From Oceanispirochaeta sp. (lineage in GTDB: Bacteria; Spirochaetota; Spirochaetia; DSM-2461): 42,747 nucleotides of DNA. Shown here one piece after another: positions 1-42,747 of the stretch (position 1 is its first letter; every line of letters starts with the position of its first letter). The translations under genes and the position numbers were made by a program. Below the pieces are notes generated by a model. That model made no database searches. It was given only the letters and a program-made list of their open reading frames with translations, and had not been told where the DNA came from. The DNA is taken from the NCBI RefSeq assembly GCF_027859075.1, contig NZ_JAQIBL010000316.1, positions 1 to 42,747 of the forward strand. Direction: 5' to 3'.

Positions 1-284
1 GAATAACGCTTCAACAGTTCGGGAACCAGGAACCCTCCGAAAAGGGGAAGAAGATATCCAAGACCCAGATATTTGAGTTTGCCCGGTTTCCAGCCGAAGC
101 CGCGGAAATTCTTATCAAAAACAAGCTTCACAATGAGTGCAGTCAGTCCAGGAGTCCACATAATCATGATTACCGACGGCAGGTAGAACTTCTCCGAATC
201 CCGGGACATGAGAATATAAAAAGGAAGGCTGATAAGCATGGTGAGTACAAGGAAAACTGAGATTTTCTTTGTTTCTCTTTGCAT
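1..284 (-). CDS. CPBP-family membrane protease-like protein, 5' part (runs off window)
   Basis: The reverse strand from an ATG at 284 to the window edge reads without a stop for 94 codons. It encodes a hydrophobic segment near the start (residues about 8-24), the stretch MIMWTPGLTALIVK at about residue 40, then KFRGFGWKPG-like basic residues and another hydrophobic segment. This pattern resembles the N-terminus of CPBP (CAAX-like) intramembrane proteases, which have a W-x-P-G-L/A segment followed by a GWK/R turn. The catalytic EExxxR and HxxxB motifs would lie beyond the window edge, so activity cannot be judged. It is divergent from the DJ-1-like gene downstream. Confidence 0.6.
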   Translation of the reverse strand, partial: MQRETKKISVFLVLTMLISLPFYILMSRDSEKFYLPSVIMIMWTPGLTALIVKLVFDKNFRGFGWKPGKLKYLGLGYLLPLFGGFLVPELLKRY

Positions 285-428
285 CTGATGATTATAATAT
301 CTGACTCCTGATCCTGTCATGCTGATTTTATGTGCTCTGGAAGGGCACTTTTAATTGCTGTGGCAGTTTCAGATGGGACAGGGAAATCTCTCCTTCAGTC
401 TTTTATACTGGATGTCAGGAGATACACC

Positions 429-968
429 ATGAAACTCAAAAACAAAAATATTGGAATGCTAGTGGGTCCGGGTTTTGAAGACCTGGAGTTCTGGGCCGTT
501 AATATCAGGGTCAGGGAAGAGGGCGCCCGTATCCTCGTTATGGGCCTGAACAAAGGGGATACTTACAGCAGTAAAAGCGGTGGGCTGAAAGCAAAGGCCA
601 AGTTCGGTCCGGAGGATCTTGGTTCGAAAGATCTGGATGCCCTGCTGATCCCCGGAGGATGGGCTCCTGATCAGTTGCGCCGGGTGCCTGAATACCTCAA
701 ACTCATCCGGGAGATGGATCAGTCTGGTAAAATTCTGGGATTCATCTGTCATGCCGGATGGCTGGCAGCCAGTGCCGGGATCTTGACGGGACGGAAGGCT
801 ACGGGTTCACTGGGAATCAAGGATGATATGGAAAATGCCGGGGCTACCTGGGTCGACCTTCCCGCCTTCCGGGAAGGCAACCTGGTGTGGGGACGTGTTG
901 TAGCAGATATTCCGGATTACAACAGAGAGTTGATTCTGGCTTTGGCCGGGGGAGAGAATCATGCATAG
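429..968 (+). CDS. DJ-1/PfpI family protein
   Basis: A 179-residue protein of the DJ-1/PfpI (class I glutamine amidotransferase-like) superfamily. An early FEDLE motif supplies the conserved acidic residue, [13 protein letters not shown] forms the GG loop, and GFICHAGW is the nucleophile elbow with Cys followed by His. Members include stress chaperones, deglycases and cysteine peptidases, so the exact activity is not assignable. The reading frame opens at 330, but the ATG at 429 is preferred: AGGAG lies 7 nt upstream (417-421), homology starts there, and the length matches the family. It overlaps the next gene by 8 nt, suggesting coupled translation. Confidence 0.85.
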
Positions 969-2163
969 ATTTTCTTTGTGGAGTGGTCTGTTCCTTTTTC
1001 TGCTTGCAGGCAGCTGTTCCGGAGAGTCGGTGAAAACCTTAATTGAGGGGAGTGCTGGTTCAAGGCTTCAAGCCGAGAGTTTTGGAGCATTCAATGAACC
1101 CTGGGCCATGACCTTTCTGCCCGAGGGAGATCTCCTTATAAGCGAAAAAAGCGGAACCCTGGTTCTGTTTCATCTGAAGGACCGCTCCCGGGTGCTGGTC
1201 CAGGGGGTGCCCGAGGTCGCCTACGGTGGCCAGGGGGGTCTGGGAGACATCATTCTCCATCCTCAATACAGGGAGAACCACTGGGTATACCTGTCTTATG
1301 TCGAGAGGGATGAGTCAGGAAATTCCGGAGCCGTCGTGGCCCGGGCTCTTTTAAAGAATGCAGCGGCCAGGGCTGAGCTGGAAAACCTGGAAGTCCTCTG
1401 GCGGCAGATCCCCAAGGTTCAGGGCACCGGTCACTACTCCCATCGTCTGGCCTTCGGCCCGGAGGGGCATCTGTTCATAACCTCGGGTGAACGGCAGAAA
1501 CAGACCCCCGCCCAGAGCTGGACGCAGAATCTCGGCAAGGTGATCAGGTTAAACCCGGACGGTACCGTGCCTGCCGATAATCCCTTTCAGGATAAAGGAG
1601 AGCTTGCCAAAACCTTCTGGTCCCTCGGACATCGTAATCTTTTAGGCATAGCCTTCGACCAGGAGGGGCAGCTGTGGACCCATGAAATGGGCCCCAGGCA
1701 TGGAGATGAATTCAATCTGATCCTTGGCGGTGAAAATTATGGCTGGCCTCTTGTCTCCTGGGGAGATCAATACTCGGGCCTTGCCATTCCCGATCATGAT
1801 ACCCGTCGGGAATTCCATTCTCCCGAGCTATACTGGGTGCCTTCAATTGCACCATCCGGGTTGATCATATATTCGGGGACACTGTTTTCAGGCTGGCAGG
1901 GTAATGCCTTTATCGGAGGCCTCGTATCAGAATCATTGATACGGGTCAGGATGGGTGGTGATCAGGTTCAGGAGGTTGAACGTTTTGCAATGAAAAAAAG
2001 GGCTCAGTCCGAAGGAATGAATTGTCATAGACGAGATTCAAATTTCCTCCCGCGTCTTCCGGAGTTCAGACCTGTAGGCAATGATTTAGGATTAATAACA
2101 ATAAAATCATTGCAAACGTTTGTATTTAAATCATTTTATATCGATCTTGAATTATCGATTTAG
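961..2163 (+). CDS. PQQ-dependent aldose sugar dehydrogenase-like lipoprotein, C-terminus degenerate
   Basis: The N-terminus is a lipoprotein or export signal with a lipobox (LAGSC, Cys19). It is followed by the glucose/sorbosone dehydrogenase beta-propeller: [25 protein letters not shown], the [15 protein letters not shown] stretch, [23 protein letters not shown] and GENYGWPL. This family oxidises aldoses in the periplasm with PQQ. Similarity stops near residue 346 (about base 2000). The usual last blade is missing and is replaced by about 54 unrelated residues. The final codons run across a LacI-type operator at 2111-2124, so the tail is probably non-coding DNA read by accident after a 3' deletion. 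I found no continuation of the family motif in the other two frames. It may be non-functional. Confidence 0.75.
2111..2124. promoter_or_regulatory. LacI-type operator 1
   Basis: TGCAAACGTTTGTA contains the perfect palindrome CAAACGTTTG centred on CG, the usual form of LacI/GalR-family operators. It lies about 150 bp before the inositol ABC promoter and pairs with a second copy at 2311-2324. The LacI-family regulator at 6942-7964 in the same cluster is the likely binder. Confidence 0.6.
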
Positions 2164-2189
2164 ATTGGAATTGAACCTGTGATATAAGG

Positions 2190-2204
2190 ATTGTCTGATA
2201 TTCT
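2190..2204 (+). promoter_or_regulatory. ATTGTCTGA box (candidate GntR/FCD site), copy 1
   Basis: The 12-mer GGATTGTCTGAT (2188-2199) recurs exactly on the other strand upstream of iolB (8006-8017 plus flank), and ATTGTCTGA recurs at the promoter of the GntR gene. TTGTCT here (2191-2196) could also act as a -35 with TAAAAT at 2215-2220 (18-bp spacer). The link to the GntR regulator is inferred from co-occurrence. Confidence 0.4.
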
Positions 2205-2272
2205 GAAAAATGAATAAAATCATATATGATATGCATATAGTAATCATTGCCTGATTAATGTACAAATTTATG

Positions 2273-2302
2273 TTGACAGATTTTAAATTCCAGAGAGATA
2301 AT
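2273..2302 (+). promoter_or_regulatory. Sigma-70 promoter of the inositol ABC operon
   Basis: A consensus -35 TTGACA (2273-2278), an 18-bp spacer and a -10 GATAAT (2297-2302) predict a start near 2309. The second LacI-type operator (2311-2324) begins right after this, where a bound repressor would block transcription. Confidence 0.75.
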
Positions 2303-2310
2303 GACTAAAA

Positions 2311-2324
2311 TGGCAACGTTTGCA
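2311..2324. promoter_or_regulatory. LacI-type operator 2
   Basis: TGGCAACGTTTGCA is centred on AACGTT with matching outer TG/CA bases. It overlaps the predicted transcription start of the ABC operon, the position expected for repression. Two operators about 200 bp apart would allow looping. Confidence 0.65.
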
Positions 2325-2388
2325 AGGAAGCCTTGATGTTTCGAGGATTCATGTAAATGTTAAATCGCTAAAGAAGAAGGAGCTTTTT

Positions 2389-3330
2389 ATGAAAAAACTT
2401 ATGCTTGGCCTTATCTGCCTCGTCGTTATCGCAACAGGTGCTTTTGCTGCTGGTCAGCAGGATGCCGATGGAGTTATGAAAGTCGGTTATGTCTGTAACA
2501 ACTTTAATGACACTTTCCAGACCTATGTCATGGATGCTGCCGAAGGTTATTTCGACGGTGTTGCCGATGTAGAAATCGTTCTGCAGGATGCACTGGAAGA
2601 TGTTATCCGTCAGCAGGACCTGGTAAACACCTTGATAGCACAGAAAATTGATGCACTGATTGTCGTTCCCGTAGACACCAGCGCCATGGACCCCATTGTG
2701 AAAGCTGCAGCTGAAGCTGGAATCCCCCTTTGTTTTGTTAACAGGAATCCTTATGCAGGCAAAACACTTCCCAAGAATGTTTTTTATGTAGGTTCTCAGG
2801 AAATCATTGCCGGTCAGCAGCAGATGGAATATATGGGCGAAATGCTCGATGGTAAAGGCGGAGTCGCCATCCTTATGGGTAAACTGGACAACGAAGGTGC
2901 TTTGAAAAGAACCGAAGGTAACGAGTCTGTAGCCGCCTCTAAATTCCCCGGAATCAAAATTCTCGCTAAAGAAACAGGCAACTGGCAGAGAGACCAGGGC
3001 ATGATTCTGACAGAAAACTGGCTCACCGCTTACGGTGCCGATCTGAAGGGTATTCTGGCAAATAATGATGAAATGGCTCTTGGTGCTGTAGAAGCCCTCA
3101 AGGCCGCCGGAAGAACTGATATCCCTGTCATGGGAGTTGATGCCATTCCAGACGCAAAAGAAGCCGTTGGAAATGGATCTCTGGCAGCTACGGTTCTTCA
3201 GGATGCCGTTGGACAGGGTGAAGGCGGAGCCAAGGTTATTCACAATGTCCTGATGGGCAAAAGTGCTGAAGCCTTAACATGGGTTCCCTTTGTTCTGATT
3301 ACACCGGAAAATCTGGCTGACTTTCAGTAG
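2389..3330 (+). CDS. Sugar (probably myo-inositol) ABC transporter substrate-binding protein
   Basis: A 313-residue periplasmic binding protein of the ribose/galactose type I fold (RbsB/IbpA-like). A cleavable signal peptide (MKKLMLGLICLVVIATGAFA) is followed by AGQQ. Family features include the IDALIVVPVDTSAMDP strand-loop, PLCFVNRNP and ILANNDEMALGAVEAL. The ATG at 2389 is chosen because AAGAAGGAG precedes it and the signal peptide starts there; the upstream in-frame extension overlaps the operator. It is the first gene of an operon with the ATPase, permease and inositol enzymes, which points to myo-inositol as ligand (inference). A strong hairpin follows its stop codon, so it is probably made in excess over the rest of the transporter. 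Confidence 0.85.
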   Translation: MKKLMLGLICLVVIATGAFAAGQQDADGVMKVGYVCNNFNDTFQTYVMDAAEGYFDGVADVEIVLQDALEDVIRQQDLVNTLIAQKIDALIVVPVDTSAMDPIVKAAAEAGIPLCFVNRNPYAGKTLPKNVFYVGSQEIIAGQQQMEYMGEMLDGKGGVAILMGKLDNEGALKRTEGNESVAASKFPGIKILAKETGNWQRDQGMILTENWLTAYGADLKGILANNDEMALGAVEALKAAGRTDIPVMGVDAIPDAKEAVGNGSLAATVLQDAVGQGEGGAKVIHNVLMGKSAEALTWVPFVLITPENLADFQ

Positions 3331-3340
3331 GAATTGTTAT

Positions 3341-3365
3341 GAGGCTGTCAGTAGTTGACAGCCTC
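3341..3365 (+). terminator. Intercistronic hairpin after the binding-protein gene
   Basis: A perfect 10-bp stem, GAGGCTGTCA with TGACAGCCTC, has a 5-nt loop and is followed by ATTTTTGG. It lies 10 nt after the binding-protein stop and just before the ATPase ribosome site. It probably acts as a partial terminator or 3' stabiliser that lowers ATPase and permease expression relative to the binding protein. Confidence 0.75.
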
Positions 3366-3380
3366 ATTTTTGGAGGGATT

Positions 3381-4898
3381 ATGGCAGAGGAAAAATATCT
3401 CCTGCAGATGCAGGATATCGTAAAAAACTTCCCTGGAGTAAAAGCTCTTAAGGGTGTTCATCTGGATGTGATGCCTGTTGAAATTCATGCCCTGATGGGT
3501 GACAATGGAGCCGGAACATCCACTCTTATGAACTGTCTTGCCGGAGTCTTCGGTCAGACCTCGGGATCCATCATTTATGATGGAGAACTAAGAGAACGTT
3601 ACAATACAATACAGGCTCTTGGAATGGGGATTTCCATGATTCATCAGGAACTGAGTCCCGTATTGCACAGGCCCATTATGGAGAATATCTGGCTGGGTAG
3701 AGAGCCCCTGAACAGATTCGGTCTGGTTGACCATCAGAAAATGTATGATATGAGTGTTGAAGTTCTGAAAGAAATTGAACTGAATGAAGATCCCCGGACC
3801 GAGATGGTCCAGCTGACCGTAGCTAAGATGCAGATGATCGAGATTGCCAAGGCTGTGTCCTATGATTCCAATCTCATCATCATGGATGAGCCTACATCGG
3901 CTCTGACAGAAAAAGAAATCAAGCAGCTTTTTATCATCATGCGTAAACTGAAAGATAAAGGTAAAAGCATCATATATATATCTCACAAATTAGATGAAGT
4001 GTATGAAATCACCGACCGCATCACCGTCTATCGGGATGGAACCTATATCGGTACAGAGAATACGAAAAATCTGGCCCTGGATAAGCTGATCAATATGATG
4101 GTTGGAAGAGATGTGGATGAGATGTTTCCCAAGGTGGTCTGTCCCATTGGTGAAGTGAAAATGGAGGTCAGGAACCTGAGTCATTATCGTTACTTCACCG
4201 ATGTTTCCTTTACTGTCAGAAGGGGTGAAATTCTGGGTGTCGCCGGACTCATCGGTTCGGGACGGACAGAGGTGATCGAAACCATCTTCGGTATCAGAAA
4301 AAAGATCGGGGGGGAAATCCTGATTGACGGAAAGGCTGTTGATATTGCCTCTCCCCGAGATGCAATAGGTCAGCATATGGCTTTGCTGACTGAAGACCGC
4401 AGGCAGACAGGCATTTTTCCAATGCTCTCTGTCCGTTTGAATATGGCCATAACAAATATCCCCCATTATCTGAATAAAGTAGGATTGATCCGGAACAAGA
4501 AACTGAAAGATGACTGTGATGATTATGTAAAAAAGATCCAGGTAAAAACACCTAGTCTGATGCAGAGAGTAGAAAACCTCAGTGGAGGGAATCAGCAGAA
4601 AGTTCTTGTGGCACGCTGGCTTATGACCAATCCGGAGATCCTCTTTCTGGATGAACCCACCAGAGGGATCGATGTGGGTGCCAAATCTGAAATCCACAGA
4701 CTGATTACCCGGCTGGCAGGGGAAGGGAAATCCATCGTGATGGTGTCTTCAGAGCTGCCGGAAGTGATGGGGATGAGCGACAGGATCATGGTCATGCATG
4801 AAGGACTGGTGACAGGGATTGTCGAGAACAGTAAAGATCTGACCCAGGAAGAGCTGATGACCTATGCCACAGGAAAAGCAGAAGGAAAGGAGAATTAA
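3381..4898 (+). CDS. Sugar ABC transporter ATP-binding protein (MglA/RbsA type), Walker A lysine missing
   Basis: A 505-residue protein with two fused ATPase domains, closest in pattern to MglA (for example MQMIEIAKA, TRGIDVGAK). Domain 1 has a Walker B (LIIMDEPTSALT) and H-loop (YISHKLDE). Its P-loop reads GDNGAGTSTL, with Thr46 (codon ACA, 3516-3518) where the family has the ATP-binding Lys, and its signature is LTVAKMQ instead of LSVxQxQ. Domain 2 has the usual degenerate P-loop of this family (GLIGSGRTE), an intact LSGGNQQK signature and FLDEPTRG. Neither P-loop therefore has a lysine. The start is ATG 3381 after GGAGGG. Whether it is active is open; sequence error is also possible. Confidence 0.88.
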   Translation: MAEEKYLLQMQDIVKNFPGVKALKGVHLDVMPVEIHALMGDNGAGTSTLMNCLAGVFGQTSGSIIYDGELRERYNTIQALGMGISMIHQELSPVLHRPIMENIWLGREPLNRFGLVDHQKMYDMSVEVLKEIELNEDPRTEMVQLTVAKMQMIEIAKAVSYDSNLIIMDEPTSALTEKEIKQLFIIMRKLKDKGKSIIYISHKLDEVYEITDRITVYRDGTYIGTENTKNLALDKLINMMVGRDVDEMFPKVVCPIGEVKMEVRNLSHYRYFTDVSFTVRRGEILGVAGLIGSGRTEVIETIFGIRKKIGGEILIDGKAVDIASPRDAIGQHMALLTEDRRQTGIFPMLSVRLNMAITNIPHYLNKVGLIRNKKLKDDCDDYVKKIQVKTPSLMQRVENLSGGNQQKVLVARWLMTNPEILFLDEPTRGIDVGAKSEIHRLITRLAGEGKSIVMVSSELPEVMGMSDRIMVMHEGLVTGIVENSKDLTQEELMTYATGKAEGKEN

Positions 4899-4901
4899 GG
4901 C

Positions 4902-5903
4902 ATGCCCATTCTGAAGAATACTTTAAAATCGCAGGGAACCAAAGAGATCCTGCAGAAATACGGAATCGTATTTGTTCTTATATTGATGATCGTCGGGATC
5001 AGCATAATGGAGCCGGCGTTCCTCAGTAAATCCAATATTTTTAATGTCCTGACTCACACGGCTATCTATGGAATCATGGCTCTGGGGTTGACCTTTGTCA
5101 TCATTTCCAAGGGAATTGACCTTTCTGTCGGTTCTGTCCTTGCTTTGTCCGGTGTCATCGCCGCCAGTCTGGGACAGGCTGCAGATGCTACAGGCAAATA
5201 CTTTCCCAATATGACAGAAATGCCTCTCATCGTACCTATTCTGGGAGCCCTTGCGGTGGGAGCCCTCTGCGGTGCCATCAGCGGAGCCCTGATTGCCAAG
5301 ACTCACATTCCCGCCTTTATCGCAACCTTAGGGATGATGACTGTGGCCCGGGGTATGGCTTTGATTTACTCCGATGGTAGACCTGTGAGCACATTGATTC
5401 CCTCCCTCACGGATCTGGGCGGAAAAATTTGGGGATGGCTTCCCATTCCTGTTTTGATTTATTTCATCACGATTGTTGTAAGCACGATTCTGCTGAATCA
5501 GACCCGCTTCGGTAAGAGTGTCTATGCCATTGGCGGGAACATCAAGGCTGCCGAGGTCTCCGGGGTCAATGTCAGCCGAAACCTCATTGCCATCTATGCC
5601 TACAGCGGTCTTCTGGCCGGTCTGGCAGCGGTTGTGTTTGCCGGAAGAGTCGGTTCAGTCCACCCCGGTGCGGCCACGGGGTACGAGTTGACCGCCATCG
5701 CCGCAACGACTATCGGCGGAACCAGTCACTCCGGAGGTATCGGTACTATCTGGGGAGCCCTGGTGGGTGCACTTGTCCTTTCGGTTATGAGAAACGGTAT
5801 GACCCTGATGGGTGTTGATGCCTACTGGCAGCAGGTCACCGAAGGGGTCATCATCGTCGTAGCGGTTATCGTCGACATGCGTAAAAACTTGAAAAAAGAC
5901 TAA
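4902..5903 (+). CDS. Sugar ABC transporter permease (RbsC/MglC family)
   Basis: A 333-residue inner-membrane permease of the BPD_transp_2 family with many hydrophobic helices. Family segments include LGLTFVIISKGIDLSVGSVLAL, THIPAFIATLGMM, NQTRFGKSVYAIGGN.. AAEVSGVNV (the coupling segment that contacts the ATPase) and GYELTAIAATTIGG. It starts 3 nt after the ATPase stop; GAAAGGAG at 4885-4892 serves as the ribosome site inside the upstream gene. With the binding protein and ATPase it forms one carbohydrate importer, inferred to take up inositol from the adjoining iol genes. Confidence 0.9.
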   Translation: MPILKNTLKSQGTKEILQKYGIVFVLILMIVGISIMEPAFLSKSNIFNVLTHTAIYGIMALGLTFVIISKGIDLSVGSVLALSGVIAASLGQAADATGKYFPNMTEMPLIVPILGALAVGALCGAISGALIAKTHIPAFIATLGMMTVARGMALIYSDGRPVSTLIPSLTDLGGKIWGWLPIPVLIYFITIVVSTILLNQTRFGKSVYAIGGNIKAAEVSGVNVSRNLIAIYAYSGLLAGLAAVVFAGRVGSVHPGAATGYELTAIAATTIGGTSHSGGIGTIWGALVGALVLSVMRNGMTLMGVDAYWQQVTEGVIIVVAVIVDMRKNLKKD

Positions 5904-5925
5904 TTGAAGCTGGATAGAGGAAGAG

Positions 5926-6939
5926 ATGAAGAAAATAAAGATTGGTTCCGTCGGCCTCGGCCGTCTGGGTCTGCAGCATGCGGAAAATATAGCCACCAGG
6001 GTCATGAATGTTGAATTGACTGCCTTGTGTGATCTCAATAAAAACCTGTTAAACGAAACTGCAGACCGACTGGGTGTGGAGCATCGCTGCAACAGCTTTG
6101 AAGAGATGATCGCTCTCGAAGAACTTGATGCTATCTGTATTGTCTCTCCCTCGGGTCTTCATACCGCCCAGATCTCCGCTGCCCTGGCCGCGGGAAAGCA
6201 TGTTTTTTCAGAAAAACCTCTGGGGGTGACCGTAGAGGAGTGCAAAGAAGCCGAAAAAGCCGTAGAATCTCATCCGGATAAGGTTTTTATGCTGGGATTT
6301 ATGCGCCGCTTTGACCCCTCCTATATGTATGCACACCAGAAGGTTGCCTCAGGGGAAATCGGTAAGCCGATCCTGTTTCGATCCTACAGTCAGGACCCGG
6401 AAAAGTTCATTGACGGAGCTATTGCCTTTGCCGGTCACAGCGGTGGACAGTTTCTGGATATGGCGGTTCATGACATCGATCTGGCCCGGTGGTTTCTGAA
6501 TTCAGAACCTGAGTCTGTGACGGCTATGGGCGGCTGTTATGCCCACCCCGAGTTCGGAGAGTTCAAGGACGGAGACAATGTCTCCTGCCTGATGAAGTTT
6601 AAAAACGATGCTATGGTGTTTCTCTTTGCTGGACGAACCGCACCCCATGGATATAATGTAGAAACAGAGATCATCGGCACAAAAGGTATCCTCAGAATTG
6701 CTTCTGTTCCTCAGAAAAATCTGGTGGAAATACTGGATCATTCGGGTGTGCGAAAAGAGTGCAGTGAAAACTTTCTGGAACGATTTGAGAGCTCCTATGT
6801 CAACGAGCTGCAGGAGTTTGTGGATTGTATTCTGGAAGAGCGCAAACCATCTGTTACAGTATACGATGGCACCCGAGTCTCTGAAATTGCTTACAAATGC
6901 AAAGAATCATTTGAATCCGGGACTCAGTTGAGGTTTTAA
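5926..6939 (+). CDS. iolG: Inositol 2-dehydrogenase / Gfo-Idh-MocA oxidoreductase (copy 1)
   Basis: A 337-residue NAD(P)-dependent oxidoreductase. The N-terminal Rossmann motif is GSVGLGRLGLQHAENI; FSEKPLGVTVEE is the conserved EKP motif whose Lys is catalytic; the VHDIDLARWF stretch carries the catalytic Asp and His of this family. Length and motifs match IolG, which oxidises myo-inositol to scyllo-inosose. It sits between the transporter and the LacI regulator, with GAGGAAGAG just upstream. A second gene of identical length lies at 11689-12702; one may act on another inositol isomer (scyllo- or D-chiro-inositol) or a later intermediate. The symbol is by analogy. Confidence 0.8.
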   Translation: MKKIKIGSVGLGRLGLQHAENIATRVMNVELTALCDLNKNLLNETADRLGVEHRCNSFEEMIALEELDAICIVSPSGLHTAQISAALAAGKHVFSEKPLGVTVEECKEAEKAVESHPDKVFMLGFMRRFDPSYMYAHQKVASGEIGKPILFRSYSQDPEKFIDGAIAFAGHSGGQFLDMAVHDIDLARWFLNSEPESVTAMGGCYAHPEFGEFKDGDNVSCLMKFKNDAMVFLFAGRTAPHGYNVETEIIGTKGILRIASVPQKNLVEILDHSGVRKECSENFLERFESSYVNELQEFVDCILEERKPSVTVYDGTRVSEIAYKCKESFESGTQLRF

Positions 6940-6941
6940 TT

Positions 6942-7964
6942 ATGAATCACCAGGTCACTATCAAAGATATCGCCGAAATCGCCGGAGTCAGCTTTTCCAC
7001 CGTATCCCGCTGCTTGAATGACAGTACTTTGGTGGCCGAAAAGACGAAGGCAAGGGTGAATAAAATTGCCAATGACCTGGGGTTTGAGTTTAATGCGGGT
7101 GCACGGAGTATGATCACAAGCCGGGTAGGGACGGTGGGTATTATACTTCCCGAACAGTATACTGCGGTTAATGTCAATGTTTACCATGGAATGCTTATGA
7201 ACAGTTTGAGAACCTATCTGGAAAAAGCGGATGTGGATTTGATTGTCAGTTATGAAAGAAATCATTATACAAATCACAATAACATCATCCGGTTGGTGAC
7301 CCGCAACAAGGTGGATGGCTTGATAATCCTGGTGGAAGAAGTCCATCCCGAAAGTCTGAGCTATCTTGTGGATTACGCCGTGCCCTTTGTCTGCCTTCAC
7401 TATCCTCCCGGACAGGAGATCAAAGATCAGGAAGTCGTGTACACAGATCATTACATGGGGGGCAAGCTTGTGGCCGAACACCTGCTGGAAAAGGGTTTGA
7501 AATCCTTTTGTATGCTGGCCATGGAAGAAAAGCATCTTGAGTTCCAATTACGGGAGGAAGGATATCGGGACACCATTGAAAAAGCAGGTTTTGTGGTGAA
7601 GCAGTTTTTCAGTGACTCCACCTTTGATTCTTCCAGAGCCGTCATTTCACAGCATGCGCAAGAACTGAGAGAGTGTGATGCCATGTTTGCCTCGAATGAC
7701 CTGATGGGTCTCGGTGCCATCAGGGCCATGAAGGATCATGGTTTTACAATCCCCGATGATATGGCTGTTGTCGGCTACGATGACAGTGAATTCGGCCGCT
7801 ATAGCAGTCCAGGATTGACCTCCATCCATCAGCCCCGGGAGGAACTGGCTCATATTTCCTGTGACCGCCTTTTCATTCAGATGGAGAAGAGGAAAAACGG
7901 GGAAGAAATCATGAAGAAGAGGATCAGCATACAGCCTGTATTGATCCCCAGAGAGTCTTCCTGA
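6942..7964 (+). CDS. LacI-family transcriptional regulator
   Basis: A 340-residue regulator. Residues 5-50 form the LacI helix-turn-helix (VTIKDIAEIAGVSFSTVSRCLN), followed by the hinge helix region and a periplasmic-binding-protein-like sensor domain (VGIILPEQY, DGLIILVEE, AMFASNDLMGLGAIRAMKDHGFTIPDDMAVVGYDDSEFG). It begins 2 nt after the iolG copy 1 stop, so it belongs to the inositol ABC operon. The likely targets are the AACGTT-centred operators at 2111 and 2311. The inducer is presumably inositol or an early catabolite (inference). Confidence 0.9.
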   Translation: MNHQVTIKDIAEIAGVSFSTVSRCLNDSTLVAEKTKARVNKIANDLGFEFNAGARSMITSRVGTVGIILPEQYTAVNVNVYHGMLMNSLRTYLEKADVDLIVSYERNHYTNHNNIIRLVTRNKVDGLIILVEEVHPESLSYLVDYAVPFVCLHYPPGQEIKDQEVVYTDHYMGGKLVAEHLLEKGLKSFCMLAMEEKHLEFQLREEGYRDTIEKAGFVVKQFFSDSTFDSSRAVISQHAQELRECDAMFASNDLMGLGAIRAMKDHGFTIPDDMAVVGYDDSEFGRYSSPGLTSIHQPREELAHISCDRLFIQMEKRKNGEEIMKKRISIQPVLIPRESS

Positions 7965-8002
7965 TTGAAAAGAATTTTACTTGATAAGGCGTGCATCTTC
8001 GT

Positions 8003-8017
8003 ATGACATCAGACAAT
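8003..8017 (-). promoter_or_regulatory. ATTGTCTGA box (candidate GntR/FCD site), copy 2
   Basis: On the reverse strand it reads ATTGTCTGATGTCAT, matching 12 of 15 positions of the copy at the GntR gene promoter (13528-13542) and sharing GGATTGTCTGAT with the copy at 2190. It lies about 45 nt before iolB, between the LacI gene and the iolBDEG transcript. I did not find a convincing -35/-10 pair here. Confidence 0.4.
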
Positions 8018-8058
8018 CCGACATAACGAGATTTTTTTATTGCCTGAAGGAGGCTATT

Positions 8059-8871
8059 TTGATTGTAAGGAATAATATTAAGACCACAGGGTATACGGTA
8101 ATAACCGAAGAGGACGGAGTCCATTCCTCCATGCTACTGGATTTTGGAATCCTGAAGCTTAAGAAGGGTGATACATGGAAATCAAATGAAAATAAAGAAC
8201 GAGCCTGGCTCCTGATCAAGGGAAACGTCCGCTTTGACTGGAAGGGTGAATCCGTCTCTGCCCTGAGGAACTCCTGTTTTGAAGAGAACCCTTCGGTTCT
8301 TCATGTTCCCCGGAATGTGGATGTGACCATTACGGCTCTTGCCGATGCGGAACTGGCTCTTGAAATGAAAAACAATCCCGTTGATTTTACACCTCGATAT
8401 TATGCGCCTGAAGACATCCGCTGTGATATCTTCGGCGGCGGGACCCTGAATGAAACATCCATCAGAACCGTAAGGACTGTTTTTGACGGTGTGATTGCCC
8501 CTGAGTCCAATATGGTCCTGGGAGAAGTGATCAATCACCCCGGCAAGTGGTCCAGTTATCCTCCTCACCACCATCCCCAGCCGGAGATCTATCACTACAG
8601 ACATTTTCCCGAACAGGGATTCGGTGTCTCTCTTCTGAATGAGGACGCCCATGTGGTAAAAAATGGTGAAACCTGTCTGATTGAAGGTGGTAAAACACAT
8701 TCTCAGGTGGCCGGAGCGGGTTACGCCATGTATTACATCTGGATGATCCCCCATCTTCCCGGGGACAGATGGCTTCCTACAACCCGTTATTACAAGGAAG
8801 ACCATCAGTGGCTCCTGGAAAAGGATGTCAAAATATGGCCGGAATTGAAACATGGGGAGTCTAAAGCATGA
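8059..8871 (+). CDS. iolB: 5-deoxy-glucuronate isomerase
   Basis: A 270-residue cupin-type isomerase converting 5-deoxy-D-glucuronate to 2-deoxy-5-keto-D-gluconate in inositol breakdown. Typical segments are the HPGKWSSYPPHHHPQPEIYHY-like region (metal-binding His cluster and Glu), GFGVSLLNEDAH and HSQVAGAGYAMYYIWMIPHLPG. The frame is open from 7981, but the likely start is TTG at 8059, because AAGGAGG (8047-8053) lies 5 nt upstream and the resulting length matches the family. No ATG exists near there. Its stop overlaps the iolD start (ATGA), so the two are translationally coupled. Confidence 0.93.
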   Translation: MIVRNNIKTTGYTVITEEDGVHSSMLLDFGILKLKKGDTWKSNENKERAWLLIKGNVRFDWKGESVSALRNSCFEENPSVLHVPRNVDVTITALADAELALEMKNNPVDFTPRYYAPEDIRCDIFGGGTLNETSIRTVRTVFDGVIAPESNMVLGEVINHPGKWSSYPPHHHPQPEIYHYRHFPEQGFGVSLLNEDAHVVKNGETCLIEGGKTHSQVAGAGYAMYYIWMIPHLPGDRWLPTTRYYKEDHQWLLEKDVKIWPELKHGESKA

Positions 8872-10748
8872 AAACAATACGATTGACCATGGCTCAGGCT
8901 CTGGTGAAATTTCTGGACAATCAATATGTATCCCAGGACGGGACTGAAGAAAAATTTATCAATGGTGTGTTCGGTATCTTCGGGCACGGCTGTGTGGTCG
9001 GCCTTGGAGAAGCTCTTCAGGAACCCGATCACTCCCTGAAATTTTATCAGGGACATAATGAGCAGGGAATGGCCCATGCTGCCATTGCCTATGCTAAACA
9101 GAACAATCGCCGGAAAATCATGGCGGTTACTTCCTCCATCGGTCCCGGTGCCTTGAATATGGTCACCGCTGCCGGTCTGGCTTCGGTCAACAGAATCCCG
9201 GTCCTCCTCCTGCCGGGTGATGCCTTCGCCTGCCGGCAGCCTGACCCTGTTCTTCAGCAGATGGAACAGTTTCATGACTATACCGCTACCAGCAACGATG
9301 CTTTCCGCTCTGTCTGCCGATATTGGGATCGGGTTAACCGGCCGGAACAGCTGATGACCGCTGCCCTGAACGCTCTGCGTGTACTCACAGATCCTGCCGA
9401 GACGGGTGCGGTCTGTCTGGCACTGCCCCAGGATGTTCAGGCGGAATCCTGGGATTATCCGGCTGAATTCTTTGAAAAGCGGGTTCATTTCATGGATCGC
9501 CGCTCTTTGACTCCCGAGGCCCTGGGACGTGCCGCCGATCTTATCGCCGGCAGTCAAAAACCAATGGTTGTCTGCGGCGGGGGTGTCCGCTATTCCGAAG
9601 CCGGAGAAGCACTGGCCGCCTTTTGTGAAGAGTTTCACATTCCCTTTGGAGAGACTCAGGCCGGTAAAAGTGCTGTCACATGGGATCATGCCATGAACCT
9701 GGGCGGTATGGGTGTCACCGGTGGTCTGGCTGCCAATATGATCAGCGAAAATGCCGATTTGATCATTGCCGTGGGAACCAGAATGTCCGATTTCACAACC
9801 GGAAGTAAATCATCCTTTAAGAACCAGGGAGTTCAATTCCTGTCTCTCAATGTGAATAGCTTTGATGCCTATAAAATGAATGCATTTCCCTTCCTCTGCG
9901 ACGCCCGTTCCGGTTTGGAATCTCTGAGTCTGGAGCTGCGGAGCAGGCGATGGATATCAGTCTATACCACAGAAATTAGTGAGGCCCGGGCCGCCTGGAA
10001 AAAAGAGGTGGACCACCTTTACTTCGATGAAGAGTCGGGCCCCAATAGAGGTTATTCCCAGATGAGGGCTCTTGGTATTATGAATGAAGAGGCCTTTGCA
10101 GACGATGCTATTGTCGTGGGTGCTTCTGGAAGCCTCCCGGGTGACATGCAGAGAGTCTGGAGACCCCGATGCAAGGATTCCTACCATATGGAATACGGAT
10201 TTTCATGCATGGGTTATGAGGTCTCAGGGGCTCTGGGTGCCAAGATAGCTGCTCCTGATCAGGAGGTCTACTCTATGACGGGGGATGCCAGCTTTGTCAT
10301 GCTCCATTCCGAAATCCTCACCAGCATTCAGGAAGGCATCAAGATCAATATCATGCTTTTTGATAATAACGGATTCGGCTGCATCGATAATCTGCAGACC
10401 AGTCAGGGAATTCCAAAGTTCGGCTGCGAGCTGAAGTACAGAAATCCAGAGACAGGCAGGCTGGATGAGGGTGGTAAATTGATTCCCGTAGACTATGCCA
10501 AAATTGCCGAAGGCTACGGCTGCCGGGTCTGGAGAGTCAGCAATTCGGATGAACTTAAACTGGCTCTGAAAGAAGCCAAGGAGAGTCCCGTGACCACTCT
10601 GATAGACATCAAGGTGGACTTTGATTCTATGTCCGGCGGGTATATGAACTGGTGGCGGGTGGGAACACCCGAGGTTTCCAAGAAAAAAACTGTTCTGGAA
10701 GCCAATAAAGATCTTGTAAAAAATATTGCAGAAGCAAAACAATATTAG
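8868..10748 (+). CDS. iolD: 3D-(3,5/4)-trihydroxycyclohexane-1,2-dione hydrolase
   Basis: A 626-residue thiamine-diphosphate enzyme that opens the ring of the inositol-derived diketone to give 5-deoxy-glucuronate. The N-terminal pyrimidine-binding domain has GHNEQGMAHAA with the catalytic Glu at about residue 65. A central domain follows (VVCGGGVRYSEAG), and the C-terminal diphosphate-binding domain has TGDASFVMLHSE and DNNGFGCIDNLQ (about residues 471-508), the GD-x-NN metal motif. Length and motifs agree well with IolD. It overlaps iolB by 4 nt and is followed after 8 nt by iolE. Confidence 0.95.
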   Translation: MKTIRLTMAQALVKFLDNQYVSQDGTEEKFINGVFGIFGHGCVVGLGEALQEPDHSLKFYQGHNEQGMAHAAIAYAKQNNRRKIMAVTSSIGPGALNMVTAAGLASVNRIPVLLLPGDAFACRQPDPVLQQMEQFHDYTATSNDAFRSVCRYWDRVNRPEQLMTAALNALRVLTDPAETGAVCLALPQDVQAESWDYPAEFFEKRVHFMDRRSLTPEALGRAADLIAGSQKPMVVCGGGVRYSEAGEALAAFCEEFHIPFGETQAGKSAVTWDHAMNLGGMGVTGGLAANMISENADLIIAVGTRMSDFTTGSKSSFKNQGVQFLSLNVNSFDAYKMNAFPFLCDARSGLESLSLELRSRRWISVYTTEISEARAAWKKEVDHLYFDEESGPNRGYSQMRALGIMNEEAFADDAIVVGASGSLPGDMQRVWRPRCKDSYHMEYGFSCMGYEVSGALGAKIAAPDQEVYSMTGDASFVMLHSEILTSIQEGIKINIMLFDNNGFGCIDNLQTSQGIPKFGCELKYRNPETGRLDEGGKLIPVDYAKIAEGYGCRVWRVSNSDELKLALKEAKESPVTTLIDIKVDFDSMSGGYMNWWRVGTPEVSKKKTVLEANKDLVKNIAEAKQY

Positions 10749-10756
10749 AGGAACAT

Positions 10757-11650
10757 ATGAAAAAAGAAAATGTAAAACTGGCCATGGCTCCCATTGGCTG
10801 GACCAACGACGATATGCCTGATCTGGGAGCAGAAAACAGCTTTGAACAGTGTGTCAGCGAAATGGCTCTGGCCGGTTATACAGGATCGGAAGTCGGGAAT
10901 AAATATCCCAAAGATCCGGTTGTCCTCAAAGAATACCTGGATATCAGAGGACTTCAAATCTGTAACCAGTGGTTCAGTTCCTTCCTGGCCTCCCAGCCGT
11001 ATAAACAGGTAGAGAAGGATTTCAGGGCTCAGCTCGGCTTTCTCAAAGCCATGGGTGCAGATGTGATCGGGCCTTCCGAACAGACCAGTTCCTGTCAGGG
11101 AGATCTCCATACTTCTGTATTCACCGGAAAGGCTGTATTTTCAACTGAAGAATTCAGAGCTCTGACAGAAGGCATGAATAAGCTGGGGCATATTGCCCGG
11201 GAAGAAGGCATGACTCTGGCTTTTCATCATCATATGGGCACCGCTGTGCAGACCATTGAAGAAACAGAACGTTTTCTTAATGATACCGATCCGGACAAAG
11301 TGACCCTGCTTTTTGATTCCGGTCATTTTGCATTTTCCGGTGAAGATCCCGTGGCAGCCCTCGAAAAATTCATCAGCAGGGTGGGGCATGTGCACCTCAA
11401 AGATATGAGAACGAATGTTTTTAATGAAGTCAAAACAAAGGATTCTTCTTTTATGGATGCTGTAAGAGAGGGTGTCTTTACCGTTCCCGGTGACGGAAGT
11501 ATTGATTTCCCTTCTCTCTTTACCATTCTGGATAAGAATAACTATAAGGGCTGGATGGTGGTAGAAGCCGAACAGGATCCTGCCAAAGCCAATGCTTTTA
11601 CTTACGCTAAAATGGCCAGAGACTATATCAGAATAAACGCAGGCATCTGA
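10757..11650 (+). CDS. iolE: myo-inosose-2 dehydratase
   Basis: A 297-residue TIM-barrel protein of the xylose-isomerase-like/AP-endonuclease family. The opening KLAMAPIGWTNDDMPDLG, the EVGNKYP segment, LAFHHHMGTAVQT, LLFDSGHFAFSGEDP, HVHLKDMR and the C-terminal VVEAEQDP are typical of IolE, which dehydrates scyllo-inosose. Metal-binding Glu, Asp and His residues are present. The ribosome site AGAGGAAC lies just upstream. It is third in the iolB-D-E-G transcript. Confidence 0.95.
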   Translation: MKKENVKLAMAPIGWTNDDMPDLGAENSFEQCVSEMALAGYTGSEVGNKYPKDPVVLKEYLDIRGLQICNQWFSSFLASQPYKQVEKDFRAQLGFLKAMGADVIGPSEQTSSCQGDLHTSVFTGKAVFSTEEFRALTEGMNKLGHIAREEGMTLAFHHHMGTAVQTIEETERFLNDTDPDKVTLLFDSGHFAFSGEDPVAALEKFISRVGHVHLKDMRTNVFNEVKTKDSSFMDAVREGVFTVPGDGSIDFPSLFTILDKNNYKGWMVVEAEQDPAKANAFTYAKMARDYIRINAGI

Positions 11651-11688
11651 CAGACCGTGAGTCTGGTCAGTAAATCAGGAGTAATTAA

Positions 11689-12702
11689 ATGAAAAAAAAG
11701 ACTGTAATCGGGATCATTGGTGCCGGAAGAATCGGCCGCGTTCATGCTGAAGGAATCTGTAATCAAATTCCTGGAGCCCATGTTAAATCAATGGCGGATC
11801 CTTTTATGAACGACGAAACGGCACAATGGGCTGAATCCCTGGGTGTCGAGTTTACCACAAAGGACTACAAAGAAATCCTGGATGATTCTGAAATTGATGC
11901 TGTTCTGATCTGTACCCCCACAGATACCCATGCCCGTATTACCAGAGAAGCAGCAAAGGCGGGAAAACACATCTTCTGTGAAAAGCCCATAGACCTGGAT
12001 GTGGAGAGCATTAAAGAAACCCTCAGGGTTGTGGAGGAGGCGGGAGTCAAATTCCAGATCGGCTTCAACAGACGCTTTGATCATAACTTCAGAGCCGTTA
12101 AGGATGCCGTTTCTGCCGGGAAAATCGGTGATCCCCATATGATCAAGATCATCAGCCGTGACCCATCTCCACCCCCCGTCGAATACATTAAGAGTTCCGG
12201 CGGAATCTTTGTGGACATGACAATTCATGACTTTGATATGGCCCGCTATCTCAGCGGCAGTGAAGTCGTTGAGGTCTATGTACAGGGAGCTGTTCTGGTT
12301 GACCCGGAAATCGGCAAAGCCGGAGACATCGATACGGCATTGATTACTCTCAAGTTTGCCAACGGTGCTATCGGCAGTATCGATAACTCCCGGAAAGCTG
12401 TTTATGGTTATGATCAGAGAGCCGAAGTCTTTGGAAGCAAAGGTTCTATCGCCTCAGGAAACGATACCCTCTCTACCGTGGTACTCAGTACCGAGGATGG
12501 GATCATCTCAGAAAAACCTCTTTTCTTCTTTCTGGAACGCTATTTGGCATCCTTTGTTCAGGAGCTCAGGGAATTCGTGCAGGCCATTGTGGATGATACA
12601 GACACCCCTCTTGGTGGTTTGGATGCATTGAGACCCGTACAGATTGCCATCGCTGCGGGTGAGTCTCTCAAAACCGGTCAGGCCGTGAAGCTTTCATACT
12701 AA
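11689..12702 (+). CDS. iolG: Inositol 2-dehydrogenase (copy 2)
   Basis: A 337-residue Gfo/Idh/MocA oxidoreductase with the Rossmann motif GIIGAGRIGRVHAEGI, CEKPIDLDV (catalytic Lys), GFNRRFDHNFRAVKDAV, and DMTIHDFDMARYLSG with the catalytic Asp and His. It matches IolG more closely than copy 1 and is the last gene of the catabolic transcript, with AGGAG before the ATG. The strong terminator at 12726-12761 follows. Genes for the later steps (kinase iolC, aldolase iolJ, dehydrogenase iolA) do not follow. Confidence 0.92.
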   Translation: MKKKTVIGIIGAGRIGRVHAEGICNQIPGAHVKSMADPFMNDETAQWAESLGVEFTTKDYKEILDDSEIDAVLICTPTDTHARITREAAKAGKHIFCEKPIDLDVESIKETLRVVEEAGVKFQIGFNRRFDHNFRAVKDAVSAGKIGDPHMIKIISRDPSPPPVEYIKSSGGIFVDMTIHDFDMARYLSGSEVVEVYVQGAVLVDPEIGKAGDIDTALITLKFANGAIGSIDNSRKAVYGYDQRAEVFGSKGSIASGNDTLSTVVLSTEDGIISEKPLFFFLERYLASFVQELREFVQAIVDDTDTPLGGLDALRPVQIAIAAGESLKTGQAVKLSY

Positions 12703-12725
12703 AGGCTCACTCGATTAGGAAAAAA

Positions 12726-12763
12726 AATAGCGGCAGAATCCCGAAAGGGGCTGCCGCTATTCT
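12726..12763. terminator. Bidirectional intrinsic terminator after iolG
   Basis: The 10-bp stem ATAGCGGCAG/CTGCCGCTAT, with an inner CCC-GAAA-GGG hairpin, is preceded by a run of A and followed by TCTATTTT. It lies between the convergent iol transcript and GntR gene and probably serves both. Confidence 0.9.
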
Positions 12764-12788
12764 ATTTTCAGGGTGTCTGTGAAGGATT

Positions 12789-13493
12789 CTACTTAATCTT
12801 CAGGCGGCTCTCAATATTATCAATGTGGGAACTGAATGTTTCCACCGAACTGTTGATCTGTCCCGACTGGATTGTATCGATGATGCTTTGATGTTCCGAC
12901 ACGATCATATTCTGATCGCTGTAGTCATTCTGGGACTGGACGATCTCCTCATACATAAAAGATTTCAATGTTTTGTAAATCGAATAGAAGAGTGAGTTTC
13001 CTGTGCTTTTTACTATAATGTTATGAAAGTTATAATCTGCTTCAACCAGTTTTTCAGGTTTTTTAGACTCAATTCCATCCTTCATCTTGTCCACTTCTTT
13101 CAGCAGATCTTCCAGAACCCGGTTCACCTTCTCCTCGTCTTTCTGTTGCAGCCGTATAAGAGTGATGATACTCCACAGCTCGATGGCACCCCGTGTCTCG
13201 ATCAGCTCCTGCTGTTCATCCTTGCCTAACAGTATGGACCAGGAGAGGGCTTCCGCGGAGATATTGGCTCTGTCTGAAAGGAAGGTCCCTTTTGCTGCCT
13301 TTGAAGTCAAAACACCCAGGTAGTTAAAAATTTTAATGGCTTCCCTCACAGAGGAGCGGCCGATACCAAAGCGTTCTGCCAGTTCATGTTCTGTCGGCAG
13401 TTTATCTCCCGGCTGATACGTGCCGGAGGCAATGAGTTCCTTGATTTGCTCCATCACTTGCTCAACAACGGTTTTTTGACGAATTTTTGCCAT
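12789..13493 (-). CDS. GntR-family regulator, FadR/FCD subgroup
   Basis: A 234-residue regulator. The N-terminal winged helix (about residues 8-75: QVMEQIKELIASGTYQPGDKLPTEHELAERFGIGRSSVREA) is followed by an all-helical FCD domain (DYNFHNIIVKSTGN, EHQSIIDTI), which in this family binds a metal and a small carboxylate or sugar acid. GGAG precedes the ATG. Its promoter carries an ATTGTCTGA box also found before iolB and the inositol ABC operon, so it may co-regulate the inositol genes with the LacI protein. Convergent with iolG. Confidence 0.9.
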   Translation of the reverse strand: MAKIRQKTVVEQVMEQIKELIASGTYQPGDKLPTEHELAERFGIGRSSVREAIKIFNYLGVLTSKAAKGTFLSDRANISAEALSWSILLGKDEQQELIETRGAIELWSIITLIRLQQKDEEKVNRVLEDLLKEVDKMKDGIESKKPEKLVEADYNFHNIIVKSTGNSLFYSIYKTLKSFMYEEIVQSQNDYSDQNMIVSEHQSIIDTIQSGQINSSVETFSSHIDNIESRLKIK

Positions 13494-13512
13494 CGCTTAC
13501 TCCAATTGTATG

Positions 13513-13542
13513 ATAATAAAACATTTATTAACGTCAGACAAT
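13513..13542 (-). promoter_or_regulatory. GntR gene promoter with ATTGTCTGA box (copy 3)
   Basis: On the reverse strand: -35 TTGTCT (13541-13536), a 17-bp spacer and -10 TATTAT (13518-13513), about 20 nt before the start codon. The shared box ATTGTCTGACGTTAA (13542-13528) covers the -35, consistent with autorepression. Because TTGTCT is itself -35-like, part of the similarity could be promoter rather than operator. Confidence 0.5.
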
Positions 13543-13599
13543 AGGTCGGGCAATTTTGTTGAACCTTTTCTGCCCTTACAGGCATTATATGTGCCGGGG

Positions 13600-16170
13600 T
13601 TATTCTCCCCTATCCGTGGGGGATGGACCTTGATCCAGGATCTTCCTGATCGTTATAGACAGTTCTTTCATATTAAAGGGTTTCATCAGGAATCCTCTGA
13701 TTCCGATCATTTTCGCTTTCTCTTGATTCATTTTAGTGCTGAACCCTGTGCAGAGTATGACCGGTATATCAGGTCTGATCTTCATGATCTCTATCGCCAG
13801 ATTCTCTCCTGTCAAATCTGGCATGGTTTGATCCGTAATAATAAGATCAAACGAATTCGGACGGGATTGAAATAATTCAAGAGCCTCTCGGCTGCTTGTT
13901 TTTCCTGTTGCCTCATACCCAAGCTTTTCCACACATTGCTTTGTAATCTCTACAACACTCTTTTCATCATCTACAATGAGAATTTTTTCCTGGCCTAAAG
14001 GCAGGGGATCTGGAATTTTTATATTTTCAAAATTTTGTGTCTGTATCCTGGGGAAATACACTTTTATTGTCGTTCCGGTCCCGGGCCTGGTGTCAACGCT
14101 TATGAAGGCATCATTGCTTTTTATGATTCCCGCGACAACTGCCAATCCCATGCCTGAACCTTTTCCAATATCTTTGGTTGTGAAATAGGGATCAAAAATC
14201 CTGTCAATATATTGTTTTTCGATGCCCGTACCGGAATCCTCGATTATAAGCAGAACAAAATTACCCGGTTTGAGGTAAGGATCATCTTCCACGTCCCTTT
14301 TGGTCAGTAGAATTGAGTTCAGCGTTACTTTTAAGGTCCCTCCGTTTTCATCCATTGCCTGGGCGGCATTGGTACAGAGATTCATCATAACTTGATGAAT
14401 CTGAGTCGGATCGGCAAGTATATTGCCACATTGGGAATCGAGATCTTCCTCTATCCTTATGGTTGAAGGGATTGATGCCCGGAGGAGTATAAGAGCTTCT
14501 TTAACAACTGTATAAACATCAAGCGATCTGCGCTGGCTGAACTCTTTACGGCTGAAAGATAGAATTTGTTTTACAAGATCCCTGGCCCGATATCCGGCTT
14601 TAATAATCTGCTCAATCTGATTTTTAACAATACTCTCTTTGGGGAGATCCAGCAGGGCCAGATCAGCATAACCGAGCATGGCTGCCAGGATATTATTGAA
14701 GTCATGGGCGACTCCTCCCGCCAGAGTCCCGATTGCTTCCATTTTCTGAGATTGACTGAGCTGAGATTCAAGAGCCGCTCTTTTTTCTTCCGCCTGTAAG
14801 CGCTCGGTTAAATCAAGACCGCATGCCCAGTTCTGCTCTCCCATTGTAATAAATCCCCAGGAAATATGTTTTTTCGAACCGTCTTTGCATTTTACAACAG
14901 CCTCCATCGGTTCTATATCTGATCCTGTTTTAATGGCCAGTTCTATTCTTTTTTGCCATTCATCAACCAAACCCCGGCGATATTCCGCGTCAGGATAGGC
15001 CAGAGGATACCAATGATCAGCTGTCGGTACATCATCAATGGTATAGCCGAATAAATTTGTGAATGTAGAATTGATATAGACACATTTTTGCTCGACCCCC
15101 TCCGACATGTAGATGGCCAGAGGAGATGTGTCCGCAAGGGCCCGGAAATTCCGTTCACTTTCTTTGAGTGCCAGTTCCGCCCGTTTCCGATCTTCAACCT
15201 CTTTCAGGAGATCTTTTGTACGGAGTTTCACGACTCGGTTCAGCATGAGATTCCAGAATGTAAATACCAATACGATCAGAAATATTCCTGCTATGGTTAT
15301 GAGTATCAGGCTCTGGAGTTCCCTTTTTGTTACTCCCTCAGCTGTCTCCAGGTGTATCCATTTTTGACGAATATTTTTTCTCTCATTCTCCGACAGCAGG
15401 GTTACACCTTTTTCCAGAATACTGCTGAGTTCGGGCCAATCGGAGCGTACTCCGAAACCCGAAACATTGGGAGGTTCCGTCTCTCCAGCCACTTTTAAAT
15501 TTGTGATTCCTTCTGATTCAATGTAGAAGCTGGCTGTTGCCAGATCTCCCACAAAGGCATCGGCCATGGAAAATGAAACTTTCCTCAGAGCGGATTTTAA
15601 GTCGGGGACTAATTCAATTTTAATCTCCGGGTATTTAATCCGGATCAAATCTACATAACCGTAACCGGAGACCATAATCACATGCAGTCCCTTTAGTTTT
15701 TCCAGAGTTAATTCTTCAGTCACATTTTTTCTGACAATAATGACCGAAGGGATTGTCAAATAAGGTGGGGGGAAATCCATATACACTTCTCTGGCAGAAG
15801 ATTTGACAACGGCATTCAGCACATCCACTTCGCGGCGTTTCATCTTGTCGATGACATCGTCCCAGTTTTTACATTCTACAATTTCAAAACTGATACCCAA
15901 TTTTTCAGCTATCAGTTCTGCATAGTCAGCACCGATTCCGGCATAATTCCCGTCTTTGTCAAAAAACTCAACCGGCTGGAACTCAGGATCCGGTGCCAGG
16001 CGAATGACAGGGTGGGCTTTAATCCAGACCCTTTCAGCCTCTGTCAATAAGGATGTGCCCGTTTCAAACTCCCCAAAGGCAGATGAGGTATTCAATATTA
16101 GAATGATGAATAATAAAATTTTTGATTTTGAAATATGGATGCTCCTGAGTTTATCTCTATAGATTCCCAA
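13600..16170 (-). CDS. Hybrid sensor histidine kinase with periplasmic binding domain
   Basis: An 856-residue hybrid kinase. Residues 18-33 are a signal segment, about 42-275 an SBP_bac_3 (amino-acid-binding type) domain in the periplasm, and about 287-310 a membrane helix. About 335-458 is a PAS domain, about 470-540 HisKA with phospho-acceptor His489 (GGVAHDFNNI), and about 580-710 the ATPase domain (NLCTNAAQA, DSGTGI, GSGMGLAVV). Residues 728-845 are a receiver with Asp780 (LIITDQTMPD) and Lys830. No separate regulator with an output domain is adjacent. The start is uncertain: TTG at 16170 lies 7 nt after a -10 and has no ribosome site, whereas an ATT codon at 16134 has AGGAG 7 nt upstream and would begin a clean signal peptide. 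Confidence 0.88.
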   Translation of the reverse strand: MGIYRDKLRSIHISKSKILLFIILILNTSSAFGEFETGTSLLTEAERVWIKAHPVIRLAPDPEFQPVEFFDKDGNYAGIGADYAELIAEKLGISFEIVECKNWDDVIDKMKRREVDVLNAVVKSSAREVYMDFPPPYLTIPSVIIVRKNVTEELTLEKLKGLHVIMVSGYGYVDLIRIKYPEIKIELVPDLKSALRKVSFSMADAFVGDLATASFYIESEGITNLKVAGETEPPNVSGFGVRSDWPELSSILEKGVTLLSENERKNIRQKWIHLETAEGVTKRELQSLILITIAGIFLIVLVFTFWNLMLNRVVKLRTKDLLKEVEDRKRAELALKESERNFRALADTSPLAIYMSEGVEQKCVYINSTFTNLFGYTIDDVPTADHWYPLAYPDAEYRRGLVDEWQKRIELAIKTGSDIEPMEAVVKCKDGSKKHISWGFITMGEQNWACGLDLTERLQAEEKRAALESQLSQSQKMEAIGTLAGGVAHDFNNILAAMLGYADLALLDLPKESIVKNQIEQIIKAGYRARDLVKQILSFSRKEFSQRRSLDVYTVVKEALILLRASIPSTIRIEEDLDSQCGNILADPTQIHQVMMNLCTNAAQAMDENGGTLKVTLNSILLTKRDVEDDPYLKPGNFVLLIIEDSGTGIEKQYIDRIFDPYFTTKDIGKGSGMGLAVVAGIIKSNDAFISVDTRPGTGTTIKVYFPRIQTQNFENIKIPDPLPLGQEKILIVDDEKSVVEITKQCVEKLGYEATGKTSSREALELFQSRPNSFDLIITDQTMPDLTGENLAIEIMKIRPDIPVILCTGFSTKMNQEKAKMIGIRGFLMKPFNMKELSITIRKILDQGPSPTDRGE

Positions 16171-16177
16171 TATTTCA

Positions 16178-16224
16178 AATATAAGCTATCACCTGTGGTG
16201 TTTCAAATGGATCTATTCCATTTG
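16178..16224 (-). promoter_or_regulatory. Promoter and dyad upstream of the hybrid kinase
   Basis: On the reverse strand: -35 TTGAAA (16206-16201), a 17-bp spacer and -10 TATATT (16183-16178). A perfect 8-bp inverted repeat, CAAATGGA/TCCATTTG with a 5-nt centre (16204-16224), overlaps the -35 and may be an operator. Confidence 0.5.
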
Positions 16225-16402
16225 ATTACTGCTGAAAGTTGATCAGTTCAATATAACCGGGCTATCCGATTTCCCTGAAAAATTAAGGGAGGGCGATTGA
16301 GGGGATACGTTTGTTTACAACAGCCAGAATCATCATGGTCAGGCTCTGCGACTATGATGGATTGAATTGGACTGACTCAATCATTTCGAAAAGACAGCCG
16401 TC
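16225..16402. other. Intergenic region before the hydrolase stop
   Basis: I see no gene here. It contains a short hairpin, AAGAC-AGCC-GTCTT (16390-16403), near the hydrolase stop codon, which could be a weak terminator for the reverse-strand CobW/hydrolase transcript. Confidence 0.35.
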
Positions 16403-17173
16403 TTAAAAGCAGATCTGATCGCCTGTTGCTGCTTTAATCACTCCAAATTCTTTATGAAATGCAGCCAGTACAGGAAAATCGACACAATGCATGGGGTAGA
16501 GTGATTGGGGAGCTTCCTTCTTGAAGTAGGAAATGGTCTGCTTTACTGTCTCCCGGTCATCACTCATCAGATGAAATCCCCCGATCACAGAATGCAGCGG
16601 GCTATGGGTGACTTCTTTAGCATATTCACAAATATTGCAGATCCCTGAATGAGAGCATCCGGTGAGAACGACGACTCCCCTGGATGTTTTAATGGCCAGG
16701 GCCGTATCGTCTTTCATGGGATCATCCTTATACGTACCCTTTTCAAAACTCATCTTCCTCGGTATTTCACCCAGAAAAATAATATCTTCTGTAATTTTAT
16801 AGGTCTTGCGGGAAGGAATAATATTAAAATCATCAAGAACCGTCTTTTTTGTTCTCTCCGATAATTTTTCCTGAAGGTCCGGGTGGATCAGAAGAGATTT
16901 CTTATTGAGAAAATGGTGATGAACGATACCGTCGGTATGATCCCAGTGGTAGTGGGAAAAAACGACTATATCGACACTCTGTAAATCAAGCTTGAGGGCT
17001 TCGGCATTCTTCCAGTACAGGTCACTATGCCCTGTATCAAAGAGTATCTTATGGTCTTTTGATTCTAAAAGAGCAGAAAATCCCCATTCTCCCCGGCAGA
17101 CTCTGGCGCCCTTATGACCCACCTGGTTTTCACAGAGAAGAGTGATGGTCATCGTATTTTCATTGTTCATCAT
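16403..17173 (-). CDS. Metallo-beta-lactamase-fold hydrolase
   Basis: A 256-residue cytoplasmic protein of the MBL-fold group related to the dihydropterin-ribofuranosyl-aminobenzene phosphate synthase-like family. The metal-binding motif is HYHWDHTDGI, followed by LTGCSHSGICNI and GGFHL. The N-terminal half has the GEWGFSALLES and ILFDTGHSD strands usual in this group. The physiological substrate is unknown. It lies 28 nt downstream of the CobW-like GTPase in the same direction, suggesting one transcript and possibly metal delivery to this enzyme. The ribosome site is weak; internal ATG codons at residues 2 and 8 are alternatives. Confidence 0.8.
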   Translation of the reverse strand: MMNNENTMTITLLCENQVGHKGARVCRGEWGFSALLESKDHKILFDTGHSDLYWKNAEALKLDLQSVDIVVFSHYHWDHTDGIVHHHFLNKKSLLIHPDLQEKLSERTKKTVLDDFNIIPSRKTYKITEDIIFLGEIPRKMSFEKGTYKDDPMKDDTALAIKTSRGVVVLTGCSHSGICNICEYAKEVTHSPLHSVIGGFHLMSDDRETVKQTISYFKKEAPQSLYPMHCVDFPVLAAFHKEFGVIKAATGDQICF

Positions 17174-17201
17174 TCATTCAGTATGAACAGGATTTCAATG
17201 C

Positions 17202-18146
17202 TTAATCAAGGCTGATCAGCCGGGATATTTTCTCTTTGAGGTTTTCCATATCTTCTTTCATACAGAACATATTTAGTACGGTCTGTCCCTTTATATCAAG
17301 ATTTTCAGGAGCCTTTTGTTCAGAAATGGTACTCCCATCAAACTGAAGACTCAATACAGTCTTGTTAAAGGGGATCAATGCTTTGAGGCGGATGACTTTT
17401 GGTCTGTTTTCATCGATAAGCTGATGAAGATCGGCAACGGTCCCCGTCAGGGGGCCCATGAGTGAGAGGGATTCAATACCGTCTTTGCCTGTATCGATCA
17501 TTTCCGGGTGGAACAGGAAGAGTCCCGTGGATGCTGCCGGGGATGTTACCGGTATTCCCGGGGTGCCGGGTTTCTTCCAGCATCCGCTGCGGGATTCAGC
17601 AAATCCTGTCAATCCCGGGTAGTGCTTCTGCAGCTTCACCCTGGTCTGCTCCAGGACATCCAAACTGTAGATATCCGCTTTGGTTATGAGCACAAGAGGT
17701 CTTCCCTCAAACTGACGGGAGTAGGCGGGTAGACGGTCATGGTAGCGGTCGCACTGACGGGCGTCCATGCAGACCAGCACATCTTTGACCCTGATTAAAT
17801 CGGAAGGAAAATTCTTTTCAATGGTCTGCTTCATTTCCCAGGGTACGGCCAGACCAGTGGCTTCAATATATATCTCATCCGGTTTTTCTTCATTCACAAT
17901 TTGTAAGAGAGTGTCCAGGAGTTTTGCCTTCAGGCTGCAACAGATGCATCCGCCGGATATCTCCTTTTTTGAGTATCCACCTTTTTCAATGAGCAGGCTG
18001 TCTATGTTCACTTCACCAAAATCATTAATGATGACGGCTGTTCTCAGCTGTGGATTCAAATCGTTGAGAAGCTGGTTCAAAACAGTCGTCTTACCACTCC
18101 CCAGAAAGCCTCCCAGAATGGTTGTCATGATTGTATTGGAAGTCAT
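17202..18146 (-). CDS. CobW/G3E-family GTPase (metal chaperone type)
   Basis: A 314-residue G3E GTPase. The P-loop is GGFLGSGKTTVLNQLL (residues 12-27), GGCICCSL contains the CxCC metal-binding motif (Cys67, 69, 70), EATGLAVPW follows, and LITKADIYS is the guanine-specificity region. A CobW C-terminal domain follows residue 220. Such proteins insert Zn, Co or other metals into client enzymes. The nearby MBL-fold hydrolase is a plausible client (inference). No ribosome site precedes the ATG, and a -10 element ends 6 nt before it, so the message is probably leaderless. Confidence 0.88.
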   Translation of the reverse strand: MTSNTIMTTILGGFLGSGKTTVLNQLLNDLNPQLRTAVIINDFGEVNIDSLLIEKGGYSKKEISGGCICCSLKAKLLDTLLQIVNEEKPDEIYIEATGLAVPWEMKQTIEKNFPSDLIRVKDVLVCMDARQCDRYHDRLPAYSRQFEGRPLVLITKADIYSLDVLEQTRVKLQKHYPGLTGFAESRSGCWKKPGTPGIPVTSPAASTGLFLFHPEMIDTGKDGIESLSLMGPLTGTVADLHQLIDENRPKVIRLKALIPFNKTVLSLQFDGSTISEQKAPENLDIKGQTVLNMFCMKEDMENLKEKISRLISLD

Positions 18147-18152
18147 ATTATG

Positions 18153-18182
18153 AGTATAATGACAGCATATCTAATCTGTAAA
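18153..18182 (-). promoter_or_regulatory. Promoter giving a probably leaderless CobW-like mRNA
   Basis: On the reverse strand: -35 TTTACA (18182-18177), an 18-bp spacer and -10 TATACT (18158-18153). The ATG starts at 18146, only 6 nt after the -10, where transcription itself should begin. No Shine-Dalgarno sequence is present. Confidence 0.6.
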
Positions 18183-18242
18183 GCTCTGAATAAATCAAAA
18201 CTGATTGGAAATTGTCATTAATTGTAAGATGGAGATAAAAAA

Positions 18243-18530
18243 ATGATCGGAATAATTGCTGAATTTGATGTAAAAAAAGAAAGTATTGATGCTTTCCTGG
18301 CAGAAGTAAAGCCTCTTGTGGCTGCATCCAACGCTGAAGAGGGATGTATTGCATATGGACTTCATAAGGCTCAGGGATCAGAAAACCTTTACACCATGAT
18401 TGAAGAGTGGAAAGATCAGCCTGCCATAGATGAACACAACCGCAGCCCTCATCTGACAGAAATCGGACCGAAACTGAAGATTCTGTTAAATCAGAATATC
18501 AAGGTGACTTTGTACGATAAGGTTTTATAG
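18243..18530 (+). CDS. Antibiotic biosynthesis monooxygenase (ABM) domain protein
   Basis: A 95-residue single-domain dimeric alpha-beta barrel protein of the YgiN/ABM type. Typical parts are the IIAEFDVKKESIDAFLAEV start, EEGCIAYGLHKA and the MIEEWKDQPAIDEHNRSPHL stretch with the conserved EW and H. Relatives act on quinols or other aromatic substrates without cofactors, or bind heme. GATGGAG provides the ribosome site. It stands alone between divergent CobW and the lipoprotein gene; a small GCCC-TGAC-GGGC hairpin follows at 18537-18548. Confidence 0.85.
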   Translation: MIGIIAEFDVKKESIDAFLAEVKPLVAASNAEEGCIAYGLHKAQGSENLYTMIEEWKDQPAIDEHNRSPHLTEIGPKLKILLNQNIKVTLYDKVL

Positions 18531-18601
18531 TTTTATCGCCCTGACGGGCGTGTTGGCTCCAGGGATTTTTCTATTTTCCTGATGTTTTTAATCGATAAAT
18601 C

Positions 18602-18630
18602 TTGACTGAATAATTTATAAGTACTATAAT
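18602..18630 (+). promoter_or_regulatory. Sigma-70 promoter of the lipoprotein gene
   Basis: The -35 TTGACT (18602-18607), exactly 17 bp, and a perfect -10 TATAAT (18625-18630) lie about 33 nt before the lipoprotein ATG. This is one of the strongest promoters in the window. Confidence 0.85.
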
Positions 18631-18662
18631 AATTGTAATATTTTTAATGAAGAGGAATACAT

Positions 18663-19388
18663 ATGAAAAAAGCAATTTTTTTACCAGTACTGGCTATAGC
18701 GTTGATTTTTATGGGTTGCGGAAAACCCGCAGCACCAGAAGCGGCTGTAGCACCTGCAGCGGCACCTGCGGCTGAAGTAAAGGCCGTTTCTGACGGAAGT
18801 GAAGACCTTATTATCGACTATCAAACAAATCTGGTTGCAGATGACGCTGCCAGTCATTTCAACTGGAAAGGCAACATCCGTTACATGGCTGCAGAAGATA
18901 GCTTTGATGCCGTGACCGGTGCCTCTGCTTTGGGTTCTACTCATCTTTTCCAGGCTTATCTCTACGATGTAGAAGGTAATCCTACCATGTCTACCGGTCT
19001 CAGAGGACTGTTTCTGTACGGTGTAAACGGACTGGATGCGACTCAAAATGATAATCTGAATGCTTCTAAAGCAGCAGATGGAACTATTGTAATTCAGTAT
19101 GTTCACAGAGGAACAGCTTATCGTTTTACAACAGACTCTAAAGGAATCCTGGCTCTGCCTGATGGTTCTTTCGAAAGCCGCAAAATTGGAACACCAGACG
19201 GCATTGAGGCTGCCTTTACTTCTGATGGAAAAGCTTCCGGTGTAGACTTTGCCAAAGTATGGTCCAGTGATGTAATGTTTGCCGGTGCCAGTGACAAAGC
19301 CATGTATGTATTCGACGGTCCCCTTCAGGTGACACTTGAAAATGATATACTTGCCATAAAAGGTACTCTGACTGCTGTTAAACAGTAA
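18663..19388 (+). CDS. Lipoprotein of unknown function
   Basis: A 241-residue protein with a lipoprotein signal peptide (lipobox IFMGC, Cys19), then an Ala/Pro/Glu-rich linker (about residues 22-42) and a globular domain of mostly beta character. I recognise no family. It has its own consensus promoter, a GAGGAA ribosome site and its own terminator, so it is a stand-alone, probably abundant envelope protein. It may be surface- or periplasm-facing; its role cannot be inferred from neighbours. Confidence 0.8.
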   Translation: MKKAIFLPVLAIALIFMGCGKPAAPEAAVAPAAAPAAEVKAVSDGSEDLIIDYQTNLVADDAASHFNWKGNIRYMAAEDSFDAVTGASALGSTHLFQAYLYDVEGNPTMSTGLRGLFLYGVNGLDATQNDNLNASKAADGTIVIQYVHRGTAYRFTTDSKGILALPDGSFESRKIGTPDGIEAAFTSDGKASGVDFAKVWSSDVMFAGASDKAMYVFDGPLQVTLENDILAIKGTLTAVKQ

Positions 19389-19414
19389 TATCAGAATTTA
19401 TTTCAGATAATTGA

Positions 19415-19443
19415 CCGCTGATCCCCGGATCAGCGGTTTTTTT
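19415..19443 (+). terminator. Intrinsic terminator after the lipoprotein gene
   Basis: The stem CCGCTGATC/GATCAGCGG with a short C-rich loop is followed by a run of seven T. It ends the forward transcript just before the convergent DeoR gene stop. Confidence 0.92.
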
Positions 19444-19455
19444 GGGTTCCTACTC

Positions 19456-20205
19456 TTATAATTCGGGAATCAGCAGCTTGACTCCGGCCTTCTCGAGTGC
19501 TTTTTTGTACTCTATTGCAGGAGTCTGGTCGGTGATGAGGTATTCGATGTCTTCTGCCCCGCAGTAGCGGGAGAGGGCAATCCTGCCGAACTTGCTGGCA
19601 TCCGTTAAGATAAAGGTCTGGGGACTGCGGCTTATGATTTCAGAATTTATTTCGGCTCGCATCATATCCCGTCCTGTGAACCCTGTTTCAGGAGTGAATC
19701 CGTCAATCCCGATAAACGCCTTGGAAAAGTTCAGGGCATTCAGGCATATTTTAACCAGATTTCCCACCATACATTCACTTTCCGGCTGATAGAGTCCTCC
19801 CAGAAGAATGATATTCCCCAAAGACTCCTTCCCAATCTGGCGGGCAATAAAGGCATTGGATGTGATAATAGTCGTATTGGAAATCTTGGCCACTTCTTTT
19901 GAAAAAAGGGCATTGATTGAACCGGATTCAATATAAATAGTTTCACCTTCATTGACATACTGCGCCGCCATCCGGGCAATTCTAAGTTTCTGTTCATAGT
20001 TGATCCCCATCCGGTGAGAGATATCATCTGTTTCATCCAGAACGGCTCCTCCGTGCACACGCCTGAGAAATCCGCTGTTCTCAAGCTGTGTCAGGTCCTG
20101 ACGGATCGTCGCCTGGGATACATCCAGCTGGTCGGCTAAATCATTGACTGTGACCTTACGTCCATCAGACATGATGCTTAATACCTGTTTATGCCTTTGA
20201 TTCAT
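19456..20205 (-). CDS. DeoR-family regulator 1
   Basis: A 249-residue DeoR/GlpR-type regulator. The helix-turn-helix at residues 5-57 (VNDLADQLDVSQATIRQDLTQLENSGFLRRVHGGAVL) is followed by the sugar-phosphate sensor domain (IYIESGS, TTIITSNAFIARQI, LLGGLYQPESECMVG, FIGIDGFTPETGFTGRD, ILTDASKFGR). It starts 3 nt after the stop of the heme-binding-like gene, in the same operon. A double TCATATGA box lies upstream of that operon, so autoregulation through this box is the simplest reading. Confidence 0.92.
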   Translation of the reverse strand: MNQRHKQVLSIMSDGRKVTVNDLADQLDVSQATIRQDLTQLENSGFLRRVHGGAVLDETDDISHRMGINYEQKLRIARMAAQYVNEGETIYIESGSINALFSKEVAKISNTTIITSNAFIARQIGKESLGNIILLGGLYQPESECMVGNLVKICLNALNFSKAFIGIDGFTPETGFTGRDMMRAEINSEIISRSPQTFILTDASKFGRIALSRYCGAEDIEYLITDQTPAIEYKKALEKAGVKLLIPEL

Positions 20206-20208
20206 AGA

Positions 20209-20694
20209 TCAACCTTTATCAGAAAAATTAGTATTTTGCCTTTTAATATATTCATTGACTATTTCAATGCTGAAATCATGGTCCTCGTGATCGGGCAGTC
20301 CCGAGACGATGAGAACACCGGCCAACCCTCCATTTTTCACAAAGAGAGGGACTGCGCCGCCCTTGTCTCTATACAGGACTGGATCCAGCAGGCTTTTGTC
20401 TGCCAGGGAAGTGCCAGCTTCAATCATTTTTCTGGAAATATAGAATGAACTGTGCAGAAAGTGATGAACAATACGTGCTTTCCCGCTCAGCCACAGGTCG
20501 TTGTCTATAGTGGTCCCGGGAAGAGATATCTGGTACAGAATCTGACCCTCCCTCTCGACCCTTATGGCGACAGAGAGGTTTTTCTGGACAGCCATGTCTG
20601 TTGCCAATTCCCCCAGTTGCCTGGCAATACTTTCATTGAAAGCGGGAAGAACCAGCTTTTTTTCTTCTTTCAGTAGTTCTTGAAGTGATTTCAT
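20209..20694 (-). CDS. UPF0303/HbpS-like (DUF336) protein
   Basis: A 161-residue protein of the GlcG/HbpS-like fold, UPF0303 subgroup, often called heme-degrading-domain protein. Characteristic are LPAFNESIARQLG, LPGTTIDNDLWLSGKARIV, YRDKGGAVPLFVKNGGLAGVLIVSGLPDHEDHDF. Biochemistry is poorly known; homologues often sit with sugar or polyol catabolic genes. GAGGA precedes the ATG. It is co-transcribed with DeoR regulator 1. Confidence 0.85.
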   Translation of the reverse strand: MKSLQELLKEEKKLVLPAFNESIARQLGELATDMAVQKNLSVAIRVEREGQILYQISLPGTTIDNDLWLSGKARIVHHFLHSSFYISRKMIEAGTSLADKSLLDPVLYRDKGGAVPLFVKNGGLAGVLIVSGLPDHEDHDFSIEIVNEYIKRQNTNFSDKG

Positions 20695-20716
20695 AAAAAA
20701 TCCTCTGTTATCTTTT

Positions 20717-20745
20717 TCATATGAGTTTACCTAACTGTCATACGA
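20717..20745. promoter_or_regulatory. Double TCATATGA box, copy 1
   Basis: TCATATGA (20717-20724) and TCATACGA (20738-20745) start exactly 21 bp apart, two helical turns, so a dimer pair would bind one DNA face. It lies 23-51 nt before the UPF0303-DeoR operon. The same arrangement occurs at 23259-23287 and 33418-33446. Confidence 0.65.
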
Positions 20746-20786
20746 AAGCAGTATGAAGGGTATCGGTAGATTTTGTCAACAAATTC

Positions 20787-21130
20787 TCAAGGTCTGGATC
20801 TGTTCTGATACTGTTCTTTCAGCTTCTGTCCCACCCGCAGTCCCATGGCAGCTATGGTCAGGGCTGGATTCACAGCTGCCGAGGCGGGGACTGAAAGGCT
20901 TGTTCTCCCGGTCATACCAGACTTCCCGGGGGGCATATCTTTTTTTTTCGGACTATTTCATCCAGAGACCAGTTCTCTTTTTCCTGCTTTATGAATCCAC
21001 CCCGTTCTATCATAAGAATGGAGGCTCCTGAATCCTTCAGGGCATGGGCTATGGAACTCCTCCCCATTCCTGATCCGATAATCAAAAAATCATAGATTTC
21101 ATCAGAATTCCATTTTTTATTTGTATCCAT
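20787..21130 (-). pseudogene. GMC-type oxidoreductase remnant
   Basis: The first 70 codons carry the FAD-binding start (YDFLIIGSGMGRSSIAHALK, then ILMIERGG). The frame breaks at an A9 run (about 20941-20949); dropping one A restores RYAPREVWYDRENKPF. Soon after comes, in another frame, the C-terminal signature of the family (SAAVNPALTIAAMGLRVGQKLKE) ending at the stop at 20787-20789. About 350-400 internal residues are missing. It is therefore an internally deleted gene. A promoter and a GAAAGT operator still stand in front of it, and its mRNA would be leaderless. Confidence 0.85.
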
Positions 21131-21137
21131 GTTTAAT

Positions 21138-21167
21138 ATTGTATAGTATTTATTATATGAAAGTCAA
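21138..21167 (-). promoter_or_regulatory. Promoter of the GMC remnant, leaderless layout
   Basis: On the reverse strand: -35 TTGACT (21167-21162), an 18-bp spacer and -10 TACAAT (21143-21138). The ATG at 21130 follows 7 nt later, with no ribosome site. The -35 sits inside the operator at 21158-21177, exactly as in the activase promoter at 36763-36791. Confidence 0.6.
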
Positions 21168-21177
21168 AATACTTTCA
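21158..21177. promoter_or_regulatory. GAAAGT-N6-ACTTTC operator, copy 1
   Basis: A perfect inverted repeat, TGAAAGT-CAAAAT-ACTTTCA, lies between two divergent decayed genes. The same GAAAGT-N6-ACTTTC with a CAAA-starting spacer is found at 36783-36800 next to DeoR regulator 2, the likely binder. Confidence 0.7.
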
Positions 21178-21202
21178 AGTGAAGATTTAGTGGAGGAACC
21201 AT

Positions 21203-21704
21203 ATGAACTCTAATCGAATTGGATCCGTCAGCAAGAAGGTGAAAATTGCCGCTGGACTTTTCTGGGCGGATTATGGATATCTGGCAGGAACAGTCCAGGA
21301 GCTGGAATCGGCAGAGGCTCCCTCTTGATTTTTTCAAACAGTATATTCCCTTTGTGGATATCATTGAATATGAGAGCCGGGCCAGATTCTGGGTGAATGA
21401 GAAAGGGAAAACACCCCATGTTATCGATCCTTTTATGATAGAAAATATTCGGGATCTGAAGCAGATGATCAAAGATGCCGGCCGGGAATCCATTGTTGAT
21501 CTCATAGAAGACGGCGGTATCAACGCGGTCAATTCGGCACAATTTGTCCATGCCGGAATGACTGTGGGAGAATACTCTTCGGCTCTCTTGAAAGGTCCTG
21601 ATGGGGAAGGCCCGGGCAATCGGTTCATTCCTGGAACCGGGAAGATCACGAATGCTGTTAAAAAATTAAGATCCGCCCTGGATATGGCGGCTTCTTCGCG
21701 TTAG
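21203..21704 (+). pseudogene. Ribulose/allulose-phosphate 3-epimerase-like remnant
   Basis: The start at 21203 has a good ribosome site (GGAGGA). It gives about 40 residues resembling the N-terminus of the family (VKIAAGLFWADYGYLAGTVQELESA) before a stop near 21328. The C-terminal part continues in another frame from about 21310: DFFKQYIPFVDIIEYES, then DLIEDGGINAVNSAQFVHAGMTVGEYSSALLKG, the phosphate-binding end of the fold. The middle of the barrel is missing and the frames do not match, so this is a deleted, frameshifted gene. It is divergent from the GMC remnant, and both share one operator. Confidence 0.75.
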
Positions 21705-21760
21705 TCTGAGAAAAGAAAGAGTCCTTAGGCCCTGAGCCTTCATCATTAAAGGAGACATTC

Positions 21761-22891
21761 ATGAATAAAATAGTCATCGGAATGGCTGGTTTCGGCAGCA
21801 TTGGCAGGATTCATCAGATGGCCTATGCCGACATACCCTATATTTACCCGGGGAAACTCCCCGAAATCTACCTTAAGGGAGTCTGCCGGTCCACCTTTGA
21901 GGGGGCCAAAACAACGGCAACCCTCTCTGGATTTGATAAAGCCTACAGAGACTATGACGAAGTTCTGGCCGATCCGGAAGTCGATGTTATCGATCTGGTA
22001 ACCCCTAATTCTCTGCATAAAGAGCAGATTCTAAAGGCTCTGGAGGCGGGAAAGCATGTTTTATGTGAAAAACCTCTGGTTCTTGATGCTTCAGAGGCTG
22101 TCCTCCTGGAGAAGGCCGCTGAGAAGTCGAATGTCCGGGTCGGTATGATTTTTAATTACCGCTTTATTCCGGCCATCATGAAAGCAAAAGAGCTGATTGA
22201 GGCTGGTCTGCTGGGAGATGTCTACTCATTTCGGGGAGAGTATTTTCATACAGGTTATCAGAACCCGGAGAAACCCTACAGCTGGAGGATGAATTTTGAT
22301 GAGTCCGGCGGGGGAGCCCTGGCCGATCTGGGTATTCATGTCATTGACCTTGTCCGCTTCCTTCTGGGAGACTTTTTCTCGGTGAGAGCTGATCTTAAGA
22401 CATACATAAATGAGAGACCCTTGCCCGACGGCAGCGGTAAGATGGGCAAGGTGACTGTGGATGATGCGGCCTGGATGCAGTGCCGTCTGGTTTCGGGAGG
22501 GCTGGGTTCCATCGAAGTCTCCCGCTTTGCCACAGGAGCTCTGGATGATCTGAATCTGACCGTGTATGGAAGCAGAGGATCATTCAGTTTCAAACTGATG
22601 GATCCGAACTTTTTGTATTGGTTTGATCAGCTTAAGCCGGGGCAGGGGTGGAGCCGTCTTGAAACCCTGCAGACTTATGAAGAGGCAAAGATTCCCGCAC
22701 CGAGATCTGTCATCGGATGGACCCGTTTCCATACAGAGAACCAGTACAGGTTTCTGAAGTCCCTTCAGGAGGGATCTGCTTTTTCTCCATCCCTAAAAGA
22801 TGGAGCCGTAGCTCAGTATGTTCTGGATGCTGCATATAAGAGCGGAGAAACCGGGAACTACGCTCAGGTCAGAATGACTTCTGCATCATAA
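21761..22891 (+). CDS. Gfo/Idh/MocA-family oxidoreductase
   Basis: A 376-residue NAD(P)-dependent sugar oxidoreductase. The Rossmann start is IGMAGFGSIGRIHQMAY, CEKPLVLDASEA holds the catalytic Lys, and GGGALADLGIHVIDLVRFLLG carries the conserved D..H segment. An extended C-terminal beta-sheet domain follows. AAAGGAGA precedes the ATG. The substrate is not assignable; the neighbouring CUT1 transporter suggests a carbohydrate derivative. Its last 28 nt overlap the end of the convergent Dabb gene. Confidence 0.88.
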   Translation: MNKIVIGMAGFGSIGRIHQMAYADIPYIYPGKLPEIYLKGVCRSTFEGAKTTATLSGFDKAYRDYDEVLADPEVDVIDLVTPNSLHKEQILKALEAGKHVLCEKPLVLDASEAVLLEKAAEKSNVRVGMIFNYRFIPAIMKAKELIEAGLLGDVYSFRGEYFHTGYQNPEKPYSWRMNFDESGGGALADLGIHVIDLVRFLLGDFFSVRADLKTYINERPLPDGSGKMGKVTVDDAAWMQCRLVSGGLGSIEVSRFATGALDDLNLTVYGSRGSFSFKLMDPNFLYWFDQLKPGQGWSRLETLQTYEEAKIPAPRSVIGWTRFHTENQYRFLKSLQEGSAFSPSLKDGAVAQYVLDAAYKSGETGNYAQVRMTSAS

Positions 22892-23175
22892 TCAAAGACG
22901 AGGACATCCTTTAAAAAGGGACCGGCGAACTCAGAAAACTCCTTATGTGAGGGGTGAACCAGGTAGCGGTCCCTTTCTTCACATCCCTTGAAACTCAATA
23001 CATAGGACATGGTATATCCACGGCTTATACCTTCCACAGAGATATCCATCCCCGACTCAAAACCGGAAATTTCCGGGATAATACCCGGGAGTGCACAAAA
23101 CCTTTGATGAAGTTCCATGATTTCCGGCGAGTCCAATTCCTTTTCATATGAAAATAAAACGATGTGTTTGACCAT
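22864..23175 (-). CDS. Dabb (stress-responsive alpha/beta barrel) domain protein
   Basis: A 103-residue protein. MVKHIVLFSYE, ISGFESGMDIS, YTMSYVLSFKGCEERDRYLVHPSHKEFSEFAGPFL and VFDYD are typical of the Dabb family, whose members form dimeric barrels; function is mostly unknown. AAGGAGA precedes its ATG. It is divergent from the CUT1 binding protein, with the double TCATATGA box in between, and its tail overlaps the oxidoreductase gene. A single TCATATGA also lies within its 5' codons (about 23143-23150) with no partner 21 bp away. Confidence 0.88.
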   Translation of the reverse strand: MVKHIVLFSYEKELDSPEIMELHQRFCALPGIIPEISGFESGMDISVEGISRGYTMSYVLSFKGCEERDRYLVHPSHKEFSEFAGPFLKDVLVFDYDAEVILT

Positions 23176-23258
23176 TTTTAAGTCTCCTTAATCTTTGTAT
23201 AGAGGGTAATATTGATTCTAATGCATAGAAATAGATGTTGTAAATGAAGAAAACATCT

Positions 23259-23287
23259 TCATGTGAAAATTAAAACTTTACATATGA
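23259..23287. promoter_or_regulatory. Double TCATATGA box, copy 2
   Basis: TCATGTGA (23259-23266) and ACATATGA (23280-23287) start exactly 21 bp apart, the spacing seen at copies 1 and 3. The second box overlaps the -35 of the CUT1 operon promoter (23277-23282), the position of a repressor site. Confidence 0.65.
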
Positions 23288-23305
23288 AAATCAAGATGGT
23301 ACAAT
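23277..23305 (+). promoter_or_regulatory. Promoter of the CUT1 ABC operon
   Basis: The -35 TTTACA (23277-23282), 17 bp, and -10 TACAAT (23300-23305) predict a start near 23312. A leader hairpin CCACAG-AGATA-CTGTGG (23329-23345) ends 5 nt before the AAGGAGG ribosome site. Confidence 0.6.
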
Positions 23306-23361
23306 TCTTAAAAATTCTAAACCGAAAACCACAGAGATACTGTGGCGATCAAGGAGGATTT

Positions 23362-24663
23362 ATGAAAAAGGGATTCTATTTGATGCTGATTCTGTCATTG
23401 GTGACAGGAATGAGTCTTTTTGCCGCTGGGCAGAAGGAAGTCAAAACAGATGACAAAAAGGCTGCAGCAGCAGTAGTCGATGTAAACCAGGTAGAAGTAC
23501 TGCATTGGTGGACATCAGGTGGTGAAGCAGCAGCTTTGAATGTTCTTAAAAAAGATTTGGAATCAAAAGGTATCGGTTGGACCGACTCACCCGTAGCCGG
23601 TGGTGGTGGTGATCAGGCCATGACTGTACTTCGTTCCAGAGCCACAGCCGGGAATCCTCCTGTCGCTGTACAGATGCTTGGTTTTGACATCATCGACTGG
23701 GCCAATCTTGGCTTTCTTGCAGACCTGAATGACGTAGCCAGAGATGAAAACTGGGATTCCGTCGTTCCCGAAGCACTTAAGTTTTTCTCTAAACAGAAAG
23801 GACAGTGGGTCGCAGCGCCAGTAAACGTACACTCTACCAACTGGGTCTGGGCCAACAAGAAGATCATGGATGACCTGGGAATCAAAGAACCCAAAACCTG
23901 GGATGAGTACATGGCAGCCATGGAAAAAGTCAAGGCAGCTGGATTTACAGCTCTGGCACACGGTGGGCAGGCCTGGCAGGATGGTACCGTCTTTGAAAGC
24001 GTTGTCATCGCTACGGGCGGACCAGAATTTTACAAAAAAACTATGATAGATCTTGATGAAGCCGCCTTGAAATCTGACAAGATGGTTGAAGTCTTCAACA
24101 GAATGGCAAAGTTGAGAACCTATGTAGACCCCAACTTCAGCGGTAGAGACTGGAACCTGGCCTCTGCCATGGTTATTGAAGGAACTGCGGCCTTCCAGAT
24201 GATGGGAGACTGGGCCAAGGGTGAGTTTAAAAACGCTGGTCTTGAACCTGGAAAAGACTTCTATTTTTTCAGAACTCCCGGAACACAGGGAACCGTTACT
24301 TTCAATTCTGACCAGTTTGTTATGTTTAAAGTAGCTCCCGAGTACAAGCATGCTCAGCAGGAATTGGCTAAAGCCATCATGAACCCCAGCTTCCAGATTG
24401 CCTTTAACCTTGTCAAAGGTTCCGTTCCCGCCAGAACTGACATCTCAGATGCCGAGTTTGACGCAGCCGGAAAAAAAGGTATGAAAGACCTGGCAGATGC
24501 CGCCAAAAACGGAACCCTCTTTGGTTCCATGGCACACGGACATGCCGTACCTGCAGGAATCAAACAGGCCATGTTTGATGTAATCACTGCCCATTTCAAT
24601 GGTGTCTATGATGCAAAAACAGCAGCACAGGAACTTGCAAAAGCCGTTGCCGCAGCTAAATGA
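23362..24663 (+). CDS. CUT1-family sugar ABC transporter substrate-binding protein
   Basis: A 433-residue extracellular solute-binding protein, family 1 (maltose-binding fold). A signal peptide ([21 protein letters not shown]) is followed by AGQKE. Family features include [14 protein letters not shown] near the N-terminus, [36 protein letters not shown] and [14 protein letters not shown]. The start at 23362 has AAGGAGG 5 nt upstream and begins the signal peptide; an in-frame GTG at 23263 lies inside the operator and is rejected. No ATPase gene is in this cluster; CUT1 systems often share an MsmX-type ATPase encoded elsewhere. Confidence 0.9.
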
Positions 24664-24700
24664 TCTTAAAATAATGTGATGCGGTTTTACCGCTGAATTC

Positions 24701-24735
24701 CTGCCGGCTGTTTTCATCTGATGAGCAGCCGGTAG
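24701..24735 (+). terminator. Intercistronic hairpin after the CUT1 binding-protein gene
   Basis: The 10-bp stem CTGCCGGCTG/CAGCCGGTAG (one G-T pair) has a 15-nt loop, and a smaller GCGG-TTTTA-CCGC hairpin (24681-24693) precedes it. There is no T run, so it is more likely a 3' stabiliser or attenuator giving more binding protein than permease. Confidence 0.55.
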
Positions 24736-24762
24736 TTATCTGTTTAGTAAAGGATTCACTCT

Positions 24763-25647
24763 ATGGTCTTAAACAATAAATGGCGTATATCCAGGGATGA
24801 TCTGACCGCACGTTTCGTACTGATGCCCACGATTATTCTCACTTTCGTATTTGTATATGCCTTTATCATCTATACCGTTTATATTTCATTTACCGATTCA
24901 AGTCTCATGCCTTCCTTTGGATGGGTGGGTATGAAGAACTATGTAAAAATGTTTAAACTCGCAAACTGGCACACTGCGCTGAAGAATTTTGCTATTTTCA
25001 GCGTTCTTTATATCTCATTTGCTACATTTCTGGGTCTGATCCTTGCCATTCTGGTCGACTGGAGTAAGGCGGGAGAGCGGTTTTTCCGTCCCATATACCT
25101 TTATCCCATGGCCATCTCATTTATTGTAACCGGTACGGCATGGAAATGGTTTCTTGATCCGGGAATCGGTCTGGAACAGATCATGCATACCTGGGGATTT
25201 GTAAACTTTAAATTCGACTGGATAAAGAATTCAGATAAAGCCATTTATACGGTCATCATCGCGGCCATATGGCAGGTCACGGGTTATGTGATGACCATAT
25301 TTCTGGCAGGACTCAGAGCCGTCAACCATGCGACCATCGAATCGGCGGTTGTTGACGGAGCGGGAACCTGGAAACTCTATACCAGGATTATCATCCCTCA
25401 ACTGGGACCGTCATTTACATCTGTATTTGTTATTCTGGGGCATATGGCCATCAAGTCATACGACCTGGTTATTGCACTGACCAACGGTGGACCGGGACGG
25501 GCTACAGAAATGCCCTCGACTTTTATGTACTCTTATACATTTACAAGAAACGAGATGGGAATAGGAGCCAGTTCTGCTGTCTTTATGCTGTTACTATTCG
25601 CCATCATCATCATTCCCTATATCAACAAAATCGTGAAGGACAGCTGA
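24763..25647 (+). CDS. CUT1 ABC transporter permease (MalF-like)
   Basis: A 294-residue inner-membrane permease of the BPD_transp_1 family with about six membrane helices. FVLMPTIILTFVFVYAFIIYTVYISFTD is the first helix with the conserved S-x-T/D ending. ESAVVDGAGTWKLYTRIIIPQLGPSF is the EAA coupling loop (E-x-A-x-x-D-G-A), followed by KSYDLVIALTNGGPG typical of MalF/LacF types. AAAGGA precedes the start. The second permease follows after 1 nt. Confidence 0.93.
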   Translation: MVLNNKWRISRDDLTARFVLMPTIILTFVFVYAFIIYTVYISFTDSSLMPSFGWVGMKNYVKMFKLANWHTALKNFAIFSVLYISFATFLGLILAILVDWSKAGERFFRPIYLYPMAISFIVTGTAWKWFLDPGIGLEQIMHTWGFVNFKFDWIKNSDKAIYTVIIAAIWQVTGYVMTIFLAGLRAVNHATIESAVVDGAGTWKLYTRIIIPQLGPSFTSVFVILGHMAIKSYDLVIALTNGGPGRATEMPSTFMYSYTFTRNEMGIGASSAVFMLLLFAIIIIPYINKIVKDS

Positions 25648-25648
25648 T

Positions 25649-26521
25649 ATGACTATTAAAGACACAATGCGGCTGCACAAAACGGCTGAGATCATAAACA
25701 TGGTGATCATGGTGATCTTCGCCATTTTCTTCCTGACACCCCTGTACGTCATGGTGGTCAACTCTTTCAAACCACTTTCAGAAATCCGGGGAGGCAATAT
25801 GCTGGCTCTTCCTGTCGATTTTGTTTTAGCACCCTGGAGAAGTGCCTGGTCAACGGCTCAGATCGGTGTTCAGGCCACAGGGTTGCGGCCTTATTTTCTG
25901 AACTCCATAAAGATGGTGATCCCGGCAGTTTTTCTCTCCACCCTGATGGGATCCTTGAGTGGTTTTGTTCTGTCTAAAGGGCAGTTTAAAGGAGATAAAC
26001 TTTTATTCGGACTGATCCTCTTCGGCTGCTTTATTCCCTTTCAGATCGTTCTGATTCCTACTGCCCGTGTACTGGGTTCCCTGAACCTGGCAGGAACAAC
26101 ATCCGGTCTGGTTTTGGTCCATACCGTCTATGGATTGGGTTTTACCACTCTGTTTTTTAAGAACACCTATGACAGTTTTCCATCAGAACTCGTGCAGTCC
26201 GCCCAGGTGGACGGGGCCCATTTTTTCAGGATTTTCCGGGATATAATTCTCCCCAATTCCACACCAATCATTGTCGTGTCCGTTATATGGCAGACAACCA
26301 ATATCTGGAATGACTTCCTCTTCGGTGTTTCCTTTGGAGATGCTTCCAGTCAGCCCATGACGGTGGCTTTGAACAACCTTGTCAGCTCCTCCACTGGGGT
26401 CAAGGAGTACAACGTACACTTTGCCGGGGCTCTTATGGCAGCTATGCCGACCCTGGTTATTTACCTGGTCTCGGGACGCTACTTTGTTCGGGGGCTCATG
26501 TCCGGCTCAGTTAAAGGATAA
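25649..26521 (+). CDS. CUT1 ABC transporter permease (MalG-like)
   Basis: A 290-residue inner-membrane permease. PLYVMVVNSFKP, a helix-rich middle (GSLSGFVLSKGQFKG, FIPFQIVLIPTARVL), and the EAA coupling loop at SELVQSAQVDGAHFFRIFRDIILPNSTP are typical of MalG types. The C-terminus YFVRGLMSGSVKG is diagnostic for the CUT1 second permease. It pairs with the preceding gene to form the membrane channel. Confidence 0.94.
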   Translation: MTIKDTMRLHKTAEIINMVIMVIFAIFFLTPLYVMVVNSFKPLSEIRGGNMLALPVDFVLAPWRSAWSTAQIGVQATGLRPYFLNSIKMVIPAVFLSTLMGSLSGFVLSKGQFKGDKLLFGLILFGCFIPFQIVLIPTARVLGSLNLAGTTSGLVLVHTVYGLGFTTLFFKNTYDSFPSELVQSAQVDGAHFFRIFRDIILPNSTPIIVVSVIWQTTNIWNDFLFGVSFGDASSQPMTVALNNLVSSSTGVKEYNVHFAGALMAAMPTLVIYLVSGRYFVRGLMSGSVKG

Positions 26522-26551
26522 CCCTTCGGCCTTCAGATAATAAAACACGAT

Positions 26552-26566
26552 GGCTGTGTTACAGCC
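26552..26566 (+). other. Small hairpin between permease and ROK genes
   Basis: GGCTGT-GTT-ACAGCC is a 6-bp perfect stem with a 3-nt loop, 26 nt before the ROK start codon. It could tune ROK expression or mRNA stability; there is no T run. Confidence 0.4.
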
Positions 26567-26591
26567 TTCGTATTGCAAAAGGAATGAACTT

Positions 26592-27557
26592 ATGTCGAAA
26601 AAACTCATTTGCGGTGTAGACCTGGGAGGGACGAAGCTCTCGGCGGGTCTGTTCAGACAGGACGGAACCCTGGTGGGAAAGGAAACCGTATACGATCATC
26701 GGGATGAACAATGGGATGAAATTCTTATCATCATTGCAGACCTGGTAAAACGAGTGATGCGCTCCTGTTCGGTCGAACCCGATGATATCCTGGGTATTGG
26801 AGTGGCTCTGGCCGGGCATATCCATTTTAAAAAGGGTGTCATCGTCACTGTGAGCAATTTTGTACACAATATTTATGATTATCCCTTCGTGGACAAACTC
26901 TCTGTACTGCTGCCTGGAATGAGAATCATTCTGGATAATGATGCCAATGCCCAGGCCTTCGGAGAGTTCAAGTTCGGTGCAGGACGTGGTTATCATGACC
27001 TGGTCTTTGTCACGGTCAGTACCGGGATCGGCGGCGGTATCATAGTCAACGACAAGATGCTCCGTGGAAAAGTAGGCACTGCCGGAGAAGTGGGACATAC
27101 CATCATTGACATTGATTCGGATGTAAAATGTACCTGCGGGAATTACGGCTGTGCCATGGCTCTGGCTTCGGGGCTCTTCTTTCCGGAACTCTATCGCAGG
27201 CAGCTCCGGAAAGGCTTGAAAAGCACCATTGGAATAACAGAGGCTTCCGCCGATAAGATGGATGGTCAATCCATTGAAGAGGGCATGAAAAAGGGTGATC
27301 CCATCTGCAGAGTGATTGTGGAAGATTCAGCCGATGTTGTAGGCTCCACTCTTTACAATATTTACAAGACCCTGGATCCCGAACTGGTCATTCTGGGGGG
27401 AGGACTCATGTCCTTTGGTGAAGACTACATGAACCGCATCCAACACCGCTTCCTGTCTCACACCTATGAAATGATGGCTGAAGAAATGGAAATAAAACTG
27501 GCAGAAACCGGCCGGGATGCAGGCCTTATCGGGGCGGCGGCATTGGTCCTGGAATAG
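26592..27557 (+). CDS. ROK-family sugar kinase-like protein
   Basis: A 321-residue ROK protein. CGVDLGGTKLSAGLF is the phosphate-binding motif, DNDANAQAFGEFKFGAGRG contains the catalytic Asp, and GIGGGIIVNDKMLRGKVGTAGEVGH the ROK signature. CTCGNYGCAMALASG is the Zn-binding CxCGxxGC motif, but the usual Glu after the last Cys (CxE) is not present. There is no N-terminal winged helix, so it is a kinase rather than a repressor. The start is ATG 26592 (AAGGAA upstream). It probably phosphorylates the sugar imported by the CUT1 transporter. It ends 4 nt from the convergent NtrC gene stop. Confidence 0.88.
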   Translation: MSKKLICGVDLGGTKLSAGLFRQDGTLVGKETVYDHRDEQWDEILIIIADLVKRVMRSCSVEPDDILGIGVALAGHIHFKKGVIVTVSNFVHNIYDYPFVDKLSVLLPGMRIILDNDANAQAFGEFKFGAGRGYHDLVFVTVSTGIGGGIIVNDKMLRGKVGTAGEVGHTIIDIDSDVKCTCGNYGCAMALASGLFFPELYRRQLRKGLKSTIGITEASADKMDGQSIEEGMKKGDPICRVIVEDSADVVGSTLYNIYKTLDPELVILGGGLMSFGEDYMNRIQHRFLSHTYEMMAEEMEIKLAETGRDAGLIGAAALVLE

Positions 27558-27561
27558 CTTT

Positions 27562-28932
27562 CTAAAGGCTGTATTTACTGATTTTATTGAAAAGGGTTTT
27601 CCGGGTGACTCCCAGCTCTTCTGCTGCGGCTGTTTTATTGAACCTGTTCCGGATCAGTGTTTCTCTAATGATATTCTTTTCATACTTCTCTATCACGCCG
27701 TCCATCCTGTCCTGGAGGCTTAGGCTTTCAGAAATCCCCGGGGTTAATCCTTCCTCTGATGAAGTCAGGGGCTCTTCTCTGCGGTTTAATCCCGCCGTCT
27801 CCAGAGTGGCTTCCTCGGTTAGAAGGACTGTCTGGTTGATCAGGTTTTTCAGTTCCCGAATATTCCCGGGCCATCCATAGACTTTCATGGACTCACAGGC
27901 CGCCGGCGAAAAATTGAGTTGACCCTTTCTGTATTTTTTGCCGTAAAGGGCCTTGAAATACTCTGCCAGAAGAAGGATGTCCTCGGGCCTGTCCTTCAGA
28001 GAGGGAAGAACCAGACTGATCACATTCAGGCGGTAATATAAATCCTCCCGGAATTCCTTTTTTTGAATCAGTGAGACCAGGTCCTGATTGGTGGCCGCTA
28101 TGACCCGGATATTGACCCTGACGGTTCTATTTCCACCGACCCTCTCCAGAGTCCCTTCTTCCAGAACCCGGAGAAGCTTGGCCTGGGCATCCGGGGACAT
28201 GTCACCAATCTCATCCAGGAATAGAGTTCCTCTGTCGGCTAGTTCAAACTTGCCGATTTTCCTTTCGTGAGCCCCGGTAAAGGCGCCTTTTTCATGCCCG
28301 AAAAGTTCACTCAGCAGGAGCGTTTCCGAAAGGGCTGCGCAGTTTACACCGATGAAGGGAGCCCCATGTCTATTGCTGGTAAAGTGAATATAGCGGCTGA
28401 GGACCTCTTTCCCCGTTCCGCTGTCACCTGTGATCAGAACCGTTGTATCCGTATCCTTTACCTTATCTGCCACGGTCAGGATTTTTTTCATCTTCGGGTT
28501 GTTCGTCCTGAAGTTAAAATCCAGCATTTTTTCCTGTTGTTCTTCCTTCAAGAGGAGGTTTTCATTCTTGAGATGCTTCAGCTCGAGCCGTTCATTGACA
28601 GCCTTCAGCAGGTATTCATTATCCAGGGGCTTGAGCAGGTAGTCTGCCGCTCCCTCGCGCATGGCCTCAACCGCATTGCTGATGCTTCCATAGCCCGTGA
28701 TCATCAGACAGATCACATCGCTGTTGATCATCTGAATTGATTTCAAGAGTTCCACACCATCCCTGTCGCCCATACGGATATCCAGCAGGGCTATATGGAT
28801 CTCTGTAGTCCTGATGCATTCCAGGGCCGATTCATAATCCTCTGCGGTAAAGCTCTCATGGCCCTCTCTTTGAAACAACTTGCTGAGGCCGATGCGGATT
28901 CCTTTTTCATCGTCGGCTATGAGTATATTCAT
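27562..28932 (-). CDS. Sigma-54-dependent response regulator (NtrC family)
   Basis: A 456-residue activator. A receiver domain (about 1-115, phospho-acceptor Asp51 in HIALLDIRMGDRDG, Lys101) is followed by an AAA+ domain (about 143-370). That domain has Walker A GDSGTGKE (169-176), the sigma-54 contact loop GAFTGA (216-221), Walker B GTLFLDEIGD and the arginine-finger region FREDLYYRLNV. A Fis-type helix-turn-helix closes the protein (NKTAAAEELGVTRKTLFNKI). It overlaps the kinase gene by 4 nt (ATGA). The operon starts at a sigma-54 promoter (32240-32255), so it very likely activates its own synthesis. Confidence 0.95.
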   Translation of the reverse strand: MNILIADDEKGIRIGLSKLFQREGHESFTAEDYESALECIRTTEIHIALLDIRMGDRDGVELLKSIQMINSDVICLMITGYGSISNAVEAMREGAADYLLKPLDNEYLLKAVNERLELKHLKNENLLLKEEQQEKMLDFNFRTNNPKMKKILTVADKVKDTDTTVLITGDSGTGKEVLSRYIHFTSNRHGAPFIGVNCAALSETLLLSELFGHEKGAFTGAHERKIGKFELADRGTLFLDEIGDMSPDAQAKLLRVLEEGTLERVGGNRTVRVNIRVIAATNQDLVSLIQKKEFREDLYYRLNVISLVLPSLKDRPEDILLLAEYFKALYGKKYRKGQLNFSPAACESMKVYGWPGNIRELKNLINQTVLLTEEATLETAGLNRREEPLTSSEEGLTPGISESLSLQDRMDGVIEKYEKNIIRETLIRNRFNKTAAAEELGVTRKTLFNKISKYSL

Positions 28933-31031
28933 ACCGCCTCCTGTTTTGAGATTGTAGGGAGTGAGAACACAATGACAGTGCCTGTGCCCTTTTTGCTTTC
29001 GATCTTGATTGTGCCCTTGTATTTCATGATGATGCCATATACAACAGACAGGCCCAGACCAGTACCTTCGTTGTTTGCCTTGGTTGTGAAAAAAGGATCG
29101 AAGACACGGTTGAGAATTTCTTCGGGGATGCCTTTTCCCTGATCCTCAATAGTCATGATAGCCCTCTGGTTTTCTTCTCTGATGCTGATTTTTATAGGTT
29201 TGTCATTTTCTGTGGCATGGGCTGCATTCTGCAGCAGATTGATAAGAACCTGCATCAACTCCCCCTTGGATATAATCACATCTGCCACTGCTGGATCGCA
29301 CAGAATGCTGACAGGAGGAATCCTGGTGCCATCGGGTCTGCGGGAGTGGCGGATCAATCGTACGACCTCTTCCGCTACAATCAGGGGAGAGCAGATGTTT
29401 CCCTGACCGAGTTCCCTGGATGTGAAATTCGTCAGATCCCTGATAATCTGGGCAATCCTTATGGACTCTTCTTCTACCAGATGGAGAGATTTAAGGCGCT
29501 CTGTGTCGGCCTCTTCGTAAATCAGATTTTGTATATTCGTCAGGATGGAGGACAGAGGATTGTTCACCTCATGGGCAATCCCTGCAGAAAGCATACTGAT
29601 GGAGGAGAGTTTTTCCGCCTGGAATATTTTTTCCTCATAGGCATTCTTTTCGGAAATATCCTCCAGGATAAGAACACACATCCTTTTCTCAGAATGCATA
29701 TGAGACTCCCGATGAACAGGATAAATCTTAACCTCAAAAACCTGGTCCTGTCTGTTCCGGATGCGCTGAGTCCAGCGTTCTTCACCCTGAAACAGGACCT
29801 TCCTGACACCCTCGAGAAGAGTGGTATCAAAGTTTTCATTGATAAATCCTGTCAGAGTTCTGACCTTTAATTCCGTCAAAATGTCAAAGGCGGGATTCGC
29901 TTTTTCTATGATCATATCATCGTTGACGACTGCTAGAGCATCCCTGATGGAGTGGATGACTTCTTCGTTGAACTCATTGAGAAACGTGATTTCATCAAGG
30001 GATTTTTCAATTTTGATCTGGTCTTGATGAAGTCGGGCGGCCATGCCGTTGAATCCCTTGAGCAGAACCCCCATCTCTCCCTTATCTGCAATTTTCAGCT
30101 GTACATTATAGGAGCCTTCCCGGATATGACCCATGGCATTGGCCAGCAGGGCTACAGGCCTTGTGATGCCTCTTGTAAAGATAAGAATGAGGAGGAATGT
30201 GAAGAGCAGTGTGAAGAGGGATACAGTCAGAACAGTCCTCTCGATGGAGAGTATCCTCCGCTGATAGGGTTCATTTGAAAGAATGGTTGTCAGATAGACA
30301 GAACTGGTGTTTCCACTGCTGCTGCTGATCTCTCCCACCTTGGTGCTGGCCATGTTGTAACTCTGATCCTCTTCCTCCAGGTCATACCACTCCTTATAAG
30401 CCATTCCAGGTAGGGTTCCGGATTGATGAAACGCTATGGTCTGGATCTCCTTATGACCCGCAAGAAAATCTGTTGATGTATGAAACAGTATCCTCCCGTC
30501 TTTATCAAAGATAATATTATTGAGAAAGCTGTCATTGATGTGTTTGACCAGATAAATCTCGGTATTTCCCGAAAGGGAACTCAAATTAATAATCCCGATC
30601 ATGTAAAACTGCCCCTTCATCTGATACAGGCTGATGGAGGGGTGATTATATACGACTGATAGATCTTCCACAGGAGGCAGAATAAAATCGGGGCTGGTAT
30701 TCAGGGCAGTCATAGAATAATTGCCGTCTTCTGTTTTGATAATAACTGCATCTATATTGGAGGATGTAAGAAGACTTTTCAGTTCACCACTCTTCAGGTT
30801 TTCCTCATCCATTTCTTTTGAATACTCCAGGACCTGTATCAGTTGTTTCCAGAGATGGCGTTTCCATGATTGATAGTTATTCACAATGAAATCTGCCTTC
30901 AGCCTCAATTCCACTAGGGCATCCTCCAGATTATTATTTCGGATGGTTCTACTGACCAATATTCCTGTAAACGAGGCTTGAAGCAGAATGAGGATCAGGA
31001 TTGTCAAGGCCAGCTTGGGATACAGTTTCAT
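28929..31031 (-). CDS. Sensor histidine kinase (HAMP-PAS)
   Basis: A 700-residue membrane kinase. The first membrane helix is at about 7-27, a periplasmic sensor domain at about 30-262, and the second membrane helix at about 266-287. HAMP covers about 288-340, PAS about 345-465, and HisKA has His487 (LSAGIAHEVNNPLSSIL). The ATPase domain is at about 590-690 (LINLLQNAAHAT, DQGKGIP, GTGLGLSVV). The large extracytoplasmic domain is well placed to touch the periplasmic binding protein encoded 2 nt upstream. The cognate regulator overlaps its stop codon. Confidence 0.94.
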   Translation of the reverse strand: MKLYPKLALTILILILLQASFTGILVSRTIRNNNLEDALVELRLKADFIVNNYQSWKRHLWKQLIQVLEYSKEMDEENLKSGELKSLLTSSNIDAVIIKTEDGNYSMTALNTSPDFILPPVEDLSVVYNHPSISLYQMKGQFYMIGIINLSSLSGNTEIYLVKHINDSFLNNIIFDKDGRILFHTSTDFLAGHKEIQTIAFHQSGTLPGMAYKEWYDLEEEDQSYNMASTKVGEISSSSGNTSSVYLTTILSNEPYQRRILSIERTVLTVSLFTLLFTFLLILIFTRGITRPVALLANAMGHIREGSYNVQLKIADKGEMGVLLKGFNGMAARLHQDQIKIEKSLDEITFLNEFNEEVIHSIRDALAVVNDDMIIEKANPAFDILTELKVRTLTGFINENFDTTLLEGVRKVLFQGEERWTQRIRNRQDQVFEVKIYPVHRESHMHSEKRMCVLILEDISEKNAYEEKIFQAEKLSSISMLSAGIAHEVNNPLSSILTNIQNLIYEEADTERLKSLHLVEEESIRIAQIIRDLTNFTSRELGQGNICSPLIVAEEVVRLIRHSRRPDGTRIPPVSILCDPAVADVIISKGELMQVLINLLQNAAHATENDKPIKISIREENQRAIMTIEDQGKGIPEEILNRVFDPFFTTKANNEGTGLGLSVVYGIIMKYKGTIKIESKKGTGTVIVFSLPTISKQEAV

Positions 31032-31033
31032 TG

Positions 31034-32026
31034 TTAATATATATATTGCTCCATTTCAGGATTGTTGATATTGGATTTATTGAAGACCACATATCCCGAA
31101 GTGATACTGGGGGGTATCTCCTTGTGATCAATCAAGTATTTATAGGCCCATTCGACCGCCAGGGCTCCGATTTCTGCGGGTTTCTGTGCCAGAACAAGAT
31201 CGACTTCACCGTTTCTGAGGCTGGCAATCAGGGAGTCTGTGGCATCCCAGGCGGCCACACGAACAGCCCCGGATAGACCGGCGTTTTTAACCGCCGCAGA
31301 CACTCCCTGGCTGCTGAACACATTTGTTCCGAAGGCCGCAACAAGATCGGGATTCTTCATCAGTGCACTGAGGGTCTGTTTCATGGCCACCGTCTGAAGG
31401 TCTCCATTGTAATCGATCTGGACAATTTCCATCTCGGGAAAGTGTGAAATCCCCTCCATAAACCCGTTTTTCCGCTCTTCCGTCGTGGATGTTTCCTCGG
31501 TGGTTGTATTGATATAGACCTTTCCTTTTTCATTGACCTGTTCCGCCAGGGTTTCCGCCAGGTAGACGGCTCCGGCAAAGTTGTCAGTTCCTATATGGGC
31601 GAGGGGAAAGGACCAGTCCGAGGGCAAGGTATACAGGCCGTCCCCAATTTTTGTATCCACTGTAATGATTTGTATCCCCTGATTATAACACTCTTTCAGA
31701 GGCACAATGAGGGCGTCATTGGCTACGGGAGCAATCATGATGAGGTCGTATTTTTTTGCCGCAATCGCCCTTTTGAGGATGGGGATCTGCACTGCCGGCT
31801 CCCATAATTCAGGGTATTCAGAAACATCCAGAGAGACACCCATTTCCTCGGCTTTCATCAAAGCACCCTTTTCCATGGAATAGTAGAAAGGGTCGGCTAC
31901 GCCGGGAACATAGAGGATATTCAGGTCGGTTTTATCCAGGGATTCTCCCTGCCCTGATGCTCCTGAGATCATAGTTACAGTCAGGAGCAGAACAGTGAGA
32001 AGGAGAGTTAATTTTAATCCGCTCAT
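31034..32026 (-). CDS. Periplasmic sugar-binding-type protein (sensor accessory)
   Basis: A 330-residue type I periplasmic binding protein (Peripla_BP_4-like). A signal peptide spans about residues 1-25. LNILYVPGVADPFYYSMEKG, YDLIMIAPVANDALIVPLKECYNQGIQIITVDTKIG, AHIGTDNFAGAVYLAETL and DLVAAFGTNVFSSQGVSAAVKNAG fit the ribose/xylose-binding group. No permease or ATPase is adjacent, and it heads a kinase/regulator pair, so it probably presents a sugar signal to the kinase rather than feeding a transporter. No Shine-Dalgarno is visible before its ATG; translation may depend on the small gene ending 15 nt upstream. Confidence 0.88.
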   Translation of the reverse strand: MSGLKLTLLLTVLLLTVTMISGASGQGESLDKTDLNILYVPGVADPFYYSMEKGALMKAEEMGVSLDVSEYPELWEPAVQIPILKRAIAAKKYDLIMIAPVANDALIVPLKECYNQGIQIITVDTKIGDGLYTLPSDWSFPLAHIGTDNFAGAVYLAETLAEQVNEKGKVYINTTTEETSTTEERKNGFMEGISHFPEMEIVQIDYNGDLQTVAMKQTLSALMKNPDLVAAFGTNVFSSQGVSAAVKNAGLSGAVRVAAWDATDSLIASLRNGEVDLVLAQKPAEIGALAVEWAYKYLIDHKEIPPSITSGYVVFNKSNINNPEMEQYIY

Positions 32027-32041
32027 GGGATTAGGAGTATA

Positions 32042-32212
32042 TCACAGGGTGAGGGTATTCGCTACTTTTTGAAGGAATTCCTGTCCTTCCGGGGTGATTT
32101 GAAAATAGTCTGCTACCCAGAGGATCTGCCCGGCGCCGCTTGAGCTTTCCTCTCTGAATTCTTCCCTTTGGTCCTTATAGTTGTATTCTGTCAGCAAAGT
32201 TTGATTCTCCAT
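32042..32212 (-). CDS. 56-residue small protein, first gene of the sensing operon
   Basis: An open frame of 56 codons starts at ATG 32212 with ribosome site AAGGGAGA 9 nt upstream. It lies directly downstream of a sigma-54 promoter and 15 nt before the binding-protein gene. The product is soluble and acidic at the start (YNYKDQREEFREESSSG), then more hydrophobic (GQILWVADYFQITPEGQEFL). It has no signal peptide, membrane helix or family that I recognise. The ribosome site, promoter spacing and operon position support a real gene; it may regulate the operon or help translate the next gene. Confidence 0.6.
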   Translation of the reverse strand: MENQTLLTEYNYKDQREEFREESSSGAGQILWVADYFQITPEGQEFLQKVANTLTL

Positions 32213-32239
32213 TTTTTGATTCTCCCTTAACTATTACTA

Positions 32240-32255
32240 AGCAAGAGTTGTGCCA
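32240..32255 (-). promoter_or_regulatory. Sigma-54 (-24/-12) promoter
   Basis: On the reverse strand TGGCACAACTCTTGCT fits the consensus TGGCACR-N4-TTGCW exactly, with GG and GC 12 bp apart. The start is predicted near 32229, giving a leader of about 17 nt that begins at the ribosome site of the 56-residue gene. It drives the small protein, binding protein, kinase and sigma-54 regulator. Confidence 0.88.
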
Positions 32256-32327
32256 TACTTTTTTTAATAAGGAGAATATGGTGTAAATCATTATCATGGA
32301 AAGTTATATCTTTTGATTATGGTTGTT

Positions 32328-32426
32328 TTAGAGAGTCGCCGGATCGGGGGCGAGGACCGGAATTGGATAGTCCTCTACCCGTATCGGGTAATTCCCTTCC
32401 CGGGAAATAAACTCATAGTATTCAAT
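32328..32426 (-). other. Start-less 32-codon open stretch (possible gene remnant)
   Basis: Just past the reductase stop, another reverse frame reads IEYYEFISREGNYPIRVEDY followed by PIPVLAPDPATL and a stop. Composition looks protein-like, but there is no start codon and it overlaps the candidate enhancer dyads. It may be the tail of a lost gene or chance. Confidence 0.25.
32376..32406. promoter_or_regulatory. Candidate enhancer sites for the NtrC-type regulator
   Basis: A perfect dyad TACCCG-TAT-CGGGTA (32376-32390) and a palindrome TTCCCGGGAA (32397-32406) lie about 150-175 bp upstream of the sigma-54 start, the usual range for enhancer-binding activators. Assignment to the NtrC-type protein is inference. 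Confidence 0.45.
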
Positions 32427-33291
32427 TCATCTTAAGGTTGTACTCCCGGACACATTTGATTACCGCCTCCGAAGTTTCAGAGAACTTGATTCCCCTGGTC
32501 TGTATCAATGATGTATCTAAACGGGCATCCCGGTCTTTCCGGGCATATTTTATCTCATCCTTGATAATCAGTTCCTCAATTCGATGTTCCAGGCCCAGTT
32601 CTTTCATGATAAGGCAGACAATATCGTATCGGCTTTGATCATTTTTAGAACCCACATGGTAGGTTCCGGAAGGGAGATCCATGATTGTATCAAACTGATC
32701 CATCAATTCATTCACATAGGTCAGTCCGCGGTACTCATGAGAGGGAACCCGGATGGATTCACCTTTCATGACGGCCTTAACGGTGTCCCAGAGAACATTG
32801 TTCACAACAGGCCGGAATCGTTCAGGAACTCCGAACATCCATGTGAAACGGAGAATCAGCACATCCTCCAGAATGGATTGAATCAGCCCCTCGGCTTCCA
32901 GCTTGTTTTTACCGTACATTGTATCGGGAATGGGTGTATTACTCTCCTTGTAGGGACCGCCTTCGGGGTTGCCGTTGAAGACCTGTTCCGTGCTGAGAAA
33001 GATCATCCGGGCTCCCGCCTCCTTGCAGGCCTGGGCAATGTTAGCAGCACCGGTCACATTGATGGCATAGCATTTTTCAGGGTGTTCATTGCAGAAATCT
33101 GTCAGGGCAATAGCGGCAGCATGTATGACATAGTCGGGTTTGAACAGCCTCAGGGCATCCTGTATTTTGTCTTTTTCATGAATATTCAACTCAGCAACAT
33201 CTGTAGAGAGAATTTCAAAATTGTGGTGGTGAGCCTCTTTGAATCTTGTACCGATAAATCCGTTTCCTCCGGTGAGCAGGACTCTTTTCAT
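32422..33291 (-). CDS. NAD-dependent epimerase/dTDP-4-dehydrorhamnose reductase-like protein
   Basis: A 289-residue extended short-chain dehydrogenase of the RmlD type. LLTGGNGFIGTRF is the NAD(P) motif, DYVIHAAAIALTDFCNEHPEKCYAINVTGAANIAQAC the typical strand 4-5 region, LSTEQVFNGNPEGGPYKES leads to MYGKNKLEAE with the YxxxK catalytic pair. RmlD-type enzymes reduce 4-keto sugar nucleotides. There is no other nucleotide-sugar gene nearby, and its promoter region carries the double TCATATGA box shared with the CUT1 operon, so a catabolic or modification role for the same sugar is possible. AGGAG precedes its ATG. Confidence 0.85.
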   Translation of the reverse strand: MKRVLLTGGNGFIGTRFKEAHHHNFEILSTDVAELNIHEKDKIQDALRLFKPDYVIHAAAIALTDFCNEHPEKCYAINVTGAANIAQACKEAGARMIFLSTEQVFNGNPEGGPYKESNTPIPDTMYGKNKLEAEGLIQSILEDVLILRFTWMFGVPERFRPVVNNVLWDTVKAVMKGESIRVPSHEYRGLTYVNELMDQFDTIMDLPSGTYHVGSKNDQSRYDIVCLIMKELGLEHRIEELIIKDEIKYARKDRDARLDTSLIQTRGIKFSETSEAVIKCVREYNLKMN

Positions 33292-33379
33292 AAACAGTCT
33301 CCTAATTTTTTATAATTGAGGAACCGCCTGAATTCACCGGATTGGATCAGACAGGGGCACCTGAAAGAAATATAGGTAA

Positions 33380-33446
33380 ATTATAGCCTGTTTGGGTAAA
33401 TAAAGATAGATATATTGTCATATGATAGAAAAAAATTATCATATGA
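33380..33446 (-). promoter_or_regulatory. Double TCATATGA box, copy 3, with a downstream -10
   Basis: Two perfect TCATATGA palindromes (33418-33425 and 33439-33446), 21 bp apart, lie within a larger perfect inverted repeat TCATATGATA/TATCATATGA (33418-33446). On the reverse strand a TATAAT occurs at 33385-33380 without a good -35, so here the box would lie upstream of the promoter, as for an activator. The downstream gene is the reductase at 33291. Confidence 0.6.
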
Positions 33447-33487
33447 TGGTTTTGAATGGGCTGCATGCATCCTTTGAAGTGAAGAAA

Positions 33488-35875
33488 TCAGAGAACCTGC
33501 TGTGTCCTGGCTATGATATCATTCTGCGTTTCTGCTGAAAGATTGGTAAAAAAGGCGGAATACCCGGCGACCCGGACAATCAGATCCCGGTGCTCTTCAG
33601 GATGTTTCTGAGCGGCCAGCAGGGTTTCCCTGTCTACGATATTAAACTGGATGTGCCATCCCTTCAGATCGTCAAAGAAGGCGTGAAGCATGTCGGCCAG
33701 TTTTTGTCTGTTTCCTTCAGATTCCAGAACGGCGGGGGTCATTTTCTGGTTGAGGAGGACTCCCCCCAGAATCTGGTCGGTTCTCAGTTTGCTGATGCTC
33801 TTCATGACTGCGGTAGGGCCCTTCCTATCGGCACCCGAAGAGGGAGAGGCTCCTTCAGCAAGGGGTTTCCATGCTTTTCTTCCGTCAGGGGTGGCCGGGA
33901 CTATGGATCCGGCGGGAACATTTCCGGATATGCTGGATGTCCCGGCGTAGTAACGGCAGCCGATGGGTCCGCAACCCTCTCTTATGGTTCTGAAGTGACT
34001 GATCTCATCAATAAATGAGTCATAGGCCTCTACCAGAAGATTGTCCACATTCTCATCGTCGTTCCCGAATTTGGGAGCATGGTTCAGAAGAATCTGTCTG
34101 ATCTTTTCTCCTCCGGAACCCTCAAAATTATTTTCAAGGGCTTCCATCAGTTCTCCGGCGCCGATCCGCTTTTCCTCAAAGACAAGCTTTTTAATCGCTG
34201 CAAGGGAGTCTCCCAGGTTGGCAATTCCCACCTGCAGGCCCGATTCAAAGTCGTATTTGCTGCCACCTTCGTGGATTGTCAAACCCCGTTCCAGGCAGGG
34301 TTCGGTAAAGGCCGAACAGAGGATATCCGGGGCTTCATCCCGCAGGACCACATCGATGGCTGCGTCAATGGCAATGCCCGCTCTGGCGTAATACCGGACT
34401 TGCCTGTCCCAGGCCTCCAGGAGCTGGGAATACTCAGTGAAATCCGTGAGCATCCCTGTCCCTTTGCAGAACTGCCGACCGCTCACAGGATCTGTTCCAT
34501 CATTGAGAGCTGCCATAAAAACCCGCATAAAGTTCAGGAAGTGTTTTCCTGTACAGCGGTAGCCCCAGCGGCCGGGAACAGCCACCTCAATGCAGCCGAT
34601 GGCGGAATAATCCCAGGCATCTTCTTCCTCCACACCCCATTCTCTGAAAGAGGGAATCACGATGGAGTCATTGTTAAAGGCGGGCATGCCGAATCCCAGG
34701 CGGATCACCTCGATGCACTCTTTTAAAAAGTCATCATTCAGACCGGGATGGAAACGGACAGACAGATTAGGCTGGGTGAGTCTTGTCTCTCCCACAGATT
34801 TCAATATGAGAGTGCTCAATTCATTGACGCCATCACTGCCGTCTCTGAGCTGCCCTCCTATGGTCACATTCTGGTATAGAGGTCCCCCCGCAGAAAACCG
34901 GGTATGAGACCAGGATCGGATCTTTTTCATGCTCACCAGTTTGAGCCAGGTATTTTCCAGAAGCTCCATAACAAAATCATCGCGCAGGAGGCCCTTTTCT
35001 TTATCCGATTTGTAAAAGGGGTAGAGGTACTGGTCCATCCGGCCCAGAGACAGGGAGTGACCATTGCTTTCGATCTGCAGGGTCAACTGCAGGAAGTAGG
35101 TCAATTGAAGTGCCTGGTAGAACCCCTGAGGAGGGTTTACAGCGATGTTATGACAATTTGAGGCTATCTGCTTCAACTCTCCGATTCTGTGTTTATCCCG
35201 GGAGCTATTGTGAAGAAGCTCTGCCAGGGCGGAAAAGCGGATGATGAATTTCTGGAGGGCTTTCAAGGATATCAAGGTGGCCTTGTAGTACTGGTATTTT
35301 TTAATACCCTTAGCACCCATTGTATCGGTTTTCCCCAGCAGCTCTTCTACATGCCGGATGTACCAATCCAGACCTTTCTCCAGAACCTTGGGGAAATGGG
35401 CGGCGATGTGGGCATCACCGGAAGTCAGATTCCCTTCGGCCCTGATGATTCCGGTTTCATGAATGGCCAGAAGGTCATCGGTCATCAGGGATCTACCCTT
35501 GTCCAGAGTCGTTGATCCCTTCCAGAAGCTGCAGATCTCAAGCAGTTCCGTCTTTGTCATGTCATCAGGGAAAAAGCAGTCGGATGGTCTTTTTTCAAAG
35601 TCATCCAATTCTTTGATGATCCATTCTACAGCATACTCCGGGAAAATCGGAGCCGCATAAATCCGGGAGGAGTGGTTTCCCACAATCAACTCTTCCGGTT
35701 CAATGCGGATGGTCATCTTCTCCAGGGTCTCTTTCAGGGCGAAGGCCCTCTTCATGATGACCGGTTTGTCTTTATGCATTTTATAGGCTTCCGTATAAAA
35801 CCGGGCCCTTTCGGTACATATGGTGGGTAGGGAGGATAATATTCTGTCTCTGTAGGCATTGATTCTTTCGGTCAT
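33488..35875 (-). CDS. Glycyl radical enzyme (dehydratase/lyase type), substrate unknown
   Basis: A 795-residue glycyl radical enzyme. The thiyl-radical Cys and the base Glu are in IGCIE (Cys428, Glu430), the GC-x-E form seen in dehydratases and C-N/C-S lyases rather than in pyruvate formate-lyase. The radical Gly is Gly771 in VRVAGYSAFF near the C-terminus. PATPDGRKAWKPLAEGASPS is the usual family stretch before it. The start at 35875 has AGGAGG upstream and overlaps the activase stop (ATGA). The enzyme needs anaerobic conditions and its activase. No microcompartment shell or aldehyde dehydrogenase genes are near, so the glycerol, propanediol or choline roles are not supported. Confidence 0.92.
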   Translation of the reverse strand: MTERINAYRDRILSSLPTICTERARFYTEAYKMHKDKPVIMKRAFALKETLEKMTIRIEPEELIVGNHSSRIYAAPIFPEYAVEWIIKELDDFEKRPSDCFFPDDMTKTELLEICSFWKGSTTLDKGRSLMTDDLLAIHETGIIRAEGNLTSGDAHIAAHFPKVLEKGLDWYIRHVEELLGKTDTMGAKGIKKYQYYKATLISLKALQKFIIRFSALAELLHNSSRDKHRIGELKQIASNCHNIAVNPPQGFYQALQLTYFLQLTLQIESNGHSLSLGRMDQYLYPFYKSDKEKGLLRDDFVMELLENTWLKLVSMKKIRSWSHTRFSAGGPLYQNVTIGGQLRDGSDGVNELSTLILKSVGETRLTQPNLSVRFHPGLNDDFLKECIEVIRLGFGMPAFNNDSIVIPSFREWGVEEEDAWDYSAIGCIEVAVPGRWGYRCTGKHFLNFMRVFMAALNDGTDPVSGRQFCKGTGMLTDFTEYSQLLEAWDRQVRYYARAGIAIDAAIDVVLRDEAPDILCSAFTEPCLERGLTIHEGGSKYDFESGLQVGIANLGDSLAAIKKLVFEEKRIGAGELMEALENNFEGSGGEKIRQILLNHAPKFGNDDENVDNLLVEAYDSFIDEISHFRTIREGCGPIGCRYYAGTSSISGNVPAGSIVPATPDGRKAWKPLAEGASPSSGADRKGPTAVMKSISKLRTDQILGGVLLNQKMTPAVLESEGNRQKLADMLHAFFDDLKGWHIQFNIVDRETLLAAQKHPEEHRDLIVRVAGYSAFFTNLSAETQNDIIARTQQVL

Positions 35876-36756
35876 AATGCGCCTCCTATGGTGGCATTCC
35901 ATCCTCTGGACTCGGCCATCTGGATATAAGGGTGGACTTCTTCGATATCCATAGAATGCAATGGCAAAGAATAGGGGAGTCCCAGGGCTTCGTGTTTTCC
36001 GGCTCCCAGAGGGTGATAGGGCATAAAGTCAATGGCCTTCACACTCTTTAATCCTGATACAATATCCAGTATGGATTCTATGGCTTTCCCTTCATGGTTA
36101 AAACCATAGATAATGGGAACCCGGATACGAATCGGGACTTCTCGGCTGTCCAGTTTTTTCAGGTTCTCCAGGATCAGATTCAAGTCTCCTCCCGTATGTT
36201 CTTTAAAAATAACAGGGTCCCCATGTTTGAGATCACAAAGGAACTCATCTATATAAGGCAGGACCAATTCTATATTTTTCCAGGGGATATGGAGGCAGGT
36301 TTCAACAGCTGTCATCAGGCCCTGATTTTTTAATAATTCAGCCGTTTCTTTACAGAGTCCGGGCTGAGAGAGGGGTTCACCTCCGGAAAAAGTCACACCT
36401 CCGCCGGAGGCTGAATAAAAGGGCTTGTCCTTTAAGACTTCCCGGGCAATTTCTCCAGGTGTCATCGATTCTCCCGAGACCGTGATAGTTCCGCTGGGGC
36501 ATAGGGTTTTAAGGGCTTCGACTGACTCCAGAGCCACCAGGTTTGTCCCTTGTTGTCTCAGATCGCCGCAGTCTCCGCAGGAGATGCATCCGCTGTTTCC
36601 GATCATAAACTGAGGTTCGTATTTTTTTCCCTCCGGATTGGCGCACCAGGGGCAGTTCAGGGGACAGCCTTTGAAGAAGACGGTTGTTCTGAGACCTGTG
36701 CCGTCATGCAGAGAAAAACCCTGAATATTAAAAACAAACCCCATAGCCCCCCCCAT
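35872..36756 (-). CDS. Glycyl radical enzyme activase (radical SAM)
   Basis: A 294-residue radical SAM enzyme that installs the glycyl radical on the enzyme encoded just downstream. The radical SAM cluster motif is CPLNCPWC (Cys31, 35, 38). An inserted ferredoxin-like segment has only four Cys (57, 60, 63, 86), where many relatives have eight, so probably one extra cluster. TFSGGEPL is the SAM-binding GGE motif. The ATG at 36756 lies 6 nt after a -10 and has no ribosome site (leaderless); a second in-frame ATG at 36744 is an alternative. A G8 run covers the first codons. Confidence 0.92.
   Translation of the reverse strand: MGGAMGFVFNIQGFSLHDGTGLRTTVFFKGCPLNCPWCANPEGKKYEPQFMIGNSGCISCGDCGDLRQQGTNLVALESVEALKTLCPSGTITVSGESMTPGEIAREVLKDKPFYSASGGGVTFSGGEPLSQPGLCKETAELLKNQGLMTAVETCLHIPWKNIELVLPYIDEFLCDLKHGDPVIFKEHTGGDLNLILENLKKLDSREVPIRIRVPIIYGFNHEGKAIESILDIVSGLKSVKAIDFMPYHPLGAGKHEALGLPYSLPLHSMDIEEVHPYIQMAESRGWNATIGGAL
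36747..36754 (-). repeat. G8 homopolymer at the activase start codon
   Basis: On the coding strand eight consecutive G begin with the last base of the first ATG. Length changes would shift the frame from ATG 36756 but leave ATG 36744 intact, so the tract could act as a switch between start codons. Confidence 0.5.
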
Positions 36757-36762
36757 CCTGTA

Positions 36763-36791
36763 ATTCTATCAATTTTATCATCGAAAGTCAA
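36763..36791 (-). promoter_or_regulatory. Promoter of the activase-glycyl radical enzyme operon
   Basis: On the reverse strand: -35 TTGACT (36791-36786), a 17-bp spacer and -10 TAGAAT (36768-36763). Transcription should begin at or next to the ATG at 36756. The -35 lies inside the GAAAGT operator. Confidence 0.75.
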
Positions 36792-36810
36792 AGAACTTTC
36801 TATCGAAAGT
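36783..36810. promoter_or_regulatory. GAAAGT-N6-ACTTTC operator, copy 2, plus a third half-site
   Basis: GAAAGT (36783-36788), CAAAGA, ACTTTC (36795-36800), then another GAAAGT (36805-36810). It overlaps the activase -35 and lies between the activase and DeoR regulator 2, the likely binder. It matches the site at 21158-21177. Confidence 0.7.
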
Positions 36811-36863
36811 AAATAATCCCTGAAAATTCCTTAAATTCTCTCAATATAGCTTTCAATTGATGA

Positions 36864-36893
36864 TTTACAGGGGTATTCAGGGAGACCTATAAT
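36864..36893 (+). promoter_or_regulatory. Promoter giving a probably leaderless DeoR-2 mRNA
   Basis: The -35 TTTACA (36864-36869), 18 bp, and perfect -10 TATAAT (36888-36893) are followed 7 nt later by the ATG at 36901. Transcription should start at the ATG itself; there is no convincing Shine-Dalgarno. Confidence 0.7.
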
Positions 36894-36900
36894 AAGAGTC

Positions 36901-37647
36901 ATGATTGAAAGACACGAAGAAATATTGAATCTTGTCAGTGAAGGGAAAGAGATCTCAGTCCAGGAGCTCTCGGACCAGCTGGCGGTATCCCTTGTCACGA
37001 TTCGAAGTGATCTGAGGGTTCTGGAAGAAAATGGTCTTCTTGTCAGGACGAGAGGGGGTGCCGAACTCTCCTCTGAAGATGATATTGCCCGCCGGATGGG
37101 CATCAATTACAGCATCAAGCAGAAGATTGCCTCCAAGGCTGTGAGTTTTATCAATGAAGGGGATACGATCTTCCTGGAAGCCGGTTCCTGCATTGCTCTT
37201 ATGGCCAGGGAGTTGAAAGTCTTCAGCAGCCTCAATGTCTTGACCAATAATGCCTTTGTCGCCAGGCAGATGAAGGATGCTCCGGGTGTCAAGGTTATCC
37301 TTCTGGGGGGTGAATTTCAAAAGGACAGTGAAACCATGGTGGGACCCATGATAAGGGAGTATCTCTCCTATTATAACTTCAGCAAAGTTTTTTTGGGGAT
37401 GGATGGTTTTACCCTGGACCAGGGCGCCATGTGCCGGGATCTGGACCGGGCGGAGGTCATGGCGGAGTTTGTTGCCGCCGGGGAGGATGTCTTTATCCTC
37501 TCTGATTCATCTAAATTCGGCATGAAAGGAATTCGAGTCTTTGCAGAGATTCGGGATATTGACCGGATCATCACGGACAGTCATATTTCTGAGACCATGA
37601 AAGATTCTCTTTCCCACATGAATGTCTCTGTTTATTGTGTCTCCTAG
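36901..37647 (+). CDS. DeoR-family regulator 2
   Basis: A 248-residue DeoR-type regulator clearly related to regulator 1. The helix-turn-helix (VQELSDQLAVSLVTIRSDLRVLEENGLLVRTRGGAEL, about residues 18-55) is followed by the sensor domain (IFLEAGSCIALMARE, LLGGEFQKDSETMVGP, FLGMDGFTLDQGAMCRD, ILSDSSKFG). Its ligand is likely a phosphorylated sugar. It is divergent from the activase/glycyl radical enzyme operon with the GAAAGT operator between them, the classic layout of a local repressor. Confidence 0.92.
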   Translation: MIERHEEILNLVSEGKEISVQELSDQLAVSLVTIRSDLRVLEENGLLVRTRGGAELSSEDDIARRMGINYSIKQKIASKAVSFINEGDTIFLEAGSCIALMARELKVFSSLNVLTNNAFVARQMKDAPGVKVILLGGEFQKDSETMVGPMIREYLSYYNFSKVFLGMDGFTLDQGAMCRDLDRAEVMAEFVAAGEDVFILSDSSKFGMKGIRVFAEIRDIDRIITDSHISETMKDSLSHMNVSVYCVS

Positions 37648-37710
37648 ACAGGTGGGCCTAAAATCATGACCGAGACGAAGATGCAATCGGTATTGTTAAG
37701 AATCTTTAAC

Positions 37711-37738
37711 TTGAGAATCTCCCGGATCAACTTATTAT
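37711..37738 (+). promoter_or_regulatory. Promoter of the DAACS symporter gene
   Basis: The -35 TTGAGA (37711-37716), 16 bp, and -10 TATTAT (37733-37738) predict a start near 37745. This rules out the upstream in-frame ATG at 37742 and supports the start at 37799. Confidence 0.55.
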
Positions 37739-37798
37739 GGTATGAAGTTCCAGTGGAAAAATAGGTTTTCTAAATTGAATTGGAACCGGGAGAAAAAA

Positions 37799-39085
37799 AT
37801 GAGAGCCTCAAAAAAAAAGGGTTTGTTTGCCTGGTATTTTAACACTAGTCTGTTGTTGAGAATTTTTATCGGTTTAATGCTGGGTGCCATCATAGGGATT
37901 GTTTTTGGTCCGTCCGTGGCTGTGGTGCAGCCCCTGGGGAGTATTCTTGTCAATCTTCTCAAGATGATTGTTATGCCTTTGATCCTTACATCACTGGTTG
38001 TGGGTGCTGCCAGCATTCAACCTAAGGAGCTGGGCAAAATCGGCATCCGCATCTTTATCTACTATATTGTGACCTCAGCCCTGGCTGTTAGCATTGGACT
38101 GATTGCGGCCAATATTTTCAATCCCGGAGCAGGACTGGAACTGGCCGTGAATGCGGATATCGCGGGAAAGGCCCTGAATCAGCCTAAGTTCATGGATACA
38201 TTCCTGAATATTATTCCTAAAAACCCTTTTGGGGCCCTGTCACAGGGTCAGGTATTACCCATCATTTTCTTTGCCTTAACCTTTGGTATCGGAATCTCTG
38301 TAGTTCGCAACTCGGAAGAAGAGAGAATTGCCAAGGCGGGGGAAACTCTGTTTTCTATCTTTGATGGTGCTGCAGAAGTCATGTATGTCATTGTCCGCTG
38401 GATTCTGGAATACGCACCCATCGGTGTCTTTGCACTGATCGCTGTTGTGTTCGGTAAGCAGGGCGCCAGTGCCTTTGGTTCACTGGGGCTTGTGACTCTG
38501 ACAGCCTATGTCGGATTCTTTATTCAGATAGCCCTTGTATACGGATTTTTTCTTGTTGTGAATAAGCTGAGTTATCTGACCTTCTTTAAGGGAGCCCGTG
38601 AAGCCATGGTCACCGCCTTTGTCACAAGGAGTTCCAGCGGTACTCTACCCATCACCATGCGTAATATGAATGAGAATCTCGGTGTTCCAAAAAAAATCGC
38701 TTCTTTTACACTTCCTTTGGGAGCCACCATTAACATGGATGGTACGGCCATCTATATGGGAGTCTGCGCTCTGTTCATCACTAACGCGGTGGGCATGGAT
38801 TTGAACTTGACCCAGCAGTTCACCATCATTCTGACGGCTGTTCTTGCCTCTATCGGATCAGCAGGGATACCCGGAGCGGGTGCCATCATGCTGCTGATGG
38901 TTCTCAATTCAATAGGAATTACCATTGAGGCCGGTTCTGCCGTTGCTGCCGCCTACGCTATGATTTTGGGAATTGATGCCCTTCTGGATATGGGAAGAAC
39001 CATTACCAATGTCACCGGCGATATGGTCGGAACAGTTCTGGTCAGTAAGGGTGAGAAGGAACTGGACCTGAGGAAGTGGAAATAG
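37799..39085 (+). CDS. Dicarboxylate/amino acid:cation symporter (DAACS family)
   Basis: A 429-residue membrane transporter of the GltP/DctA family with about eight membrane helices and two re-entrant loops. RSSSGTLPITMRNM is the serine-rich hairpin motif, GATINMDGTAIYMGVCALF the cation/substrate motif, and GIPGAGAIMLLMVL the second hairpin region. It imports glutamate, aspartate or C4-dicarboxylates with Na+ or H+. The start at 37799 has GGGAG 6 nt upstream. Convergent with the SWIM gene, 3 nt apart, without a visible terminator. Confidence 0.93.
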   Translation: MRASKKKGLFAWYFNTSLLLRIFIGLMLGAIIGIVFGPSVAVVQPLGSILVNLLKMIVMPLILTSLVVGAASIQPKELGKIGIRIFIYYIVTSALAVSIGLIAANIFNPGAGLELAVNADIAGKALNQPKFMDTFLNIIPKNPFGALSQGQVLPIIFFALTFGIGISVVRNSEEERIAKAGETLFSIFDGAAEVMYVIVRWILEYAPIGVFALIAVVFGKQGASAFGSLGLVTLTAYVGFFIQIALVYGFFLVVNKLSYLTFFKGAREAMVTAFVTRSSSGTLPITMRNMNENLGVPKKIASFTLPLGATINMDGTAIYMGVCALFITNAVGMDLNLTQQFTIILTAVLASIGSAGIPGAGAIMLLMVLNSIGITIEAGSAVAAAYAMILGIDALLDMGRTITNVTGDMVGTVLVSKGEKELDLRKWK

Positions 39086-39088
39086 GCT

Positions 39089-39847
39089 CTACTTTTTATT
39101 CCGGGGTTTGGCAAAATCGATATGAAACATCTCGGATAAATCATTGTCTTTTAGTTTGAGAAGTCTTGTACTTTTGACTTTTTGTGCTTTAGCTACCAGG
39201 CTGTCCTTTTCTGTGATGATGGCTTTTGAAACAAGTTCTGAAGGAGAGACTCCCCGGAGTGTGAACAGGAGTTCCGGCTGCGCATCCAGTCTGTTACCGA
39301 CCCCGTAAATAACTGCTGCCAGATGTTTGCAGAATTTTGCGTGGTCAGGACAGCTGCAGTAGGGATGAAACTGCCCGGGAGTGGGGAAGAGTCCTCCTTT
39401 TTGATCGGTTAAAACTGCTTCCAGTTCAACAGGGAATTTTCCTGAAAGTAGTTCTGTGAGGGAGGAGATTTTTCCTTCTACGAGTTTTGTAAGACCCTTC
39501 CAGCTTGTGTTGCTCAGTGCATCCATCTCAACTTCGCATCGGTAGACGCTGCTGCCGGAACCCAAAACCTGTGCTTTTATTTTCCCCGGGAGTATCTGCA
39601 GGTCAATAACACATCCATGCGTGACATAACTGCGGCCGCGGGATAGCCTGTTGGCAAAGTCGGCATAGAGCTCAAGATTGCTGTTCCATGCCCGTCCCCA
39701 CCAGCTTTTTGCAATTGTTCGGCCTTCGATGGTGACAGGTGAAATCTTTTTTCCTTTTTTAAGCAGGGCGGCAATTTTTTTCCGGGCCTTCTCTTTTTTC
39801 TCACCCACAGATTCGCTGCGACCGTAGCCGTAATATCCCCAGCCCAT
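39089..39847 (-). CDS. SWIM zinc-finger protein
   Basis: A 252-residue protein with a SWIM zinc finger, CSCPDHAKFCKH (CxCx6CxH). The N-terminal half has the SWRGRAWNSNLE-like stretch seen in bacterial SWIM proteins (SWWGRAWNSNLELYADFANRLSRGR). Such genes commonly pair with SNF2-type ATPases. Its ATG overlaps the SNF2 stop by one base (TAATG), so the two are translationally coupled and probably act together on DNA or RNA; the target is unknown. Confidence 0.9.
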   Translation of the reverse strand: MGWGYYGYGRSESVGEKKEKARKKIAALLKKGKKISPVTIEGRTIAKSWWGRAWNSNLELYADFANRLSRGRSYVTHGCVIDLQILPGKIKAQVLGSGSSVYRCEVEMDALSNTSWKGLTKLVEGKISSLTELLSGKFPVELEAVLTDQKGGLFPTPGQFHPYCSCPDHAKFCKHLAAVIYGVGNRLDAQPELLFTLRGVSPSELVSKAIITEKDSLVAKAQKVKSTRLLKLKDNDLSEMFHIDFAKPRNKK

Positions 39848-42516
39848 TATATTCCCGCCTTGAGAGAGAATAAATCAATCAGCTCTTTATCATCCATTTC
39901 GGTCATAAAAGAAGATTCACCGGTGTTCTCCAGCACCACGTCAGAGAGACCTTTTTTCTCTTCCAGCATCATGGCAATCTTTTCTTCAATGGTTCCTTCT
40001 GTAATAAACTTGTGGACCACTACACTTTTTTTCTGTCCAATTCGAAAAGCTCTGTCTGTAGCCTGATTTTCAACGGCCGGTTTCCACCATCTGTCAAAAT
40101 GAATCACATGATTTGCCGCGGTGAGGTTCAGTCCCGTCCCTCCGGCTTTTATGGACAAAACAAAGAAGGGTACATACTCATCGCTTTGGAACTGATCCAC
40201 CAGTGTTTTCCGTCTGGCAATGGATGTCGAGCCATGAAGGACAAGCCCTTTTCGCTCGAAAATATCTTCCAGAAAGGTTTCCAGAGGCTCAATAATTTCT
40301 TTGAACTGAGTAAAAATGAGGACCTTTTCCCGCTTTTCATAGATGGTCTCACAGATCTCCCGCAAACGTTCAAACTTACCGCTTTCCGCGGGTTTATAGG
40401 TCGGATTTCCAAGATACTGATCGGGGTGATTACAAATCTGTTTGAACTTGAGCAGAGATGACAAGACCAGCCCCTTGCGCTTCATCCCCCCTTCAGTATC
40501 TTCAAGAGCCTCTTTTAAAAGATCAACCTGTTGCTGATACAGAAGATGTTGTTTTTTACTCAGGCGGGAAAATGAATCCACTTCAATTTTATCGGGAAGG
40601 TCGGTGATGACATTTTTATCAGTCTTAAGTCTCCTCAGGATATAGGGACTGATCACCTGGCGCAGCATCCCCAGGTCATCATTTTTTTTAATGAACCTGG
40701 AAAATTCCGTTTTATTACCGAGCAATCCCGGGTTGAGAAAGTCGAAGAGGGACCACAAGTCGGATAGACGGTTTTCGATGGGTGTACCCGTCAGAACAAT
40801 GCGGTTGCAGCTATTCAGCTTCTTGACCGCCCTTGACTGAGCCGACCCGGCATTTTTTATGGCCTGAGCTTCATCGAGAATAATATAATTCCAGGGATAA
40901 TCCTGAATCCACTGGTATCGTTTAACATATCCATAAGTCGTAATGATCATATCCCACTTCGATACTTGATAGGCTGAGGTATTCTTATCAAGAATCTCTT
41001 TCCCTCCACCGGGATGAGCGATGATGAATTTTATCTTAGGGGCAAATTTCTCAAGCTCCGAGGCCCAGTTATGAATAAGGGAGGCTGGTAATACCAAAAG
41101 GCTTGTGGTGTATTTTTTTTTCTTACGGAGACTGTTCATAAGAGCCAGAATCTGGATGGTTTTACCCAGTCCCATGTCATCGGCAAGACAGGCTCCCAAA
41201 TGCAGTGAGTCCAACAGGGTGAGCCAGTTTAAGCCCTCCTGCTGGTAGGGCCTCAATTCGGCTCTGAAATCTTTTGCAATTCTGGATTCTTTAATCAGCT
41301 CAGGGTTCTGCATCTTCTTCATAATGCCGGAGAACCAGTCTCCAATGCCGACCTCAACGTTCTCATCGGAGAGGATATCAGAAAATGAGTGCCCCTGTCG
41401 GCTCATCAGCATCCTGAGAGCATCACTGAGAGCAATATCCTCATCAGCCAGAAGATCAGTTGCTTTTCCCCAGTTTTCAAGGCTCTGAGAGAGCTTCTCT
41501 CTGTCGACAACGACCCATTTACCCTTGATCAGTGCCAGTCCTTCTGATTGTTTGAGAATCTCCTGTGCCTCGGCAGCTGTTAGTTCTACATCTCCTATTT
41601 TTATGGCCGCTCTAAAATCAACCAGAGATTCAAGACCCAGGAAAGAGGTCTGTTTCGTCTCTCCAAATGAGATGGATAAAGAGGCAGATTTTTTACCTCT
41701 GCGCCACCAGTTGGGGATCCGGCAGAGTATTCCGGCCTTTTCATAGAGAGGAATTTCCTTGAGAAATTGAAAGGTTTCTTCCGGGGTGAAGTGAAGAGGA
41801 TAAAAGAGTTCTCCAGAATCAAGCAGATCTTTTAGAAACGCACTCTGTTTTGCGGCATTTGATACAGTGGATAACAATTCAAGCAATCTGTTCTGATCAT
41901 TTTGAAATTCAGACAAGGCATATTGCAGTGGACGGTGCTGTGCCTGTTTTTTCTTGTTCAGCCCCACTGAATATGTGGCCATAAAGGCAAAAGAGGAGCT
42001 TTCTGATTTCTGTTCAACCAGATGGAAATATATTTTACCCACCAGATGTACATCGGGTGAATAGTTTAAAAAGAAACTTGCTACAGAACCCTGGTGTTTC
42101 TTTATTTCTGTCTGGAAAAAGTCATTTAATAGGATCCAGTGATAATTGAGGCAGTCGCTGTTTAAATATTCGAAGCCCCGAAAATAGGGGGCTCTGACGC
42201 ATAGTTCCTGAAGAAGGGATTGTTCTGCCGCTACAGTTTGTTTTTCCCGTAATTCCTCCAGAGATTCGCTCAAACGGAGGGTTTCTGTAAATAATCTGGC
42301 AAAGCTCTTCCAGAATTCGAGATTGGCTGAGAGCTTTTTATCATCCGACACAAATGCCAGTTGAAAAAGAGCCTGATAAGGGGAGCTTGAAAAATCTTCT
42401 TTGAGAGTATCATGAACCTTGGCAATATTTTCCGAACAGTCCTTATTGCTCTTTATCCATTCAATTTTTAAGTGATAGTTCTGAAGAAGAACAATCTCGG
42501 GATTCTCATTAATCAT
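39847..42516 (-). CDS. SNF2-family DEAD/DEAH helicase-like ATPase
   Basis: An 889-residue Swi2/Snf2 ATPase. The N-terminal about 400 residues are the bacterial SNF2-associated region. Motor motifs follow: motif I DDMGLGKTIQ, motif II ILDEAQAIKN (DEAQ), motif III LTGTPIENRLSDLWSL, then the helicase C-lobe (KVLIFTQFKEI, SIKAGGTGLNLTAANHVIHFDRWW) and motif VI DRAFRIGQKKSV. It translocates on double-stranded DNA; the biological role in bacteria is mostly unproven. The start is ATG 42516 with AGGGG 6 nt upstream, rather than the TTG at 42519. First gene of a two-gene operon. Confidence 0.94.
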   Translation of the reverse strand: MINENPEIVLLQNYHLKIEWIKSNKDCSENIAKVHDTLKEDFSSSPYQALFQLAFVSDDKKLSANLEFWKSFARLFTETLRLSESLEELREKQTVAAEQSLLQELCVRAPYFRGFEYLNSDCLNYHWILLNDFFQTEIKKHQGSVASFFLNYSPDVHLVGKIYFHLVEQKSESSSFAFMATYSVGLNKKKQAQHRPLQYALSEFQNDQNRLLELLSTVSNAAKQSAFLKDLLDSGELFYPLHFTPEETFQFLKEIPLYEKAGILCRIPNWWRRGKKSASLSISFGETKQTSFLGLESLVDFRAAIKIGDVELTAAEAQEILKQSEGLALIKGKWVVVDREKLSQSLENWGKATDLLADEDIALSDALRMLMSRQGHSFSDILSDENVEVGIGDWFSGIMKKMQNPELIKESRIAKDFRAELRPYQQEGLNWLTLLDSLHLGACLADDMGLGKTIQILALMNSLRKKKKYTTSLLVLPASLIHNWASELEKFAPKIKFIIAHPGGGKEILDKNTSAYQVSKWDMIITTYGYVKRYQWIQDYPWNYIILDEAQAIKNAGSAQSRAVKKLNSCNRIVLTGTPIENRLSDLWSLFDFLNPGLLGNKTEFSRFIKKNDDLGMLRQVISPYILRRLKTDKNVITDLPDKIEVDSFSRLSKKQHLLYQQQVDLLKEALEDTEGGMKRKGLVLSSLLKFKQICNHPDQYLGNPTYKPAESGKFERLREICETIYEKREKVLIFTQFKEIIEPLETFLEDIFERKGLVLHGSTSIARRKTLVDQFQSDEYVPFFVLSIKAGGTGLNLTAANHVIHFDRWWKPAVENQATDRAFRIGQKKSVVVHKFITEGTIEEKIAMMLEEKKGLSDVVLENTGESSFMTEMDDKELIDLFSLKAGI

Positions 42517-42747
42517 CAATTGCCCCTCAAATCAGTTCACAACTGAGATTATTTTAAGGGGTGATTCCTGTTTGAGCAATACTAATAATTTAGTGCAACT
42601 AATCAGCAATTCCCTAATGCTTAGTTGCAAACCGTCAATCACACACAGTCATCATCGTAGAATCGAGGAGTTTCCGGTCCCTGCTTGATGCTGCGCGTCT
42701 CACATCAAGCGTGCTGAGTCCCTCCAAGCCCTCCTCCATTGCTAAAA
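42517..42747. other. Non-coding end of window with inverted repeats
   Basis: No gene seen. A 9-bp perfect inverted repeat TGCAACTAA/TTAGTTGCA (42594-42602 and 42621-42629) and an 8-bp one GCTTGATG/CATCAAGC (42684-42691 and 42704-42711) are present. They could be a divergent operator and a hairpin of the next transcript, but the neighbouring gene is outside the window. Confidence 0.4.

Follow-up and report, generated by a model that had tools for sequence, protein, structure and literature searches.

The window analyzed here is the whole 42,747-nt stretch of Oceanispirochaeta sp. contig NZ_JAQIBL010000316.1, in which a small open reading frame (ORF) is followed on the reverse strand by genes for a sugar-type periplasmic binding protein (SBP), a sensor histidine kinase and an NtrC-family response regulator (Table 1). 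The original prediction had described this gene order, ending in an NtrC-type activator with a GAFTGA motif, and our analysis bears it out; the junctions between the genes are tight (15 bp, 2 bp and a 4-bp ATGA overlap).

Table 1. Features of the unit and its upstream region (positions in the window)
Feature	Position	Strand	Remarks
NtrC-family response regulator	27562..28932	-	REC, Sigma54_activat (AAA+), HTH_8 (Fis-type HTH)
Sensor histidine kinase	28929..31031	-	TM, dCACHE (~residues 26-261), TM, HAMP, HisKA (His487), HATPase_c
Sugar-type periplasmic binding protein (SBP)	31034..32026	-	Peripla_BP_4, E 2e-41; N-terminal signal sequence, no lipobox cysteine
Putative internal sigma-70 extended -10, TG-A-TATACT	32036..32044	-	Overlaps the small-ORF stop codon; ends 9 nt before the SBP ATG
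Gene for 56-aa small protein	32042..32212	-	Conserved W-x2-D-hh-x-I-T-x2-G...Q motif
Sigma-54 (-24/-12) promoter	32241..32255	-	Exact TGGCAC-N5-TTGC
Upstream enhancer dyad 2, GGGTA-GAGGAC-TATCC	32365..32380	-	Exact GGRTA-N6-TAYCC
Inter-dyad palindrome	32375..32391	.	Facing half-sites of both dyads
Upstream enhancer dyad 1, GGGAA-GGGAAT-TACCC	32386..32401	-	One mismatch to GGRTA-N6-TAYCC

Components of the unit and its sigma-54 promoter

The regulator combines a REC domain, an AAA+ domain with GAFTGA at residues 216-221 and a Fis-type helix-turn-helix, as expected of the NtrC family, and its phospho-acceptor Asp51 is in place; among the orthologues listed, GAFTGA or GSFTGA is found in 19 of 19. 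The kinase had been predicted to carry a PAS domain, but we detected none in it (a weak PAS_9 match occurs in one of nine relatives), and its extracytoplasmic domain is of the dCACHE type; a domain search found no receiver (Response_reg) domain in it. A model of the first 350 residues gave a confident dCACHE fold (pLDDT 81.6) that matched LuxQ (3c38, Z 13.6, 4.1 Å over 186 residues) and LuxP-bound LuxQ (1zhh_B, Z 12.4); LuxQ stands among the best structural matches, level with other dCACHE domains, and the likeness is permissive only for signaling from the SBP to the kinase.

The gene for a secreted SBP adjoins those for a kinase with an extracytoplasmic sensor domain and a regulator, which is the arrangement of a three-component system. 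The closest solved chain to the SBP is 5dkv (E 1e-78), presumably a tagatose-bound protein, and in one relative genes for a PfkB kinase and a class II aldolase lie ahead of the operon. The family of the SBP suggests a sugar as ligand, and a ketohexose-like compound is a reasonable guess from that family and the PfkB and aldolase neighbors. Elsewhere in the window, 13600-16170 (-) encodes a hybrid sensor kinase, with a receiver domain, to which an extracellular SBP_bac_3 domain is fused, and 2320-12702 (+) encodes an Rbs-type sugar ABC transporter, a LacI regulator, KduI/IolB, a TPP enzyme, a TIM-barrel isomerase and a GFO/IDH/MocA dehydrogenase, which looks like a myo-inositol catabolism cluster.

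Upstream of these genes lies TGGCACAACTCTTGC, with the 10-bp GG/GC spacing of a -24/-12 promoter, and the small ORF starts 28 nt 3' of its TTGC. The genome (4.36 Mb) holds five exact TGGCAC-N5-TTGC sites, compared to one for a reversed-pattern control, and encodes both RpoN (PF04552, E 8.6e-56) and ten full-length sigma-54 activator domains. Three of the remaining four exact sites behave like genuine promoters: one belongs to a pspA-like gene that has a pspF-like activator next to it, another to an Rbs-type sugar ABC operon with a divergently oriented NtrC regulator, and the third to a 147-aa ORF (names read from the sequences); the fourth, within a permease gene, is probably a chance match.

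Three related genomes show the same promoter, small ORF and gene order, with TGGCACAACCCTTGC in G005, TGGCATACCCTTTGC in G006 and TGGCATGTATCCTGC in Candidatus Marispirochaeta associata JC231 (locus L175) at the matching place. In G005 and G006, which belong to the same genus as the window, the promoter is ~25 nt 5' of the same small ORF, and both the unit and its surroundings are kept; the whole unit of Ca. M. associata, from promoter and small ORF through SBP and kinase to regulator, stands in an unrelated neighborhood. Thus, the exact TGGCAC/TTGC promoter that had been claimed is confirmed, as the sole exact site in the window and at a position conserved in four genomes. We also note that a glycyl radical enzyme and its activase differ between genomes (33488-36756 compared to L024 11270-15999), and that G005 has here both an 87% orthologue and a further one, oppositely oriented, with 35% identity.

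The upstream dyads of the original prediction proved to be real, as two tandem GGRTA-N6-TAYCC sites, one exact and one with a single mismatch, set 21 bp apart from center to center. Dyad 2 has its center 117 bp ahead of the -24 element, and the pair spans 117-138 bp, within the range (about -100 to -200) where activator sites are found; exact dyad copies are also present at the unit in G005, G006 and L175. Upstream of family promoters, the exact motif occurs in 21 of 30 cases (0.04 in shuffles) and the motif with at most one mismatch in 25 of 30 (0.69 in shuffles), at 93-170 bp; the motif was read from the same promoters in which it was later counted, which makes the count partly circular. The excess is nevertheless very large, and L139 and L151, which were outside the motif derivation, also have the dyad. 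No dyad with at most one mismatch was seen at L126, L148, L163, L167 or the transporter promoter of G002. We read the dyad as the predicted binding site of the linked NtrC-type regulator, an assignment made by linkage in a genome with ten sigma-54 activators. The palindrome TTACCCGATACGGGTAG consists of the facing half-sites of the two dyads, and TTACCCGNNNCGGGTAA, considered as an operator, was set aside since its genome counts equal those of the control and it is the junction between the dyads.

The first gene and a conserved extended -10

The first gene had been called new, and this holds, in that it encodes a conserved protein under purifying selection that matches no family in Pfam or NCBIfam. 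The ORF is preceded by the Shine-Dalgarno sequence AAGGGAG, and neither a signal peptide nor a membrane segment is evident in its product. The small proteins of the window, G005, G006 and L175 share W-x2-D-hh-x-I-T-x2-G and a Gln, and that of Ca. M. associata keeps this W/D/IT/G/Q pattern at 19% overall identity. In the conserved C-terminal part, pN/pS among the three closest genomes is 0.32-0.36 at dS 0.6-1.1, compared to 0.24-0.30 for the SBP in the same three-genome comparison; the N-terminal half is poorly conserved. The AlphaFold model (pLDDT 60.6) was too poor for a fold search, and the best PDB profile match, a MUS81 chain, reached an E of only 0.38 and was not used.

A second conserved element lies at the end of the small ORF. 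The sequence TG-N-TATA(C/A)T is kept in four genomes (the window, L024, L125 and L175), where it ends 8-9 nt before the SBP ATG; in three of these genomes it overlaps the stop codon of the small ORF, and in the other it falls just after the stop. We found no -35 for it; likewise, a consensus scan of 31950-32450 that required a -35 yielded no canonical two-hexamer sigma-70 promoters and no terminators. The SBP gene lacks a Shine-Dalgarno sequence in the small-ORF clade, in contrast to the mostly normal one in other spirochaetes, and this lack combined with a conserved extended -10 is seen only in that clade. We propose that the extended -10 could produce a basal, nearly leaderless mRNA for the sensor proteins. 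Three other genes of the window (17202-18146 (-), 35872-36756 (-) and 36901-37647 (+)) have no Shine-Dalgarno sequence and a -10-like hexamer ~12-15 bp before the start codon, and leaderless mRNAs may be common in this organism.

The spirochaetal family, its targets and alternative readings

The original prediction had proposed searching genomes for the SBP-kinase-NtrC block with an upstream -24/-12 site. A scan of 84,980 species genomes with an SBP alignment yielded 53 loci, mostly from spirochaetes, and in most spirochaetes the gene order is SBP-permease-permease-ATPase-kinase-NtrC regulator, with the SBP gene first. Indeed, a -24/-12 site precedes the SBP gene in 21 of 21 kinase-bearing loci with enough upstream sequence, compared to 0 of 9 complete loci without a kinase and with at least 6 kb of downstream sequence (Fisher P = 7e-8), a correlation that is partly phylogenetic in that the kinase-less loci are mostly from non-spirochaetes (L136, L140, L142 and L156 are spirochaetes); in a co-occurrence control, 3% of shuffles scored as well. 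Thus, the statement that the unit contains no transporter is right for the window's lineage and wrong for the wider family, in which the importer usually lies inside the operon.

The permease is missing from the window's genus as a whole: queried with a permease from a transporter-bearing operon, 6 of 6 genomes of the genus gave no orthologue at E ≤ 1e-40, whereas three genomes of another genus of the family matched at E ~1e-160. In an unrooted SBP tree, the members of the small-ORF clade group together with support, and their branch is long; the SBP of G002, which has no transporter, likewise has a long branch. Both are consistent with a change of function. Since the SBP family is otherwise a transporter component, we infer that the transporter was lost, rather than gained later elsewhere, a direction that is drawn from an unrooted tree.

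We looked for further targets of the regulator among the exact dyad copies of three genomes (29 in G000, 38 in G005 and 33 in G006, 100 in total). Only the operon's own copy has a -24/-12 site scoring at least 12 within 240 bp in G000 and G005, and the same holds for the own copy of G006. Likewise, among the 24 TGGCA-N6-TTGC sites of G000 listed (L240 and L245 are not covered), this promoter alone has a dyad with at most one mismatch. Degenerate regulator sites could escape such a search. The sole dyad copy with a -24/-12 site is thus that of the unit's own promoter, and therefore no other target can be predicted.

Several sugar transport operons deserve mention here. The neighboring sugar ABC/ROK operon, which adjoins the unit in three genomes, was rejected as a sigma-54 target, having no -24/-12 site and different repeats (TTTCATATGAAA type); TTTCATATGAAAAT-type repeats at 23143-23295, upstream of this operon and conserved in G005 and G006, are taken as the operator of a different regulator. 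Behind a related SBP-kinase-regulator unit in G002 comes an Rbs-type transporter, which has an exact -24/-12 site of its own and a GAGTA-N6-TACTC dyad; this points to an ability of such regulators to act at a transporter promoter. At L069 5986-6110 in this genome, the palindrome GAATGAGTA-N6-TACTCATTC and the exact -24/-12 site lie before the Rbs-type transporter. A second sigma-54 sugar ABC operon, also of Rbs type and divergent from an NtrC-type regulator, is found at L025 3401-3640 (G000:C297) with the 23-bp palindrome TTGTGTGTAACTGTTACACACAA upstream. Paralogous kinase/NtrC pairs lie beside Rbs-type transporters in G005 and G006 (L076 8920-13304 and L077 8597-13108), and no -24/-12 site was found upstream of these transporters at two mismatches.

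We considered whether the promoter, the activator or the output might differ from what self-activation requires. With one mismatch allowed, the window contains four matches to the -24/-12 pattern where two are expected; nevertheless, this match is exact, keeps its position in four genomes and has counterparts in every kinase-bearing family locus, which leaves a chance origin next to no weight. It also seems quite improbable that one of the nine other sigma-54 activators of the cell drives this promoter and leaves the loop unclosed: cognate binding is deduced from linkage in a genome with several activators, but promoter and dyad track the presence of kinase and regulator in the same operon across loci. 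A more serious contender, to which we give somewhat less than even weight, is that the main output lies elsewhere, in an unlinked sugar transporter or catabolic operon reached through degenerate sites, with the autoloop only amplifying the signal, as with AatJ-AauSR and CuaDSR. In the literature consulted, the three-component systems of this sort all control uptake genes (PMC10384115, PMC7386598), and both the transporter promoter behind the related G002 unit and the sugar ABC/ROK operon beside ours would fit such an arrangement. Against it, the three genomes contain no second -24/-12 site with a dyad, the adjacent ABC/ROK operon has other repeats and no such site, and no sugar transport genes lie directly beside the Ca. 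M. associata unit.

The small ORF could likewise be a translated leader, a by-product of a shift of the promoter away from the SBP gene, with a functionless peptide that merely couples translation. The SBP gene of this clade, without a Shine-Dalgarno sequence, starts 15 bp past the small-ORF stop, and the N-terminal half of the peptide is poorly conserved, as expected in that case; however, the C-terminal half is kept at the amino-acid level at substantial synonymous divergence (pN/pS and dS as above), and its W/D/IT/G/Q pattern survives in the distant Ca. M. associata protein, so that we regard a mere leader as unlikely. The small protein might be a cytoplasmic feedback modulator or effector, a guess to which we give less than even weight.

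Proposed working of the unit and its known counterparts

We infer self-activation as the best-supported reading, and a strongly supported one, because of the co-occurrence of promoter and kinase (21 of 21 compared to 0 of 9) and the shared enhancer dyad. Thus, the self-activation of the original prediction is well supported by comparison (co-occurrence, dyad and conservation), and its description of the unit as unusual stands only in part: the circuit, usually with its ABC transporter, is widespread in spirochaetes and has an amino-acid counterpart in AatJ-AauSR/RpoN. We consider it likely that the unit is a three-component sugar sensor which depends on sigma-54 and activates itself, and that it descends from a spirochaetal operon in which an ABC importer was encoded as well.

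Our model takes the elements, their order, conservation and co-occurrence from the sequence; the ligand, the binding and phosphotransfer steps, the activity of the promoters and what the small protein does are proposals. The SBP would close on its ligand, which is probably a ketohexose or a monosaccharide like it, and make contact with the kinase's dCACHE domain as LuxP does with LuxQ; the kinase would then phosphorylate the regulator, which would bind both tandem dyads (117-138 bp ahead of the -24 element) and drive RpoN-polymerase at the -24/-12 promoter. The resulting transcript would give the small protein and more SBP, kinase and regulator, a positive loop that could amplify a weak signal into a lasting and possibly bistable state. 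The extended -10 at the small-ORF stop may meanwhile supply basal sensor proteins without the small protein, which would be the sole product restricted to the switched-on state. It is conceivable, if rather doubtful as a whole, that an import operon here became a stand-alone sensory switch, which lost its importer, kept its own promoter as the regulator's only remaining target, retained a basal sensor through the leaderless internal promoter, and has as its sole non-sensory output the new 56-residue protein, for which the sigma-54 transcript would be the only source.

Sigma-54 in spirochaetes has been studied mainly in Borrelia and Leptospira. The family described here defines a conserved sigma-54 sugar-uptake module for spirochaetes, with an enhancer motif from which regulons can be predicted from sequence. 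In the window's clade, this transporter-sensor operon appears to have become a self-activating switch that only senses and whose first product is a new small protein, a natural case for asking what purpose a positive feedback loop serves without an evident metabolic output. What is new in this clade is the transporter-less form, the selected small protein behind the sigma-54 promoter and the conserved extended -10. We found no description in the open-licence papers searched of the sugar version, its spread in spirochaetes, the enhancer motif or the transporter-less form with the small protein.

The principle of the circuit is already known from AatJ-AauSR, CuaDSR and ZraR, and the sugar version differs from each of these. 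AatJ-AauS-AauR/RpoN of Pseudomonas is the same circuit for acidic amino acids, in which the regulator binds the inverted repeat TTCGG-N4-CCGAA ahead of the SBP gene and drives the locus (PMC7386598, PMC7962211). Like our unit, that locus joins an SBP, a sensor kinase and a sigma-54 enhancer-binding regulator, but it recognizes acidic amino acids and includes an ABC transporter, whereas the window has a sugar-type SBP (Peripla_BP_4), GGRTA-N6-TAYCC sites and the small protein first, and lacks the linked permeases and ATPase that other spirochaetes have. ZraR autoregulates its own operon (PMC12316311), and ZraSR and similar sigma-54 two-component operons resemble our unit in this self-activation by an NtrC-type regulator, but contain no sugar-binding component. 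In CuaD-CuaS-CuaR of Ruminiclostridium cellulolyticum, a sensing-only SBP works with an AraC-type regulator (PMC10384115); systems of this and the XylFII-LytS type share with ours an SBP dedicated to sensing beside kinase and regulator and separate from the importer, but they use an AraC-type regulator rather than sigma-54 and target an ABC operon.

LuxP-LuxQ-LuxO of Vibrio offers a further likeness, with a periplasmic SBP on a dCACHE-fold kinase, a fold that the window's kinase shares, and a sigma-54 NtrC-type regulator at the end of the pathway. LuxQ is a hybrid kinase that feeds a phosphorelay through LuxU, whereas the window's kinase is a simple one without a receiver and would act in a direct loop. 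The output of the LuxO pathway consists of small RNAs (PMC2680268). Also close are the spirochaetal SBP-permease-permease-ATPase-kinase-NtrC operons (for example L128, L130, L150 and L152), which have an orthologous SBP (~50-57%), kinase and regulator, the same promoter and mostly the dyad, but which include the importer, have no small ORF and mostly provide the SBP gene with a normal Shine-Dalgarno sequence.
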